NCBI GenBank assembly: GCA_020628095.1 | Contig: JAHDFP010000024.1 | Span: 1-49,528, forward strand | DNA: 49,528 nucleotides | Direction: 5' to 3' | Source of the DNA: Saprospiraceae bacterium | Lineage (GTDB): Bacteria; Bacteroidota; Bacteroidia; Chitinophagales; Saprospiraceae | Shown: in pieces, positions 1-49,528 of the stretch | Layout: each line of letters opens with the position of its first letter | Position numbering within the stretch: the first letter of the stretch is position 1 | Notes under the pieces: generated by a model | Told to the model about the DNA's origin: nothing | Seen by the model: only the letters and a program-made list of their open reading frames with translations | Databases searched by the model: none | Made by a program: the position numbers and the translations under genes

Positions 1-3000
1 AGTATGGATCTGCACTGTCGTCCATCGTGATTCGGCTCTGACACGTGTGCGTATTGTCACAGGCATCTGTTGCTGTAAACGTGATCAATAAGCCCGCACC
101 GCCATTGCATGCTAGACTTGGCAAGCCATTTGGATAATTATTTGTAATCTCCACATCACTGCAGCCAAACGCATCTGTTGCCGTCGCACTATTCAACCAA
201 TTCAATATCAACTGGTCATTATTCTCATCGCCACATATTAATGCAATATCCGATGGACATACGACCGTCGGATCACTCGTGTCTTCTAATATGTAATCAC
301 TAAATGCCGTTGTCTCATTTCCACAGGCATCGGTCGCTGTGAATAAATAAGTCTCTGTATTCGTGCCGCCGCAATCACTGATCGTATTCCATAGGACTGC
401 ACTTACCGTTACCTCACCGCAGGTGTCATCGCCTGTTGCACTGTCTATCCATTGCTGTACTGTTGTCTCTATATCGCCACACTCTTCTGTCAAACTCGCT
501 GGCTCATCTAAATTAGGTGGGGTCGTGTCTTCTGTGATGACTTGTGCTGTTGTTGTGCTTTCGTTATCACACTGATCTGTTACCGTAAATATGTACGTCG
601 TACTTTCTGTATCGCCACAACCACTTAATACCGGTAAGGCTTCATAACTCCACTCTAATTCTGTACTGCACGCATCACTCGCCACAGCACCGCCATTACT
701 CTCTATCCAATCCGCTATCAATGCCGCATTGTTTGCATCTGAACATTCTAATATTAAATCCGCTGCCGCTAACTCGATCGTTGGATCTGTCGTGTCTTCG
801 ATTGTAATCTTTCTTTCACATTCAGTGACATTATCACACGCATCAGACGCCGTAAACGTCACTGTGTACTCGCCACTCAAGCCGCATGCCGCCTCAAACT
901 CATCATCGTAATCATTAACCAAAGTCACTGTCGAACAGCCATCTGATGCCATCGCAAAATCCAACCAATTCTCAATAATCACTTCATTTAACTCGTCCGC
1001 ACATTCTAAGGTAATATCCGCCGGACATGTTAACTCTGGTGCTGTTGTATCTTCTATTGTAAATACCGCCGATGTCGTGCTCGTATTTCCGCAATCATCC
1101 GTCGCCGTAAAGGTCACCTCTACTTCGCCTGTCTCTCCACAACCATCGGAGAAGCCTGCAAAGTCATTGCTCCATTCGACCTCATTACATATATCTGATG
1201 CGCTTGCGCCTCCGTTATTTTCTAACCATACCAATAAGGCATCTGTCCCATTTGATCCGCCGCTGCACTCGATCGTCTCATCTGATGCTTCTGTGTCTAT
1301 CACTGGAACTGTCGTATCTATAATTCTAAATGAGGATAGACATCTATGCGTATTACCAAAATTGTCTTCGGCTGTAAAACTGTAGATTAATGTGTACGTA
1401 TTTCCACAGCCGCTGATCGTATTATTTAGTTCGCTGGTGATGCTGATGTCTGTATCGCAATTATCGGTCGCCGTCACTTCTGCCAACCAATCTGATAATT
1501 CATCGTTATTCGCCATGCCATCGCATTCTACTACTTCACCTTCTGGACAGGTCACCACTGGATTTTCGCAATCTTCTACAATCACATCAAAACAACATTG
1601 ACTACTATTACCTGCATCATCCTCGATCGTATAACATACTCTACTTTCTCCTAAGTTAAACACCACACCATCATCTGCAATATCATTCTGTCCTGTTGCC
1701 GCTGAGGTCGCTACCGTCGCTCCTGTTACCGTATAAGTTACCGTGTAGCCTTCATCTGGACAATTCTCATTGTAAATCGATGAAACTCTGTCATCCGATT
1801 CCCATACACATGTGCCGGTATCCGTACACACGACCACATCATTACTCGGACACTCGATCGTCGGTATGTCGCTATCTTCTACTGTTATATCAAACTCACA
1901 CGTCGTCGTATTGCCACAATCATCCGTCGCTGTAAATAAAATCGTCGTCGTCCCGATTGGGAATGGCTGACCACTTGCTATGCCACTTGTCATCACTACA
2001 GTCACATCTTCGTCACAGTTGTCTAAGGCGATCGGTGTGCTGTATACTACATTGGTCTCGCATAGATCGACGTCTACATTGACCGTCATGTCTTGAGGAC
2101 AATTGCTGAAGTATGGATCTGCACTGTCGTCCATCGTGATTCGGCTCTGACACGTGTGCGTATTTTCACAGGCATCTGTTGCGGTAAACGTGATCAATAA
2201 GCCCGCACCGCCATTGCATGCCAGACTCGGTAAACCATTCGGATAATTATTTGTAATCTCTACATCACTGCAGCCAAATGCATCTGTTGCTGTCGCACTA
2301 TTCAACCAATTCAATATCAACTGGTCATTGTTCTCATCTCCACACACTAAAGCAATATCTGCCGGACATACGACCGTCGGATCACTCGTGTCTTCTAATA
2401 TATAATCACTAAATGCCGTTGTCTCATTTCCACAGGCATCGGTCGCCGTAAACAAGTACGTCTCTGTATTCGTGCCGCCGCAATCACTGATCGTATTCCA
2501 TAGTACTGCACTTACTGTTACTTCACCGCAGGTGTCATCGCCTGTTGCACTGTCTATCCATTGCTGTACGGTTGTCTCTATATCGCCACACTCTTCTGTC
2601 AAACTCGCTGGCTCATCTAAATTAGGTGGGGTCGTGTCTTCTGTGATGACTTGTGCTGTTGTTGTGCTTTCGTTATCACACTGATCTGTTACCGTAAATA
2701 TGTACGTCGTACTTTCTGTATCGCCACAACCACTTAATACCGGTAAGGCTTCATAACTCCACTCTAATTCTGTACTGCACGCATCACTCGCCACAGCACC
2801 GCCATTACTCTCTATCCAATCCGCTATCAATGCCGCATTGTTTGCATCTGAACATTCTAATATTAAATCCGCTGCCGCTAACTCGATCGTTGGATCTGTC
2901 GTGTCTTCGATTGTTATCGTTCTTTCACATTCAGTGACATTATCACATGCATCTGTCGCCGTAAACGTCACCGTGTACTCGCCACTTAATCCGCATGCCG

Positions 3001-5166
3001 CCTCAAACTCATCATCGTAATCATTGACCAAACTCACTGTCGAACAGCCGTCTGATGCCATCGCAAAATCCAACCAATTCTCAATAATCACTTCATTTAA
3101 CTCATCCGCACATTCTAAGGTAATATCTGCCGGACAGGTTAGCTCTGGTGCTGTCGTATCTTCGATTGTAAATACCGCCGATGTCGTGCTCGTATTACCG
3201 CAATCATCCGTCGCCGTAAAGATCACCTCTATTTCACCTGTCTCTCCACAACCATCTGAGAAGCCTGCAAAGTCATTGCTCCATTCGACTTCATTACATA
3301 TATCTGATGCGCTTGCGCCTCCGTTATTTTCTAACCATACCAATAAGGCATCTGTCCCATTTGATCCGCCGCTGCACTCGATCGTCTCATCTGATGCTTC
3401 TGTATCTATCACTGGATCTGTCGTATCTATAATTCTAAAAGAGGATAGACATCTATGCGTATTGCCAAAGTTGTCTTCGGCTGTAAAACTGTAAAGTAAC
3501 GTATACGTATTGCCACAGCCACTGATCGTATTATTTAGTTCACTTGTGATGCTGATGTCTGTGTCGCAATTATCGGTCGCTGTCACTTCTGCCAACCAAT
3601 CTGATAAATCATCATTATTCGCCATACCATCGCATTCTACTACTTCGCCCTCTGGACAGGTCACCACTGGATTTTCGCAATCCTCTACAATCACATCAAA
3701 ACAACATTGACTACTATTGCCTGCATCATCCTCGATCGTATAACACACTCTACTCTCACCCAAGTTAAACACTACTCCATCATCGGCAATATCATTCTGT
3801 CCTGTCGCCGCTGAGGTCGCTACCGTCGCACCTGTTACCGCATAAGTTACCGTGTAACCTTCATCTGGACAATTCTCATTATAAATCGATGATACTCTGT
3901 CATCCGATTCCCATACACATGTGCCGGTATCCGTACACACGACCACATCATTACTCGGACACTCGATCGTCGGTATGTCGCTATCTTCTACTGTTATATC
4001 AAACTCACACGTCGTCGTATTGCCACAATCATCCGTCGCTGTAAATAAAATCGTCGTCGTCCCGATTGGGAATGGCTGACCACTTGCTATGCCACTTGTC
4101 ATCACTACAGTCACATCTTCGTCACAGTTGTCTAAGGCGATCGGTGTGCTGTATACTACATTGGTCTCGCATAGATCGACGTCTACATTGACCGTCATGT
4201 CTTGAGGACAATTGCTGAAGTATGGATCTGCACTGTCGTCCATCGTGATTCGGCTCTGACACGTGTGCGTATTGTCACAGGCATCTGTTGCTGTAAACGT
4301 GATCAATAAGCCTGCGCCACCATTGCATGCTAGACTCGGTAAACCATTCGGATAATTATTACTGATCTCGACTTCACTGCAGCCAAATGCATCTGTCGCT
4401 GTCGCACTATTCAGCCAATTCAATATCAACTGGTCATTGTTCTCATCTCCACATATTAATGCTATATCCGATGGACACACAACCGTCGGATCACTCGTGT
4501 CTTCTAATATATAATCACTAAATGCCGTTGTCTCATTTCCACAGGCATCGGTCGCCGTAAACAAGTACGTCTCTGTATTCGTGCCGCCGCAATCACTGAT
4601 CGTATTCCATAGTACTGCACTTACTGTTACTTCACCGCAGGTGTCATCGCCTGTTGCACTGTCTATCCATTGCTGTACGGTTGTCTCTATATCGCCACAC
4701 TCTTCTGTCAAACTCGCTGGCTCATCTAAATTAGGTGGGGTCGTGTCTTCTGTGATGACTTGTGCTGTTGTTGTGCTTTCGTTATCACACTGATCTGTTA
4801 CCGTAAATATGTACGTCGTACTTTCTGTATCGCCACAACCACTTAATACCGGTAAGGCTTCATAACTCCACTCTAATTCTGTACTGCACGCATCACTCGC
4901 CACAGCACCGCCATTACTCTCTATCCAATCCGCTATCAATGCCGCATTGTTTGCATCTGAACATTCTAATATTAAATCCGCTGCCGCTAACTCGATCGTT
5001 GGATCTGTCGTGTCTTCGATTGTTATCGTTCTTTCACAATCTGTTACATTATCACAAGCATCGGTCGCTGTAAACGCCACCGTGTACTCGCCACTTAAGC
5101 CGCATGCCGCCTCAAACTCATCATCGTAATCATTCACCAAACTCACTGTCGAACAGCCGTCTGATG
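1..5166. repeat. Near-identical 2109-bp tandem repeat inside the adhesin gene (about 2.45 copies visible)
   Basis: The sequence starting at 1 recurs at 2110 and 4219, a period of exactly 2109 bp (703 codons), so the reading frame is kept. The copies differ by scattered, mostly third-position changes. Near-identity stops abruptly at about 5166, where copy three leaves the pattern. The left end is cut by the window, so the true copy number is unknown. Each unit encodes eight HYR-like domains. Confidence 0.95.
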
Positions 5167-8100
5167 CAGAAGCCGTTAATAGCCAGCTTCCTATAATTTC
5201 TTCATTCAATGGGTCAGAGCATTCTAGTGTAATATTGGCAGGGCATGTTAGCTCAGGTGCTGTTGTATCCTCGATAATGAATCTCTTAGCGATTCGATTA
5301 CTTCTATTGCCACAATCATCTGTTACCCAGAATAAAACTTGATAATACCCTAAATCATCATCACAAGGATCAATTGTTACAAATTGCGTATCCTCAAAAT
5401 TATTATCCCATGTAAAACCATTACAAAATTCGTCTACATCGGAATCAGGAATATTTCCATTACTACCTAACCATGCCAGGAGCTGATCTTGGTTACCTAC
5501 TCCATCGCACTCTACAGTTACATCAGGAGCTACTGTGGTGATGACCGGCGCCGTATTATCTTGTACTTCGAAAGACCTTATACACGTCGTTGTATTACCA
5601 GCGTCATCTGTTGCGGTAAATAAATATTCTACCGTGCTTGTATTACCACAACCACTGATTGTATTCCAAACATCAAAGGTCATATCCACCAATGCATCAC
5701 AGTTATCAGTGGCTACTGCGGAATTAAGCCAAGTATTTAATTGTATGGCATTCGTCGCAGCACATTCTACAATTAAATCTGCAGAACATGAAAGATTAGG
5801 TGCTTCGCAATCCGTAATAATTACATCAAAACAACAACTGCTGCTATTACCAGCTTCGTCAGTAATGGTGTAGCATACCCTACTGCGACCTATTGCAAAA
5901 ATTATATCATCTGCATCTACGTCATGATATCCGACCAATGGACTACTTACATTTGTCGCACCCGTAATCGTATAACTGAGATCAAAACCCTCATCTGGAC
6001 AATTTTCTGAAAATACTGGACTCACGGAATCTGAAGCTCTCCATCCGCATGTGCCAGGATCGACACACTTCTCTACATCGACTGATGGACAACTGATGGA
6101 TGGTATATCAGAATCTAACACCGTAATATCAAATTGGCAAGTCGCTGTATTACCACAATCATCAGTAGCTGTAAACAAGATGGTCGTAGTCCCCAAATCA
6201 AAAATATCTCCACTCGCAATACCAGATGTCATAACCACATCAACATCTTCATCACAATTATCAAATGCTAACGGTGTACTGTACACTACATTACTTTCAC
6301 ACAAGTCTACATCTACATTTACCGTAATATCAGTTGGACAATTTTCAAACCTCGGTGCATCCTCATCGATCATGGTGATTGTCGAAGCGCAAGAACTGGT
6401 ATTGCCACAATCATCTGTTGCCGTGAAGGTTACACTTGTAGTCATTGTTGTCCCACAAGAAAGATCCGGCAATTCGCTAGGAATGTTGTTTGTTATTATG
6501 ACATCACTACAAACGTCTGTTGAGGTTCCCGTCTGAAGCCAATTTAAAATCATCAGGTCGTTACTCTCATCACCACAGATTAACTCTAAGGCTTCTGGAC
6601 AGGTAATAACAGGATCTACCGAATCTTCAATTGTAAAGGAAGCTAGACCTGTGGTTACATTTCCACATTCGTCAGTAGCCGTGAATAGGTGTACTTCCGT
6701 ATCAGAACCTCCACAACCCGAAATCGTATTGTATAATTCAGAGTCTAAAGTCACATCTCCACAATCATCAGAACCACTTACAGATTCTAACCAATCGCTC
6801 AATTGCGTAAGATTACCAGCACCGTCGCATTCTACCGTCAGGTCATTAGGCACATCTATTTCTGGTACTGTTGTATCCTCGGTAATGACAGATGACGTTG
6901 CTGTATTGGTATTACCACATTCATCAGTGATAGTCCAAGTATATATCACAGTGCCCGTATCTCCACAGCCCGCAATTGGTTCTCCTGATGTGACTGACCA
7001 AGTAACATCACCACAATTATCAGAGGCTACACCGCCCCCATTATTTTTAATCCAATTATTTATCATTGAACTTGCATCATCTGACGCACATTCTATAGTT
7101 ATATCTTGAGGGTCAACCTCGAAGACCGGAATCGTTCGGTCTAATATACTAATCGTCGAACTACATCTCGCTAGATTTCTACAATCATCGACAGTAGTAA
7201 AAGTAATAGTGTATACCCCTGCGTCTCCACAAGTTGCAGCAAAAGTATTCGGATATGTATTCGCAATTGTCAGTTCGGAACAAGCATCCGTTGCAGAAGC
7301 CGTCTCTAGCCAATTCGTTATAACAGCATCGTTTGTGTCATTTCCACATTCCAAAGTAATATCTGCAGGACAGCTGATTATAGGATTTGTATTATCAGGT
7401 GCCGAAAACTGTGCTCGGGAAGAAGATGAATTACCGCATTCATCAGTAACAATAAAATCTACTATGAATGTCGGGAATCCAGAACAGTTTGGTGTTTCGC
7501 TAACTACGTTATGAGTCCATGATGTTCCACTACATACATCTGTTGCTGTTGCCCCACCATTATTGTTTAGCCAATTGATATAGTCTTCTGGCGCGTCCTC
7601 ACAATTTGACACCATATTAGAAGCAGGTGTGACAACCGGGTTGGTTGTATCTTCTATTGTGAATGACGCTCTACAATAATCACTATTACCAGCATCATCC
7701 TCTGCAATGAACTGATAAACAAAAGTCTCACCACCTCCACACATAGAAATTGTATTATCTAAATCTTGAGATGTCATCAAAGTATTATCACAGTTATCAG
7801 ATGATGAAGAAGTCCCCAACCAAGAGTTCAACTGAGTGGTATTACCAGATCCGTCACATTCGACAGTCATATCCGCTGGGCAAGTAACTTGTGGACTTTC
7901 ACAATCATTCACTATGACATTAAAACAACAAGAAGACGTATTGCCAGAGGCATCTGAAATCGTATAACACACAGTACTAACACCCAAATTAAAAGTCGTG
8001 CCACTTGCATCATTCGTTCCTGTTCCACTCGTCTGACCTGTAATGGCATAGTTGATCGTAAAACCTGGACAGTTTTCGACCCCCAGAGAAGGTCCAATAT

Positions 8101-11100
8101 CAGCGGACTCCCATGTGCATACTCCTGAGTCAGTACAGGCAATAATATCACTGCTTGGGCAAAGGATTATTGGATCATCTGAGTCTATCACCGTAATATC
8201 AAATTGACAAGTTTGAGTATTACCACAGTCATCTGTTGCTGTATAAGTTATCGTACTTGTACCTACTGGGAATGTACTACCCGAAGTAGGACCACCTGTT
8301 TGTATGGCAGTCACGTCACAGTTATCCATTGGTATAGGATCAGAAAATATTGGATTACTTCCACATAAATCCACATCTACATTGATCGTCATATCCTCTG
8401 GGCAATTGACGAAATCAGGAGATGAATTATCATCTAAAGTGATGCGCGAATTGCAAGTCTCCGTATTACCACAATCATCTGTTGCAGTAAATGTCACGAC
8501 TTTTACACCACCACAATTAGCTGGAAGGACTCCATCAAAATTATTAGTGAATGTAACTTCTCCACAATCGTCCATACCCGTCGCGGATGTCAGCCATTCA
8601 GCAATAAATAACGGGTTGTCGTCAACACCACAAAATAGATTTAAAGTAGACGGACAGGTTATAGACGGATCGGTAGAGTCCACTATAGTATAAGATGCTA
8701 AAGCTGATGCCTGGTTACCGCATGCATCCGTTGCTGTAAATTGATACACTTCTGTATTTGTATCACCGCATCCAGATATTGTATTGAATAGTATGGCTTC
8801 AAAAGTAAATCCATCTGTACCACAATTGTCCGTGGCACTCGCCCCATCTTGCCAATCACTAAGACTCGTCGCTGCAGCATCTGCACATTCTACTGTAATA
8901 TCAGTCGGAGGAATAACTTGCGGTACTGTAGTATCCTCAAATACATATAGTGCCGTTGCTGAGGTTGAATTACCACAATCATCAGTTACAGTAAAAGTAT
9001 AAATGATACTCTCAGAATCTCCACATCCTTCTTCCGCATCTCCTTCTGTAACATTCCAAGTCAAATTATCATCGCACTGATCGCTAGCCATTGCACCACC
9101 GTTATTTTTTATCCAGGCAGAAGGATCCGCGTCCGCATCACCGCATTCGACAATGAGGTCTTGTGGCTTCATAAGAAATTCTGGCGGAAGTGAATCTTCT
9201 ATAGTAATCCTTGCATTACATCGTACAAAATTATCACAATCATCAGTCGCAGTAAACGTCACCAAGTTATTACCCGTCGTCCCACAATCAGCAGTAAATC
9301 GTCCAGGATAATTATTTGTGATTACCGGATCAGTGCAATTGTCCGTAGCTACAGCGGATTGTAACCATAATTCTATCACGGCATCATTAAGGACATCGTC
9401 GCATTCTAATGTAATATCAGTAGGACAAGTAATCATTGGGTTCTCGGTATCATCCACCATAAAATCAGCGGATGTTGTCGAAGTATTGCCACATTCGTCA
9501 GTTGCTGTAAAAGTTACAGAAAGAGAGGTCACCCCTGAGCACCCCGTCATCGCGGCCCCATTGAAGTCATTAGTCCATGTTACCGCGCCACAATTATCTG
9601 TAGCTACCGCACCTCCATTATTATTAAGCCAATCTAGTAAGTCTGCATTGGCCTCTGCACAATTACTGTCTCCATCAGATGCAGCAGTAGTAATCGCAGG
9701 AGGAGTATTATCAATGCTTGTATAATTAGCAAAACACTGAGAATCATTGCCAAAATTATCCGTGGCTATAAATTGATAAACTTGTGTATTAGTAGAACCA
9801 CAATTACTTATGGTATTGAATAATATCTTTTGAATGTCAATATTGGTATCACAATTATCCGTCGCGGTGGCATTAAAAGATGCAGGTGCTGAAGACCCAC
9901 AGACTGCATTTGTGACATTTGCTGGACAAGAAATTACTGGGTCTTCGCAGTCAGACACAATTACATCAAAACAACAACTGGATGTATTACCTGCAGCATC
10001 GGTCATATAATAACAGACTTGGCTTGTGCCTAGATTAAATGTACGATTGGCCGCCGTACCCGTTCTTCTTGTCAATGTCGTCGCACCTGTAATCTCCACT
10101 TGTGTCACTACATTAGGACAATTATCCATACCCATTGGAAGCACAGAATTATCAGACCTCCAAGTACAGATTCCATCACCAGTACAAACTTCCACATTAG
10201 ACGGACAACTAATCTCTGGCGTATCAGAATCTACTACTGTAATATTAAAATCACATCTCCCTAATCGATTACAATTATCTCTTACATCAAATCGTATCAG
10301 CGTCGTTCCAAGGGGAAAAGTAGAACCTGACGCGGGTCCCAAAGTCTGGACAGGCACAATGCCTGGCGAACATTGATCATAAGCGACAGGAGTAGAAAAG
10401 ACCACATTGGCATCACAATTATCCACATCGACATTAACCGTCATATCAGAAGGACAATTAAGAAAAACTGGATTAATCCTATCCAGTAATCTCAATCTTC
10501 TATTAAAACTGCGTGAATTACCACATTCGTCCTCGACAGTTATGGCTATCCAGTTAGACGCATTACATGTTTCTAAAAGACTGCCATCCCAGTCATTGGT
10601 AACGTATGTCGTACCCCCGCAAGCATCAGTAATAGCATCTTCTATCGCGTCCAACCATTCTTGTATCTGTGTATTATTATCAGGATCACCACACTCTACA
10701 TCAAGATGTCCAGGCAACCCTACCCAAGTCGGCGCAACAATATCCTGTTCTGTAAAACTGAAATAGTCTATTGTGGTATTTCCACATTCGTCTGTTGCTG
10801 TAAATTCGTAGACTTCAGTATAGGTCTCACCACATCCTGATATACTATTATATAATCTATACTCGACGTCAATATCTGCGGCTACAGTACAGAGATCAGA
10901 TACACTTCCATAATTAGTCAGATAACTGGCTAGATTTGCATCATTAGTCGTTGCACAATTAAGAGTAATATCTGCGCGAAGATTAAGGACTGGAGGGGTA
11001 TTATCTACAACAGTTGCTGTCGCTGTTGCGGTAGATGTATTACCACAATCATCTCTTATTGTAAAAGTATATAATCTTTCGTAAGTGTATCCGCATAATT

Positions 11101-14100
11101 CTGTAGTAGATGTCAGAGCACTACTCCAGGTCACAGTCGCATCACAATCATCTGTTGCCATACCGTTACCATTAGCTGCTAACCAGGCGTTGATTGCTGC
11201 TGTGGCTCCATTTGCATTGACACATTCAAATTCTGCATCCTGTGGCTTCATCATAAACTCAGGAGGCGTTGTGTCAAGATGTGTAATCCGCGAGGTACAA
11301 GTAGAGCGATTATCGCACTCATCTTCTGCAGTAAATGTAATGGTTCTAACACCACCACATTCGTTAGGATTGAGTGTGGAAAAATTATTAGTCACAGTAT
11401 GATCCGTACAAGCATCTATTGCTGTTGCGTTATCTAACCAATTGGTTATTATGGCATTATTATTAGGGTCACCGCACTCTACCGTTATGTCATTAGGACA
11501 TGTGATCACAGGAGGCGTGGTATCATCTATGGTAATAGTTGCTGTACAGGTAGAAGTATTTCCACATTCATCTGTAGCTGTAAATGTCACGACTTGACTT
11601 CCTTTACCTCCCATCATAAGCATTGCAGGACGTGTCTCTGATTTATTGACTATATCCAATATGTAATAAAAGTCTTTTGGGCCTTGCACACTTTGTTTAC
11701 CTGACGATTTCATCTTTTCTATACCTGAAGAACTACCATCAGATGTAAAAGAATAACCATTGGGGTCAAAATTATCTTCTATGCTTATAACGTCTCCTTC
11801 ATTATCCGTGGCAGTTACAGAGCTGAGCCAATCATTTATTGCGGCACTATTAAAAGAGTCATCACACTCCAAATTTAAGTCATCAGGACAGTTAATATCC
11901 GGTGGCATATTTTCTATTAATACGTTAATGGTACACATATCCGTATTACCCAAAACGTCTTCGACTATCACAGTCACAGTCCGCACCATGTTAGCGTCGC
12001 TGCAATCAAATGTACCACAGCCCATACAAGTCTCCGTATAGCTATCTGGACATGGATATGTGACAGTGTAAGGCAGATCTGACAACTCTATAGATGCCAT
12101 CGTACCATCCATAGATACTGTTGCATTGGTAGGACAGTTCAGCATCGGTGTTTCGTCAGATTCTATTTCGTTATCTATGATCTGCTCGCAATTATCTTTA
12201 TCGGTAATAGTCACGGTATACATACCAACGCCTAATCCAGAAAGATCCTGAGATGTTGCGCCCGTTGACCACAGATATGTATATGGTGCTCCATTGGCAT
12301 CAACTGTCACATCGATCATACCGTCTGTACTCGATGGACAAGACGCATGTGTGATTGTGACGCTATTAGTATTACGGCAACATGTTGGCTGAGCGTTACC
12401 ACAGCTTATTCTTACGGGCTCCGTTATAGACCCAAAAGAATTATATACTGGTGCCGCTAAAGAACCACTTACCCAACTAATACCATTGATACCGGAAGAA
12501 AAATTAGCATAAAAATCAAAGGTCGTATTACAACCTACGTTACCTATTAATGCGCCATCTGTGCAGCAAGGTGCCCATCCCCAGTTAGCCGTAACTGTGG
12601 GGAAGATACCTGTAATCTCTCCTGGATCATCTGAAAAATCCAGAGTGGATGTTGTAGGTAAGCAGAAAAAATCAATAGTACCTCTACCTCCTGTCGGATC
12701 ACGCGCATCATCCAAAATAATGAACAGAGAAATCTCACCTGTCAACGTATTTTCATATAGAAAAAGGACAACCTCTTCTGCAAGCTCTAATCCAGTATTA
12801 GCAGATGCACCATTAGGAGTACCATAGGCGTAAAATGCCACATCATCTTGCGCATTCTGTAGGGTATTAATAGAAAATGTCTGTGACCCCTGCGTGACTG
12901 TACAATTACAGTCCATCATCTTTTGCTGGAATACATATTTATCCTCAGCCTTAGGATTATCATCAAACATTTCCATAGTCCTCACCGCAACATCCTGAGT
13001 ACTTTTTGATACTTCAGAAATTATTTCTGGTGATCCACTTTTTGATGGAACAACGGCAATGAACTCGACATTAGAGTCATCAACAAATTTCACTCTATCT
13101 GAAATCAAAAATCCATCATCGACAAATTTGTCCTCTATGATACGGCGACCAGATTCGTTCCTTATAATATGAGTCGTTGTGTTAGTCTTTTGATTTCTTT
13201 CAAAATCCAAAATAACAGACTCTCCATAAGTCTGATTACCCTCTAGGTAAAGTGGGAAAGGTTTCCCCCCTTCAACTAATCTAATTATCTGCGAATTGAC
13301 ATTTCCACTCTCTGTATATCCGACTGTTACTTTATAATTTGATTCTTCGCCCTCTATAATTAGATGATTCTTTGAGCTACTATTTTTTATTTTGGATATA
13401 ACCCTATATCCTCGTTCAGCATCTGGAATATATAATTCACCATTTCTAGCCACCGATGTGAATACTTCTTCTGGTGTAAATTTGGTTTCGACACATCCCC
13501 CATATTGCAAAGAAATTTCAGAGTTTTTCAATGCAGGCAATTCAGCGACCTTTAACCATATTGCAGCATGTTTATCGTTATATCCTTCTATCCAATAAGG
13601 CAACACTCTTCCCCCAGCATCTAAAAAAAGTAAATCTGAAAAATCAGGAGCCATGCCCTCTTGATACATCAGATTTAACTGTATCTGATAGTCGAAAAGA
13701 TTATCAGATTGCTTATTATATAAGGTGATTTTCTTGGAATATTGACATTTGGTCATCTCTGATAGCAATTGACCAGAAGATAGTAAGCTATGGCTTAGAT
13801 GCCCCGTGCTTATTCTAGGGTTTCTGGATAAATCAAAATAATCCAACTGATTCTCGGTATCAATAAAAACAAAACCATTAGGATCAAAATTGTTATCCAA
13901 AGACTGCACGCCGCACACATCTGTGGCGGTAAAACTATCGAGCCACTCATTAATAATAGAGCTATTATTAGGGTCACCACATTCCAATGTAATATTGGAT
14001 GGACAACTTGTCGTAGGCCCGTTGCTATCCTCTACGGTCACCACAAAGGAGCACGTAGATGTCGTGTTATTATTATCGGTCGCCGAATATACGACCGTAG

Positions 14101-14824
14101 ACATACCTTTAGGAAAAAACTCCGAGACATTACCCATTCCATCCGTAACAGTCAATGCTCCAGTGATATCGTACTCAAGAACAATATCCGAAGTAGGCGT
14201 ACAATCGTCAAATAATATCTGCGGTGCAAGTCCATTAACTTGGCGTCCACATGGCTCTCCTCCGGTAGCTTCGTACGTAATATTAGCTGGACAAGTTATG
14301 GTAGGAGGCGCACAATCAACAAAGGTATCCTCGAATGTAAAAGGAAATAGAGTAGTACAGGCTCTATCAAAAATATACGCTTGTGACCCAGTGACACTAA
14401 CAAGAGTAATTCTAAGATTAACGAAACAATCTGGTGGCGTAAAATCCCAGAATGCCCAATCATTATATACATTGGCACGTCCATCACATGCTGAAATAAT
14501 ATTAATTCCTGACTTACATCCCGATAAGGAGCCTATCGGAGTATCCCAAACAACGCCCGCTGGTAAAGCAGAAAAAGTGTTCGTAACACCTGTAGCTGTA
14601 TTTTGTACGCTAAATGTTACTACTGCATTAGCCGTTTGAGCAGGGCTCAGATTACCATGCCAGTGCTCGGCGAATAATCTTATACGTCCTTCTGGCGTAA
14701 TACAATATGCCCACTGAGTACTGTGCGCACATATCTCTTGACTTAAAATAAGTGTGAAAAAAAATAGACAAGTAGTCCTAAAATACCTAGAACTCTTAAT
14801 AATTAACCCTAATCTATCGAACAT
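1..14824 (-). CDS. Giant HYR/SprB-repeat surface adhesin, C-terminus beyond window
   Basis: A single minus-strand frame is open from an ATG at 14822-14824 to the left edge (at least 4941 codons). I checked the frame at over a dozen points, including all five copies of the CCFDV motif near 9970, 7925, 5830, 3700 and 1590. Residues 1-35 are a signal peptide with a long hydrophobic core (CLFFFTLILS). Residues ~36-170 are a Cys/Trp-rich domain I do not recognise. A HYR domain starts at ~171. A DUF2341-like domain (PDFSDLLFL, LPYWIEG) lies at ~356-445 and a SprB repeat (PYTYLWSTGATSQDLSGL) at ~811-880. The rest is ~88-residue HYR-like domains, each ending in motifs such as FTATDDCGNTSTC and separated by D-T-T-x-P. 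An in-frame stop lies just upstream of the ATG. Proteins of this kind in Bacteroidota are secreted by T9SS and act in adhesion or gliding; the sorting domain would lie outside this window. The exact ligand is unknown. Confidence 0.93.
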   Translation of the reverse strand, partial: MFDRLGLIIKSSRYFRTTCLFFFTLILSQEICAHSTQWAYCITPEGRIRLFAEHWHGNLSPAQTANAVVTFSVQNTATGVTNTFSALPAGVVWDTPIGSLSGCKSGINIISACDGRANVYNDWAFWDFTPPDCFVNLRITLVSVTGSQAYIFDRACTTLFPFTFEDTFVDCAPPTITCPANITYEATGGEPCGRQVNGLAPQILFDDCTPTSDIVLEYDITGALTVTDGMGNVSEFFPKGMSTVVYSATDNNNTTSTCSFVVTVEDSNGPTTSCPSNITLECGDPNNSSIINEWLDSFTATDVCGVQSLDNNFDPNGFVFIDTENQLDYFDLSRNPRISTGHLSHSLLSSGQLLSEMTKCQYSKKITLYNKQSDNLFDYQIQLNLMYQEGMAPDFSDLLFLDAGGRVLPYWIEGYNDKHAAIWLKVAELPALKNSEISLQYGGCVETKFTPEEVFTSVARNGELYIPDAERGYRVISKIKNSSSKNHLIIEGEESNYKVTVGYTESGNVNSQIIRLVEGGKPFPLYLEGNQTYGESVILDFERNQKTNTTTHIIRNESGRRIIEDKFVDDGFLISDRVKFVDDSNVEFIAVVPSKSGSPEIISEVSKSTQDVAVRTMEMFDDNPKAEDKYVFQQKMMDCNCTVTQGSQTFSINTLQNAQDDVAFYAYGTPNGASANTGLELAEEVVLFLYENTLTGEISLFIILDDARDPTGGRGTIDFFCLPTTSTLDFSDDPGEITGIFPTVTANWGWAPCCTDGALIGNVGCNTTFDFYANFSSGINGISWVSGSLAAPVYNSFGSITEPVRISCGNAQPTCCRNTNSVTITHASCPSSTDGMIDVTVDANGAPYTYLWSTGATSQDLSGLGVGMYTVTITDKDNCEQIIDNEIESDETPMLNCPTNATVSMDGTMASIELSDLPYTVTYPCPDSYTETCMGCGTFDCSDANMVRTVTVIVEDVLGNTDMCTINVLIENMPPDINCPDDLNLECDDSFNSAAINDWLSSVTATDNEGDVISIEDNFDPNGYSFTSDGSSSGIEKMKSSGKQSVQGPKDFYYILDIVNKSETRPAMLMMGGKGSQVVTFTATDECGNTSTCTATITIDDTTPPVITCPNDITVECGDPNNNAIITNWLDNATAIDACTDHTVTNNFSTLNPNECGGVRTITFTAEDECDNRSTCTSRITHLDTTPPEFMMKPQDAEFECVNANGATAAINAWLAANGNGMATDDCDATVTWSSALTSTTELCGYTYERLYTFTIRDDCGNTSTATATATVVDNTPPVLNLRADITLNCATTNDANLASYLTNYGSVSDLCTVAADIDVEYRLYNSISGCGETYTEVYEFTATDECGNTTIDYFSFTEQDIVAPTWVGLPGHLDVECGDPDNNTQIQEWLDAIEDAITDACGGTTYVTNDWDGSLLETCNASNWIAITVEDECGNSRSFNRRLRLLDRINPVFLNCPSDMTVNVDVDNCDANVVFSTPVAYDQCSPGIVPVQTLGPASGSTFPLGTTLIRFDVRDNCNRLGRCDFNITVVDSDTPEISCPSNVEVCTGDGICTWRSDNSVLPMGMDNCPNVVTQVEITGATTLTRRTGTAANRTFNLGTSQVCYYMTDAAGNTSSCCFDVIVSDCEDPVISCPANVTNAVCGSSAPASFNATATDNCDTNIDIQKILFNTISNCGSTNTQVYQFIATDNFGNDSQCFANYTSIDNTPPAITTAASDGDSNCAEANADLLDWLNNNGGAVATDNCGAVTWTNDFNGAAMTGCSGVTSLSVTFTATDECGNTSTTSADFMVDDTENPMITCPTDITLECDDVLNDAVIELWLQSAVATDNCTDPVITNNYPGRFTADCGTTGNNLVTFTATDDCDNFVRCNARITIEDSLPPEFLMKPQDLIVECGDADADPSAWIKNNGGAMASDQCDDNLTWNVTEGDAEEGCGDSESIIYTFTVTDDCGNSTSATALYVFEDTTVPQVIPPTDITVECADAAATSLSDWQDGASATDNCGTDGFTFEAILFNTISGCGDTNTEVYQFTATDACGNQASALASYTIVDSTDPSITCPSTLNLFCGVDDNPLFIAEWLTSATGMDDCGEVTFTNNFDGVLPANCGGVKVVTFTATDDCGNTETCNSRITLDDNSSPDFVNCPEDMTINVDVDLCGSNPIFSDPIPMDNCDVTAIQTGGPTSGSTFPVGTSTITYTATDDCGNTQTCQFDITVIDSDDPIILCPSSDIIACTDSGVCTWESADIGPSLGVENCPGFTINYAITGQTSGTGTNDASGTTFNLGVSTVCYTISDASGNTSSCCFNVIVNDCESPQVTCPADMTVECDGSGNTTQLNSWLGTSSSSDNCDNTLMTSQDLDNTISMCGGGETFVYQFIAEDDAGNSDYCRASFTIEDTTNPVVTPASNMVSNCEDAPEDYINWLNNNGGATATDVCSGTSWTHNVVSETPNCSGFPTFIVDFIVTDECGNSSSSRAQFSAPDNTNPIISCPADITLECGNDTNDAVITNWLETASATDACSELTIANTYPNTFAATCGDAGVYTITFTTVDDCRNLARCSSTISILDRTIPVFEVDPQDITIECASDDASSMINNWIKNNGGGVASDNCGDVTWSVTSGEPIAGCGDTGTVIYTWTITDECGNTNTATSSVITEDTTVPEIDVPNDLTVECDGAGNLTQLSDWLESVSGSDDCGDVTLDSELYNTISGCGGSDTEVHLFTATDECGNVTTGLASFTIEDSVDPVITCPEALELICGDESNDLMILNWLQTGTSTDVCSDVIITNNIPSELPDLSCGTTMTTSVTFTATDDCGNTSSCASTITMIDEDAPRFENCPTDITVNVDVDLCESNVVYSTPLAFDNCDEDVDVVMTSGIASGDIFDLGTTTILFTATDDCGNTATCQFDITVLDSDIPSISCPSVDVEKCVDPGTCGWRASDSVSPVFSENCPDEGFDLSYTITGATNVSSPLVGYHDVDADDIIFAIGRSRVCYTITDEAGNSSSCCFDVIITDCEAPNLSCSADLIVECAATNAIQLNTWLNSAVATDNCDALVDMTFDVWNTISGCGNTSTVEYLFTATDDAGNTTTCIRSFEVQDNTAPVITTVAPDVTVECDGVGNQDQLLAWLGSNGNIPDSDVDEFCNGFTWDNNFEDTQFVTIDPCDDDLGYYQVLFWVTDDCGNRSNRIAKRFIIEDTTAPELTCPANITLECSDPLNEEIIGSWLLTASASDGCSTVSLVNDYDDEFEAACGLSGEYTVAFTATDACDNVTDCERTITIEDTTDPTIELAAADLILECSDANNAALIADWIESNGGAVASDACSTELEWSYEALPVLSGCGDTESTTYIFTVTDQCDNESTTTAQVITEDTTPPNLDEPASLTEECGDIETTVQQWIDSATGDDTCGEVTVSAVLWNTISDCGGTNTETYLFTATDACGNETTAFSDYILEDTSDPTVVCPSDIALICGDENNDQLILNWLNSATATDAFGCSEVEISNNYPNGLPSLACNGGAGLLITFTATDACDNTHTCQSRITMDDSADPYFSNCPQDMTVNVDVDLCETNVVYSTPIALDNCDEDVTVVMTSGIASGQPFPIGTTTILFTATDDCGNTTTCEFDITVEDSDIPTIECPSNDVVVCTDTGTCVWESDDRVSSIYNENCPDEGYTVTYAVTGATVATSAATGQNDIADDGVVFNLGESRVCYTIEDDAGNSSQCCFDVIVEDCENPVVTCPEGEVVECDGMANNDDLSDWLAEVTATDNCDTDISITSELNNTISGCGNTYTLLYSFTAEDNFGNTHRCLSSFRIIDTTDPVIDTEASDETIECSGGSNGTDALLVWLENNGGASASDICNEVEWSNDFAGFSDGCGETGEIEVIFTATDDCGNTSTTSAVFTIEDTTAPELTCPADITLECADELNEVIIENWLDFAMASDGCSTVSLVNDYDDEFEAACGLSGEYTVTFTATDACDNVTECERTITIEDTTDPTIELAAADLILECSDANNAALIADWIESNGGAVASDACSTELEWSYEALPVLSGCGDTESTTYIFTVTDQCDNESTTTAQVITEDTTPPNLDEPASLTEECGDIETTVQQWIDSATGDDTCGEVTVSAVLWNTISDCGGTNTETYLFTATDACGNETTAFSDYILEDTSDPTVVCPADIALVCGDENNDQLILNWLNSATATDAFGCSDVEITNNYPNGLPSLACNGGAGLLITFTATDACENTHTCQSRITMDDSADPYFSNCPQDMTVNVDVDLCETNVVYSTPIALDNCDEDVTVVMTSGIASGQPFPIGTTTILFTATDDCGNTTTCEFDITVEDSDIPTIECPSNDVVVCTDTGTCVWESDDRVSSIYNENCPDEGYTVTYTVTGATVATSAATGQNDIADDGVVFNLGESRVCYTIEDDAGNSSQCCFDVIVEDCENPVVTCPEGEVVECDGMANNDELSDWLAEVTATDNCDTDISITSELNNTISGCGNTYTLIYSFTAEDNFGNTHRCLSSFRIIDTTVPVIDTEASDETIECSGGSNGTDALLVWLENNGGASASDICNEVEWSNDFAGFSDGCGETGEVEVTFTATDDCGNTSTTSAVFTIEDTTAPELTCPADITLECADELNEVIIENWLDFAMASDGCSTVTLVNDYDDEFEAACGLSGEYTVTFTASDACDNVTECERKITIEDTTDPTIELAAADLILECSDANNAALIADWIESNGGAVASDACSTELEWSYEALPVLSGCGDTESTTYIFTVTDQCDNESTTTAQVITEDTTPPNLDEPASLTEECGDIETTVQQWIDSATGDDTCGEVTVSAVLWNTISDCGGTNTETYLFTATDACGNETTAFSDYILEDTSDPTVVCPSDIALICGDENNDQLILNWLNSATATDAFGCSDVEITNNYPNGLPSLACNGGAGLLITFTATDACDNTHTCQSRITMDDSADPY
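5167..11580. repeat. Diverged older copies of the eight-domain super-repeat
   Basis: The order of the eight HYR subtypes seen in the 2109-bp unit continues in diverged form. The subtype-1 marker (NVDVDLC), the subtype-2 marker (CCFDV) and the NTISGCG marker keep their order. The CCFDV markers lie near 9972, 7927, 5832, 3703 and 1594, giving steps of about 2045, 2095, 2129 and 2109 bp. Similarity between neighbouring units is clear in protein but weak in DNA, and the first unit (10.5-11.6 kb) is partial. Confidence 0.85.
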
Positions 14825-15136
14825 AAAGTTTGACTTGAAATTGTACAATTCGTATTCAGGTCCTACTTTATGTTCTCATATATAAAATAATCTATATGTA
14901 ATCTACTATACCATAGCAGCTTACAATAGCTAATCTATACATTACAGTTGGTTAGTGTGTTTAAGTTTTGGTCCTCTAAGAGTTAACAAACAACAAGATA
15001 CATATTATATAATTATTTAATATAATATTCTATCGTATTTCTATGTGCGCAGTTAGTTTATAGTCGAAGATGACAGAACAAAAGATCTTTAAAGAGAGAT
15101 TTATCTCATAAAATAACCGAGCAAATTCACCTTACT
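14825..15136. other. 312-bp AT-rich intergenic region upstream of the adhesin gene
   Basis: No gene is visible. The region follows the SCO1-like stop codon and precedes the adhesin start on the same strand, so it should carry the adhesin promoter and possibly the end of the upstream operon. I looked for a TTTG / TAnnTTTG Bacteroidota promoter pair and found none convincing. A weak inverted repeat (GAGAT-TT-ATCTC) lies near 15094-15105. Confidence 0.4.
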
Positions 15137-15769
15137 CTAATCTGATATAAGTAGTCTATCAATATCCTCAACTAGTTGTTCTATTTCGGCATCTTTCGTT
15201 CCGTTATAGATACCACGAATTCTACGCTTTTGATCGACGAGAATAAAGTTTTCTGTATGCAAAAAATCATCAGAACTTAGCTGTAACCCGATCTGACCTT
15301 CTATAAAATAAGAGGTACGCGCAAGATCATATATCGTTTCCTTATCTCCTGTCACCAGGTGCCATTTTTTGCCATCTATCTTGTTTTCTATAGCATATCT
15401 CTTAAGCTGCTGGACAGTATCTAACCATGGCGTGACACTATGAGATAATAACTTTAGCCTGGGTTCCTCCTTATATCTTTCTTGTAAGGTGTACATATTA
15501 GAAGTCATCTGAGGGCAGATGCTAGGGCAAGTCGTAAAGAAAAAATCCACGACGTATACCCTTCCGTGAAAATTATGATTGGTAATCTGCTGATTATTCT
15601 GATCTGTAAATCTAAAATCGGCAATCCTGTGTATTCCTTGATAAGACCTATCATCTTGACCTATCCACTCAGGCTCCCAATCCGCCGTATTATAAAACGG
15701 CAAATAATCAGGTTCAGACTTACAACTGAATAATACAGAAAGGATTATTAAAATAGATATAAGTCTCAT
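15137..15769 (-). CDS. SCO1/SenC family copper chaperone lipoprotein
   Basis: The 210-residue protein has a thioredoxin-like SCO fold. The copper site is visible: CPSIC at Cys81/Cys85 and His171 in FLHTENFILVD, matching the CxxxC plus distal His of the family. A short signal ending in the lipobox LFSC (Cys16) predicts a lipoprotein facing the periplasm. SCO proteins deliver copper to the CuA site of cytochrome c oxidase or act as thiol reductants. Its ATG overlaps the stop of the upstream MORN-type lipoprotein gene by four bases (ATGA), so the two are probably translationally coupled. It is the last gene of the mgsA-uvrC-lipoprotein-SCO run. The family call is firm; the particular oxidase served is not shown here. 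Confidence 0.92.
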   Translation of the reverse strand: MRLISILIILSVLFSCKSEPDYLPFYNTADWEPEWIGQDDRSYQGIHRIADFRFTDQNNQQITNHNFHGRVYVVDFFFTTCPSICPQMTSNMYTLQERYKEEPRLKLLSHSVTPWLDTVQQLKRYAIENKIDGKKWHLVTGDKETIYDLARTSYFIEGQIGLQLSSDDFLHTENFILVDQKRRIRGIYNGTKDAEIEQLVEDIDRLLISD

Positions 15770-16263
15770 ATTTTATCAGTTGGATTTAGTGATATACAAC
15801 TACTGGAACCGAGCAATCCAAACGTTCTTCCATCTTTTATAATATAATGCGCTATAACAACACCATTAGCATCTATGATTTTATTCTTGACTACACTACC
15901 CTTGTGATACTCTCTATGTATTTGCAACTCGCCATTAGGGTAATACTCCTTATATTCCCCCTGTCTCTTGCCATCCACACAGGAATAAGAAAAGGACAAA
16001 TTACCATTGACGTGCCAGCCCTGTTGCAGTCCAGCTTGTACTCCATTCTTATATCTGTAGTCCAGTTTATTTTTTTCACTAGAAGATTGATTAAGGTGTC
16101 CCGAAAATTTCTCACCTTGATAATAATATACACTATCCTTTAACTCCAATTTCTTATCATCCATACGCACATAGACATCAGGAACATTTATAGTTACCAA
16201 ACTTTCATCAGATTCGATCTGACAAGATGACAACAAGGAAAACAATATTAACAACCTATACAT
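15766..16263 (-). CDS. MORN-type repeat lipoprotein
   Basis: I start this gene at the ATG at 16261-16263 because the next residues (MYRLLILFSLLSSC) form a lipoprotein signal with Cys14 as the lipid anchor. The start lies inside the last codons of uvrC, an 8-base overlap. The body has tandem motifs such as NGVQAGLQQGWHVNGNLSFS and YKEYYPNGELQIHREYHKG. These match the toxin_43/MORN_2 type of repeat common in Bacteroidota lipoproteins, a beta-rich repeat with Gly and aromatic residues. No catalytic residues are visible and the function is unknown. Its 3' end overlaps the SCO1-like gene by four bases, so a link to copper or oxidase assembly is possible from context only. Confidence 0.8.
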   Translation of the reverse strand: MYRLLILFSLLSSCQIESDESLVTINVPDVYVRMDDKKLELKDSVYYYQGEKFSGHLNQSSSEKNKLDYRYKNGVQAGLQQGWHVNGNLSFSYSCVDGKRQGEYKEYYPNGELQIHREYHKGSVVKNKIIDANGVVIAHYIIKDGRTFGLLGSSSCISLNPTDKI

Positions 16264-18070
16264 TTCCTTCTGATTGATTACTGAAATAATCATAAACTGT
16301 ATTAGCTAGCTTCTCGCCAATTAGTTGAGAAAGATCGGCTTTATTCAGTCCCCTTATCTTTTTGACCGAACCGAAAGTCTTTAGTAATTTCTCAGCAGTC
16401 TTTTCACCTATTCCCGCAATATTAGTCAGCTCCGTGCCTAGAGCATTTTTAGAGCGTTGATCTCGATGGAATGTAATAGCGAAACGATGTGCCTCATTTC
16501 TCAAATGTTGAATCAGCTTTAGAGATTCTGATTTTTTATTAATATAAATGGGAATGGGGTCATCAGGGAAATATATTTCCTCCAGTCGCTTTGCAATTCC
16601 AATCATCACAATTTCCTTTTCCAAACCCAAATCTTTCAATATTTGGTATGAGGCACTTAACTGACCTTTACCACCATCTATGATCACAAGTTGAGGCAAT
16701 GGTTTGTTTTCGTTCTTGAGGCGTGTATACCTCCGTAAGACAACTTCCTGCATAGAAGCGAAATCATTAGGCCCTACAACTGTTTTGATATTAAATTTTC
16801 GATAATCCTTTTTAGATGGTTTCGCATTTTTGAATACGACACAAGAAGATACAGGATCAGATCCTTGTATATTAGAGTTATCAAAACACTCTATATGATA
16901 AGGCAAGACATCCATCTGGAGGTCTTCTTTCATTGTATTAAGTATCCTTTCTGCTGATGTCTGCTTTTTCTTGTAGGTTGCTTCATCTTTTCTTTTCTGT
17001 AGGATATAATATGTGAGGTTCTTCTCGGCTAGATCTAGAAGATGACGTTTGTCCCCACGCTGGGGAACAGTGACTTGGACTTTGTCTATAAGATTAAGCG
17101 GCTTGGCAAGTATAACTTCGGGAGATATACTATTAAATTTTTCTCTCAGATAATTAATAGAAAAGACTAAGAGGTCATCATCATTATCATTCAGATTTTT
17201 TTTCAGTTCTACGTTATCGGAATTGATTAATGCACCATTGACAATTTTAAGGTAAGATACATACGCCATATCTTCCTCAGATCTTATAGCGAATACATCA
17301 CTATCTTTGATTGTCGTATTGACTACCGTAGACTTAGATTGGTAGTTATCCAGAGCGTCCAACTTTTCTTTTAACTCCTGAGCTTTTTCAAACTCTAATT
17401 TCTCAACAGCAATTTCAAGCTGCTCTTTTATGTAATTTTTTACTGGAGCAATCTGACCTTTAAGTATGTTTTTTACTTGACTTATTTTTTGGTCATAAGC
17501 CTCCTTACTTTCATATCCTACACAAGGACCCAGACAATTTTTGATATGATATTCTAGACACACTTTAAATTTTCCTGCTTCAATGCTTTTTTCCGATAAC
17601 GGTAGCGTACACGTTCTAAGTTTAAACAACTTCTTTATTATATCCAAAAGTATTCTAGCTCGGTACTTAGATGTATACGGACCAAAGTACTGTGACCCAT
17701 CTTTCCATACTTTTCTTGTGAAAAACACTCTGGGGAAAGGCTCTTTCTTGACGACGATATACGTATAGGTCTTGCCATCTTTGAGCATGACATTATATCG
17801 CGGTTGCAGTTTTTTGATTAATGTATTCTCCAGTAGAAGAGCGTCTTGTTCTGTTTCGACGACTGTATATTCGAGCTTAACTGCATTCCTTACTAGTGCT
17901 TTGGTCTTGTATTGCTGATGCTTTTTCTCTCCAAAGTAATTGGCAGTTCTCTTCCTGAGATCTTTGGCTTTTCCTACATAAATGACCACATCCTTTTCGT
18001 CTATAAATCTATAGACACCTGGCTCGTGAGGTATCTGTGGGGCGAGTTCTTTATATTGATTAGTCGTCAA
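16256..18070 (-). CDS. uvrC: UvrABC system protein C (excinuclease subunit)
   Basis: The 604-residue protein has the full UvrC layout. The N-terminal GIY-YIG nuclease domain is at ~1-95, with GVY at 18-20, YVGKAKDLRKR at 31-41 and Glu81 in LLLENTLIKKLQPRYN. A UVR helical hairpin that binds UvrB lies near 205-245 (EFEKAQELKEKLD). The RNase H-like second nuclease domain is at ~385-540 (ECFDNSNIQG, VIIDGGKGQLSA), followed by a C-terminal helix-hairpin-helix (IAGIGEKTAEKLLKTFGS). UvrC makes both incisions around a UvrB-bound lesion in nucleotide excision repair. It lies 30 bases after mgsA and runs into the MORN lipoprotein gene, consistent with one operon. The length is normal and no defect is seen. 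Confidence 0.98.
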   Translation of the reverse strand: MTTNQYKELAPQIPHEPGVYRFIDEKDVVIYVGKAKDLRKRTANYFGEKKHQQYKTKALVRNAVKLEYTVVETEQDALLLENTLIKKLQPRYNVMLKDGKTYTYIVVKKEPFPRVFFTRKVWKDGSQYFGPYTSKYRARILLDIIKKLFKLRTCTLPLSEKSIEAGKFKVCLEYHIKNCLGPCVGYESKEAYDQKISQVKNILKGQIAPVKNYIKEQLEIAVEKLEFEKAQELKEKLDALDNYQSKSTVVNTTIKDSDVFAIRSEEDMAYVSYLKIVNGALINSDNVELKKNLNDNDDDLLVFSINYLREKFNSISPEVILAKPLNLIDKVQVTVPQRGDKRHLLDLAEKNLTYYILQKRKDEATYKKKQTSAERILNTMKEDLQMDVLPYHIECFDNSNIQGSDPVSSCVVFKNAKPSKKDYRKFNIKTVVGPNDFASMQEVVLRRYTRLKNENKPLPQLVIIDGGKGQLSASYQILKDLGLEKEIVMIGIAKRLEEIYFPDDPIPIYINKKSESLKLIQHLRNEAHRFAITFHRDQRSKNALGTELTNIAGIGEKTAEKLLKTFGSVKKIRGLNKADLSQLIGEKLANTVYDYFSNQSEGNV

Positions 18071-18100
18071 TGATATATCTTAATAAAGTATAATACTAAA

Positions 18101-18505
18101 TTAAGACTTCTGCTGCTCTTTCTTGGTCAGTTCTGATATAACACCTCTAAGAAGATAAAAGGCGGCTTTAGGATTAGTTGCTAGTGGTACATTATGTACA
18201 TCGCATTGTCTCATTAGCATCTGCACATCAGGCTCGTGAGGATGCTTATCTAGAGGATCTCTGAAAAATATAACCATATCAATTTGCTGTGTTGCCACGA
18301 GAGCAGCAATCTGCGCATCTCCACCTAAAGGACCAGACAAAAGACACTTCACCTTGAATCCTTCTTTTTCTATTTTAGATCCTGTCGTACCTGTGGCGTA
18401 AAGCGTAGAATCTTTTAGAAAAGTCTGATTATTGAGCAAAAAAGAAACCATGTCTGATTTCTTACCGTCATGGGCTATTAGTGCGATGTGTAGGTTAATG
18501 GGCAT
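18101..18505 (-). CDS. mgsA: Methylglyoxal synthase
   Basis: This 134-residue cytosolic enzyme converts dihydroxyacetone phosphate to methylglyoxal and phosphate, a bypass of lower glycolysis that relieves sugar-phosphate stress. The family signatures are present: AHDGKK near residue 11, TGTTG at 38-42 (phosphate binding), SGPLGGDAQI at 57-66 with the catalytic Asp63, and FRDPLDKHPHEPDV at 81-94 with the conserved His and Asp. The length is typical. It is the first gene of the leftward run mgsA-uvrC-lipoprotein-SCO. A divergent gene starts only about 70 bases away, so the promoters of both must share that gap. Confidence 0.97.
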   Translation of the reverse strand: MPINLHIALIAHDGKKSDMVSFLLNNQTFLKDSTLYATGTTGSKIEKEGFKVKCLLSGPLGGDAQIAALVATQQIDMVIFFRDPLDKHPHEPDVQMLMRQCDVHNVPLATNPKAAFYLLRGVISELTKKEQQKS

Positions 18506-18575
18506 ACCGAAGATTTGAAATTTAAATTAGTTTATGGTATCTTATTATTCAATCAATGTATATAACATTCTAGCA

Positions 18576-19550
18576 ATGAAATATGTTTTTCTTATTGTTC
18601 AGATCTTGATTATGCCTTTAAGTATCTCGGCACAACACAAAACTGAATTCACCAGACAAGATACTATAGAATTTTTGTACAAATCAGGAAAGTATCTATT
18701 TGCTGCCAATAGTGCAGAATTCATTAAAGTAAGCTTTGACTTAGATTCTTTAAGGGCCTTATACCATATTTCCGATGAGGAGCTAAAAAGCATAGAGTCC
18801 GATATCAAATCTAATGCTAAGTTGACAATAGGTCAGTTACATGATAACGATGAATTAATATTCAAATGTTATTATGAGATAGATAGACCAGAATTTAGTT
18901 TTGGTCCTAAATTAAAGCTTGATCTTAATGCGTATGATATTGCATCTGAAAACACCACTCTCACAATTGATAAGCTAAATGTTGGCGTAGGCAGTGGTAC
19001 ACAAAGATTGGATGGAAAAATCTCATCGCGATCAATCAGTAAGTTTTTTAAGATCGAAAATTATGACTCCCTAGACAATAAGTATATTGGTTCGGCAAAC
19101 TTCGAGTTCCAATTTTCTAAAGATATAGAATACAAAATTGTGAGTAAGGAGAACATTGGTGATACGATTAATATGAATAATAGAAGCTTAGTCCTTCATA
19201 AAATAGTTGAAAATGCCGCTCATTTTAAGATTCTAAAGGACAGCGACAAATCACATCTTCAGGTTAAGAACTTATCTGATGATGCAAAATATGAGCTAAA
19301 AAGAGACAGGAACGGTTCTTCCACTAAAAAGATTTGGTCAGATTCCTTCTTGTATTCAATTTTTGAAAACAATCAAGACATATCATTGGAAGAATTCACA
19401 CAGAAAATAAGTAAATCTAATCTGGATAAAATAAATACTGAATCTGAATATTTGATAATAAGAATCGACACTCCAATACAAAATCTCTTCCTATTTGAGA
19501 TTCTTTATGGAGAAAAACATCCACTGAAATTATTCTTGAATTCTTTGTGA
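18576..19550 (+). CDS. Secreted protein of unknown function
   Basis: I choose the ATG at 18576 because it gives a clear Sec signal peptide (MKYVFLIVQILIMPLSISAQ, cleavage likely after SAQ). The mature protein of about 300 residues is hydrophilic and rich in Lys, Asp, Ser and Asn, with alternating polar and hydrophobic stretches and no Cys beyond one. I recognise no domain. Several segments (TLTIDKLNVGVGSGTQRLDG, YIGSANFEFQFSKDIEYKIV) look like beta strands. There is no T9SS sorting domain and no lipobox, so a periplasmic location is likely. It is a single-gene unit divergent from mgsA and ends in a strong terminator. Confidence 0.75.
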   Translation: MKYVFLIVQILIMPLSISAQHKTEFTRQDTIEFLYKSGKYLFAANSAEFIKVSFDLDSLRALYHISDEELKSIESDIKSNAKLTIGQLHDNDELIFKCYYEIDRPEFSFGPKLKLDLNAYDIASENTTLTIDKLNVGVGSGTQRLDGKISSRSISKFFKIENYDSLDNKYIGSANFEFQFSKDIEYKIVSKENIGDTINMNNRSLVLHKIVENAAHFKILKDSDKSHLQVKNLSDDAKYELKRDRNGSSTKKIWSDSFLYSIFENNQDISLEEFTQKISKSNLDKINTESEYLIIRIDTPIQNLFLFEILYGEKHPLKLFLNSL

Positions 19551-19618
19551 TTAGGAGATTAGCCTAATTGGAACAACTAATGGTTTGTGTCAGTCTTTGT
19601 ATTCACAAAGCTTAATTG

Positions 19619-19678
19619 TAGAGCCATAAAAAGGCGTTATAATATTATTCCGCCAATGGCTCCATTCTTTTTTTTGAC
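19619..19678 (+). terminator. Rho-independent terminator after the 18576-19550 gene
   Basis: An outer stem GAGCCAT (19621-19627) pairs with ATGGCTC (19656-19662), with an inner GGCG/CGCC pairing. A run of eight T residues follows. It reads in the plus direction and lies 70 bases past the stop of the unknown secreted protein. Confidence 0.75.
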
Positions 19679-19762
19679 TTTAAGTTTTATCCCTAAATGA
19701 CTTATGTACTTTGTTACACAATAAGATACCTCTGGCACACATCGACCATTACATATTTCTGT

Positions 19763-21478
19763 TTACTTAACGGTAAACTTACGCGTTATGTTTCCGATTT
19801 GAGTTTTTAAGTTGAAAAAATAAATTCCAGTATTCCAACCTTCTACAGAAAAGCTAATAGGCGTCCGACCAGAATTCAATTGTTGCTTAGGGCTACTATA
19901 AATAACTTGACCAGCTACATTAACCACTTGCACCTCGGTCGTAAGACCTTTCTCTAAATCCAAGGTAAATTCTGCCCTATCCTGAACTGGATTTGGAAAT
20001 GGTCCCGATAAGCTGATTTTTTCATTAATCAATGAAACCTCATGCGCAGTGGAACTTATCAGGTCTCCTTTCCGAAGGAAATGCGCATAGACACTGAGGC
20101 TACCGTCACCAGTTCTCCCATCCGACCAAAACGGAATTACATAATCATCAATGGTAATTAAGGAATTATATTCTCCAATGCTAAAGTTTCCATTAGCCTG
20201 ACCAGCAAATCTAAAATCTGTGGCCTCACTGGTGACAGGACCTTTGACAAAGGTTTCTCCACCGTCGTTAGATTCAGCGATAAAGTAATGAGTCAACTGG
20301 TTATTTATATCGTCACTTCTATCATACCAAGCAATAAAAAGATCTCCGAAATCGTCAACCTCAATTGCGGAATAGTATTGATGCAAATCTGGATTATCAT
20401 TATTATTGATGACCTGAGGAGATGACCAGCTAGTACCTCCGTCATCAGATTTGACCATATATATATCAAGACCTAAAGTACTCGATGAGTCCACTCCACT
20501 TGCCGTGTACGAAATATAGATGTTACCCTCGGTACTTGTATCAGATTTGTCAATAGCTAAATGGGGACAAGGATACAAGCGAGTGGCATCTAATCCTTCA
20601 ACAATAAATTGATCTTCGTTCTCATCTGGAAAATAAAAATTTGTTACCAACTGTGGGGTCGAATAAGAGGCTCCGCCATCTGTTGATTTGATAATATAGA
20701 GTTCTAGCTCCTGAGGATTAGTGAGATTACCCGCAGTATATGATATATAAACATGCCCATTATTGTCGGCATCTATACTTGTAAACTGACAGAACCCATG
20801 TTCTGCAGAAACAACCTGCGAGAGCGTATCAAAATTAACCTGACCTCTTTCTTTTTTTGTTGCAATAATTTCATAATCTGCGCCTAAAAGGTTTGGTGTA
20901 ATTGTCGCATAAGTACAGTATATATTACCGTAATAAGGTGAGCTTTCGTTCAGATCAGACACCAGCCATTGCTTGTCCGTTAGCCTTTCCAGTTGAAAGA
21001 AAGAAGAAGCAGTATCAATAGCTATAGGCTCGTCCAAGTCACTCCATGTCAAACCCCCATCCTCGGATTTTGCAGCATATATTCCCCACGAAATATCGCT
21101 TTCCCCACTTGCGTCTGCCTCTATAAACAGCCAAGTAAAATAAGCGTTACCCTCTGGATCAAAAACTATAACCGGATCACCGCCACCCAGAGAAGACCTT
21201 CCAGGTGTTATTGCGGTGAAATCACTTTTGGTCCATGTATCCCCAAAATCTTTAGTCATATAAATAGAAAAATCCAAAAATTCCGAACTCGTAATATCCA
21301 GATCCATCACCCCAACTATAATGTTATTTTTATCAGTAGGGTTATATGCGGCATGTAATTCGCTTTCTGTCTTTTGATCTTCGCCAACTAATATTTCACC
21401 ATTCGCTTTGGGTCTGGTCATAGGGTTAAACTCTAAGTCATGTTCTATGCTCCTTGTCTCAAAATACATTTCCAGCAT
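19763..21478 (-). CDS. BNR/Asp-box beta-propeller protein with T9SS sorting domain; signal peptide out of frame
   Basis: The 571-residue frame has five Asp-box motifs (TKDFGDTW, SEDGGLTW, STDGGASY, SDDGGTSW, SNDGGETF), the mark of a six-bladed sialidase-type propeller. After it comes a C-terminal type A sorting domain of about 80 residues starting at GPFPNPVQDRAEF and ending GIYFFNLKTQIGNITRKFTVK-like strands. Such proteins are exported by Sec, then secreted or cell-surface anchored by T9SS. No sialidase Arg triad or FRIP motif was identified, so an enzyme activity should not be assumed. The frame lacks a signal peptide. One is encoded just upstream in another frame, and the two join if one base is removed from an A7 tract (minus strand) at 21484-21490. 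Without that correction the product would not be exported. Confidence 0.85.
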   Translation of the reverse strand: MLEMYFETRSIEHDLEFNPMTRPKANGEILVGEDQKTESELHAAYNPTDKNNIIVGVMDLDITSSEFLDFSIYMTKDFGDTWTKSDFTAITPGRSSLGGGDPVIVFDPEGNAYFTWLFIEADASGESDISWGIYAAKSEDGGLTWSDLDEPIAIDTASSFFQLERLTDKQWLVSDLNESSPYYGNIYCTYATITPNLLGADYEIIATKKERGQVNFDTLSQVVSAEHGFCQFTSIDADNNGHVYISYTAGNLTNPQELELYIIKSTDGGASYSTPQLVTNFYFPDENEDQFIVEGLDATRLYPCPHLAIDKSDTSTEGNIYISYTASGVDSSSTLGLDIYMVKSDDGGTSWSSPQVINNNDNPDLHQYYSAIEVDDFGDLFIAWYDRSDDINNQLTHYFIAESNDGGETFVKGPVTSEATDFRFAGQANGNFSIGEYNSLITIDDYVIPFWSDGRTGDGSLSVYAHFLRKGDLISSTAHEVSLINEKISLSGPFPNPVQDRAEFTLDLEKGLTTEVQVVNVAGQVIYSSPKQQLNSGRTPISFSVEGWNTGIYFFNLKTQIGNITRKFTVK

Positions 21479-21602
21479 TTCGATTTTTTTCTGATTTTAT
21501 TAGTTCCAAAGGTGTTCCTTTTATCGGATTATCTTCTTGTCCAGAAAGAAGAACGGGGAAAAAGAATATGGCAATAAAAGAAGCTGTCGACAAAAATTTC
21601 AT
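21459..21602 (-). pseudogene. Detached signal-peptide segment of the BNR/T9SS gene
   Basis: From an ATG at 21600-21602 this 47-codon frame encodes MKFLSTASFIAIFFFPVLLS followed by GQEDNPIKG, a classic Sec signal peptide with cleavage near Ser20-Gly21. It ends in a stop at 21459-21461. At the A7 run (plus-strand T7, 21484-21490) removal of one base fuses it to the downstream frame as ...LELIKSEKIEMLEMYFETR. I read it as the true N-terminus of the BNR protein, broken by a frameshift, a phase-variable tract, or a sequencing error. Confidence 0.75.
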
Positions 21603-21743
21603 AGGAAAGCGAGATTAGTTAGTTTATATAATTACAATATATAAAATTGTAAGCCTACTATTAGGTATGGATCAGATTTTAGTCCATTTTATTAGAGAAT
21701 AACGTCGTACGCAACATCATGTCATCTATTATTACGAGTATTC

Positions 21744-22676
21744 CTAATCGGTTAAAAAGTCAATATTTCTTTTCAGTCCTTTATACTTCGTGCGCTTGAC
21801 TGCAGACGCAAAAAATAAATTATTGAATTCCGACTCGGTCAGATTGTTCCAGTCCTCCTTAGTCAGATCAAGCTTTCCCGTGTTATCTATAAAATCACTT
21901 TCTTGGTGCTCACTGGAGAATCGATTCCAGGGGCAGACGTCCTGGCATATATCACACCCATACATCCAGTTTTCCATTTTATCTTTGAACTCCTCTGGAA
22001 TATCATCCTCCTTCAGTTCTATAGTTAGATAGCTAATGCATTTTGTAGCATCCATTAGATAACCGTTAGCATCTATTGCGTCGGTAGGACAGGCATCTAT
22101 ACAACGAGTACATGTGCCGCAATGATCCGCTATAGGCTGATCGTACAATAACTCAAAATCCACTATCATTTCGGCTAGAAAGAAATAAGAACCCTGCTTA
22201 GGATTGATTAACAGTGTATTTTTTCCGATCCATCCCAGACCACTTCTGTTAGCCCAGTCTCTTTCCATAACGGGCGCACTATCAACAAAGTACCGCCCAC
22301 CGAATTCTCCGAATTCTTTTTGCATGTCCATCCATAAGGTTTTCAATTTCTTTTTGATCACCTTATGATAATCTCTCCCGTACGCATACTTGGAAATTTT
22401 TGGTGCGTGAGGATCAAGTTGTTCTTGTTCAGTATAATAATTATAGGAGAAACAAATCACGGACTTCCCACCCTCTACTAGCAGTCGAGGGTCTACCCTC
22501 TTATCATAATGGTTTTCCATGTATTTCATCTCACCATGATAGTTAAGACCCAACCATTCTTTAAGACGAACGGCTTCCTCTTCCAGTAATTCTGCTTTGG
22601 CAATTCCAACTGACAAGAATCCCAATTCCTTCGCCCGTGCTTTTATCCAATCTGCTTTTTGTTTAAGGAGGGCCAT
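21744..22676 (-). CDS. queG: Epoxyqueuosine reductase
   Basis: This 310-residue enzyme carries out the last step of queuosine synthesis, reducing epoxyqueuosine to queuosine in the wobble base of GUN tRNAs using cobalamin and two [4Fe-4S] clusters. The first cluster motif is CGTCTRCIDACP (Cys186, 189, 192, 196). The second uses Cys241, 244 and 248 (CDICQDVCPW) with Cys213 (TKCISYLTIE). The catalytic Asp132 lies in VDSAPVMERDWA, and GLGWIGKNT is the family's cofactor-domain signature. The HEAT-repeat tail of longer homologues is absent, as is usual in many Bacteroidota. The start codon is six bases after the stop of the hexapeptide-repeat gene, so they form one transcription unit. Confidence 0.96.
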   Translation of the reverse strand: MALLKQKADWIKARAKELGFLSVGIAKAELLEEEAVRLKEWLGLNYHGEMKYMENHYDKRVDPRLLVEGGKSVICFSYNYYTEQEQLDPHAPKISKYAYGRDYHKVIKKKLKTLWMDMQKEFGEFGGRYFVDSAPVMERDWANRSGLGWIGKNTLLINPKQGSYFFLAEMIVDFELLYDQPIADHCGTCTRCIDACPTDAIDANGYLMDATKCISYLTIELKEDDIPEEFKDKMENWMYGCDICQDVCPWNRFSSEHQESDFIDNTGKLDLTKEDWNNLTESEFNNLFFASAVKRTKYKGLKRNIDFLTD

Positions 22677-22682
22677 AATGGA

Positions 22683-23279
22683 TTATGACTCTTTTATTTC
22701 ATTCCAGGTAGAAAACAAAACTTCCTGTTTAGGTCGATTAGGGGGAATCTCTGTAAGTGGCTCTACTTCCTTTAGGCTGTTGTGCAGATCGGCGGGAAGA
22801 CTTTGGTACAATTTAGTCCCTTTGGTTTTCCAAGCCAACATCTCATCCGACACCTTCTTGATGACTTTCGCAGGATTTCCGACGACGAGACTTCGTGGCT
22901 CTACATGCATATCCGCTTTGACAAAAGATAATGCACCTACAATACTTTCCTTACCGATGATGGCTCTATCCATGATAACAGCATTCATCCCGATCATAGC
23001 ATTCTGGCCTATGTGTGCGCCGTGGATAATCGCCCCATGGCCTATATGCGCCGATTCTTCTAGTGTAACCGTCACACCGGGAAACATGTGTATCGTGCAA
23101 TTTTCCTGCACATTACATCCGTCCTCTATTACGATGCCTCCCCAATCTCCACGTATAGCTGCACCGGGTCCGATGTACACATTTTTTCCTATAATAACAT
23201 TTCCTGTGACAGCCGCTTGTGGATGCACAAAAGAAGAAGGATGAACAACAGGTGTAAAGCCTTTAAAAGAGTAGATCAT
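22683..23279 (-). CDS. Gamma-carbonic anhydrase / PaaY-like hexapeptide-repeat protein
   Basis: The 198-residue protein is a left-handed beta-helix of hexapeptide repeats (GNVIIGKNVYIGPGAAIRGD and so on). The zinc ligands of the gamma-class carbonic anhydrases can be placed: His64 (CTIHMFPG), His81 and His86 (HIGHGAIIHG, spacing of five as in the family), with the conserved Arg43. It would act as a trimer with metal sites between subunits. PaaY thioesterases share the fold and residues, so hydration of CO2 and thioester hydrolysis remain alternatives; there are no phenylacetate genes nearby. It is upstream of queG in the same operon with a 6-base gap. Confidence 0.85.
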   Translation of the reverse strand: MIYSFKGFTPVVHPSSFVHPQAAVTGNVIIGKNVYIGPGAAIRGDWGGIVIEDGCNVQENCTIHMFPGVTVTLEESAHIGHGAIIHGAHIGQNAMIGMNAVIMDRAIIGKESIVGALSFVKADMHVEPRSLVVGNPAKVIKKVSDEMLAWKTKGTKLYQSLPADLHNSLKEVEPLTEIPPNRPKQEVLFSTWNEIKES

Positions 23280-23348
23280 AATTTAAAGGTAATACTACTT
23301 TTACACTAGGGCTTATCCAAGAATCTTCAGTTCTGACACAGAAATAAC

Positions 23349-23888
23349 TTACTTCACCTTTCTGCCACCCGCTGTCTCAGATCTTTTAGTCGAATTATTA
23401 GCTTTCTTGATATCTACCATGAGGGAAGCATAGGCACTGTTAGAGTTCGTTCTGTATTTCTCACCACCGTAGGTAATAATACCACCGCGCCTTTTCCATT
23501 CTTTTGCTAATAGAGAGTATCGTCCTCCATTCTTATCACTCGGACCAAACATCAAATACTTATCAGAATCACTATCAAAACTGACAGCAAACCTTTTCTC
23601 GTTAGGTGAAAAAACCAAGATTCCCGGAGTTCCTCTTTTGATAAGAACTTCGTCCACGACGGTTTGGTCTTTTATTTTTATCTGACCACCTTCTATGACC
23701 GAACCCCCGTCTGATTTAACTCTATAGAGTTGTATATCTTGAGATACATAGAATTGTATACGTTGTAATTCCTGTTCTGACCAATCAAAATCTCGTTGCA
23801 GTTTCTCAGAAAAATAGGTTAACTTCTTAGAGCAAGATGTCAACATTATACTCGAAAAAGCCACGGCGATAAATAATAAGTTTCTCAT
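23349..23888 (-). CDS. Small lipoprotein of unknown function
   Basis: I start at the ATG at 23886-23888, which gives MRNLLFIAVAFSSIMLTSC, a lipoprotein signal with Cys19. The upstream extension of the open frame is poor in coding character. The mature part of about 160 residues contains FDWSEQELQRIQFYVSQDI near its start and a beta-rich middle (ILVFSPNEKRFAVSFD, YLMFGPSDKNG), then a basic Ser/Lys/Arg-rich tail. I recognise no named domain. The gene is monocistronic by appearance, with about 70 bases to the downstream operon. Confidence 0.75.
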   Translation of the reverse strand: MRNLLFIAVAFSSIMLTSCSKKLTYFSEKLQRDFDWSEQELQRIQFYVSQDIQLYRVKSDGGSVIEGGQIKIKDQTVVDEVLIKRGTPGILVFSPNEKRFAVSFDSDSDKYLMFGPSDKNGGRYSLLAKEWKRRGGIITYGGEKYRTNSNSAYASLMVDIKKANNSTKRSETAGGRKVK

Positions 23889-24045
23889 GTTTGATAGGAT
23901 TTTATTCAACTTATAAGACTCGAAAATTAGGGTATAGTAAAATGAGATAATCAATTTTAAGACAATTTAACCCTGCAATTAAGAAGAGTTTAAGACTATT
24001 ACTCGGTCACTTCAGGTTTTGACTTTGCCAATTAAGAGTGTGCAT

Positions 24046-24498
24046 CTACAATGAGCGCCTTCTTTCTTTAAAAAAGTCTTTCAATATCTGAGCGCACTCA
24101 TCATGCATCACACCAAATTCTAATTTAGTATCTGGATGCAATACCTCTTTGCCATATCTCATAAAGCCCCCCTTATCATCCGATGCGGCATAGACCACTC
24201 TTGCTACACGCGCCCACTTGAGAGCTCCCGCACACATCACACAAGGCTCTAGCGTTACGAAAATTGTACACTCCTCAAGGTACTTAGAGCCTAGATAATT
24301 AGACGCTGCAGTGATAGATAGTATCTCCGCATGAGCTGTCGTATCATTGAGTCGTTCTACCTGATTATGGGCTTTAGCAATTATCCTGTTATCGCAGACA
24401 ACAATAGCACCTACAGGTACTTCGCCTTCATCATAAGCCAATTGGGCTTCTTCGAAGGCTTTTTTCATAAAATAATCATCTGTGTATACCTCTATCAT
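24046..24498 (-). CDS. tadA: tRNA-specific adenosine deaminase (TadA-type)
   Basis: The protein is a cytidine-deaminase-fold zinc enzyme. The zinc and proton-shuttle residues are visible in TTAHAEILSI (His and Glu) and LEPCVMCAGA (two Cys). The RVVYAASDDKGG segment fits TadA, which converts A34 to inosine in tRNA-Arg(ACG). I prefer the ATG at 24496-24498 (MIEVYTDDYFMKKAFEEAQ) because TadA proteins normally begin close to the FM-x-x-A helix. An ATG 54 bases upstream (24552) is possible but adds an atypical leader. Guanine deaminase-like relatives cannot be wholly excluded. The gene is divergent from guaB, and the two start codons are under 100 bases apart. Confidence 0.88.
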   Translation of the reverse strand: MIEVYTDDYFMKKAFEEAQLAYDEGEVPVGAIVVCDNRIIAKAHNQVERLNDTTAHAEILSITAASNYLGSKYLEECTIFVTLEPCVMCAGALKWARVARVVYAASDDKGGFMRYGKEVLHPDTKLEFGVMHDECAQILKDFFKERRRSL

Positions 24499-24593
24499 GA
24501 GCAATCCGCTTGGGTCGTAATTTCTATACCATAGATACAATTTTTTTGACATGAGGCATATTTAGTTTTGAAAATAATGTGATATGTTTGCGC

Positions 24594-26069
24594 ATGGAAT
24601 CAAACAATTACACCCTCCCCTCCATAGAAGAAGCCCTTACTTTTGACGACGTCCTTCTTGTGCCAGCATTCTCAGAAGTTTTGCCTAAAGACGTCAGCGT
24701 TAAAACAAGAATCACGCGCGATATCACCATTAATATCCCCATCGTATCTGCTGCGATGGATACAGTTACAGAATACAAACTAGCCATAGCACTTGCACGT
24801 GCAGGTGGGATAGGAATGATCCATAAAAACATGCCCATCTCTGCTCAGGCGGATCAGGTAAGAAAGGTCAAAAGATCAGAGAGCGGTATGATTATCGACC
24901 CAGTAACTCTTAAGGAAAACGCGACGGTAGGTGATGCACTCGCACTTATGAAGATGTACAAAATCGGTGGCATCCCTATCGTAGATGACGCTGGAAAACT
25001 AATAGGAATCTTGACCAATAGAGATTTGAGATTCGAATCTGATACGTCAAAACCTGTACGAAATCTGATGACCTCAGGAGAACTCATCACAGCACCTCAG
25101 GGCACGACACTAGACGAAGCACAGAATATCTTGCAAAAATATAAGATAGAAAAACTGCCCGTCGTCGATGATAGTCAAAAACTTGTAGGACTTATTACCT
25201 ATAAGGACATCATGAAAGTCAAAGATTATCCTAACTCGGCAAAAGATGGCCACGGACGCCTAATCGTCGGGGCTGCCGTCGGCGTGACAGCCGATACGAT
25301 GGAGCGCGTGCAAGCGCTCGTAGATGTGGATGTCGATGTCATCACAGTCGATACGGCGCATGGGCACTCACAAGGTGTCCTCCATACCATAAAAAAGATC
25401 AAATCAACGTTCCCTTACTTACAACTCATCGGAGGTAATATCGCCACCGCAGAAGCTGCCAAAGCACTAGCGGAGGCTGGTGTAGATGGTGTCAAAGTCG
25501 GTATCGGACCCGGAAGTATATGCACAACCAGAATAGTCGCTGGTGTAGGCGTACCTCAGCTATATGCCATAAAACATGCCGCACGCGGACTTAAGGGAAC
25601 TAACATCCCTATCATAGGCGATGGTGGTATCAGATATACTGGTGACATCGCCAAAGCGATCGTCGCAGGCGCCGATTGCATCATGGCAGGATCCTTATTC
25701 GCTGGTACAGAAGAAGCGCCTGGAGAGACCATTCTTTTTCAGGGTAGAAAATTCAAAGTATACAGAGGGATGGGGTCGATCGGGGCTATGGAAAAAGGTT
25801 CTAAGGATCGATACTTTCAGGATGTAGAAGATGATGTCAAAAAATTGGTACCCGAAGGGATAGAAGGAAGAGTGCCATTCAAGGGGACAGTCGGAGAAGT
25901 CATGGTGCAGTATATCGGAGGACTAAGAGCCGGTATGGGATACGTGGGCGCCAAAGACATCGCATCACTAAAAAGTGCCAAGATGGTAAAAATCACTAAT
26001 GCGGGTGTTATGGAAAGTCATCCTCACAATATCACGATTACTAAAGAGGCGCCTAATTATACGAGGTAG
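24594..26069 (+). CDS. guaB: Inosine-5'-monophosphate dehydrogenase
   Basis: This enzyme oxidises IMP to XMP with NAD+, the committed step to GMP. I start at the ATG at 24594 ([20 protein letters not shown], 491 residues); a GTG five codons upstream is less likely. The TIM barrel is interrupted by a CBS pair at ~97-210 ([40 protein letters not shown]). The catalytic Cys310 lies in [11 protein letters not shown]. Phosphate-binding [17 protein letters not shown] and the mobile-flap region follow. The length and all motifs are normal. It converges on the toxin gene that ends at 26085, with only 15 bases between the stop codons. Confidence 0.98.
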
Positions 26070-26084
26070 TCACACGGCTTTCAG

Positions 26085-26507
26085 CTATTGGACATTAATT
26101 CGCTTTAGATATTCATTTGGTCTGAATATTGGAATACCTGAATTTTTGAAGTCCTTAATATTTCTTGTAACAATTGCGCTACAATTTGATTCCAGTGCGG
26201 AATAGTATTGTATACCGTCTTCAAAGTCTTTGAACCCATTGTCGTTAAGGGCTAATTCGACAATTTTATCTGTCATCGGGTATGACTCAACTAATACTTT
26301 AAATTTTCTTATTGCAGCTCGTGTACCCTTAAATTTCAAAATATCATTTAGCAAGTAGTACGTATTTGCAATACTTAAAGTCGAGATTACTATTTGAAGT
26401 TTGGCCTTATCCGCTAAGGAAAAAAGTTGGAGACTGTCTTTATAGAATTTTTCTCTTTTGGCCAATAAGTCAAGAATTACATTTGTATCTACTAATACTT
26501 TCTTCAT
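26085..26507 (-). CDS. PIN-domain toxin (VapC-like ribonuclease)
   Basis: The 140-residue protein is a PIN nuclease. Acidic metal ligands are in place: Asp7 in VLVDTNVILDLL, the FKDFEDGIQYY group (Asp94, Glu96, Asp97) and Asp119 in RNIKDF. PIN toxins cut specific RNAs when freed from their antitoxin. The start codon overlaps the stop of the upstream antitoxin by four bases, the usual order of antitoxin then toxin. The variant with FEDxxQYxxA is common in Bacteroidota and in cyanobacteria. The tRNA or rRNA target cannot be read from sequence. Confidence 0.9.
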   Translation of the reverse strand: MKKVLVDTNVILDLLAKREKFYKDSLQLFSLADKAKLQIVISTLSIANTYYLLNDILKFKGTRAAIRKFKVLVESYPMTDKIVELALNDNGFKDFEDGIQYYSALESNCSAIVTRNIKDFKNSGIPIFRPNEYLKRINVQ

Positions 26508-26755
26508 TTGTACTTCGCTATTAAATATTGAGCCTTAGCCTCTTTATAATCATAATCCTCAGGTAGTGTAATAATCCCGCAAAGGCTTTCTACCAGATTT
26601 GTGGTTTCAAGTTCATTTTCTTCAACATTGTTGATAGTTAATGAATTAAAATATGTTTCAATTAGTTTAGATAAGCTCGTTTTATTCTGGTTAGCATAAA
26701 CCTTTGCCTTTTCAATTATTTTTTGGTTTAGACTTAACGTGAGCTTTTTATCCAT
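26504..26755 (-). CDS. Antitoxin of the PIN toxin (DUF6364-like)
   Basis: I start at the ATG at 26753-26755 (MDKKLTLSLNQKIIEKAKVY); the frame extends upstream only through a TTG. The 83-residue protein begins with a short beta strand and amphipathic helices like a ribbon-helix-helix DNA-binding fold, with KTSLSKLIETYF as the second helix. The acidic and flexible C-terminus should bind and block the toxin. It overlaps the PIN gene by four bases. A pair of 9-base direct repeats just upstream may be its own operator. Confidence 0.8.
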   Translation of the reverse strand: MDKKLTLSLNQKIIEKAKVYANQNKTSLSKLIETYFNSLTINNVEENELETTNLVESLCGIITLPEDYDYKEAKAQYLIAKYK

Positions 26756-26764
26756 GCCTATTTC

Positions 26765-26796
26765 TTTTACGTATAAACTTATAATTTTTTTACGTA
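26765..26796. promoter_or_regulatory. Candidate operator of the PIN toxin-antitoxin module
   Basis: TTTTACGTA occurs at 26765-26773 and again at 26788-26796, 23 bases apart (about two helical turns). The second lies in a TTACGTAA palindrome. The position directly before the antitoxin start fits autoregulation by an RHH antitoxin. This is an inference from position and repeat only. Confidence 0.35.
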
Positions 26797-26860
26797 ACAA
26801 TAAATAACTTGTTAGACTAAAACCTATAAGTCTTAGGTATCTTGAGGGTCAAGCGAGCTT

Positions 26861-27178
26861 TCAATCGATGAGCATTTCCCTTAAAATATTCTTTACCTTG
26901 ACAACCATCGAAGTAGAAATTGATCTATCGATTTTAATAATTCTTGATTTATCTATAGTTCTGATTTGATCAAGGGCTATCATCCCTTTAATATTTTCAG
27001 AATTGACCTTAATTCGAGTAGGATACTTTTTAGGGGTACTTGTTATTGGGGCGATAATAACCGTCTTAAGAACCTCATTCATTTCATCTGGCGATATAAC
27101 CAGACAAGGTCTCGTCTTTTTTATCTCACTTCCTATAGTCGGATCTAAGTTTACGACGACAATCTTATACTGAATCAT
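26861..27178 (-). CDS. MazF/PemK-family endoribonuclease toxin
   Basis: The 105-residue protein has the MazF layout: YKIVVVNLDPTIGSEIKKTR with the RPCLVISPDEMN strand, then VIIAPITSTPKKYPTRI, then IALDQIRTIDKSRI. The Arg of KTRPCLV and the Thr of PITST are the usual catalytic-site positions. MazF cleaves single-stranded mRNA or rRNA at short motifs. Its ATG overlaps the stop of the MazE-like gene by four bases. The next toxin-antitoxin module begins about 100 bases downstream on the same strand. Confidence 0.93.
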   Translation of the reverse strand: MIQYKIVVVNLDPTIGSEIKKTRPCLVISPDEMNEVLKTVIIAPITSTPKKYPTRIKVNSENIKGMIALDQIRTIDKSRIIKIDRSISTSMVVKVKNILREMLID

Positions 27179-27408
27179 AAATCCTCATCTTCAAAAACAT
27201 CCGGAATTAAGAGTTCGTCGTCATTATTCTCAGACATTTTTTGGAATTCATTTTTCCAATTTTCCCTTGGCTTTTTCTTAGGACGAATTTCAATGCAATC
27301 ATCCTTTAGAGTCAATTCAACTGTATCCTCAATCTTGTATTCATCAATAAGTGCCTTAGGTATTCTAAGACCTTTGGAGTTGCCGACTTTAATAATGCTT
27401 ACATTCAT
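27175..27408 (-). CDS. MazE-like antitoxin with AbrB/SpoVT fold
   Basis: The 77-residue protein starts with the swapped-hairpin motif IIKVGNSKGLRIPKALIDEY and VELTLKDDCIEIRPKK, typical of MazE/AbrB DNA-binding domains. The acidic tail (SENNDDELLIPDVFEDEDL) is the toxin-binding part. It is directly upstream of mazF with a four-base overlap. The start at 27408 abuts a palindromic element likely to be its operator. Confidence 0.92.
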   Translation of the reverse strand: MNVSIIKVGNSKGLRIPKALIDEYKIEDTVELTLKDDCIEIRPKKKPRENWKNEFQKMSENNDDELLIPDVFEDEDL

Positions 27409-27430
27409 GTAATTACATTGTGATTACAAT
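27408..27430. promoter_or_regulatory. Candidate MazEF operator
   Basis: A perfect palindrome TGTAATTACA (27408-27417) is followed at once by the near-palindrome TTGTGATTACAA (27418-27429). They touch the start codon of the MazE-like gene. MazE dimers bind such sites to repress their own promoter, so this is a plausible autoregulatory site. The promoter itself was not identified. Confidence 0.5.
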
Positions 27431-27518
27431 ATAAATTAATCTCTATTAAGTGTCAAATTATTCTTATCAAAAATCTAAGTTAGGCATGTGGTTAAAGTCG
27501 AGTATTATTAAAAACACC

Positions 27519-28160
27519 CTATTTATCCAAAACCCTCTTGATAAATCCAGGACGCTTAGGATTGACATTATAATACTTGGTATACTCTTTGGCCACATAC
27601 TTGTATCTGTCGTATAGCTCTTTTTCGCCTTTGGTTATTCGTCTATTGATACCAAACTTGGATTCGATCTGACCGTCTATCATACGACCAGAATGAAATA
27701 TCTTATTATCCTCATCAAAGTAGAGCGCGACACCATTCTCTTTTAACTCGGATCGGGAGCACTCTTGATAACCATCATCAGCCAATATGGTCTGTAACTT
27801 TTCGTTATGCAGCTCCATCCATAAGACACCATCCAAAAAACTATATCCGTGACAATTGAAACTATTGTTATGCTTGATATGACCAAGTACCGCTTTAGTA
27901 GACCGATGGTTATATCGGCAGCTTTCGTCATCCATGGCAACTTGATAATCGGCAGATAGGCCATTTAGTTTGAGATAGGCTTCCATGGGCGTGTCCTTAT
28001 CGGTGTAGACATTGACGATCTGATAGGAAGAGAGGTGGAGTACTTTGACCTCTGAAGAACGACCAATATCAAAGAAGTCATAATAGTATGTCTCTGTCAG
28101 ATCATTGATATGATACCGACCAGTCTCGTGATATACAATCTTGCCGTTTTCTCTTTTCAT
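27519..28160 (-). CDS. Papain-like Cys/His protein of unknown function
   Basis: I start at the ATG at 28158-28160 (MKRENGKIVYHETGRYHIND). The 213-residue cytosolic protein has no signal peptide. In this numbering NCHGYSFLDGVLWM places Cys103 at the head of a helix, and IFHSGRMIDGQIESKFG carries His156. A nucleophile Cys before a helix and a later His ahead of a strand ending in E-S-K-x-G resemble NlpC/P60-like and DUF7689-type papain folds. This suggests a cysteine hydrolase or transferase but is not proven. Around it are a toxin-antitoxin pair and a small secreted protein, so an accessory role is likely. Confidence 0.7.
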   Translation of the reverse strand: MKRENGKIVYHETGRYHINDLTETYYYDFFDIGRSSEVKVLHLSSYQIVNVYTDKDTPMEAYLKLNGLSADYQVAMDDESCRYNHRSTKAVLGHIKHNNSFNCHGYSFLDGVLWMELHNEKLQTILADDGYQECSRSELKENGVALYFDEDNKIFHSGRMIDGQIESKFGINRRITKGEKELYDRYKYVAKEYTKYYNVNPKRPGFIKRVLDK

Positions 28161-28230
28161 AAGTAATACCGACAAATGTATATAGCTTACGACTAATTTG
28201 AAAGTTGGTCTTTCTTATTGTATGGTTAAA

Positions 28231-28272
28231 AAAAAGAGGTTGACAGCCGTACTTGCTATCAACCTCTTTTAT
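28231..28272 (-). terminator. Terminator after the small secreted protein gene (28301-28675)
   Basis: The arms AAAGAGGTTGA (28234-28244) and TCAACCTCTTT (28260-28270) form an 11-bp stem with a 15-base loop. An A-rich stretch on the plus strand next to the lower arm gives the T-run in the minus direction. It lies 30 bases past the stop codon and may also act on the plus strand. Confidence 0.8.
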
Positions 28273-28300
28273 TAATTGAGTAATGAGAATTTATATCCTA

Positions 28301-28675
28301 TTAGTTAATCTTAAGACTAGTGAATCTTATGTTATCATCATTTTGCGTCAAGAAGGCAATCTTGTAAGAGCCTTTGTCAAACATCTTCTTAGATAATTTC
28401 ACCTTATTAGACATTACTGGCAGTTGATATTGTAACTCACCTGACTGTGTATATATCTGTATGAATGATACTTCTTCTTTAGTCACGAAATCTAATCTTT
28501 CTGATCCCATATCAAACTCTGCAGAATGGAAAAAATCTTTTTGATTCTCATCCATAAGAGTTACTTCCACTTTTGCATCAGCTATCAGAGACAAATCTGA
28601 TTCTGGTGTCACACTTGCGAAAGACAAGTTGAAAGAAAGTGTAGCGATTGTAAAAACGATTATTAGATTTTTCAT
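28301..28675 (-). CDS. Small secreted protein resembling a T9SS sorting-domain fold (paralogue 1)
   Basis: I start at the ATG at 28673-28675, giving the signal peptide MKNLIIVFTIATLSFNLSFA. The mature protein of about 100 residues ends in VSFIQIYTQSGELQYQLPVM, then KMFDKGSYKIAF, then IRFTSLKIN. This strand order (xIYxxxGE, GxYxxxF, final LKxN) looks like the C-terminal T9SS sorting domain, but here it makes up most of the protein. The gene at 33511-33882 encodes a clear paralogue with the same order and length, and the same bases (TTAAAGTC) before its ATG. The function is unknown. It ends in a strong terminator and stands alone. Confidence 0.8.
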   Translation of the reverse strand: MKNLIIVFTIATLSFNLSFASVTPESDLSLIADAKVEVTLMDENQKDFFHSAEFDMGSERLDFVTKEEVSFIQIYTQSGELQYQLPVMSNKVKLSKKMFDKGSYKIAFLTQNDDNIRFTSLKIN

Positions 28676-28839
28676 GACTTTAACTTTTAAATACAATTCA
28701 AACTTAAAGTCTTATCAGATGTATATAAAGGTGTGAAACACTACAGATAAGTACGATAGAAAGACCAACACTCTACAGGTCACATATTAAGGGTATTTAA
28801 TGACAGATAACCGTCATTATTTTTGGATGAGCTTACTAC

Positions 28840-30249
28840 CTACACGCCCTCTTGCAATGCCACATGTCCAGCATCCAACAATTTTCTGACCGCATCATTA
28901 TCCTTAGCCTGAGCATATACACGCAAGACGGGTTCTGTACCTGATGGCCTGACCATAAGCCATTCGTCATCAGATAAGAAAAACTTATAGCCGTCTATAT
29001 CTTCTGTGATAGTCACATCTTTACCACCGATATTTTTGATCTCACCATTTTTACATTTATCCATGATGGCCCATTTCTTACTTTCTTCTATGTGTAAGTC
29101 ATCCCTATCAAATTTGAAGGATCCCACTTTATCATAGATTTCTTGTATTAAATCATCCAATGATTTACCAGTTTTAGCCATAAATTCCATAATGGTCAGA
29201 CCCATCCATATTCCATCACGCTCATTGATATGACCTTTGACAGCCAGTCCACCGGATTCTTCTCCACCGACGAGTACGTCTTCTTGGCACATGATCTCGG
29301 CTATATACTTGAATCCTATCTTGGTCACTTCTATATCCAGTCCGTACTGCTGTGCCAGCATTTCCATCTTGTTCGTTACCGAAAATGTAATAATGACCTT
29401 GCCATCATAGTCCTTATATTCCTTGAGATAGTATAACAATAGAAGTAAGATATGATGAGAATCAATGAATTCTCCCTTGTCGTTATATAAGCCTATACGA
29501 TCGGCATCACCATCATTAGCTAGGCCCAAATTAATACTTGGGGTATTTTTGATGAGTTCTGATAATTCTGTCAGATTACGATGTATAGGCTCTGGCGCCT
29601 GACCTAGAAAACTAGGATTATAATCACAGTGTAATAAATGCGCCTGAGGGAAAAGTCTTTTAATAACATTCTGCCCAGCACCATACATAGCATCATAAGC
29701 CAGAGATATACCCGCACTTCTGATGGCCTCCAGATCAAAGCTATCCTCCACATGTTTGATATACATATCTTCTAGTTGGACATACTGGACAAGTTCTTTT
29801 GTTTCGTAATCCGATAAGGGAAGTAATTCTCCCAGGCTATTTTCTGGGATAATACTTTCTACCTCAGCAATATCAGATGGAATGGTAGGCCCACCGTAGG
29901 CAGATTTGAGTTTGTAACCATTATAGCTCGGCGGGTTATGACTGGCTGTTATGACCACACCCATGTCAGCTTGATGCTTGACCACACCTAAGGATACCAT
30001 CGGCGTAGAGACAAAATTCTTATCGTAATAGACCTTTAGACCAAAATTACAAAACACCTGCGCCGCCGCCTCACTAAACATCTTCCCGCCAAAACGACAA
30101 TCATAGCCTATAACAACTGATGACATCTTCTTCTGCAACATCCATCTTGCCGTCGCCTCTGAGACGCGTTTGACATTATCTACTGTATAATCTTTGGCTA
30201 TTATGGCGCGCCATCCGTCCGTACCAAACTTTATTTTAGTTACACTCAT
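28840..30249 (-). CDS. Phosphoglucomutase/phosphomannomutase family protein
   Basis: This 469-residue alpha-D-phosphohexomutase has the four family signatures in order. The phosphoserine loop is TASHNPP with Ser103, the metal loop DGDADR is at 246-251, the sugar loop GGEESGG is at 328-334, and the phosphate loop RPSGTEP is at 434-440. It interconverts hexose 1- and 6-phosphates (glucose, mannose or glucosamine) for cell-wall and polysaccharide precursors. The sugar specificity cannot be fixed from these loops; GEESGG is typical of phosphoglucomutase/phosphomannomutase rather than GlmM. It is divergent from pcm, with 114 bases between the start codons. Confidence 0.95.
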   Translation of the reverse strand: MSVTKIKFGTDGWRAIIAKDYTVDNVKRVSEATARWMLQKKMSSVVIGYDCRFGGKMFSEAAAQVFCNFGLKVYYDKNFVSTPMVSLGVVKHQADMGVVITASHNPPSYNGYKLKSAYGGPTIPSDIAEVESIIPENSLGELLPLSDYETKELVQYVQLEDMYIKHVEDSFDLEAIRSAGISLAYDAMYGAGQNVIKRLFPQAHLLHCDYNPSFLGQAPEPIHRNLTELSELIKNTPSINLGLANDGDADRIGLYNDKGEFIDSHHILLLLLYYLKEYKDYDGKVIITFSVTNKMEMLAQQYGLDIEVTKIGFKYIAEIMCQEDVLVGGEESGGLAVKGHINERDGIWMGLTIMEFMAKTGKSLDDLIQEIYDKVGSFKFDRDDLHIEESKKWAIMDKCKNGEIKNIGGKDVTITEDIDGYKFFLSDDEWLMVRPSGTEPVLRVYAQAKDNDAVRKLLDAGHVALQEGV

Positions 30250-30363
30250 ATAATATTATATCTATTGCAAATTAAAGCAAAAATGAGCTAAAGATGTATT
30301 GATTCGTTAATGTTGGTTCTTACGTATTACATGTTTTTATAATATGTATTAAATTTACGGTCA

Positions 30364-31005
30364 ATGGATTCGTATCGTCATAAAGGACTTAGAAGTAAAC
30401 TTGTACAGACACTCGTACAAAAGGGAATCACTAATAGAAGGGTATTACAGGCAATTTCTGAGGTGCCTCGTCATTTGTTTTTGGACAAAGCTTTTGAGGA
30501 GTGGGCATACAAAGATCAGGCATTCCCTATATCTAGTGGTCAGACTATATCTCAGCCATACACCGTGGCATATCAGACAGAATTGCTTGATCCTCAGCCC
30601 AACGATAAGATACTAGAAATAGGTACTGGCTCAGGTTATCAGGCCAGCGTACTTTCTTTATTATGCAAACGCATATATTCTGTAGAAAGACATCTAAGTC
30701 TATACCAATCCACAGCCAAGAGACTAAAGGATATTGGCTATAATTCTGTCAGAACGCTATATGGTGACGGATACTTAGGAGCGGAAAAGTTTGCGCCATT
30801 TGACAAAATTATCATTACTGCTGGCGCGACTGAACTACCTCAGGCTCTTATCACTCAGCTAAAAATAGGTGGATACCTTGTTATCCCGATCGGACAGCAC
30901 GAAGACAAGATAATGATCAGGATCACCAAAAAAGAAGACGGCTCATTAGGCAAAGAAGAGTTTGGACACTTTCGTTTTGTTCCTTTTCTTCAGGGTGTCA
31001 CTTAA
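30364..31005 (+). CDS. pcm: Protein-L-isoaspartate O-methyltransferase
   Basis: The 213-residue enzyme methylates isoaspartyl residues in damaged proteins using S-adenosylmethionine, starting their repair. The family signature ISEVPRHLF and FPISSGQTISQPYTVA (substrate recognition) precede the SAM-binding motif ILEIGTGSGYQA. YSVERHLSLY is the acidic-loop region, and the C-terminal strands are normal (ITAGATELPQALITQLKIGG). The length is typical. The 552-residue nucleoside-phosphorylase-like gene begins 47 bases downstream on the same strand, so they may be cotranscribed. Confidence 0.96.
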   Translation: MDSYRHKGLRSKLVQTLVQKGITNRRVLQAISEVPRHLFLDKAFEEWAYKDQAFPISSGQTISQPYTVAYQTELLDPQPNDKILEIGTGSGYQASVLSLLCKRIYSVERHLSLYQSTAKRLKDIGYNSVRTLYGDGYLGAEKFAPFDKIIITAGATELPQALITQLKIGGYLVIPIGQHEDKIMIRITKKEDGSLGKEEFGHFRFVPFLQGVT

Positions 31006-31052
31006 GGTTTTTTATGGTTCAATTCTTGCATTCATTACTCAAATGAAGAAGA

Positions 31053-32711
31053 ATGGATTCGATGAAAACATCTCATCTTTCACGCGCTCAGATATCTAGA
31101 AGCGCGATAAGGCGATTACACATCGCTATGCGTCATCTATTCGTAAGAGGATCTTATAAGCCACTGGGCATATCTGGCGAGTCTATGATCAATGCTCTCC
31201 TGGAGCTCAAACCTGAAATATATGGCTCTATCTCCGATCCTAACAAAGTAGAACTCAAGGGACTTCATTACATCTTTCAGCGTCTTCCACAGGGCATAGA
31301 GGAGTGTAGTTTTATAAAACTAATCAGCAGAGAGGGTTTTGAGAATTCTAAGTTTTCGCCCATTGTTCCCGCTAAAAGAAGACGCCAATGCTACCGCATA
31401 GATGCCGATCAGATGTATATAGAGATGGTCAGAGGTTATAGCGATATATACGACATCCTTACCCATCTGACATTTATGTACATAGAAGCTGAAAAAATCA
31501 GAAGCCAGGCCATCGACCATAGAAGAAGAAAAAAGCGCGAATGGGTGATGCTAGAAAAGATGGTCAAGAATAATAAAACAACCAAGAAAAAAAATAGAGA
31601 ACTTGGCTATACCTACCTTAGTACGCTGCTGGGAAGATCCTTCGAAGAAACTAAGGAGATGGCCCTCAAATTTGAAAAGACTAAAAAGGTCAATTCTCTC
31701 TTTAACATCGTCTATTGGCTTGGTACGATCAGCATTCAGGAATTTTTTGATAAAAAAGATCGTCAGATTACTTTCTCAGGACCGCTCAGAGAAAAAGTTG
31801 GTAAGCATATATTTGGTTCTTATTGGGCACATAATGTCAAGTCCTGTCTGCAAGAAAACAAACTTCTACATCGACCATTGCATGTCATCAGTGCCAACTT
31901 GCATAGCGTCATGAATTGCTTTTTTGCAAAAACAGCGCTCGAACAAAAGAACATCAAAAAGGATTTTGATTCATTAGTCAAGATGCTATCCAAGGACTCT
32001 AAAGAAACTCATAGGGAACAAGTAAGACAATTTGCCATAGACAATGGCATGATAGAAATCAGTGATCAGACAGGAGTAAATATAGGTGTACAACTATTCG
32101 ACCTTGCCGTTATAAATAAAGATCGCCGCAAAAAGGCCCCTGTCATTATTGTCATGGACTATGCCTTTGGAGAACAGGCGTATGAGCTAATGGACGAATT
32201 GATCAAACCGTTTGAATATGACGAAGAAAAAATACCTCTTAATATAGAGTCTATTAATATCATGGGTAAAGCGGGTATACTTGAAGGAATAAAGGGTGAT
32301 ATCATGATTCCGACGGCGCATGTATTCGAAGGGACAGCGGATAATTATCCGTTGGAAAATAAATTTAATACACGTGACTTACAAAATTCTGGATTATCAG
32401 TCTATAAGGGACCTATGGTTACCGTACTGGGCACTTCATTACAGAATAAAGACATCTTACGCTACTTCCTGAAGTCATCATGGAATGCCATCGGCCTCGA
32501 AATGGAAGGTGCCCATTATCAAAAAGCCATACAAGCCGCATCCAAAATCCGAGGTAGCATCAAAGAAAATGTACAGATCAGATATGCCTATTATGCTTCG
32601 GATAATCCGCTGGAAACAGGCTCTACATTAGCCTCTGGCGGCCTTGGCGTGGATGGAGTAAAACCGACCTATCTAATCACTAAGAGCTTTCTCAAGAGTA
32701 TTATGAGCTGA
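31053..32711 (+). CDS. Nucleoside-phosphorylase-like protein with a large novel N-terminal region (DUF6909-like)
   Basis: The 552-residue protein has no signal peptide. The last ~200 residues resemble the nucleoside phosphorylase / MTA-SAH nucleosidase fold. A VIIVMDYAFGEQAYELMDEL strand-helix is followed by GKAGILEGIKGDIMIPTAHV, then VTVLGTSLQ, then GLEMEGAHYQKAI at ~483-495, which matches the M-E-x-A/G substrate-binding motif, and finally YYASDNPL in place of the usual catalytic R-x-x-S-D. The first ~330 residues are basic and helical with Lys-rich stretches, and I recognise no domain there. The protein may act on a nucleoside or a nucleoside-modified substrate. An alternative start at Met4 is possible. 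Confidence 0.78.
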   Translation: MDSMKTSHLSRAQISRSAIRRLHIAMRHLFVRGSYKPLGISGESMINALLELKPEIYGSISDPNKVELKGLHYIFQRLPQGIEECSFIKLISREGFENSKFSPIVPAKRRRQCYRIDADQMYIEMVRGYSDIYDILTHLTFMYIEAEKIRSQAIDHRRRKKREWVMLEKMVKNNKTTKKKNRELGYTYLSTLLGRSFEETKEMALKFEKTKKVNSLFNIVYWLGTISIQEFFDKKDRQITFSGPLREKVGKHIFGSYWAHNVKSCLQENKLLHRPLHVISANLHSVMNCFFAKTALEQKNIKKDFDSLVKMLSKDSKETHREQVRQFAIDNGMIEISDQTGVNIGVQLFDLAVINKDRRKKAPVIIVMDYAFGEQAYELMDELIKPFEYDEEKIPLNIESINIMGKAGILEGIKGDIMIPTAHVFEGTADNYPLENKFNTRDLQNSGLSVYKGPMVTVLGTSLQNKDILRYFLKSSWNAIGLEMEGAHYQKAIQAASKIRGSIKENVQIRYAYYASDNPLETGSTLASGGLGVDGVKPTYLITKSFLKSIMS

Positions 32712-32732
32712 TCAAAAACAATTTAGCTTCTT

Positions 32733-33068
32733 CTAATTTTCTATTTTAGACTCAATGGCCTCTTTCACAAATTGATTAAGAGTCTTGCCTTCCAGTAAAG
32801 CGGTCTCAAAAGCCTTAGAGTGTAATTCTGGATTAAGCCTGACATTAAAACTACCTTTAAAAGACTTAAGAGCCTGTTTGCCCGACTCTCTGCACAATTC
32901 GATATAATCATTTACAGCATCTCTAAATGCCGATTTCAATTTAGTTACCGAATTGCCTTCGAAAGTTACCAAATCATTAATTCCCTCTATTTTACCAAAG
33001 AAGACTTCATCATCAGTAGAGAAATGAACTGAACCTATAAAATCTTTATATTTCAATCTATCTTTCAT
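32733..33068 (-). CDS. HicB-family antitoxin
   Basis: The 111-residue protein has the HicB partial RNase H fold (GSVHFSTDDEVFFGKIEGIN) followed by a C-terminal ribbon-helix-helix region (FNVRLNPELHSKAFETALLE, LNQFVKEAIES). HicB blocks the HicA RNase and represses the operon. It is encoded after HicA, overlapping its stop by four bases, the common hicA-hicB order. Confidence 0.92.
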   Translation of the reverse strand: MKDRLKYKDFIGSVHFSTDDEVFFGKIEGINDLVTFEGNSVTKLKSAFRDAVNDYIELCRESGKQALKSFKGSFNVRLNPELHSKAFETALLEGKTLNQFVKEAIESKIEN

Positions 33069-33322
33069 ACTATGCCCTGTTTTCTAAGTTCTGTAATAAT
33101 GTAATTTTTAACATATTTCTTTAGTTCGTTTCCTGGATGAGGTTTATGGATTCTAATTATATGATTGCTCTTGTCATTTATGTAAGCTACTCTAGAGCCT
33201 GATGTTTTGCCAGTTTTCTTTTCCCTATAACCGTTTTTCTTAAGGATATATTCTAATTCTTGAAATGTTATAATAGAGCCTGGATTAACAAGTTTTGCAA
33301 TAATTTTTTCCAGTTTACTCAT
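33065..33322 (-). CDS. HicA-family mRNA interferase toxin
   Basis: The 85-residue protein matches the HicA double-stranded-RNA-binding-like fold. Signatures are the ITFQELEYILKKNGY segment, the GSRVAYIN strand and the catalytic His in IRIHKPHPGNELKKY. HicA cleaves mRNAs and tmRNA independently of translation. It begins the hicAB operon, and an inverted repeat upstream may be its operator. Confidence 0.93.
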   Translation of the reverse strand: MSKLEKIIAKLVNPGSIITFQELEYILKKNGYREKKTGKTSGSRVAYINDKSNHIIRIHKPHPGNELKKYVKNYIITELRKQGIV

Positions 33323-33351
33323 AATACAAAATTATCCAATTAGAGAACGAT

Positions 33352-33376
33352 ATGCAACTGTTATTCGGTTGCATAA
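33352..33376. promoter_or_regulatory. Candidate HicAB operator (inverted repeat)
   Basis: TATGCAAC (33352-33359) and GTTGCATA (33369-33376) form an 8-base inverted repeat centred about 40 bases before the hicA start. HicB proteins with RHH domains bind such sites to autoregulate. The repeat is clear; its role is inferred from position. Confidence 0.45.
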
Positions 33377-33409
33377 TAGTCCAAATAAAATACTACCTAC
33401 CTAAAAACC

Positions 33410-33442
33410 AAAAAAGACCACAACTACTGTCATGGTCTTTCT
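33410..33442 (-). terminator. Terminator after the small secreted protein gene (33511-33882)
   Basis: AAAGACCA (33413-33420) pairs with TGGTCTTT (33433-33440) around a 12-base loop, with an A-rich stretch that becomes a T-run on the minus strand. It lies 70 bases past the stop of the paralogue 2 gene and before the hicA operator. Confidence 0.7.
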
Positions 33443-33510
33443 TAATAGAAAACAATTTTTTCCTTGTAATCAGATAATTACAATGATCGACTTTAACACC
33501 CTTTATATTT

Positions 33511-33882
33511 TTAGTTTACCTTAAGGTCTGTATACAAGACATTGGTATTTCCCTTTATTATGAATCCAAGTCTGTAATTCCCCGAACTGAAAAAGTTCTT
33601 TTTGATTTTCACTTTAGAAGCCATGACGGGTAATTGAAATTCCATGTCACCCGCTTCATTATATATCTGTACGAAAGATATATCACTATTAGACCTGAAC
33701 TCGAAAGAACTTGATTTTTCGTTATAATCAGCAGAAGTAAAAAACGAAGACACAGCCATATCCATGCTCACAGTTGCAAATGTCGCATCTATGATCGTAA
33801 CCTTTTCTGCAGGATTGTTGCTTGCGGATAAAGAAAAAACGAAACCTAAAACGAAGACGATAGTTTGGATTGATTTTTTCAT
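33511..33882 (-). CDS. Small secreted protein resembling a T9SS sorting-domain fold (paralogue 2)
   Basis: The ATG at 33880-33882 starts a signal peptide MKKSIQTIVFVLGFVFSLSA. The mature ~100-residue protein has the same three-strand signature as paralogue 1: ISFVQIYNEAGDMEFQLPVM, then KKNFFSSGNYRLGF, then LYTDLKVN. Both share FQLPVM/YQLPVM before a Lys-rich strand. The bases just before the ATG (TTAAAGTC) and the A-rich codons after it match paralogue 1, so the copies arose by duplication with their leaders. No catalytic residues are visible, and the function is unknown. The genes lie about 5 kb apart, with other genes between them. Confidence 0.8.
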   Translation of the reverse strand: MKKSIQTIVFVLGFVFSLSASNNPAEKVTIIDATFATVSMDMAVSSFFTSADYNEKSSSFEFRSNSDISFVQIYNEAGDMEFQLPVMASKVKIKKNFFSSGNYRLGFIIKGNTNVLYTDLKVN

Positions 33883-34084
33883 GACTTTAATTTTTTGTTT
33901 CCTTAATTATTTCTGATTCAAATATGCAGGGATACGAGTAGGTAGCGCAAGTGAGATAACACTACATAATTTTTCAGAATTGGCTACATACAATCTACAG
34001 TGATTTGATAAAGGGAAGTAATTGTATAATAGAAGACCATTATCAATAGGAATAATAAGTCGAGTTATCAAAAAAACTCAAATA

Positions 34085-34622
34085 CCACCTACTGAAAGTA
34101 GGTGGGTTACTTTACCCGGACTAAAGTCCTACTTGCGTTAATCAACAAAGAAGTTCTCCGCATCATCATTTGGATTTGAGCGATGACCCTCTATATAATG
34201 CTGAACCATCTCATCTGTGATATTCCCAGTACTAAACGCACCATAACCGCGACTCCAAAATCGCCTTCCCCAGTATCTACGCTTTAGCTGTGGGTAATCC
34301 TTTTGCAACTTCGACGAACTCCTTCCTTTTAACTGCTTGCTTATCTCACTAACCGATAACTTCGGCGGATACTCTAAATGCAGATGTACATGATCTGAAC
34401 TAACTACACCTTTTAATATCCTTATATCCAGAGCATTACAGTCTTGACGTAGTAAATCCCTACATCTCTTCTTAATCTCCCCTTTCAAAACTTTATATCT
34501 ATACTTTGTAACAAAAATCAAATGTACAGTTAGCCAACTTGACGTATGACTCCCTTTCCTTAACTTTGACATATAATTCTTTTGATAAAGATAGAAATGA
34601 AATTTATCGCTCTAAAAGAGCG
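34085..34622 (-). mobile_element. IS200-like insertion element with end hairpins
   Basis: The gene is flanked by single-strand hairpins as expected for this class. Past the stop codon, CCACCTACT (34085-34093) pairs with AGTAGGTGG (34097-34105) around GAA, and GGACT/AGTCC pair at 34118-34129. On the start side, CGCTCT (34608-34613) pairs with AGAGCG (34617-34622). The exact cleavage ends and target tetranucleotide were not determined, so the boundaries are approximate. Confidence 0.7.
34138..34572 (-). CDS. tnpA: IS200/IS605-family TnpA transposase (Y1 HUH)
   Basis: The 144-residue protein is a complete Y1 transposase. The HUH motif is HVHLH (61-65), and the single catalytic tyrosine is Tyr126 in EMVQHYIEGH. 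The CNALDIRILKGVVSSDHVHL segment and the RSSSKLQKDYPQLKRRYWG region match the family. IS200/IS605 elements move as single strands and use end hairpins rather than inverted repeats. No TnpB or IscB partner is nearby, so this is the tnpA-only form. Hairpins flank it on both sides. The frame is intact and the element could be active. Confidence 0.95.
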   Translation of the reverse strand: MSKLRKGSHTSSWLTVHLIFVTKYRYKVLKGEIKKRCRDLLRQDCNALDIRILKGVVSSDHVHLHLEYPPKLSVSEISKQLKGRSSSKLQKDYPQLKRRYWGRRFWSRGYGAFSTGNITDEMVQHYIEGHRSNPNDDAENFFVD

Positions 34623-34778
34623 AGGATTCTAACCTTTATTGAGACCATTGAATTATTTCCTACGAGGATTAAACTTTTGGTATAATTTGAAGTCCAAATA
34701 ATATTGTCATATCACATCACAGATGATATACAACTGAAAACATGATTCTATTCTTGACAAACAAATACTCAAAATAAA

Positions 34779-36347
34779 ATGAGCAATCTCTCACCTTATA
34801 CTGGAGAATGGACCTTCTCTAAGGCAAGGCACCTACTCAGTCGTACCACATTCGGTCCTGGAAAAACTCAAATTGCTTGGAGCGCAGAAAATGGATTGGA
34901 GGCAACTATCGAGAGATTATTCGAGCCTGTGGGTGAGCATGATCCACCCATATATCATAGATACGATCAGGATCCAGATGTCCCCGTGGGGGAAACCTGG
35001 GTCAATACGCCACCTTCTGTCGGTGGATTAGGCAATGCAAGAAATAGCTCGCACACAGCTTGGTGGATGGGACTTATCCTCAATAGTGGTATGAATATTC
35101 ATGAGCGTATGACCCTATTTTGGCATGAGCACTTTGCAATTACTGATGTCAGGCTGGGAAGATTCTCTTATCACTATTCTTCGATATTAAGAGATTATGC
35201 TTTGGGTAATTTCAGAAACTTAATAGAAGAAATGACGATCTGTCCTGCGATGCTGGAATTTCTTAATGGTAATGAAAATACAAGTCGTGCGCCTAACGAA
35301 AATTATGCCCGAGAACTACTAGAACTGTTTACCATAGGTAGAGGTGATTTGGCAGGACCAGGAGACTATACTAATTATACAGAACAAGATGTAGAAGAAT
35401 TAGCGAGAGCTCTTACGGGATGGGTATCTACGACAAGATTGGATGATGGTGCTGAAATAAGGGGAAGATTTTTTGACCAACGACATGATAATGGGACTAA
35501 AGTCTTGTCAGAAAGATTTGATAATGCAGTGATCGAGGATCTAGGAGAAGAAGAATATAAAAGGATTATAGACCTTATTCTCGGCAAAAAGGAAGTCGCG
35601 CGATACTTATGTCGTCAGATGCATATATGGTTCGTGGGATCAGATATAGACGCAAGTACCGAAGAAAACGTAATAGAACCGATGGCTCAGATTTTGTTTG
35701 ATGGCAATTTTGAGATAGAGCCTGCTATAAGAGCGTTGTTAGCTAGCAATTACTTCAACGAAGGCGACCATGTCGGATGTATGATAACATCTCCGATAGA
35801 TTTTGTCACTAAGATGATCAATACCTTTGAGACAACTTGGGATTTACCCGTTATAGATCAATATAGTTTGTGGTTATTACTAAGAGGCTATTGTGATAAC
35901 CAAGGTATGGCGATCATGCAGTTACCGACTGTCGCTGGATGGAAAGCATACTATCAGCAACCCAACTATTACAAGACATGGATCAACTCCGTTTCTCTTA
36001 ATAGTCGAGAAGAAGTCATTACCGCGTTACTTAATCCCAATGGCAGAGTAGGACGACAATTAGGTGTGGATATTCCACAATTTTTTGCCAGCCTAGAAAA
36101 TCCTTATGACGTCAACGAAATGATTTCGGAAATCTCTCAGATTCTTTTTCCATTTCCATTAGCGGAAAATCAATCAGATTTTCTCAAAAATATTATTCTA
36201 CCAGGTCTACCAGATTATGTCTGGGGTGAAGAATACTCTAACTACATCAACTTTCCAGATGACAGAAATATACAAGAAACAGTAGAAGACAAAATGAGGG
36301 CATTGCTGGAGACTATGATAAAGATGCCAGAGTTTTACTTACTCTAA
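34779..36347 (+). CDS. DUF1800 family protein
   Basis: The 522-residue protein matches DUF1800. It has LLSRTTFGPGKTQ near the N-terminus, LFWHEHFAITDVR at ~115, and the highly conserved NENYARELLELFTIG followed by the DVEELARALTGW motif at ~175-215, plus the C-terminal AGWKAYYQQPNYYKTW-type segment. DUF1800 and DUF1501 genes occur as neighbours across Bacteroidota and Planctomycetota, and their joint role is unknown. No signal peptide is visible at this ATG, which is notable because the partner is exported. It is followed after 135 bases by the DUF1501 gene on the same strand. Confidence 0.93.
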   Translation: MSNLSPYTGEWTFSKARHLLSRTTFGPGKTQIAWSAENGLEATIERLFEPVGEHDPPIYHRYDQDPDVPVGETWVNTPPSVGGLGNARNSSHTAWWMGLILNSGMNIHERMTLFWHEHFAITDVRLGRFSYHYSSILRDYALGNFRNLIEEMTICPAMLEFLNGNENTSRAPNENYARELLELFTIGRGDLAGPGDYTNYTEQDVEELARALTGWVSTTRLDDGAEIRGRFFDQRHDNGTKVLSERFDNAVIEDLGEEEYKRIIDLILGKKEVARYLCRQMHIWFVGSDIDASTEENVIEPMAQILFDGNFEIEPAIRALLASNYFNEGDHVGCMITSPIDFVTKMINTFETTWDLPVIDQYSLWLLLRGYCDNQGMAIMQLPTVAGWKAYYQQPNYYKTWINSVSLNSREEVITALLNPNGRVGRQLGVDIPQFFASLENPYDVNEMISEISQILFPFPLAENQSDFLKNIILPGLPDYVWGEEYSNYINFPDDRNIQETVEDKMRALLETMIKMPEFYLL

Positions 36348-36482
36348 TCTTTTTAAAAAAATTAAATGTTCGCTCCGATACAACATATTAATGGAAACGC
36401 GTCTATAACTCAAAAAATTAGGACACATAGAGGAATGATTACAATATAAATCCTCGAGTCTATATTTATAAAAGATTTAACC

Positions 36483-38036
36483 ATGAAAAGAAGATCATTT
36501 CTTAAAGCCAGTTCACTTCTTACCACACCTGCACTGATAGGTGGTGTTCCTATTGCTGCTTTCAAAAAAAGTAAACTATCCGAACTAATCAATGGAGACT
36601 CAGATCGTGTCCTGGTTCTGATCCAACTAAATGGAGGAAATGATGGAATCAATACCGTCATCCCTATGGACCAATATGATGGATTAGTCGCTGTCAGAGA
36701 AAACATACATATACCGTCTAGGTCAGCTATTAACATTACAGATACAGTTGGACTGCATCCTAATATGTTGGGTGTTAAATCCATGTATGATAACGCCGAA
36801 ATCAATATTATACAAGGCGTCGCCTATCCTGATCAGAATAGATCACATTTTAGATCATTAGACATATGGCACAGTGGATCAGCAGCAGATCAATACCTTA
36901 GTACAGGATGGTTAGGTCGATACATGGATATGCAGTTCCCTAATTTCCCCAACGACTATCCTAATTCTGATTGCACTGATCCTTTCGCATTGACTATAGG
37001 AGGAGTGGTTTCGGAGACCTGTCAAGGTGTCAGTGGCAACTTTAGCCTATCTATATCAGATCCAAACAATCTAAATCAACTAGCCACACCTATTAACAAT
37101 GAGTTAGCACAAGGGTGTGGAAAAGGAAATCTTGATTTCTTAGTAAAGTCTATAGAGCAAACGAATGTCTACAGTACCATCATTCAAGACCGTTATGAGC
37201 AAGGTAATAATCTCACTGACAAATACAGAGATGATGATGACCTAGCAACTAAACTTAAAACTGTAGCCAAGCTCATCTCTGGTGGTCTGCGGACTAAGAT
37301 ATATGTTGTGAGTATTGGAGGATTTGACACGCATGCTAATCAGACTGTAGACAATGATCCGACGACGGGTATACATGCTGGATTATTAGAGAGTCTATCG
37401 GAGGCAATATGTGCTTTCCAAGATGATCTTAAGAGATTGGGTATAGATCAACGGGTGATAGGAATGACTTACTCTGAGTTCGGTAGGCGTATCAGAGCTA
37501 ACAATAGTCTAGGAACAGATCACGGAACGGCAGGACCATTAATTGTCTTTGGGTCTTGTGTCAATGCGGGCATCATCGGTGAAAATCCAGAAATACATCC
37601 TGATGTAAGTACAAGCGAGGGCGTACCTATGCAACACGATTTCAGATCAGTTTATGGCTCAGTACTGATGGATTGGTTTGATGCGAAAGAAGAAGAGATA
37701 GCCACTTTATTCAATCATGATTTCCAGTACATTCCAGTGGCTAACACTTGTAATACGACATCCACTCAGGACTTGATTACGGATGTCACACAACTCACTT
37801 CTTATCCGAATCCTTTCAGTAATAATTGCAATATAGAATTCAAATCTGAAGGTGGATGGACAAAGATAAGCTTGTTCGATGCCCTTGGTGCGGAAGTCGA
37901 TGTTATCACAAATCGTCAATTAGCCGCAGGTCATAATAAGCTTAATTATGGAAGTCATAATCTTCCAGCAGGTACATATTTTATCAGATTACAAACTAAG
38001 TTGTCACAGAAAGTAGTGAGGGTCGTAAAAATCTAA
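36483..38036 (+). CDS. DUF1501 family protein with Tat-like signal and T9SS sorting domain
   Basis: The 517-residue protein begins MKRRSFLKASSLLTTPALIG, with a twin-arginine-like K-R-R-S-F-L-K motif. The DUF1501 (sulfatase-like) body follows: VLIQLNGGNDGINTVIP near 45-62, QNRSHFRSLDIWHSG at ~120-134, IGGFDTHANQ, YSEFGRRI and LGTDHGTAGP. These are the Asp/His metal-type motifs of the family. The last ~75 residues, from LTSYPNPFSNN to GTYFIRLQTKLSQKVVRVVK, are a type A T9SS sorting domain. So the protein should end up outside or on the cell. Its stop codon overlaps the end of the convergent DUF4249 gene by four bases. The substrate is unknown. Confidence 0.93.
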   Translation: MKRRSFLKASSLLTTPALIGGVPIAAFKKSKLSELINGDSDRVLVLIQLNGGNDGINTVIPMDQYDGLVAVRENIHIPSRSAINITDTVGLHPNMLGVKSMYDNAEINIIQGVAYPDQNRSHFRSLDIWHSGSAADQYLSTGWLGRYMDMQFPNFPNDYPNSDCTDPFALTIGGVVSETCQGVSGNFSLSISDPNNLNQLATPINNELAQGCGKGNLDFLVKSIEQTNVYSTIIQDRYEQGNNLTDKYRDDDDLATKLKTVAKLISGGLRTKIYVVSIGGFDTHANQTVDNDPTTGIHAGLLESLSEAICAFQDDLKRLGIDQRVIGMTYSEFGRRIRANNSLGTDHGTAGPLIVFGSCVNAGIIGENPEIHPDVSTSEGVPMQHDFRSVYGSVLMDWFDAKEEEIATLFNHDFQYIPVANTCNTTSTQDLITDVTQLTSYPNPFSNNCNIEFKSEGGWTKISLFDALGAEVDVITNRQLAAGHNKLNYGSHNLPAGTYFIRLQTKLSQKVVRVVKI

Positions 38037-38911
38037 AAGAAACCCTCTACGGTACTGGCAGTCGCTATGGTGAATATGCCGTAGCCTCCCTCTACATTGG
38101 TATATAACGTTGTAGGTTCGACAAAGGGGTTATCCTCGGATTCGTAGGCCAAGTCTACTGATCTGAGATAATCGACATAAGACTCTGGTATAGATAGTAT
38201 ATTGATCTTAAATGAATGACGATCAAATGAAGTCGGACAATATTGATTACCCGTTAGTTCTATAGTCTTAGATCCTCCATTAAAACTCAAATCTGAAATC
38301 CAATCTTCTTCCGAAGAAAGCTCCTCTTCTATAAAGTCAAAATAATATGGCTCAGTGCAAGAGTCTCCTTGAGTCGTTAAAGACAAATATGAACCCGAAA
38401 ACTGGAAGAAATTTCTTTCTTCATCTACGTCATTAAAGCTTATTCTAAACTGATCCTCTCTCCTCCAATCTCCAAGAGACATTGTATCTACGCTTATATC
38501 ATTTACAATGACTTCATCAGGGCTGATAGTTCTTGCCACTAGAGTAGGAAAATCCTGGTGACTGACCTCTATAACATACTCTGTATCTGCTAAGAAAGTA
38601 TAACCTTCTATGACGTAAGAAGCACCTCCCAAAACGTTTTCTATATATCGAGGAATAATATCACCTTGATCTGGAGTTTTCAATACTATATTATCGACTT
38701 TGAGCCCTTCGTATTCTTCTAGGTCATTATAATCTAAAGAATTACTAACGACCAACTCGTGGCGGTCATTTTGACTTTCAAAATTTGCCAATAAAACCAA
38801 TTTAGGCTCTGATATCTCTTGATCTACTTCTACATATTTGACAAAATCATCCTCGCCACAAGACATGATCACTGACGCTATGACAATACTCGCTACAAAT
38901 AAATTTTTCAT
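38033..38911 (-). CDS. DUF4249 outer-membrane-associated lipoprotein
   Basis: The 292-residue protein has a lipoprotein signal (MKNLFVASIVIASVIMSC, Cys18) and a beta-rich body typical of DUF4249. It has VDQEISEPKLVLLANFESQN near the N-terminus and a segment resembling YVIEVSHQDFPTLVARTISP. DUF4249 lipoproteins are usually encoded right after a TonB-dependent receptor. Here the ATG is six bases after the receptor's stop, so the two form an operon. The lipoprotein probably sits with the receptor in the outer membrane. The ligand is not evident. The 3' end overlaps the convergent DUF1501 stop. Confidence 0.85.
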   Translation of the reverse strand: MKNLFVASIVIASVIMSCGEDDFVKYVEVDQEISEPKLVLLANFESQNDRHELVVSNSLDYNDLEEYEGLKVDNIVLKTPDQGDIIPRYIENVLGGASYVIEGYTFLADTEYVIEVSHQDFPTLVARTISPDEVIVNDISVDTMSLGDWRREDQFRISFNDVDEERNFFQFSGSYLSLTTQGDSCTEPYYFDFIEEELSSEEDWISDLSFNGGSKTIELTGNQYCPTSFDRHSFKINILSIPESYVDYLRSVDLAYESEDNPFVEPTTLYTNVEGGYGIFTIATASTVEGFF

Positions 38912-38917
38912 GGTCTA

Positions 38918-41302
38918 TTAGAATTTGAAGTTATAAGAAATCGAAGGAACAAAACGGAGTACTGTTATCTCTTTGAATCGTTTACCAAGAAAGGCTCTTG
39001 ATCCATCGGGTTGACGCTCATATTGATTCTCTGAGGTAATAAAAAATGGATTCTTATTTCCATACGCATTGTATAATCCGATCACCCATTCACGAGAATA
39101 TTTTTTCTTTTTCTTTTTGAATGATATACTCACATCCAATCTATGGAAAGCAGACATTCGGTATGTATTTTTAGTCGTCGTGGATTCTGCACCATAGATA
39201 TATAATTCGTTCTGTGGGTCTGTAATGGTACCACGATCAAATCTAAAAAAGTCTGTCGGAATCTGAGAGGTCGGCAAGGTCACGGCATTGCCAGTACCAT
39301 AAGACCAGGTGGCAGATAAGTTGACCTTAGGTCCTAACTCATACGCGCCCACAATAGAAAAATCATGTCTTCTATCATATCTAAATGGAAATCGATCACC
39401 TTGATTAATTTCGTCAAATTGCCTCCAATTCCAACTCAAAGTATATCCGATCCATCCAGTTAATCTACCCGTTTTTTTCTGTAAGAATAATTCCGCTCCA
39501 TAAGATGTGCCATCGCCCTGTGTAATCTTATCTTCCCAGTTACTCTCGAGGTCAAATAAATAATTAGCACCTTCTTTATATGATATGACGTTATCCATTT
39601 TCTTGTAATATCCCTCTAAGCTGAACTCATAATCATCACCTAGAGTGGTGGCAATTCCCAGAGCCGCTTGCCAACTGTTCTGCGGAACGACCCGATCAGT
39701 GCTAGGAACCCATAAATCCGTCGGCAGACTCAATGACTCACTCGTTAATAGATTAATATACTGTGTCATGGTGGCAAAGGATCCTTTGACCGACCACTTA
39801 TCATTGAGGCGATAGTTAAGCCCTAGTCGCGGTTGTACAGAAAAGTAATTCTTATTCTCTACAAGAAATGCAGAGGCGTGTACACCTATGTTAGCCGATA
39901 AATTATTAAGTCTAAAATCATCCTCTACATAGAGGTCTATCTCTGTAGATCGCGATATATCTCTGCCTACTAAAGTATCTAATATATCGAAGTCGGAAAT
40001 AGCATCCAAGGCGATAGCACCTGGTTTATATCTATGTCTTACTGCACTGACCCCTGCTTTGATATAATGATCAGGATTGGGTATAAAATCGAGGTCCACC
40101 TTAGCACCTATATCTTGTATGCCTGAGGTATATCTAGCAGAAAAAGAATTAATCTCATCATCATAGAACTCTTCGTTCTCACCGAAAATATCTATCTGAT
40201 AATTAGAAAAATTAATGGTCGTATTAAGGAACATCTTAGGGTTTAGCTCCCAGTTCCATCTTAGGGCGGAGATTATATTCCCCCAGTTCACCCCACCTTT
40301 ATCTCTATAGAACTCTCCCCTATCTTCAAATTCAAATATATCGGACCCAGAATAAGCACTTAGATATAATCTGTGTTGATCGTTGATCTTGTGTTGTAGC
40401 TTGGCATTAAGGTCATAGAAGTGAAACTTGGGTTTTTCGCCATCTGTGGTGATAAAAGGTTTTGCAATTAAGTCTGCATAGGTCCGTCTACCTGAAATCA
40501 AGAAAGAAGTCTTATCCTTGACGATAGGCCCCTGAAGAGTCAGCTTAGATGAAATTAACCCAATAGACCCTTCTCCATGAAATTCACTCATATTCCCCTC
40601 CTTCATTCTGATATCTATTATGGATGATAGTCTTCCTCCATAACGTGCTGGAAAACCTCCTTTTGTAAGAGTGACATTTTTGATTGCATCCGCATTGAAT
40701 ACTGAGAACAAACCAAGTAAGTGGGATACGTTATACACAGGAACACCATCTAATAAGACAAGATTTTGATCTGGGCTACCTCCTCTCACGTATACACCTG
40801 TCTGGCCTTCTCCGCCTCCTGATACTCCTGGCAATAACTGTAAGGACTTGAGCACGTCTGTTTCTCCTAGGATCACAGGTACTGCCTTAAGTTGTTCTAT
40901 AGGCACAGTGACTTGACTCATCTGAGTTTTCTCCTGTATGGCTTCCTCTTTTTCGGCAGTAATCTCTATAGTCTCTAAGGCTATGCTCGGTGATAGAGCT
41001 ATCGTGAAAGATTCATTCTGTTTTAGATCTACTTCTAGGTCATTATTTTGATAACCTACGTAAGAAAAAGTAAGAGACTTAGGTCCTTCTTCTAATGTCA
41101 GGCTAAAGAAGCCATACTCATTAGTAACAGTTCCTTTACCGCTATTGGATTCGTAGATGGTGGCACTAATCAGACGCTCTTTAGTATCGGCATCTTCTAT
41201 GTACCCACTGATAGTGTATTGATTAGTTTGAGCCTTTGTAGTTAAGCTTATAGTTATGCAACATATTATTGCGCATAGAAAACGGATAGGAATATTTATC
41301 AT
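38918..41302 (-). CDS. TonB-dependent outer membrane receptor with carboxypeptidase-like N-terminal domain
   Basis: The 794-residue protein has a signal peptide (first ~24 residues ending TTKAQ), then a carboxypeptidase-regulatory-like beta-sandwich (~27-115: ISGYIEDADTKERLISATIY, GFFSLTLEEGPKSLTFSYVG). The plug domain follows at ~130-235 (VLKSLQLLPGVSGGGEGQTG, YVRGGSPDQNLVLLDGVPVY). The remainder is a beta barrel ending in aromatic YNFKF. It transports a substrate across the outer membrane with TonB energy. The substrate is not readable; the DUF4249 partner is the only hint, and no SusD gene is present. Length and layout are normal. Confidence 0.95.
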   Translation of the reverse strand: MINIPIRFLCAIICCITISLTTKAQTNQYTISGYIEDADTKERLISATIYESNSGKGTVTNEYGFFSLTLEEGPKSLTFSYVGYQNNDLEVDLKQNESFTIALSPSIALETIEITAEKEEAIQEKTQMSQVTVPIEQLKAVPVILGETDVLKSLQLLPGVSGGGEGQTGVYVRGGSPDQNLVLLDGVPVYNVSHLLGLFSVFNADAIKNVTLTKGGFPARYGGRLSSIIDIRMKEGNMSEFHGEGSIGLISSKLTLQGPIVKDKTSFLISGRRTYADLIAKPFITTDGEKPKFHFYDLNAKLQHKINDQHRLYLSAYSGSDIFEFEDRGEFYRDKGGVNWGNIISALRWNWELNPKMFLNTTINFSNYQIDIFGENEEFYDDEINSFSARYTSGIQDIGAKVDLDFIPNPDHYIKAGVSAVRHRYKPGAIALDAISDFDILDTLVGRDISRSTEIDLYVEDDFRLNNLSANIGVHASAFLVENKNYFSVQPRLGLNYRLNDKWSVKGSFATMTQYINLLTSESLSLPTDLWVPSTDRVVPQNSWQAALGIATTLGDDYEFSLEGYYKKMDNVISYKEGANYLFDLESNWEDKITQGDGTSYGAELFLQKKTGRLTGWIGYTLSWNWRQFDEINQGDRFPFRYDRRHDFSIVGAYELGPKVNLSATWSYGTGNAVTLPTSQIPTDFFRFDRGTITDPQNELYIYGAESTTTKNTYRMSAFHRLDVSISFKKKKKKYSREWVIGLYNAYGNKNPFFITSENQYERQPDGSRAFLGKRFKEITVLRFVPSISYNFKF

Positions 41303-41540
41303 AACGATTAGAGTTAGATTGTCTTAATCGATGATAAACTTATAGTTTTGGAAGAGACACTAGCTCAATTTCTATTTGCATTAACTCAAATTTAAACTGA
41401 GAAAAAACGCGAACACCGATCATCATTGACGTATCCGTCTTTTAAGTTAAAATATTTAACACCTATCATTTAGCACAGAGAAACTAAAAAGCCCGATAAC
41501 ACAGTCATCGGACTCCCTATATTTTTATACTATAATTATT
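41303..41540. other. Intergenic region upstream of the TonB receptor
   Basis: The 238 bases hold the terminator of the upstream minus-strand gene and the promoter region of the receptor. Nothing else was recognised. Confidence 0.4.
41486..41513 (-). terminator. Terminator after the Bax-inhibitor-1 family gene
   Basis: On the minus strand GTCCGAT pairs with ATCGGGC (one G-T pair) and is followed by a run of T. It lies about 30-55 bases past the stop codon at 41541. Confidence 0.65.
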
Positions 41541-42314
41541 CTAGTCGCTTTGTATCTTAGAAAACAATCTGAGGAACTCATAATACATCCAGACTAGTGT
41601 AAATAAAAGTCCCATCGCATAGTACCACTCAAAGTGCTTAGCCGCTTTCATTTTCTCTCCTGTCTCGAAATTATCAAAATCCAATAATAGATTAAGAGAG
41701 GCTATAACAAGGATTACGCATGTCACCCCAATACCAAACCATCCTGTATCGTGCATAAATGCGACACTATACCATCCAGAAATATTTCCTATAAAAGTAA
41801 TAAGGTATAGCATCATAACAGCCCCTACACACATAGAGACAACCATCCTAAATTTTTGAGTCACCTTAATTAGACCTGACTTGTATATGAGGAGCATCAT
41901 CAAAAGTGTGGTCATCGTTGCCGAAATCGCCTGAAAAATAATCCCTTCGAATCCAGCAAGTACTGCAAAAGAAAAAGATATAGTTCCCACAAATAGACCC
42001 TCGAATATGGCATATAAAGGTGCCGTTATAGGAGAAAGGTGTGGCTTAAAGCTCGTCAGAAAATAAACCGCTATACCACCAAAAATGCCCACATACATAA
42101 GCATAGGACTATACAACTTATAAGCTCCAAGACTGACCGCGATCATAATCAATGTAAGGATCATAGTCTTAGTCACAGCACCTGATACGGTCATCTGATC
42201 ATAAGTCTCTATGATCGGACCTCCTGTTCCGTTCCTTCTTTCTTTGTCCATTGCAATTGTTTTAGCAATGGCTTTTTTACCCGTCATGGGGTTGTTCGAT
42301 TTTAGTATGTTCAT
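41541..42314 (-). CDS. Bax inhibitor-1/YccA family membrane protein
   Basis: The 257-residue protein has about seven transmembrane segments, starting near residue 50 (TKTMILTLIMIAVSLGAYKL) after a cytosolic N-terminus. It fits the BI-1/YccA family that conducts or regulates calcium and associates with FtsH-type proteases in bacteria. The last helix, YYAMGLLFTLVWMYYEFLRL, and the preceding acid-rich loop are the usual C-terminal region. It follows the M48 protease gene by four bases, so they are cotranscribed. Both act at the membrane, and the pairing suggests a role in membrane-protein quality control; this is inference. Confidence 0.88.
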   Translation of the reverse strand: MNILKSNNPMTGKKAIAKTIAMDKERRNGTGGPIIETYDQMTVSGAVTKTMILTLIMIAVSLGAYKLYSPMLMYVGIFGGIAVYFLTSFKPHLSPITAPLYAIFEGLFVGTISFSFAVLAGFEGIIFQAISATMTTLLMMLLIYKSGLIKVTQKFRMVVSMCVGAVMMLYLITFIGNISGWYSVAFMHDTGWFGIGVTCVILVIASLNLLLDFDNFETGEKMKAAKHFEWYYAMGLLFTLVWMYYEFLRLFSKIQSD

Positions 42315-42318
42315 ATTA

Positions 42319-43167
42319 TTAGTTACTATATTTTTTAATGGCTGCTCTTATCATTTCTCTTCTGTTCTCTGGGCTAGGGTGTGTACTCTGGAATTCTGGC
42401 ACTCTTGATCCGCCAGAGGCTTCTTCTAGTATATCCATAACATCTATGAGTTTTTCTGGATTATAACCCGCTTCTATCATAAGACGCACGCCCCAGTCAT
42501 CCGACTCTAGTTCTTGATCTCTTCCATATTTCATACTTGTGTACTGACCTATCATATTGGCCATTTGCATCATCGTATAATCACCACCAGACCCTAACAT
42601 CACACTCTGTATAAGACCTTGTATAAATCCCGTCTTAGCCATCCGCTCAGCACCGTGTCGGTGTATCACATGTCCGATCTCATGTCCTATGACACCAGCT
42701 AACTGATCCTCATCTTGCAATCTGCCGTAAAGCGCCGCAGTAATAAAACATTGTCCTCCTGGCAGAGCAAACGCATTGACCGTCTTATCATCTGCCAATA
42801 AATGAAAATCAAAAGGATATCCAGCACTTTCTGCAGATGTTCCATCTACTAATCTTGCCCCGACCCGATCCAAGAACGCTTGTGCTTCCTGATCTGGATG
42901 AAGGCCACCATGCTGTTGTGCCATCTGTGGCGCCGACTGTATGCCCAGCTGGACTTCTTGCTCCTGCGACCATTGCACACGTTGCACTTCTCCTGTAACA
43001 GGATTGACTTGTGTATTAGTAAAATACTTAAAGGCCTGAAAGGCCGCCATACCCAATCCTAGTATCAAAAGAATCTTAAATCGTCCAGTACCCATCCCTC
43101 TTCCTTTCCTACTATAAGGATCACCTGTACCGCCATAATATCTTCTACCTTGACTTCTTCCTAACAT
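42319..43167 (-). CDS. M48-family membrane metalloprotease
   Basis: The 282-residue protein has an arginine/glycine-rich cytosolic N-terminus, one membrane helix at ~31-46 (ILLILGLGMAAFQAF) and a zinc peptidase domain. The zinc motif is H162-E-I-G-H166 (VIGHEIGHVIHRHGAERM), and Glu219 in DQELESDDWGVRLM is the third ligand. AFALPGGQCFITAALY is the family's active-site strand. M48 proteins such as HtpX and LoiP act on membrane or periplasmic proteins. It lies four bases upstream of the Bax-inhibitor-like gene and about 20 bases after a small membrane gene. Confidence 0.92.
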   Translation of the reverse strand: MLGRSQGRRYYGGTGDPYSRKGRGMGTGRFKILLILGLGMAAFQAFKYFTNTQVNPVTGEVQRVQWSQEQEVQLGIQSAPQMAQQHGGLHPDQEAQAFLDRVGARLVDGTSAESAGYPFDFHLLADDKTVNAFALPGGQCFITAALYGRLQDEDQLAGVIGHEIGHVIHRHGAERMAKTGFIQGLIQSVMLGSGGDYTMMQMANMIGQYTSMKYGRDQELESDDWGVRLMIEAGYNPEKLIDVMDILEEASGGSRVPEFQSTHPSPENRREMIRAAIKKYSN

Positions 43168-43187
43168 AATAATAAGCTCTACTTATT

Positions 43188-43451
43188 CTATAAAAAATGT
43201 CTAATGAGTAAATACAAAAAGTAAATGAATGCTAATCGGATAGAATAATCAATATCAGGAATCACTTTTACCGCATAGCAATATATCAAGACAGGAATAC
43301 TAGCGATCGCTATCGTAACAAGAGGCACTCCTATAGAGTGCAAAAGAGTCATGCCTATATTATCCGAAGCGACGTAGGGATAAGTGAGATAGCTGATGAT
43401 TATCATCAATACTATCAACACCCAACTGCTCCATTCCGTTCTAAAATCCAT
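43188..43451 (-). CDS. Small membrane protein of unknown function
   Basis: The 87-residue protein has three hydrophobic stretches (WVLIVLMIIISYLTYPYVAS, then IGVPLVTIAIASIPVLIYCY, then LAFIYFLYLLIRHF). It has no signal peptide and the basic/acidic ends are short. I recognise no family. It is 20 bases upstream of the M48 protease gene on the same strand and may be the first gene of that operon. Confidence 0.7.
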   Translation of the reverse strand: MDFRTEWSSWVLIVLMIIISYLTYPYVASDNIGMTLLHSIGVPLVTIAIASIPVLIYCYAVKVIPDIDYSIRLAFIYFLYLLIRHFL

Positions 43452-43508
43452 TTTTTTTATGACTAATATATCACAATTGTGATATAATACTTAGTACCGA
43501 AACAGACT

Positions 43509-44996
43509 TTACAACTTGAATCCCATGGTGATACTGACCTTGGATATCTCGGTATCATTTGTTACGACTTGCTCGCGGCTCTCATTAAGTATCCTAAATG
43601 GAATATGCGTACTGGTAAAATCTCTTCTCTGATAGGCTAGGTCGATAAACATTTTGTTCTTCCGATAGCCCAGACCAAAACTTAGCACATTACCTGCTGA
43701 CTCGGACTCTATAGGAGATTGTACGAGGCCATAACCTGCTCTGACACGCATACCAGTCTGATCATTGAGCTGAAAAGCTAACTCTCCGCCTATATTGACA
43801 TTAAGTGCAGAAGCTAATAGCTCTTCTATTTCCTGATTAGTGTCTTCCTCGAACTGAGCCTCTATCGGATTATCGGAGAAAGCTGTGAAATTAAATCTGT
43901 TGTTCTGAAAATTGACATATTGCGCATCGACATTGAGGAAACCTCTGACTTTATTGAATTTTAGTAAAGCACCTAGGCTACCTATTATTCTTGACGGTGT
44001 TCTGAATCTATACTGAAAGTTTCCATCAGGAGAATCGCTACTAAACTGCTCAGATACACCAGCATCCGTAAATGCATAACCCACCGTCGTATTATAAGTA
44101 TCGTTGAGTTTATAAAAGTTAGGTGAATGGTAAGCCAGACCTAGCCTCAGTGTTTTCTTTACTGTATAGTTAAGACCGAGCTTAACGTTGTATCCCCATC
44201 CTGTTGTTGTAAACCTCTCATCAAAGTTTAATCGATCAAAAATGGCAACATTATCATCTCGATCATTCTCAAAGTAAGCACGTTCTTCTTCGTAAGAAAT
44301 AATAGGGAAACCTAAAGAAATTCCATAACCAAAATTAGAATTGATTTTACCACCGAGTGCCACATATATCTCATTGACATTGCCCGATCTATTGATGGAT
44401 TGGCTCTTATCTACAAGACTCATTGTATCTATATCCGCATCATAGAACAGGTCTCCATCAAAATCATAAATCGCTCCAGACTCAAAAGCCAAGCCCGCTT
44501 CGAAATTATCCAATTCGTCAGGTGTTCTCGTATTAGATAACTCTGTGAATCTTTCTGTTATACTACCAGATGTGGTTCCAGAAAATGCAAAATCTTCATT
44601 GAGGTTACCATGTTGTTGTAAGCCAATGGCGAAATTAGATCGTCCTAACCATCCTCTGGAATTGTTAGATATGACAAATCCGATATTATCAATGCTTGGC
44701 TCTACATTATGTGAGGTGGACTGACCAGATCCACGCAATATAGAGTTGGTGTTTCCTTGGTTAAATGCAAAGGTGAAGCTGAATTCGCTTTTCTTAAAAT
44801 CTGCCAAACCAGCAGGGTTAATAGCCAATACGCCAATGTCCCCTCCCAGCGCGCCAAAAGCATTGCCCGCACCCACCAGTCGGGCAGTGACACCAGAATA
44901 GGTATTAGAATAACGCGCGGCATCTAAATAAGACTGAGATATGGCTGAAGAAACACAGAAGGTCGCTATGACTATATATAGATATGTTTTTTTCAT
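43509..44996 (-). CDS. FadL/OmpP1-like outer membrane protein
   Basis: I start at the ATG at 44994-44996 (MKKTYLYIVIATFCVSSAIS signal peptide). The mature protein of about 475 residues is beta-rich and starts with SYLDAARYSNTYSGVTARLV, then GAGNAFGALGGDIGVLAINP, the hallmark of Bacteroidota FadL-type barrels (Gly-rich, G-x-N-x-A-x-P). It ends in a terminal strand ISKVSITMGFKL with an aromatic-containing close. FadL proteins transport hydrophobic compounds such as fatty acids or aromatics. The actual substrate here is unknown. Confidence 0.88.
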   Translation of the reverse strand: MKKTYLYIVIATFCVSSAISQSYLDAARYSNTYSGVTARLVGAGNAFGALGGDIGVLAINPAGLADFKKSEFSFTFAFNQGNTNSILRGSGQSTSHNVEPSIDNIGFVISNNSRGWLGRSNFAIGLQQHGNLNEDFAFSGTTSGSITERFTELSNTRTPDELDNFEAGLAFESGAIYDFDGDLFYDADIDTMSLVDKSQSINRSGNVNEIYVALGGKINSNFGYGISLGFPIISYEEERAYFENDRDDNVAIFDRLNFDERFTTTGWGYNVKLGLNYTVKKTLRLGLAYHSPNFYKLNDTYNTTVGYAFTDAGVSEQFSSDSPDGNFQYRFRTPSRIIGSLGALLKFNKVRGFLNVDAQYVNFQNNRFNFTAFSDNPIEAQFEEDTNQEIEELLASALNVNIGGELAFQLNDQTGMRVRAGYGLVQSPIESESAGNVLSFGLGYRKNKMFIDLAYQRRDFTSTHIPFRILNESREQVVTNDTEISKVSITMGFKL

Positions 44997-45047
44997 TCGT
45001 ATAGGATTATATTGCAATAAATGATTTTAGTAACTAATGGGCAAAAA

Positions 45048-45082
45048 AAAGGTGGACATATTTCTACAATAGTCCACCTCTT
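45048..45082 (-). terminator. Terminator after the RS-rich protein gene
   Basis: GGTGGAC (45051-45057) and GTCCACC (45072-45078) form a stem with a 14-base loop, with eight A residues on the plus strand that read as a T-run on the minus strand. It lies about 45-75 bases past the stop at 45125. Confidence 0.75.
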
Positions 45083-45124
45083 CCGATTATTCTAATCTTA
45101 TATCTTAATCTTCTCTCACTTTAA

Positions 45125-46171
45125 TTAAGGTCTTCTTACAGAAGATCTGCTCGTACTTCTTGATGAAGATCGAGAAGAAGAACTTCTGGATGATGATCTG
45201 GAAGAACTCTTAAAGCTACTGTTGCTTCTGTTAGATCTGAAAGAGTTTCTTTGGCTTGACCTTGAGTTATTACTTCTAAATCTGCTAGTAGAAGAAGGTC
45301 TCTTGCTAGATCTGTAAGAATCTCTTGTTCTCTTTTCTGTTGTCTTGATCGAGTTACGATTTAGATTTCTTGACTGCGATCTTGTATTTGGTCTCGGGCT
45401 TGATCTTCTAGAAGTACGAGACTGTACAGTGGTTGCTTTAGAAGAATCCACCACTTTTCTCGGTGATGTTCTTACTCTTGAGCTACCATTGCCTCGGACA
45501 GAACCCGCAGTAGAACCTGTACGTCTTGTACCGTAGTAAGATCCTTTCGGATTAGGTACAGATGATCTTGTATTGACAGTTCTGATCGCTGATCTTCCGC
45601 CGTAGCCTACACATCCCGCTCTATTAGCGAATCCACGTCCTGTAGCATATCCTCCGAAGCCGTTACCTACTCCTCCGCCTATGCCGTATCCTCTGCCCCA
45701 TGCGCCTGGCGTATAATAGTTATAGAAAGGATTCCAAGGATTCCATGATCTTCTTATAGATCTGTAAGGATTATAATAACCATATACAGGAGCACCTATG
45801 TTGATATTAATAAATGATCCACCGCCGTAAAACGAATTGTACGGAGAATAGAAACTAAACGGATCGTAGTAAAGACTATTAGCGGCCCATGAGTTAGCCC
45901 AAGCAAGTCTGACATTAGATCTTCTGTTTCTTCTTATGCGATTGCTATAGTAGTTGTCATCATACTCTGACCAGTACTCATAGTCCTGATCGTCCTCATC
46001 ATCAAAGTATTCGTCCGAATCATAATCGTTATAGCTGTCATCATAATCGTCCGCATCAGAGTAAGACTCGTATTCGTTATTGTCATCAGAATACAGGTCA
46101 TCAAACTGCGCATTAAGGCTACAACTAGCGACAAACAATGTAATTAGTGTGAGAAGATTAATTTTTTTCAT
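45125..46171 (-). CDS. Secreted acidic/RS-rich low-complexity protein
   Basis: The 348-residue protein has a signal peptide (MKKINLLTLITLFVASCSLN, with cleavage after AQ or a lipobox ASC). Residues ~25-80 are Asp/Tyr/Ser-rich and highly acidic (YSDADDYDDSYNDYDSDEYF). The middle, ~85-195, is rich in Tyr, Gly and Asn. From ~200 to the end it is Arg/Ser-rich and strongly basic, with RS runs (SFKSSSRSSSRSSSSRSSSR). Similar acidic-then-Gly/Tyr-then-RS proteins occur in Bacteroidota, but the function is unknown. Charge separation in one chain suggests self-association or binding to a surface polymer. The pattern is seen; the role is inferred. Confidence 0.85.
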   Translation of the reverse strand: MKKINLLTLITLFVASCSLNAQFDDLYSDDNNEYESYSDADDYDDSYNDYDSDEYFDDEDDQDYEYWSEYDDNYYSNRIRRNRRSNVRLAWANSWAANSLYYDPFSFYSPYNSFYGGGSFININIGAPVYGYYNPYRSIRRSWNPWNPFYNYYTPGAWGRGYGIGGGVGNGFGGYATGRGFANRAGCVGYGGRSAIRTVNTRSSVPNPKGSYYGTRRTGSTAGSVRGNGSSRVRTSPRKVVDSSKATTVQSRTSRRSSPRPNTRSQSRNLNRNSIKTTEKRTRDSYRSSKRPSSTSRFRSNNSRSSQRNSFRSNRSNSSFKSSSRSSSRSSSSRSSSRSTSRSSVRRP

Positions 46172-46511
46172 TTGTAAACAGTTTTAAAGTTTAAAGGAAA
46201 TTTGTTCACTGACAATAACACTCCTAAGTTATGATATAATTCCTCGCCCTTCCGTTAAAACTTTTATAAAAGACACATTAACTAAAGTTAATTTTCTTAA
46301 TAAAGTTTTTTAACATTTAACATTCCGGATGTCTACTATTTTGACGAACTATTGTTGGCTACGTAACCCAAAATGTCTCATTTTTCACAATATTTAACTA
46401 AACCAGCCTCTATTACTCCATGCAAAGCCTAACAGCTGAGACAAAAATTAATGTTTTACCTTTATGTCCAAGTGTTAAAATGGGGAAAAGCCCTATAAAA
46501 AAGAGTAATCA
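46172..46511. other. 340-bp divergent promoter region
   Basis: The RS-rich protein gene and proS point away from each other here, so this stretch should hold both promoters. It is AT-rich and has no open frame of note. I saw no clear -7/-33 pair or riboswitch. Confidence 0.4.
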
Positions 46512-47978
46512 ATGGCGAAAGAAATAACTCCAAGAGCGGAGAATTATTCTCAATGGTATAACGATATTGTCAAAAAGGCGGGTTTGGCGGATAACTCTGC
46601 TGTGCGCGGTTGTATGGTGATAAAGCCTTTGGGATACGGTATATGGGAAAATATGAAGGCTCAGTTAGACTCTATGTTCAAAGCAACAGGACATGTCAAT
46701 GCTTATTTTCCACTCTTTATACCAAAAAGTTTTCTTAGCAAAGAAGCAGAGCATGTGGAGGGATTTGCCAAAGAATGCGCTGTCATCACGCACCATAGAC
46801 TGATGAATAATCCCAATGGTCCTGGCGTCGTAGTAGATCCTTCCGCCAGACTAGAGGAAGAACTGGTGGTCCGACCGACATCTGAGACTATAATATGGAA
46901 TACGTATAAAGATTGGATACAATCCTATCGAGACCTCCCATTACTCATCAACCAATGGGCTAACGTCGTCAGATGGGAAATGCGTACCAGACCATTCCTA
47001 AGGACGGCTGAGTTTCTATGGCAAGAGGGTCATACTGCACATGCCACCAAACAGGAAGCTGAAGAAGAAGCGGCAACGATCCATGAGGTCTACGCCAGAT
47101 TTGCGGAAGACTATATGGCCATGCCAGTCATCAAGGGTGCCAAAACACCTAACGAGAGATTCGCTGGTGCAGAAGAGACTTATACCATAGAGGCCCTCAT
47201 GCAAGATGGTAAAGCATTACAGGCAGGGACTTCCCATTTTCTTGGACAAAATTTTGCCAAAGCCTTCGATGTCAAATATGCGGATCAGAATAATAAAGAA
47301 GAATACGTCTGGGCGACTTCATGGGGTGTATCCACGCGGCTAGTCGGTGGACTAGTCATGACGCACTCAGACGACGAAGGTCTGGTAATACCCCCTCGAT
47401 TAGCACCTACTCAGGTCGTTATCGTCCCTATACCGAAACCGAATGCACAGATTATGGAAGTAGCAGAAAAAATATCCAATCAACTGCGTGCGAAAGGTAT
47501 CTCTGTCAAAATAGATAATGACAAGAAAAAGAGACCTGGTTTCAAATTTGCACAATACGAAATGGAAGGTGTGCCTGTCCGTATAGGTATAGGCATGCGT
47601 GATCTAGAAAAGCAAGTCGTCGAAGTCGCTCGCCGTGATACCAAGGAGAAATCCTATGTAGCCATTGATGGTATAGATCGTTATGTAGAAGAATTACTAG
47701 TAGATATACAAAACAGTCTATTCTCTAAAGCCAAAAAGTATAGAGATGACCACATCTCAGAAGCCAAGAGCATAGACGAGCTGAAAGATATACTTGATAA
47801 CAAAGGTGGATTTGTAAAAGCACTTTGGGACGGAACGACTGAGACAGAACTAAAGGTCAAAGAACTCACTAAAGCGACTATCAGGTGTATAGACAGTACT
47901 GATTCACTGGGAGAAGGTCAGGATATACAATCAGGCGCACCAGCTAAGCAAACGGTCTATTACGCTAAAGCATACTAA
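46512..47978 (+). CDS. proS: Prolyl-tRNA synthetase (archaeal/eukaryotic-type)
   Basis: The 488-residue class II enzyme charges tRNA-Pro. It is the type without the bacterial editing insertion: the N-terminal region runs through [19 protein letters not shown] to [17 protein letters not shown], then the class II motif 2 region [20 protein letters not shown], and motif 3 near [17 protein letters not shown]. The anticodon domain follows ([12 protein letters not shown]), and the C-terminal extension ends [10 protein letters not shown]. This form occurs in many Bacteroidota. The length and motifs are normal, and it is monocistronic with a terminator after it. Confidence 0.97.
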
Positions 47979-48007
47979 CTAAACCATATATCAATCCTAT
48001 CTAAATA

Positions 48008-48040
48008 AAAAAGGCTCCCAGAGGAGCCCAGATGCTTTTT
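48008..48040. terminator. Bidirectional terminator between proS and the ankyrin gene
   Basis: GGCTCC (48013-48018) pairs with GGAGCC (48023-48028) around CAGA. A-rich flank on the left gives a T-run on the minus strand, and a T-run (48036-48040) lies on the right, seven bases after the stem. Confidence 0.65.
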
Positions 48041-48042
48041 AG

Positions 48043-48123
48043 TTACTACCATCTCTCAGTTTGGTTATTATAATCGAAATTATAATGATGTAATCTAAAA
48101 AGATCTCATGAAGTTGGTAGTAA
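48043..48123. other. Nested inverted repeat, possible structured RNA or small mobile relic
   Basis: An outer pairing TTACTACCA (48043-48051) with TGGTAGTAA (48115-48123) encloses a perfect 8-bp hairpin ATTATAAT-CGAA-ATTATAAT (48067-48086). No gene overlaps it. I cannot tell whether it is transcribed or which strand is used. Confidence 0.4.
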
Positions 48124-48186
48124 TATACGGAATTATCGGGTTTCTCAGAAATCAAAATTGAGCGTAGCGTGAACTTATGTTACTAT

Positions 48187-48504
48187 TTATAGCCAAGACC
48201 AAATGTATTTTTTCGGAATATAACTTTTGAGCAATTTCATCATTTCCTTATTCTTTAATCGTTTAGCTATACCTAATGGTTCTTCTAAGTTGAAGCCTGA
48301 TTTTAATTTTGGGTCCGCACCATTTTCTAATAGATAGGCAGTGATTTCCAAGTCATCTCTTAATATGGATTCTATCAATGGTGTAGTATAAAGTTCAGGA
48401 TGCTCATAGTTAGGGTCTATCCCATTGGCAATATGATATTTGACTATTTCTATTTTTCCGTTTTGAATAGCTCTCACCATATCCTTCCAATCTCCACCTG
48501 ACAT
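48187..48504 (-). CDS. Short ankyrin-repeat protein
   Basis: The 105-residue protein has two to three ankyrin-type repeats (VRAIQNGKIEIVKYHIANGI, TPLIESILRDDLEITAYLLE and NGADPKLKSG). Ankyrin repeats mediate protein binding. There is no signal peptide. Its start is 15 bases after the stop of the methyltransferase gene on the same strand, so they are probably cotranscribed. The partner is unknown. Confidence 0.88.
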   Translation of the reverse strand: MSGGDWKDMVRAIQNGKIEIVKYHIANGIDPNYEHPELYTTPLIESILRDDLEITAYLLENGADPKLKSGFNLEEPLGIAKRLKNKEMMKLLKSYIPKKYIWSWL

Positions 48505-48519
48505 ATTTTACTTTATTTT

Positions 48520-49335
48520 TTATTTCTGAGCTATTATTTCTATCATGGTAGGCGTCAACATAATGGATTGTGGATTCCCAGAAATATGCCTTACCCACTC
48601 CAGAGCCTTATTACATTCCACATGAGTCATATAACCCATATCAGCTACTCTCGGAAAATATAACTCAAAGAATGTCGTCGGCCAGTTCCATTGCAAATCT
48701 GATGGTTGACCCATTTTGATCATTGGTCTTTTGCTGAGCAAGCTAAGACCTTGTTGCGCAAACATCCGAGGAAGATAACGACCGATGTCTATATCGCTAT
48801 TTCTTTCCTTAAAACTCCTTAATGTTGCCCTCTTGGCTACGAGCCAATCCTCGTGTATGGGTTCTAATTGCAATGTGGACCAATCAAAATATTCTTGCGA
48901 TACAAGGATACCACCAGGCTTAAGTGCATCTACCATTTTACTAATGATGACATCGACATTATCTACCCAGGCCAATGCCCATCGATGATAGATTCTATCT
49001 ACACTATTAGTAGATAAATCAAGATCAGAAAAATCGCAATGTACAATCTCTATGTTCGTCAGTTGATGATCTTCTGCTAACTTTTGCAGATGATTAAGAT
49101 AATTCTCTGATTTATCTACGGCGATAACTTTACCCTCTGGACCTACCAAATAGGCCAAATCAATGGTCGCAAACCCTGGACCACAACCAAGATCTAATAC
49201 CGTCTGTCCATATCCGAATCTGGCTATCTCCCATCCTCTTCTTGCCTCACTTGCCCATACCTGATGCTGAAAACCCAATCTATGCAGCTCAGCTCTATCT
49301 GTACCCAACACGTAAGCTCCTTTCTCAGTGCTCAT
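48520..49335 (-). CDS. SAM-dependent methyltransferase
   Basis: The 271-residue protein has a class I methyltransferase fold. Motif I is VLDLGCGPGFATIDLAYLVG near 60, KVIAVDKSENYL is motif II, and EIVHCDFSDLDL and VDRIYHRWALAWVDNV give motifs III-IV. KPGGILVSQEYFD is post-motif. The substrate is not evident: there is no specificity signature for ubiquinone, menaquinone or small-molecule enzymes. It is followed by the ankyrin gene on the same strand, with a terminator upstream that separates it from the gene at the right edge. Confidence 0.9.
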   Translation of the reverse strand: MSTEKGAYVLGTDRAELHRLGFQHQVWASEARRGWEIARFGYGQTVLDLGCGPGFATIDLAYLVGPEGKVIAVDKSENYLNHLQKLAEDHQLTNIEIVHCDFSDLDLSTNSVDRIYHRWALAWVDNVDVIISKMVDALKPGGILVSQEYFDWSTLQLEPIHEDWLVAKRATLRSFKERNSDIDIGRYLPRMFAQQGLSLLSKRPMIKMGQPSDLQWNWPTTFFELYFPRVADMGYMTHVECNKALEWVRHISGNPQSIMLTPTMIEIIAQK

Positions 49336-49362
49336 CCTATTATTAGTTTTTACTTAAAATAA

Positions 49363-49394
49363 AAAAACCTTGGTGATTTCGCACCAAGGTTCTT
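49363..49394 (-). terminator. Terminator between the edge gene and the methyltransferase
   Basis: AACCTTGGTG (49366-49375) pairs with CACCAAGGTT (49382-49391) around ATTTCG, followed on the minus strand by a run of T. It ends a minus-strand transcript that comes from beyond the right edge. A second inverted repeat, AAGTCTCTAA/TTAGAGACTT, lies at 49413-49449. Confidence 0.8.
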
Positions 49395-49476
49395 TAATAA
49401 TAAACCAAAATGAAGTCTCTAAATAGTTCTCAATCTCAATTAGAGACTTTGTTCTCAAACATTATAAATCTTCTGA

Positions 49477-49528
49477 TTACTCAATCATAATCATATGTCG
49501 AGTTGCTGTATTATCTGTTGTTTCTAAC
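49477..49528 (-). CDS. Possible C-terminal end of a minus-strand gene entering from the right edge
   Basis: One minus frame is open from the window edge to a TAA at 49477-49479, encoding the tail ...LETTDNTATRHMIMIE. It is followed by a terminator, so it is plausibly the end of a gene that lies outside the window. The other two frames close within the first few codons. The fragment is too short to name. Confidence 0.35.
   Translation of the reverse strand, partial: LETTDNTATRHMIMIE

Follow-up and report, generated by a model that had tools for sequence, protein, structure and literature searches.

The window covers contig C6 in full, 49,528 nucleotides of a 4.2 Mb Saprospiraceae genome assembled in 33 contigs (98.7% complete), and position 1 is the end of that contig, not the C-terminus of a protein. 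The open reading frame list and translation show that the first 14.8 kb form a single minus-strand frame of 4949 codons, open past the left contig end, in which the HYR domain (PF02494) scores 310 bits against a Pfam cut-off of 21.7. Cutting the translation at its DxxxP linkers yields eight different HYR-like beads per unit, which we name a to h. The repeat unit is an octet of HYR-like domains of about 703 aa, and the roughly 700-aa period recurs across Saprospiraceae genera: of 16 octet genes or gene halves examined in eleven genomes, 14 have their commonest spacing between recurring four-residue words at 690-710 aa, and only G097:C4 and the half of the present gene that we place on contig C31 depart from this. 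The array is not picked up by Tandem Repeats Finder, whose longest period is 500, and Rfam at gathering thresholds has no match within the window. The octet boundaries given here come from a domain parser that overlaps or misplaces some beads.

16256..18070, minus strand: uvrC, the upstream synteny marker (TIGR00194, 521 bits), with orthologues upstream of the G004:C5 and G009:C1 genes
2..14848, minus strand: giant HYR-domain gene, N-terminal part (TTG start, 4949 codons; ATG at codon 9)
11525..14848, minus strand: DUF2341 and dispersed HYR-like domains at the N-terminus; G004:C61 is an orthologue (47%, residues 21-420)
10484..11524, minus strand: half octet N1, the oldest, domains e-h
8432..10483, minus strand: octet N2, older; its domains best match the equal position in G008 and G009
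6368..8431, minus strand: octet N3, older
4238..6367, minus strand: octet N4, with a-d diverged and e-h in the near-identical tract
2129..4237, minus strand: octet N5, domains a-h, 703 aa (domain parse; predicted structure)
20..2128, minus strand: octet N6, domains a-h, 703 aa (domain parse)

Near-identical units and the edge of the tract

The last two octets before the contig end, N5 and N6, are 98% identical over their 703 aa each, in line with the repeat identity of Periscope Proteins. At the DNA level this part of the array divides as follows, with phases counted from position 1 of a 2109-bp unit.

1..2109, minus strand: near-identical unit U1, 96% identical to U2
2110..4218, minus strand: near-identical unit U2, with 86 of 2109 bases different from U1
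4219..5166, minus strand: near-identical part of a third unit, matching U1 and U2 over phases 1 to about 949
5167..5280, minus strand: transition zone at the N-terminal tract edge, half-similar, in domain e beside the d|e linker (15-bp window identities)
462..805, minus strand: 344-bp run identical in three copies (also 2571-2914 and 4680-5023; difference lists, U1-U2 permutation test)
1785..2109, minus strand: 325-bp run identical in U1 and U2 (copy at 3894-4218; difference lists, permutation test)

U1 and U2 align without an indel, and 75 of their differences fall at third codon positions; over one octet of 703 codons there are 73.5 synonymous and 12.5 nonsynonymous changes (dS 0.182, dN 0.0076), a dN/dS of about 0.04. 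The earlier note, made from the window alone, had described the units at 1, 2110 and 4219 as almost identical with mostly silent changes; this is borne out for the first two, and for the third as far as about 5166, beyond which it is only half-similar to about 5280. Measured per 100 bp, identity at lag 2109 is 0.90-1.00 from 1 to about 3000, 0.79 at 3001 and 0.61 at 3101, and then drops to background.

The older octets extend to about 11.5 kb and are diverged, as the note had also said, with silent sites saturated from residue 1108 (pS 0.66-0.85 to the next octet). Pairwise synonymous distances exclude uniform divergence across the units, and silent divergence falls in two classes, 0-0.50 inside the tract and 0.66 or more outside, so that the silent-site age pattern is a step and not a gradient. 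Diversity rising toward the N-terminus can be recognised in amino-acid identity, where neighbouring octets climb weakly toward the array (N1-N2 0.34-0.49, N2-N3 0.41-0.54, N3-N4 0.31-0.60, and N4-N5, domains a-d, 0.44-0.79), but not in the silent sites.

The probable second gene half and its counterparts in relatives

When U1 is searched against its own genome, matches are found in C6 and C31 only. C31 closes with 164 bases (86847-87010) that are 95% identical to unit phase 1559-1722. The frame to which they belong, 2868 aa long and incomplete at 5′, keeps the register of C6, which supports the expectation that the array continues past the left edge of the window. The smallest gap between the two contigs is phase 1723-2109, 387 bp (130 codons). 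Most of it overlaps the 1785-2109 stretch over which U1 and U2 do not differ, and this would account for the assembly break at this point. C31 contributes about 2820 residues C-terminal of its near-identical piece, made up of diverged domains (HYR at 101 bits against the cut-off of 21.7) followed by a T9SS type A sorting domain (TIGR04183) at frame residues 2791-2866, a narrow pass at 24.4 bits against a cut-off of 23. Export of the protein to the cell surface through the type IX secretion system is very probable; no recognised adhesive domain scores above cut-off in either the C6 or the C31 half.

Flanking genes and relatives bear on whether these are two parts of one gene. uvrC lies upstream on C6 and gltX adjoins the gene end on C31, and in G004, a member of the same genus, contig C5 carries in order uvrC, two small open reading frames, one complete octet gene of 7731 aa, and gltX; the same contig also holds orthologues of ten genes between 15140 and 26066 of the window. 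In G009 an N-half of the present type lies beside uvrC, and the end of that contig overlaps the start of a C-half contig exactly, over 138 bp. C6 and C31 thus very probably hold one gene, with its C-terminal half on C31, because of the in-frame phase match, the absence of a third octet contig, the uvrC and gltX flanks, and the G009 overlap. With the smallest gap the joined protein would have about 7,940 aa or more (4949 + 130 + 2868 codons), and extra octets may sit in the gap.

The two halves have different closest relatives. The N-terminal part is orthologous to G004:C61 (51% over 5000 columns) and not to the syntenic N-terminus of G004:C5, the first 800 residues of which find no match in the present genome beyond a single bead-level match in C31; the C-half is orthologous to G004:C5, at 64% and 52% over two stretches. 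Because G009 combines the halves as the present gene does, it is more likely that they were swapped in the G004 line. A module at the C-terminus of G004:C61 is so common among these genomes that it is of no use for telling loci apart.

Octet matches at E <= 1e-60 occur in 9 genomes, the present one included, out of 120 sampled evenly across the family. Among the seven octet genes that we examined with both ends, three contain interior stretches of at least 0.9 identity at octet lag: G004:C5, where the tract spans residues 1565-4568, G121:C18, and G097:C15, which has two tracts. The other four have no tract at 0.9 identity, although G094:C17 has middle windows at 0.75-0.84 and G004:C61 has two windows at 0.78-0.84; G076:C52 and G097:C4 have no window at 0.75 or more. 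The near-identical core recurs, but is not universal. In G004:C5 it has a form of its own: the four full copies of beads c-d-e-f do not differ at all (0 of 1044 bases in each of the six pairwise comparisons), and beads g and h alternate between two versions that share 40% and 35% of their amino acids, so that the period is 16 beads or 4215 bp, with an exact run of 4796 bp. The identity of these copies may be either very recent or partly an assembly product.

The reading of C6 and C31 as the ends of two different octet genes, which would leave placement of the tract in the middle as a property of relatives only, draws on the presence of two octet genes in G004, each nearest to one of the present halves (C61 to the N-half, C5 to the C-half), and on a C6-C31 join that no read links. 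We nevertheless regard it as unlikely, given that octet matches are confined to these two contigs in a nearly complete genome, that G004:C5 has an N-terminus without a proper match here, that the flanks are as in G004, and that G009 pairs equal halves. The earlier note had read the array as possibly growing near the C-terminal end, with units that become steadily older toward the N-terminus, and in the window alone the identical units are indeed the most C-terminal and the weak climb in amino-acid identity runs toward them. But the residues that C31 adds after the tract, the position of the G004 tract well inside its protein, the interior tracts of the complete genes G121:C18 and G097:C15, and the stepped silent divergence all tell against this reading, and make it very unlikely.

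A young middle between older flanks, and probable exchange between octets

We compared each bead by its best local alignment score in its own gene and in genes of other species (C6 against G008:C26, G009:C1 and G004:C61; C31 against G004:C5 and G009:C150; and G004:C5 against five gene pieces), leaving out C6 rows before residue 1108 or after 4900 and C31 rows before 49 or after 934. On the N-terminal flank in C6, 22 of 24 beads find their best partner in another species, while none of the 20 tract beads does so; the Fisher P of 2.6e-10 for this count is indicative only, as the tract copies are not independent. All of the outermost 14 beads of this flank (residues 1108-2221) have a collinear best match in another species. 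Closer to the tract, the top-scoring partner frequently belongs to a different octet, and several of the 22 are decided by a small margin. All 11 beads of the C31 C-terminal flank are best in other species. For G004:C5 the corresponding counts are 2/2 on the N-flank (the two rows overlapping), 0/34 in the tract and 12/15 on the C-flank. The counter-cases that match best within their own gene are thus two of the 24 in C6 and three of the 15 G004 C-flank domains.

A corresponding pattern appears in a maximum-likelihood tree built from 25 e-f pairs that were picked by hand in six gene pieces of four genomes, with G004:C61 and other genera left out. The flank pairs C6_1108 and C6_1799 each group with G008 and G009 (support 100/99 and 100/98), C31_221 groups with G004_5080 (90/85), and the three tract copies of the present gene form one clade (99/97) that is sister (96/92) to five identical G004 copies. 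C6_2484 and G9b_1033, on the other side, stand apart from their positional partners, and the tree has no species clade of G008 or G009 octets beyond one weakly supported pair. The bead scores and the tree show mid-gene octets that are near-identical and species-specific, and outermost octets on both sides that are old and match other species by position. Judged by these comparisons, concerted evolution is confined to the middle of the gene in this genome and in G004, and is not found in all relatives.

Within the tract, the differences are not scattered evenly. When third-position differences between U1 and U2 are permuted, the longest identical run (344 bp) has P = 1.5e-4 and the second (325 bp) P = 5e-5. 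Site patterns among the three copies are clustered, with 21 runs against 33.6 when shuffled (P = 2.5e-4, for 52 of 56 variable sites, the four with three different bases being dropped). The patchiness of the identical runs points to gene conversion or to unequal exchange between units, in agreement with the earlier proposal that the repeats are homogenised by exchange. The edges of the tract lie at unequal octet phases, in domain e on the N-terminal side and at b|c′ on the C-terminal side, and a single clean duplication is therefore disfavoured; such phases would be expected if conversion took place at a later time or if a diverged octet took part in an exchange. Both edges of the present tract, the start of the G004 tract and the ends of those in G121 and G097 lie within a few residues of a DxxxP motif, but the G004 end is 16 residues off and the G121 and G097 starts are 21-39 off, so we draw from this no rule that edges fall at linkers.

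Two explanations would dispense with exchange altogether. If the near-identical copies were an assembly product of one unit, a contig break inside the repeat would be no surprise, and the 4796-bp identity at lag 4215 in G004 could come from an assembler walking a loop twice; yet the 86 differences between U1 and U2, with their third-position excess and low dN/dS, are those of natural divergence under protein-level selection, and we consider this origin extremely unlikely. Selection on the sequence of these particular octets, acting without recombination, has in its favour that purifying selection on the protein is strong, but it does not account for silent sites that are identical over 344 and 325 bp, and the matching octets in other species are strongly different; its probability seems to us close to negligible.

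We therefore favour, with a probability of about 0.8, a giant surface protein whose octet stalk is renewed by in-register exchange in the middle of the gene, with older octets flanking it. In-register recombination between octets, by unequal crossing-over and gene conversion, would duplicate and even out whole middle octets, and those shifted outside would lose identity, cease to exchange and become frozen flanks. Selection maintains both the protein sequence (at the dN/dS seen between U1 and U2) and the eight-bead register. The product would be a long rod between fixed N- and C-terminal parts, the length of which could change by whole octets with the frame kept. The mechanism put forward in the earlier note is in this respect likely to be right in kind, but not in its place, as the tract lies in the middle, nor in its smooth gradient, as the silent sites show a step.

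Predicted structure and comparison with known systems

The AlphaFold2 prediction took in ten octets, half of them from the window and half from L026. The octet is predicted to be a chain of beta-rich beads (mean pLDDT 80.8), with a pTM of 0.37, and its overall shape is therefore not fixed. Searched with Foldseek, this model comes closest to cadherin ectodomains and other chains of beads, with TM-scores no higher than about 0.2. An octet profile gives a weak match (E 3.8e-5) to the serine-rich adhesin for platelets 4m03, which stands at E 0.29 in another PDB search; a further search with the octet has nothing at 0.01, 4m03 included, and we build no conclusion on it.

The closest functional class is that of the Periscope Proteins. 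As described, they share with this protein a surface stalk in which folded domains are repeated in tandem, the repeats being long and of high identity, and their repeat number is presumed to vary by intragenic recombination (PMC8201768, PMC9704523). The present protein differs from those accounts in that its unit is eight different beads and not one domain, and in that near-identity is limited to a core with diverged flanks. Length variation between strains is here a prediction, the differences that we see being between species only, with one genome per species. Thousands of residues of Ig-like beads on a bacterial surface are also reported for the giant Ig-like adhesin of Mobiluncus mulieris, with 7651 residues (PMC10619420), and for MpAFP, an ice-binding adhesin in which about 120 repeats are identical (PMC4083281). 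As they are described there, both have single-domain repeats and other modes of export or anchoring, and neither account presents an octet register with old flanks.

The main text of two surveys of fibrillar adhesins (PMC8286594, PMC9210967) does not contain HYR, none of the open-licence papers searched contains both 'Saprospiraceae' and 'HYR domain', and titles and abstract openings among them yield no such octets under related terms.

Among repeats outside bacteria, the triplicate region of nebulin is alike in having near-identical copies of a block of eight, exons there and beads here, within a giant repeat gene, as far as its description goes (PMC9109913). Nebulin is a eukaryotic and unrelated protein. 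Aureispira belongs to the Saprospiraceae. Its Grappling hook protein A (GhpA, PDB 9flp) is likewise a beta-rich domain chain in a large surface protein, but a relationship with it is not supported by sequence: Foldseek gives a TM-score of 0.13 and 12% identity to 9flp; no GhpA chain is among the PDB sequence matches at E <= 1 for the octet profile and both gene halves.

In the higher-order repeats of alpha-satellite, diverged layers are described on either side of a homogeneous core and are set apart from it by an identity gap, with gene conversion and unequal crossover as presumed mechanisms (PMC9549924); that DNA is non-coding and eukaryotic, whereas the octets lie in a bacterial reading frame under purifying selection. 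It is tempting, at somewhat less than even odds, to see in this gene a coding counterpart of such satellites, in which the register is kept across genera, the core is reborn in mid-gene in separate lineages, with older octets displaced outward to either side, and the core serves as the junction at which paralogue halves are exchanged. Concerted evolution is seen here inside one bacterial gene with its boundary visible, a few domains separating species-specific octets from those that match by position, and this boundary makes it possible to measure the identity that in-gene repeat exchange needs, and the growth of a giant stalk. We also note that contigs of such genomes can end inside these genes, and that a giant surface protein is then truncated and its apparent end misinterpreted, as in this window.

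N-terminal parts of the giant genes

N-terminal parts appear to have been swapped between paralogous giant genes built of octets, the units of eight HYR-like domains. The N-terminus of the syntenic gene in the related genome G004 (contig C5) differs from that of the window's gene, and the window-type N-terminus is found on a different octet gene of G004 (contig C61). Within G004, C5:166240-168640 was compared with C61:81351-82556 (loci L019, L055).

Octet tracts and contig ends

One octet gene of another relative, G097, contains two separate near-identical octet tracts, lying at about 9.4-13.0 kb and about 15.0-20.0 kb within the gene:
G097:C15:133343-161023, octet gene, 9227 aa (loci L043-L045)

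Several further genomes besides the window's have an octet array cut by a contig end; because these contigs end inside the array, the giant genes of those genomes are likely to be cut or under-counted. The edges concerned are:
G062:C175, start (L051)
G101:C54, end (L053)
G009:C1 and C150, ends (L024, L025)

Other genes of the type IX secretion system (T9SS) type

Two further genes bear the T9SS sorting tail (PF18962), namely the BNR-like protein (40.6 bits), whose gene lies two genes upstream of uvrC, and the second gene of the DUF1800/DUF1501 pair:
window 19763-21478 (-), BNR-like-repeat protein, 571 aa
window 34779-38036 (+), adjoining DUF1800 and DUF1501 genes

A neighbouring gene in the relative G008 carries a compact array with lags at multiples of 159 bp (53 aa) and identities of 0.85-0.98:
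G008:C26:4321-5400, T9SS-type gene (L021)
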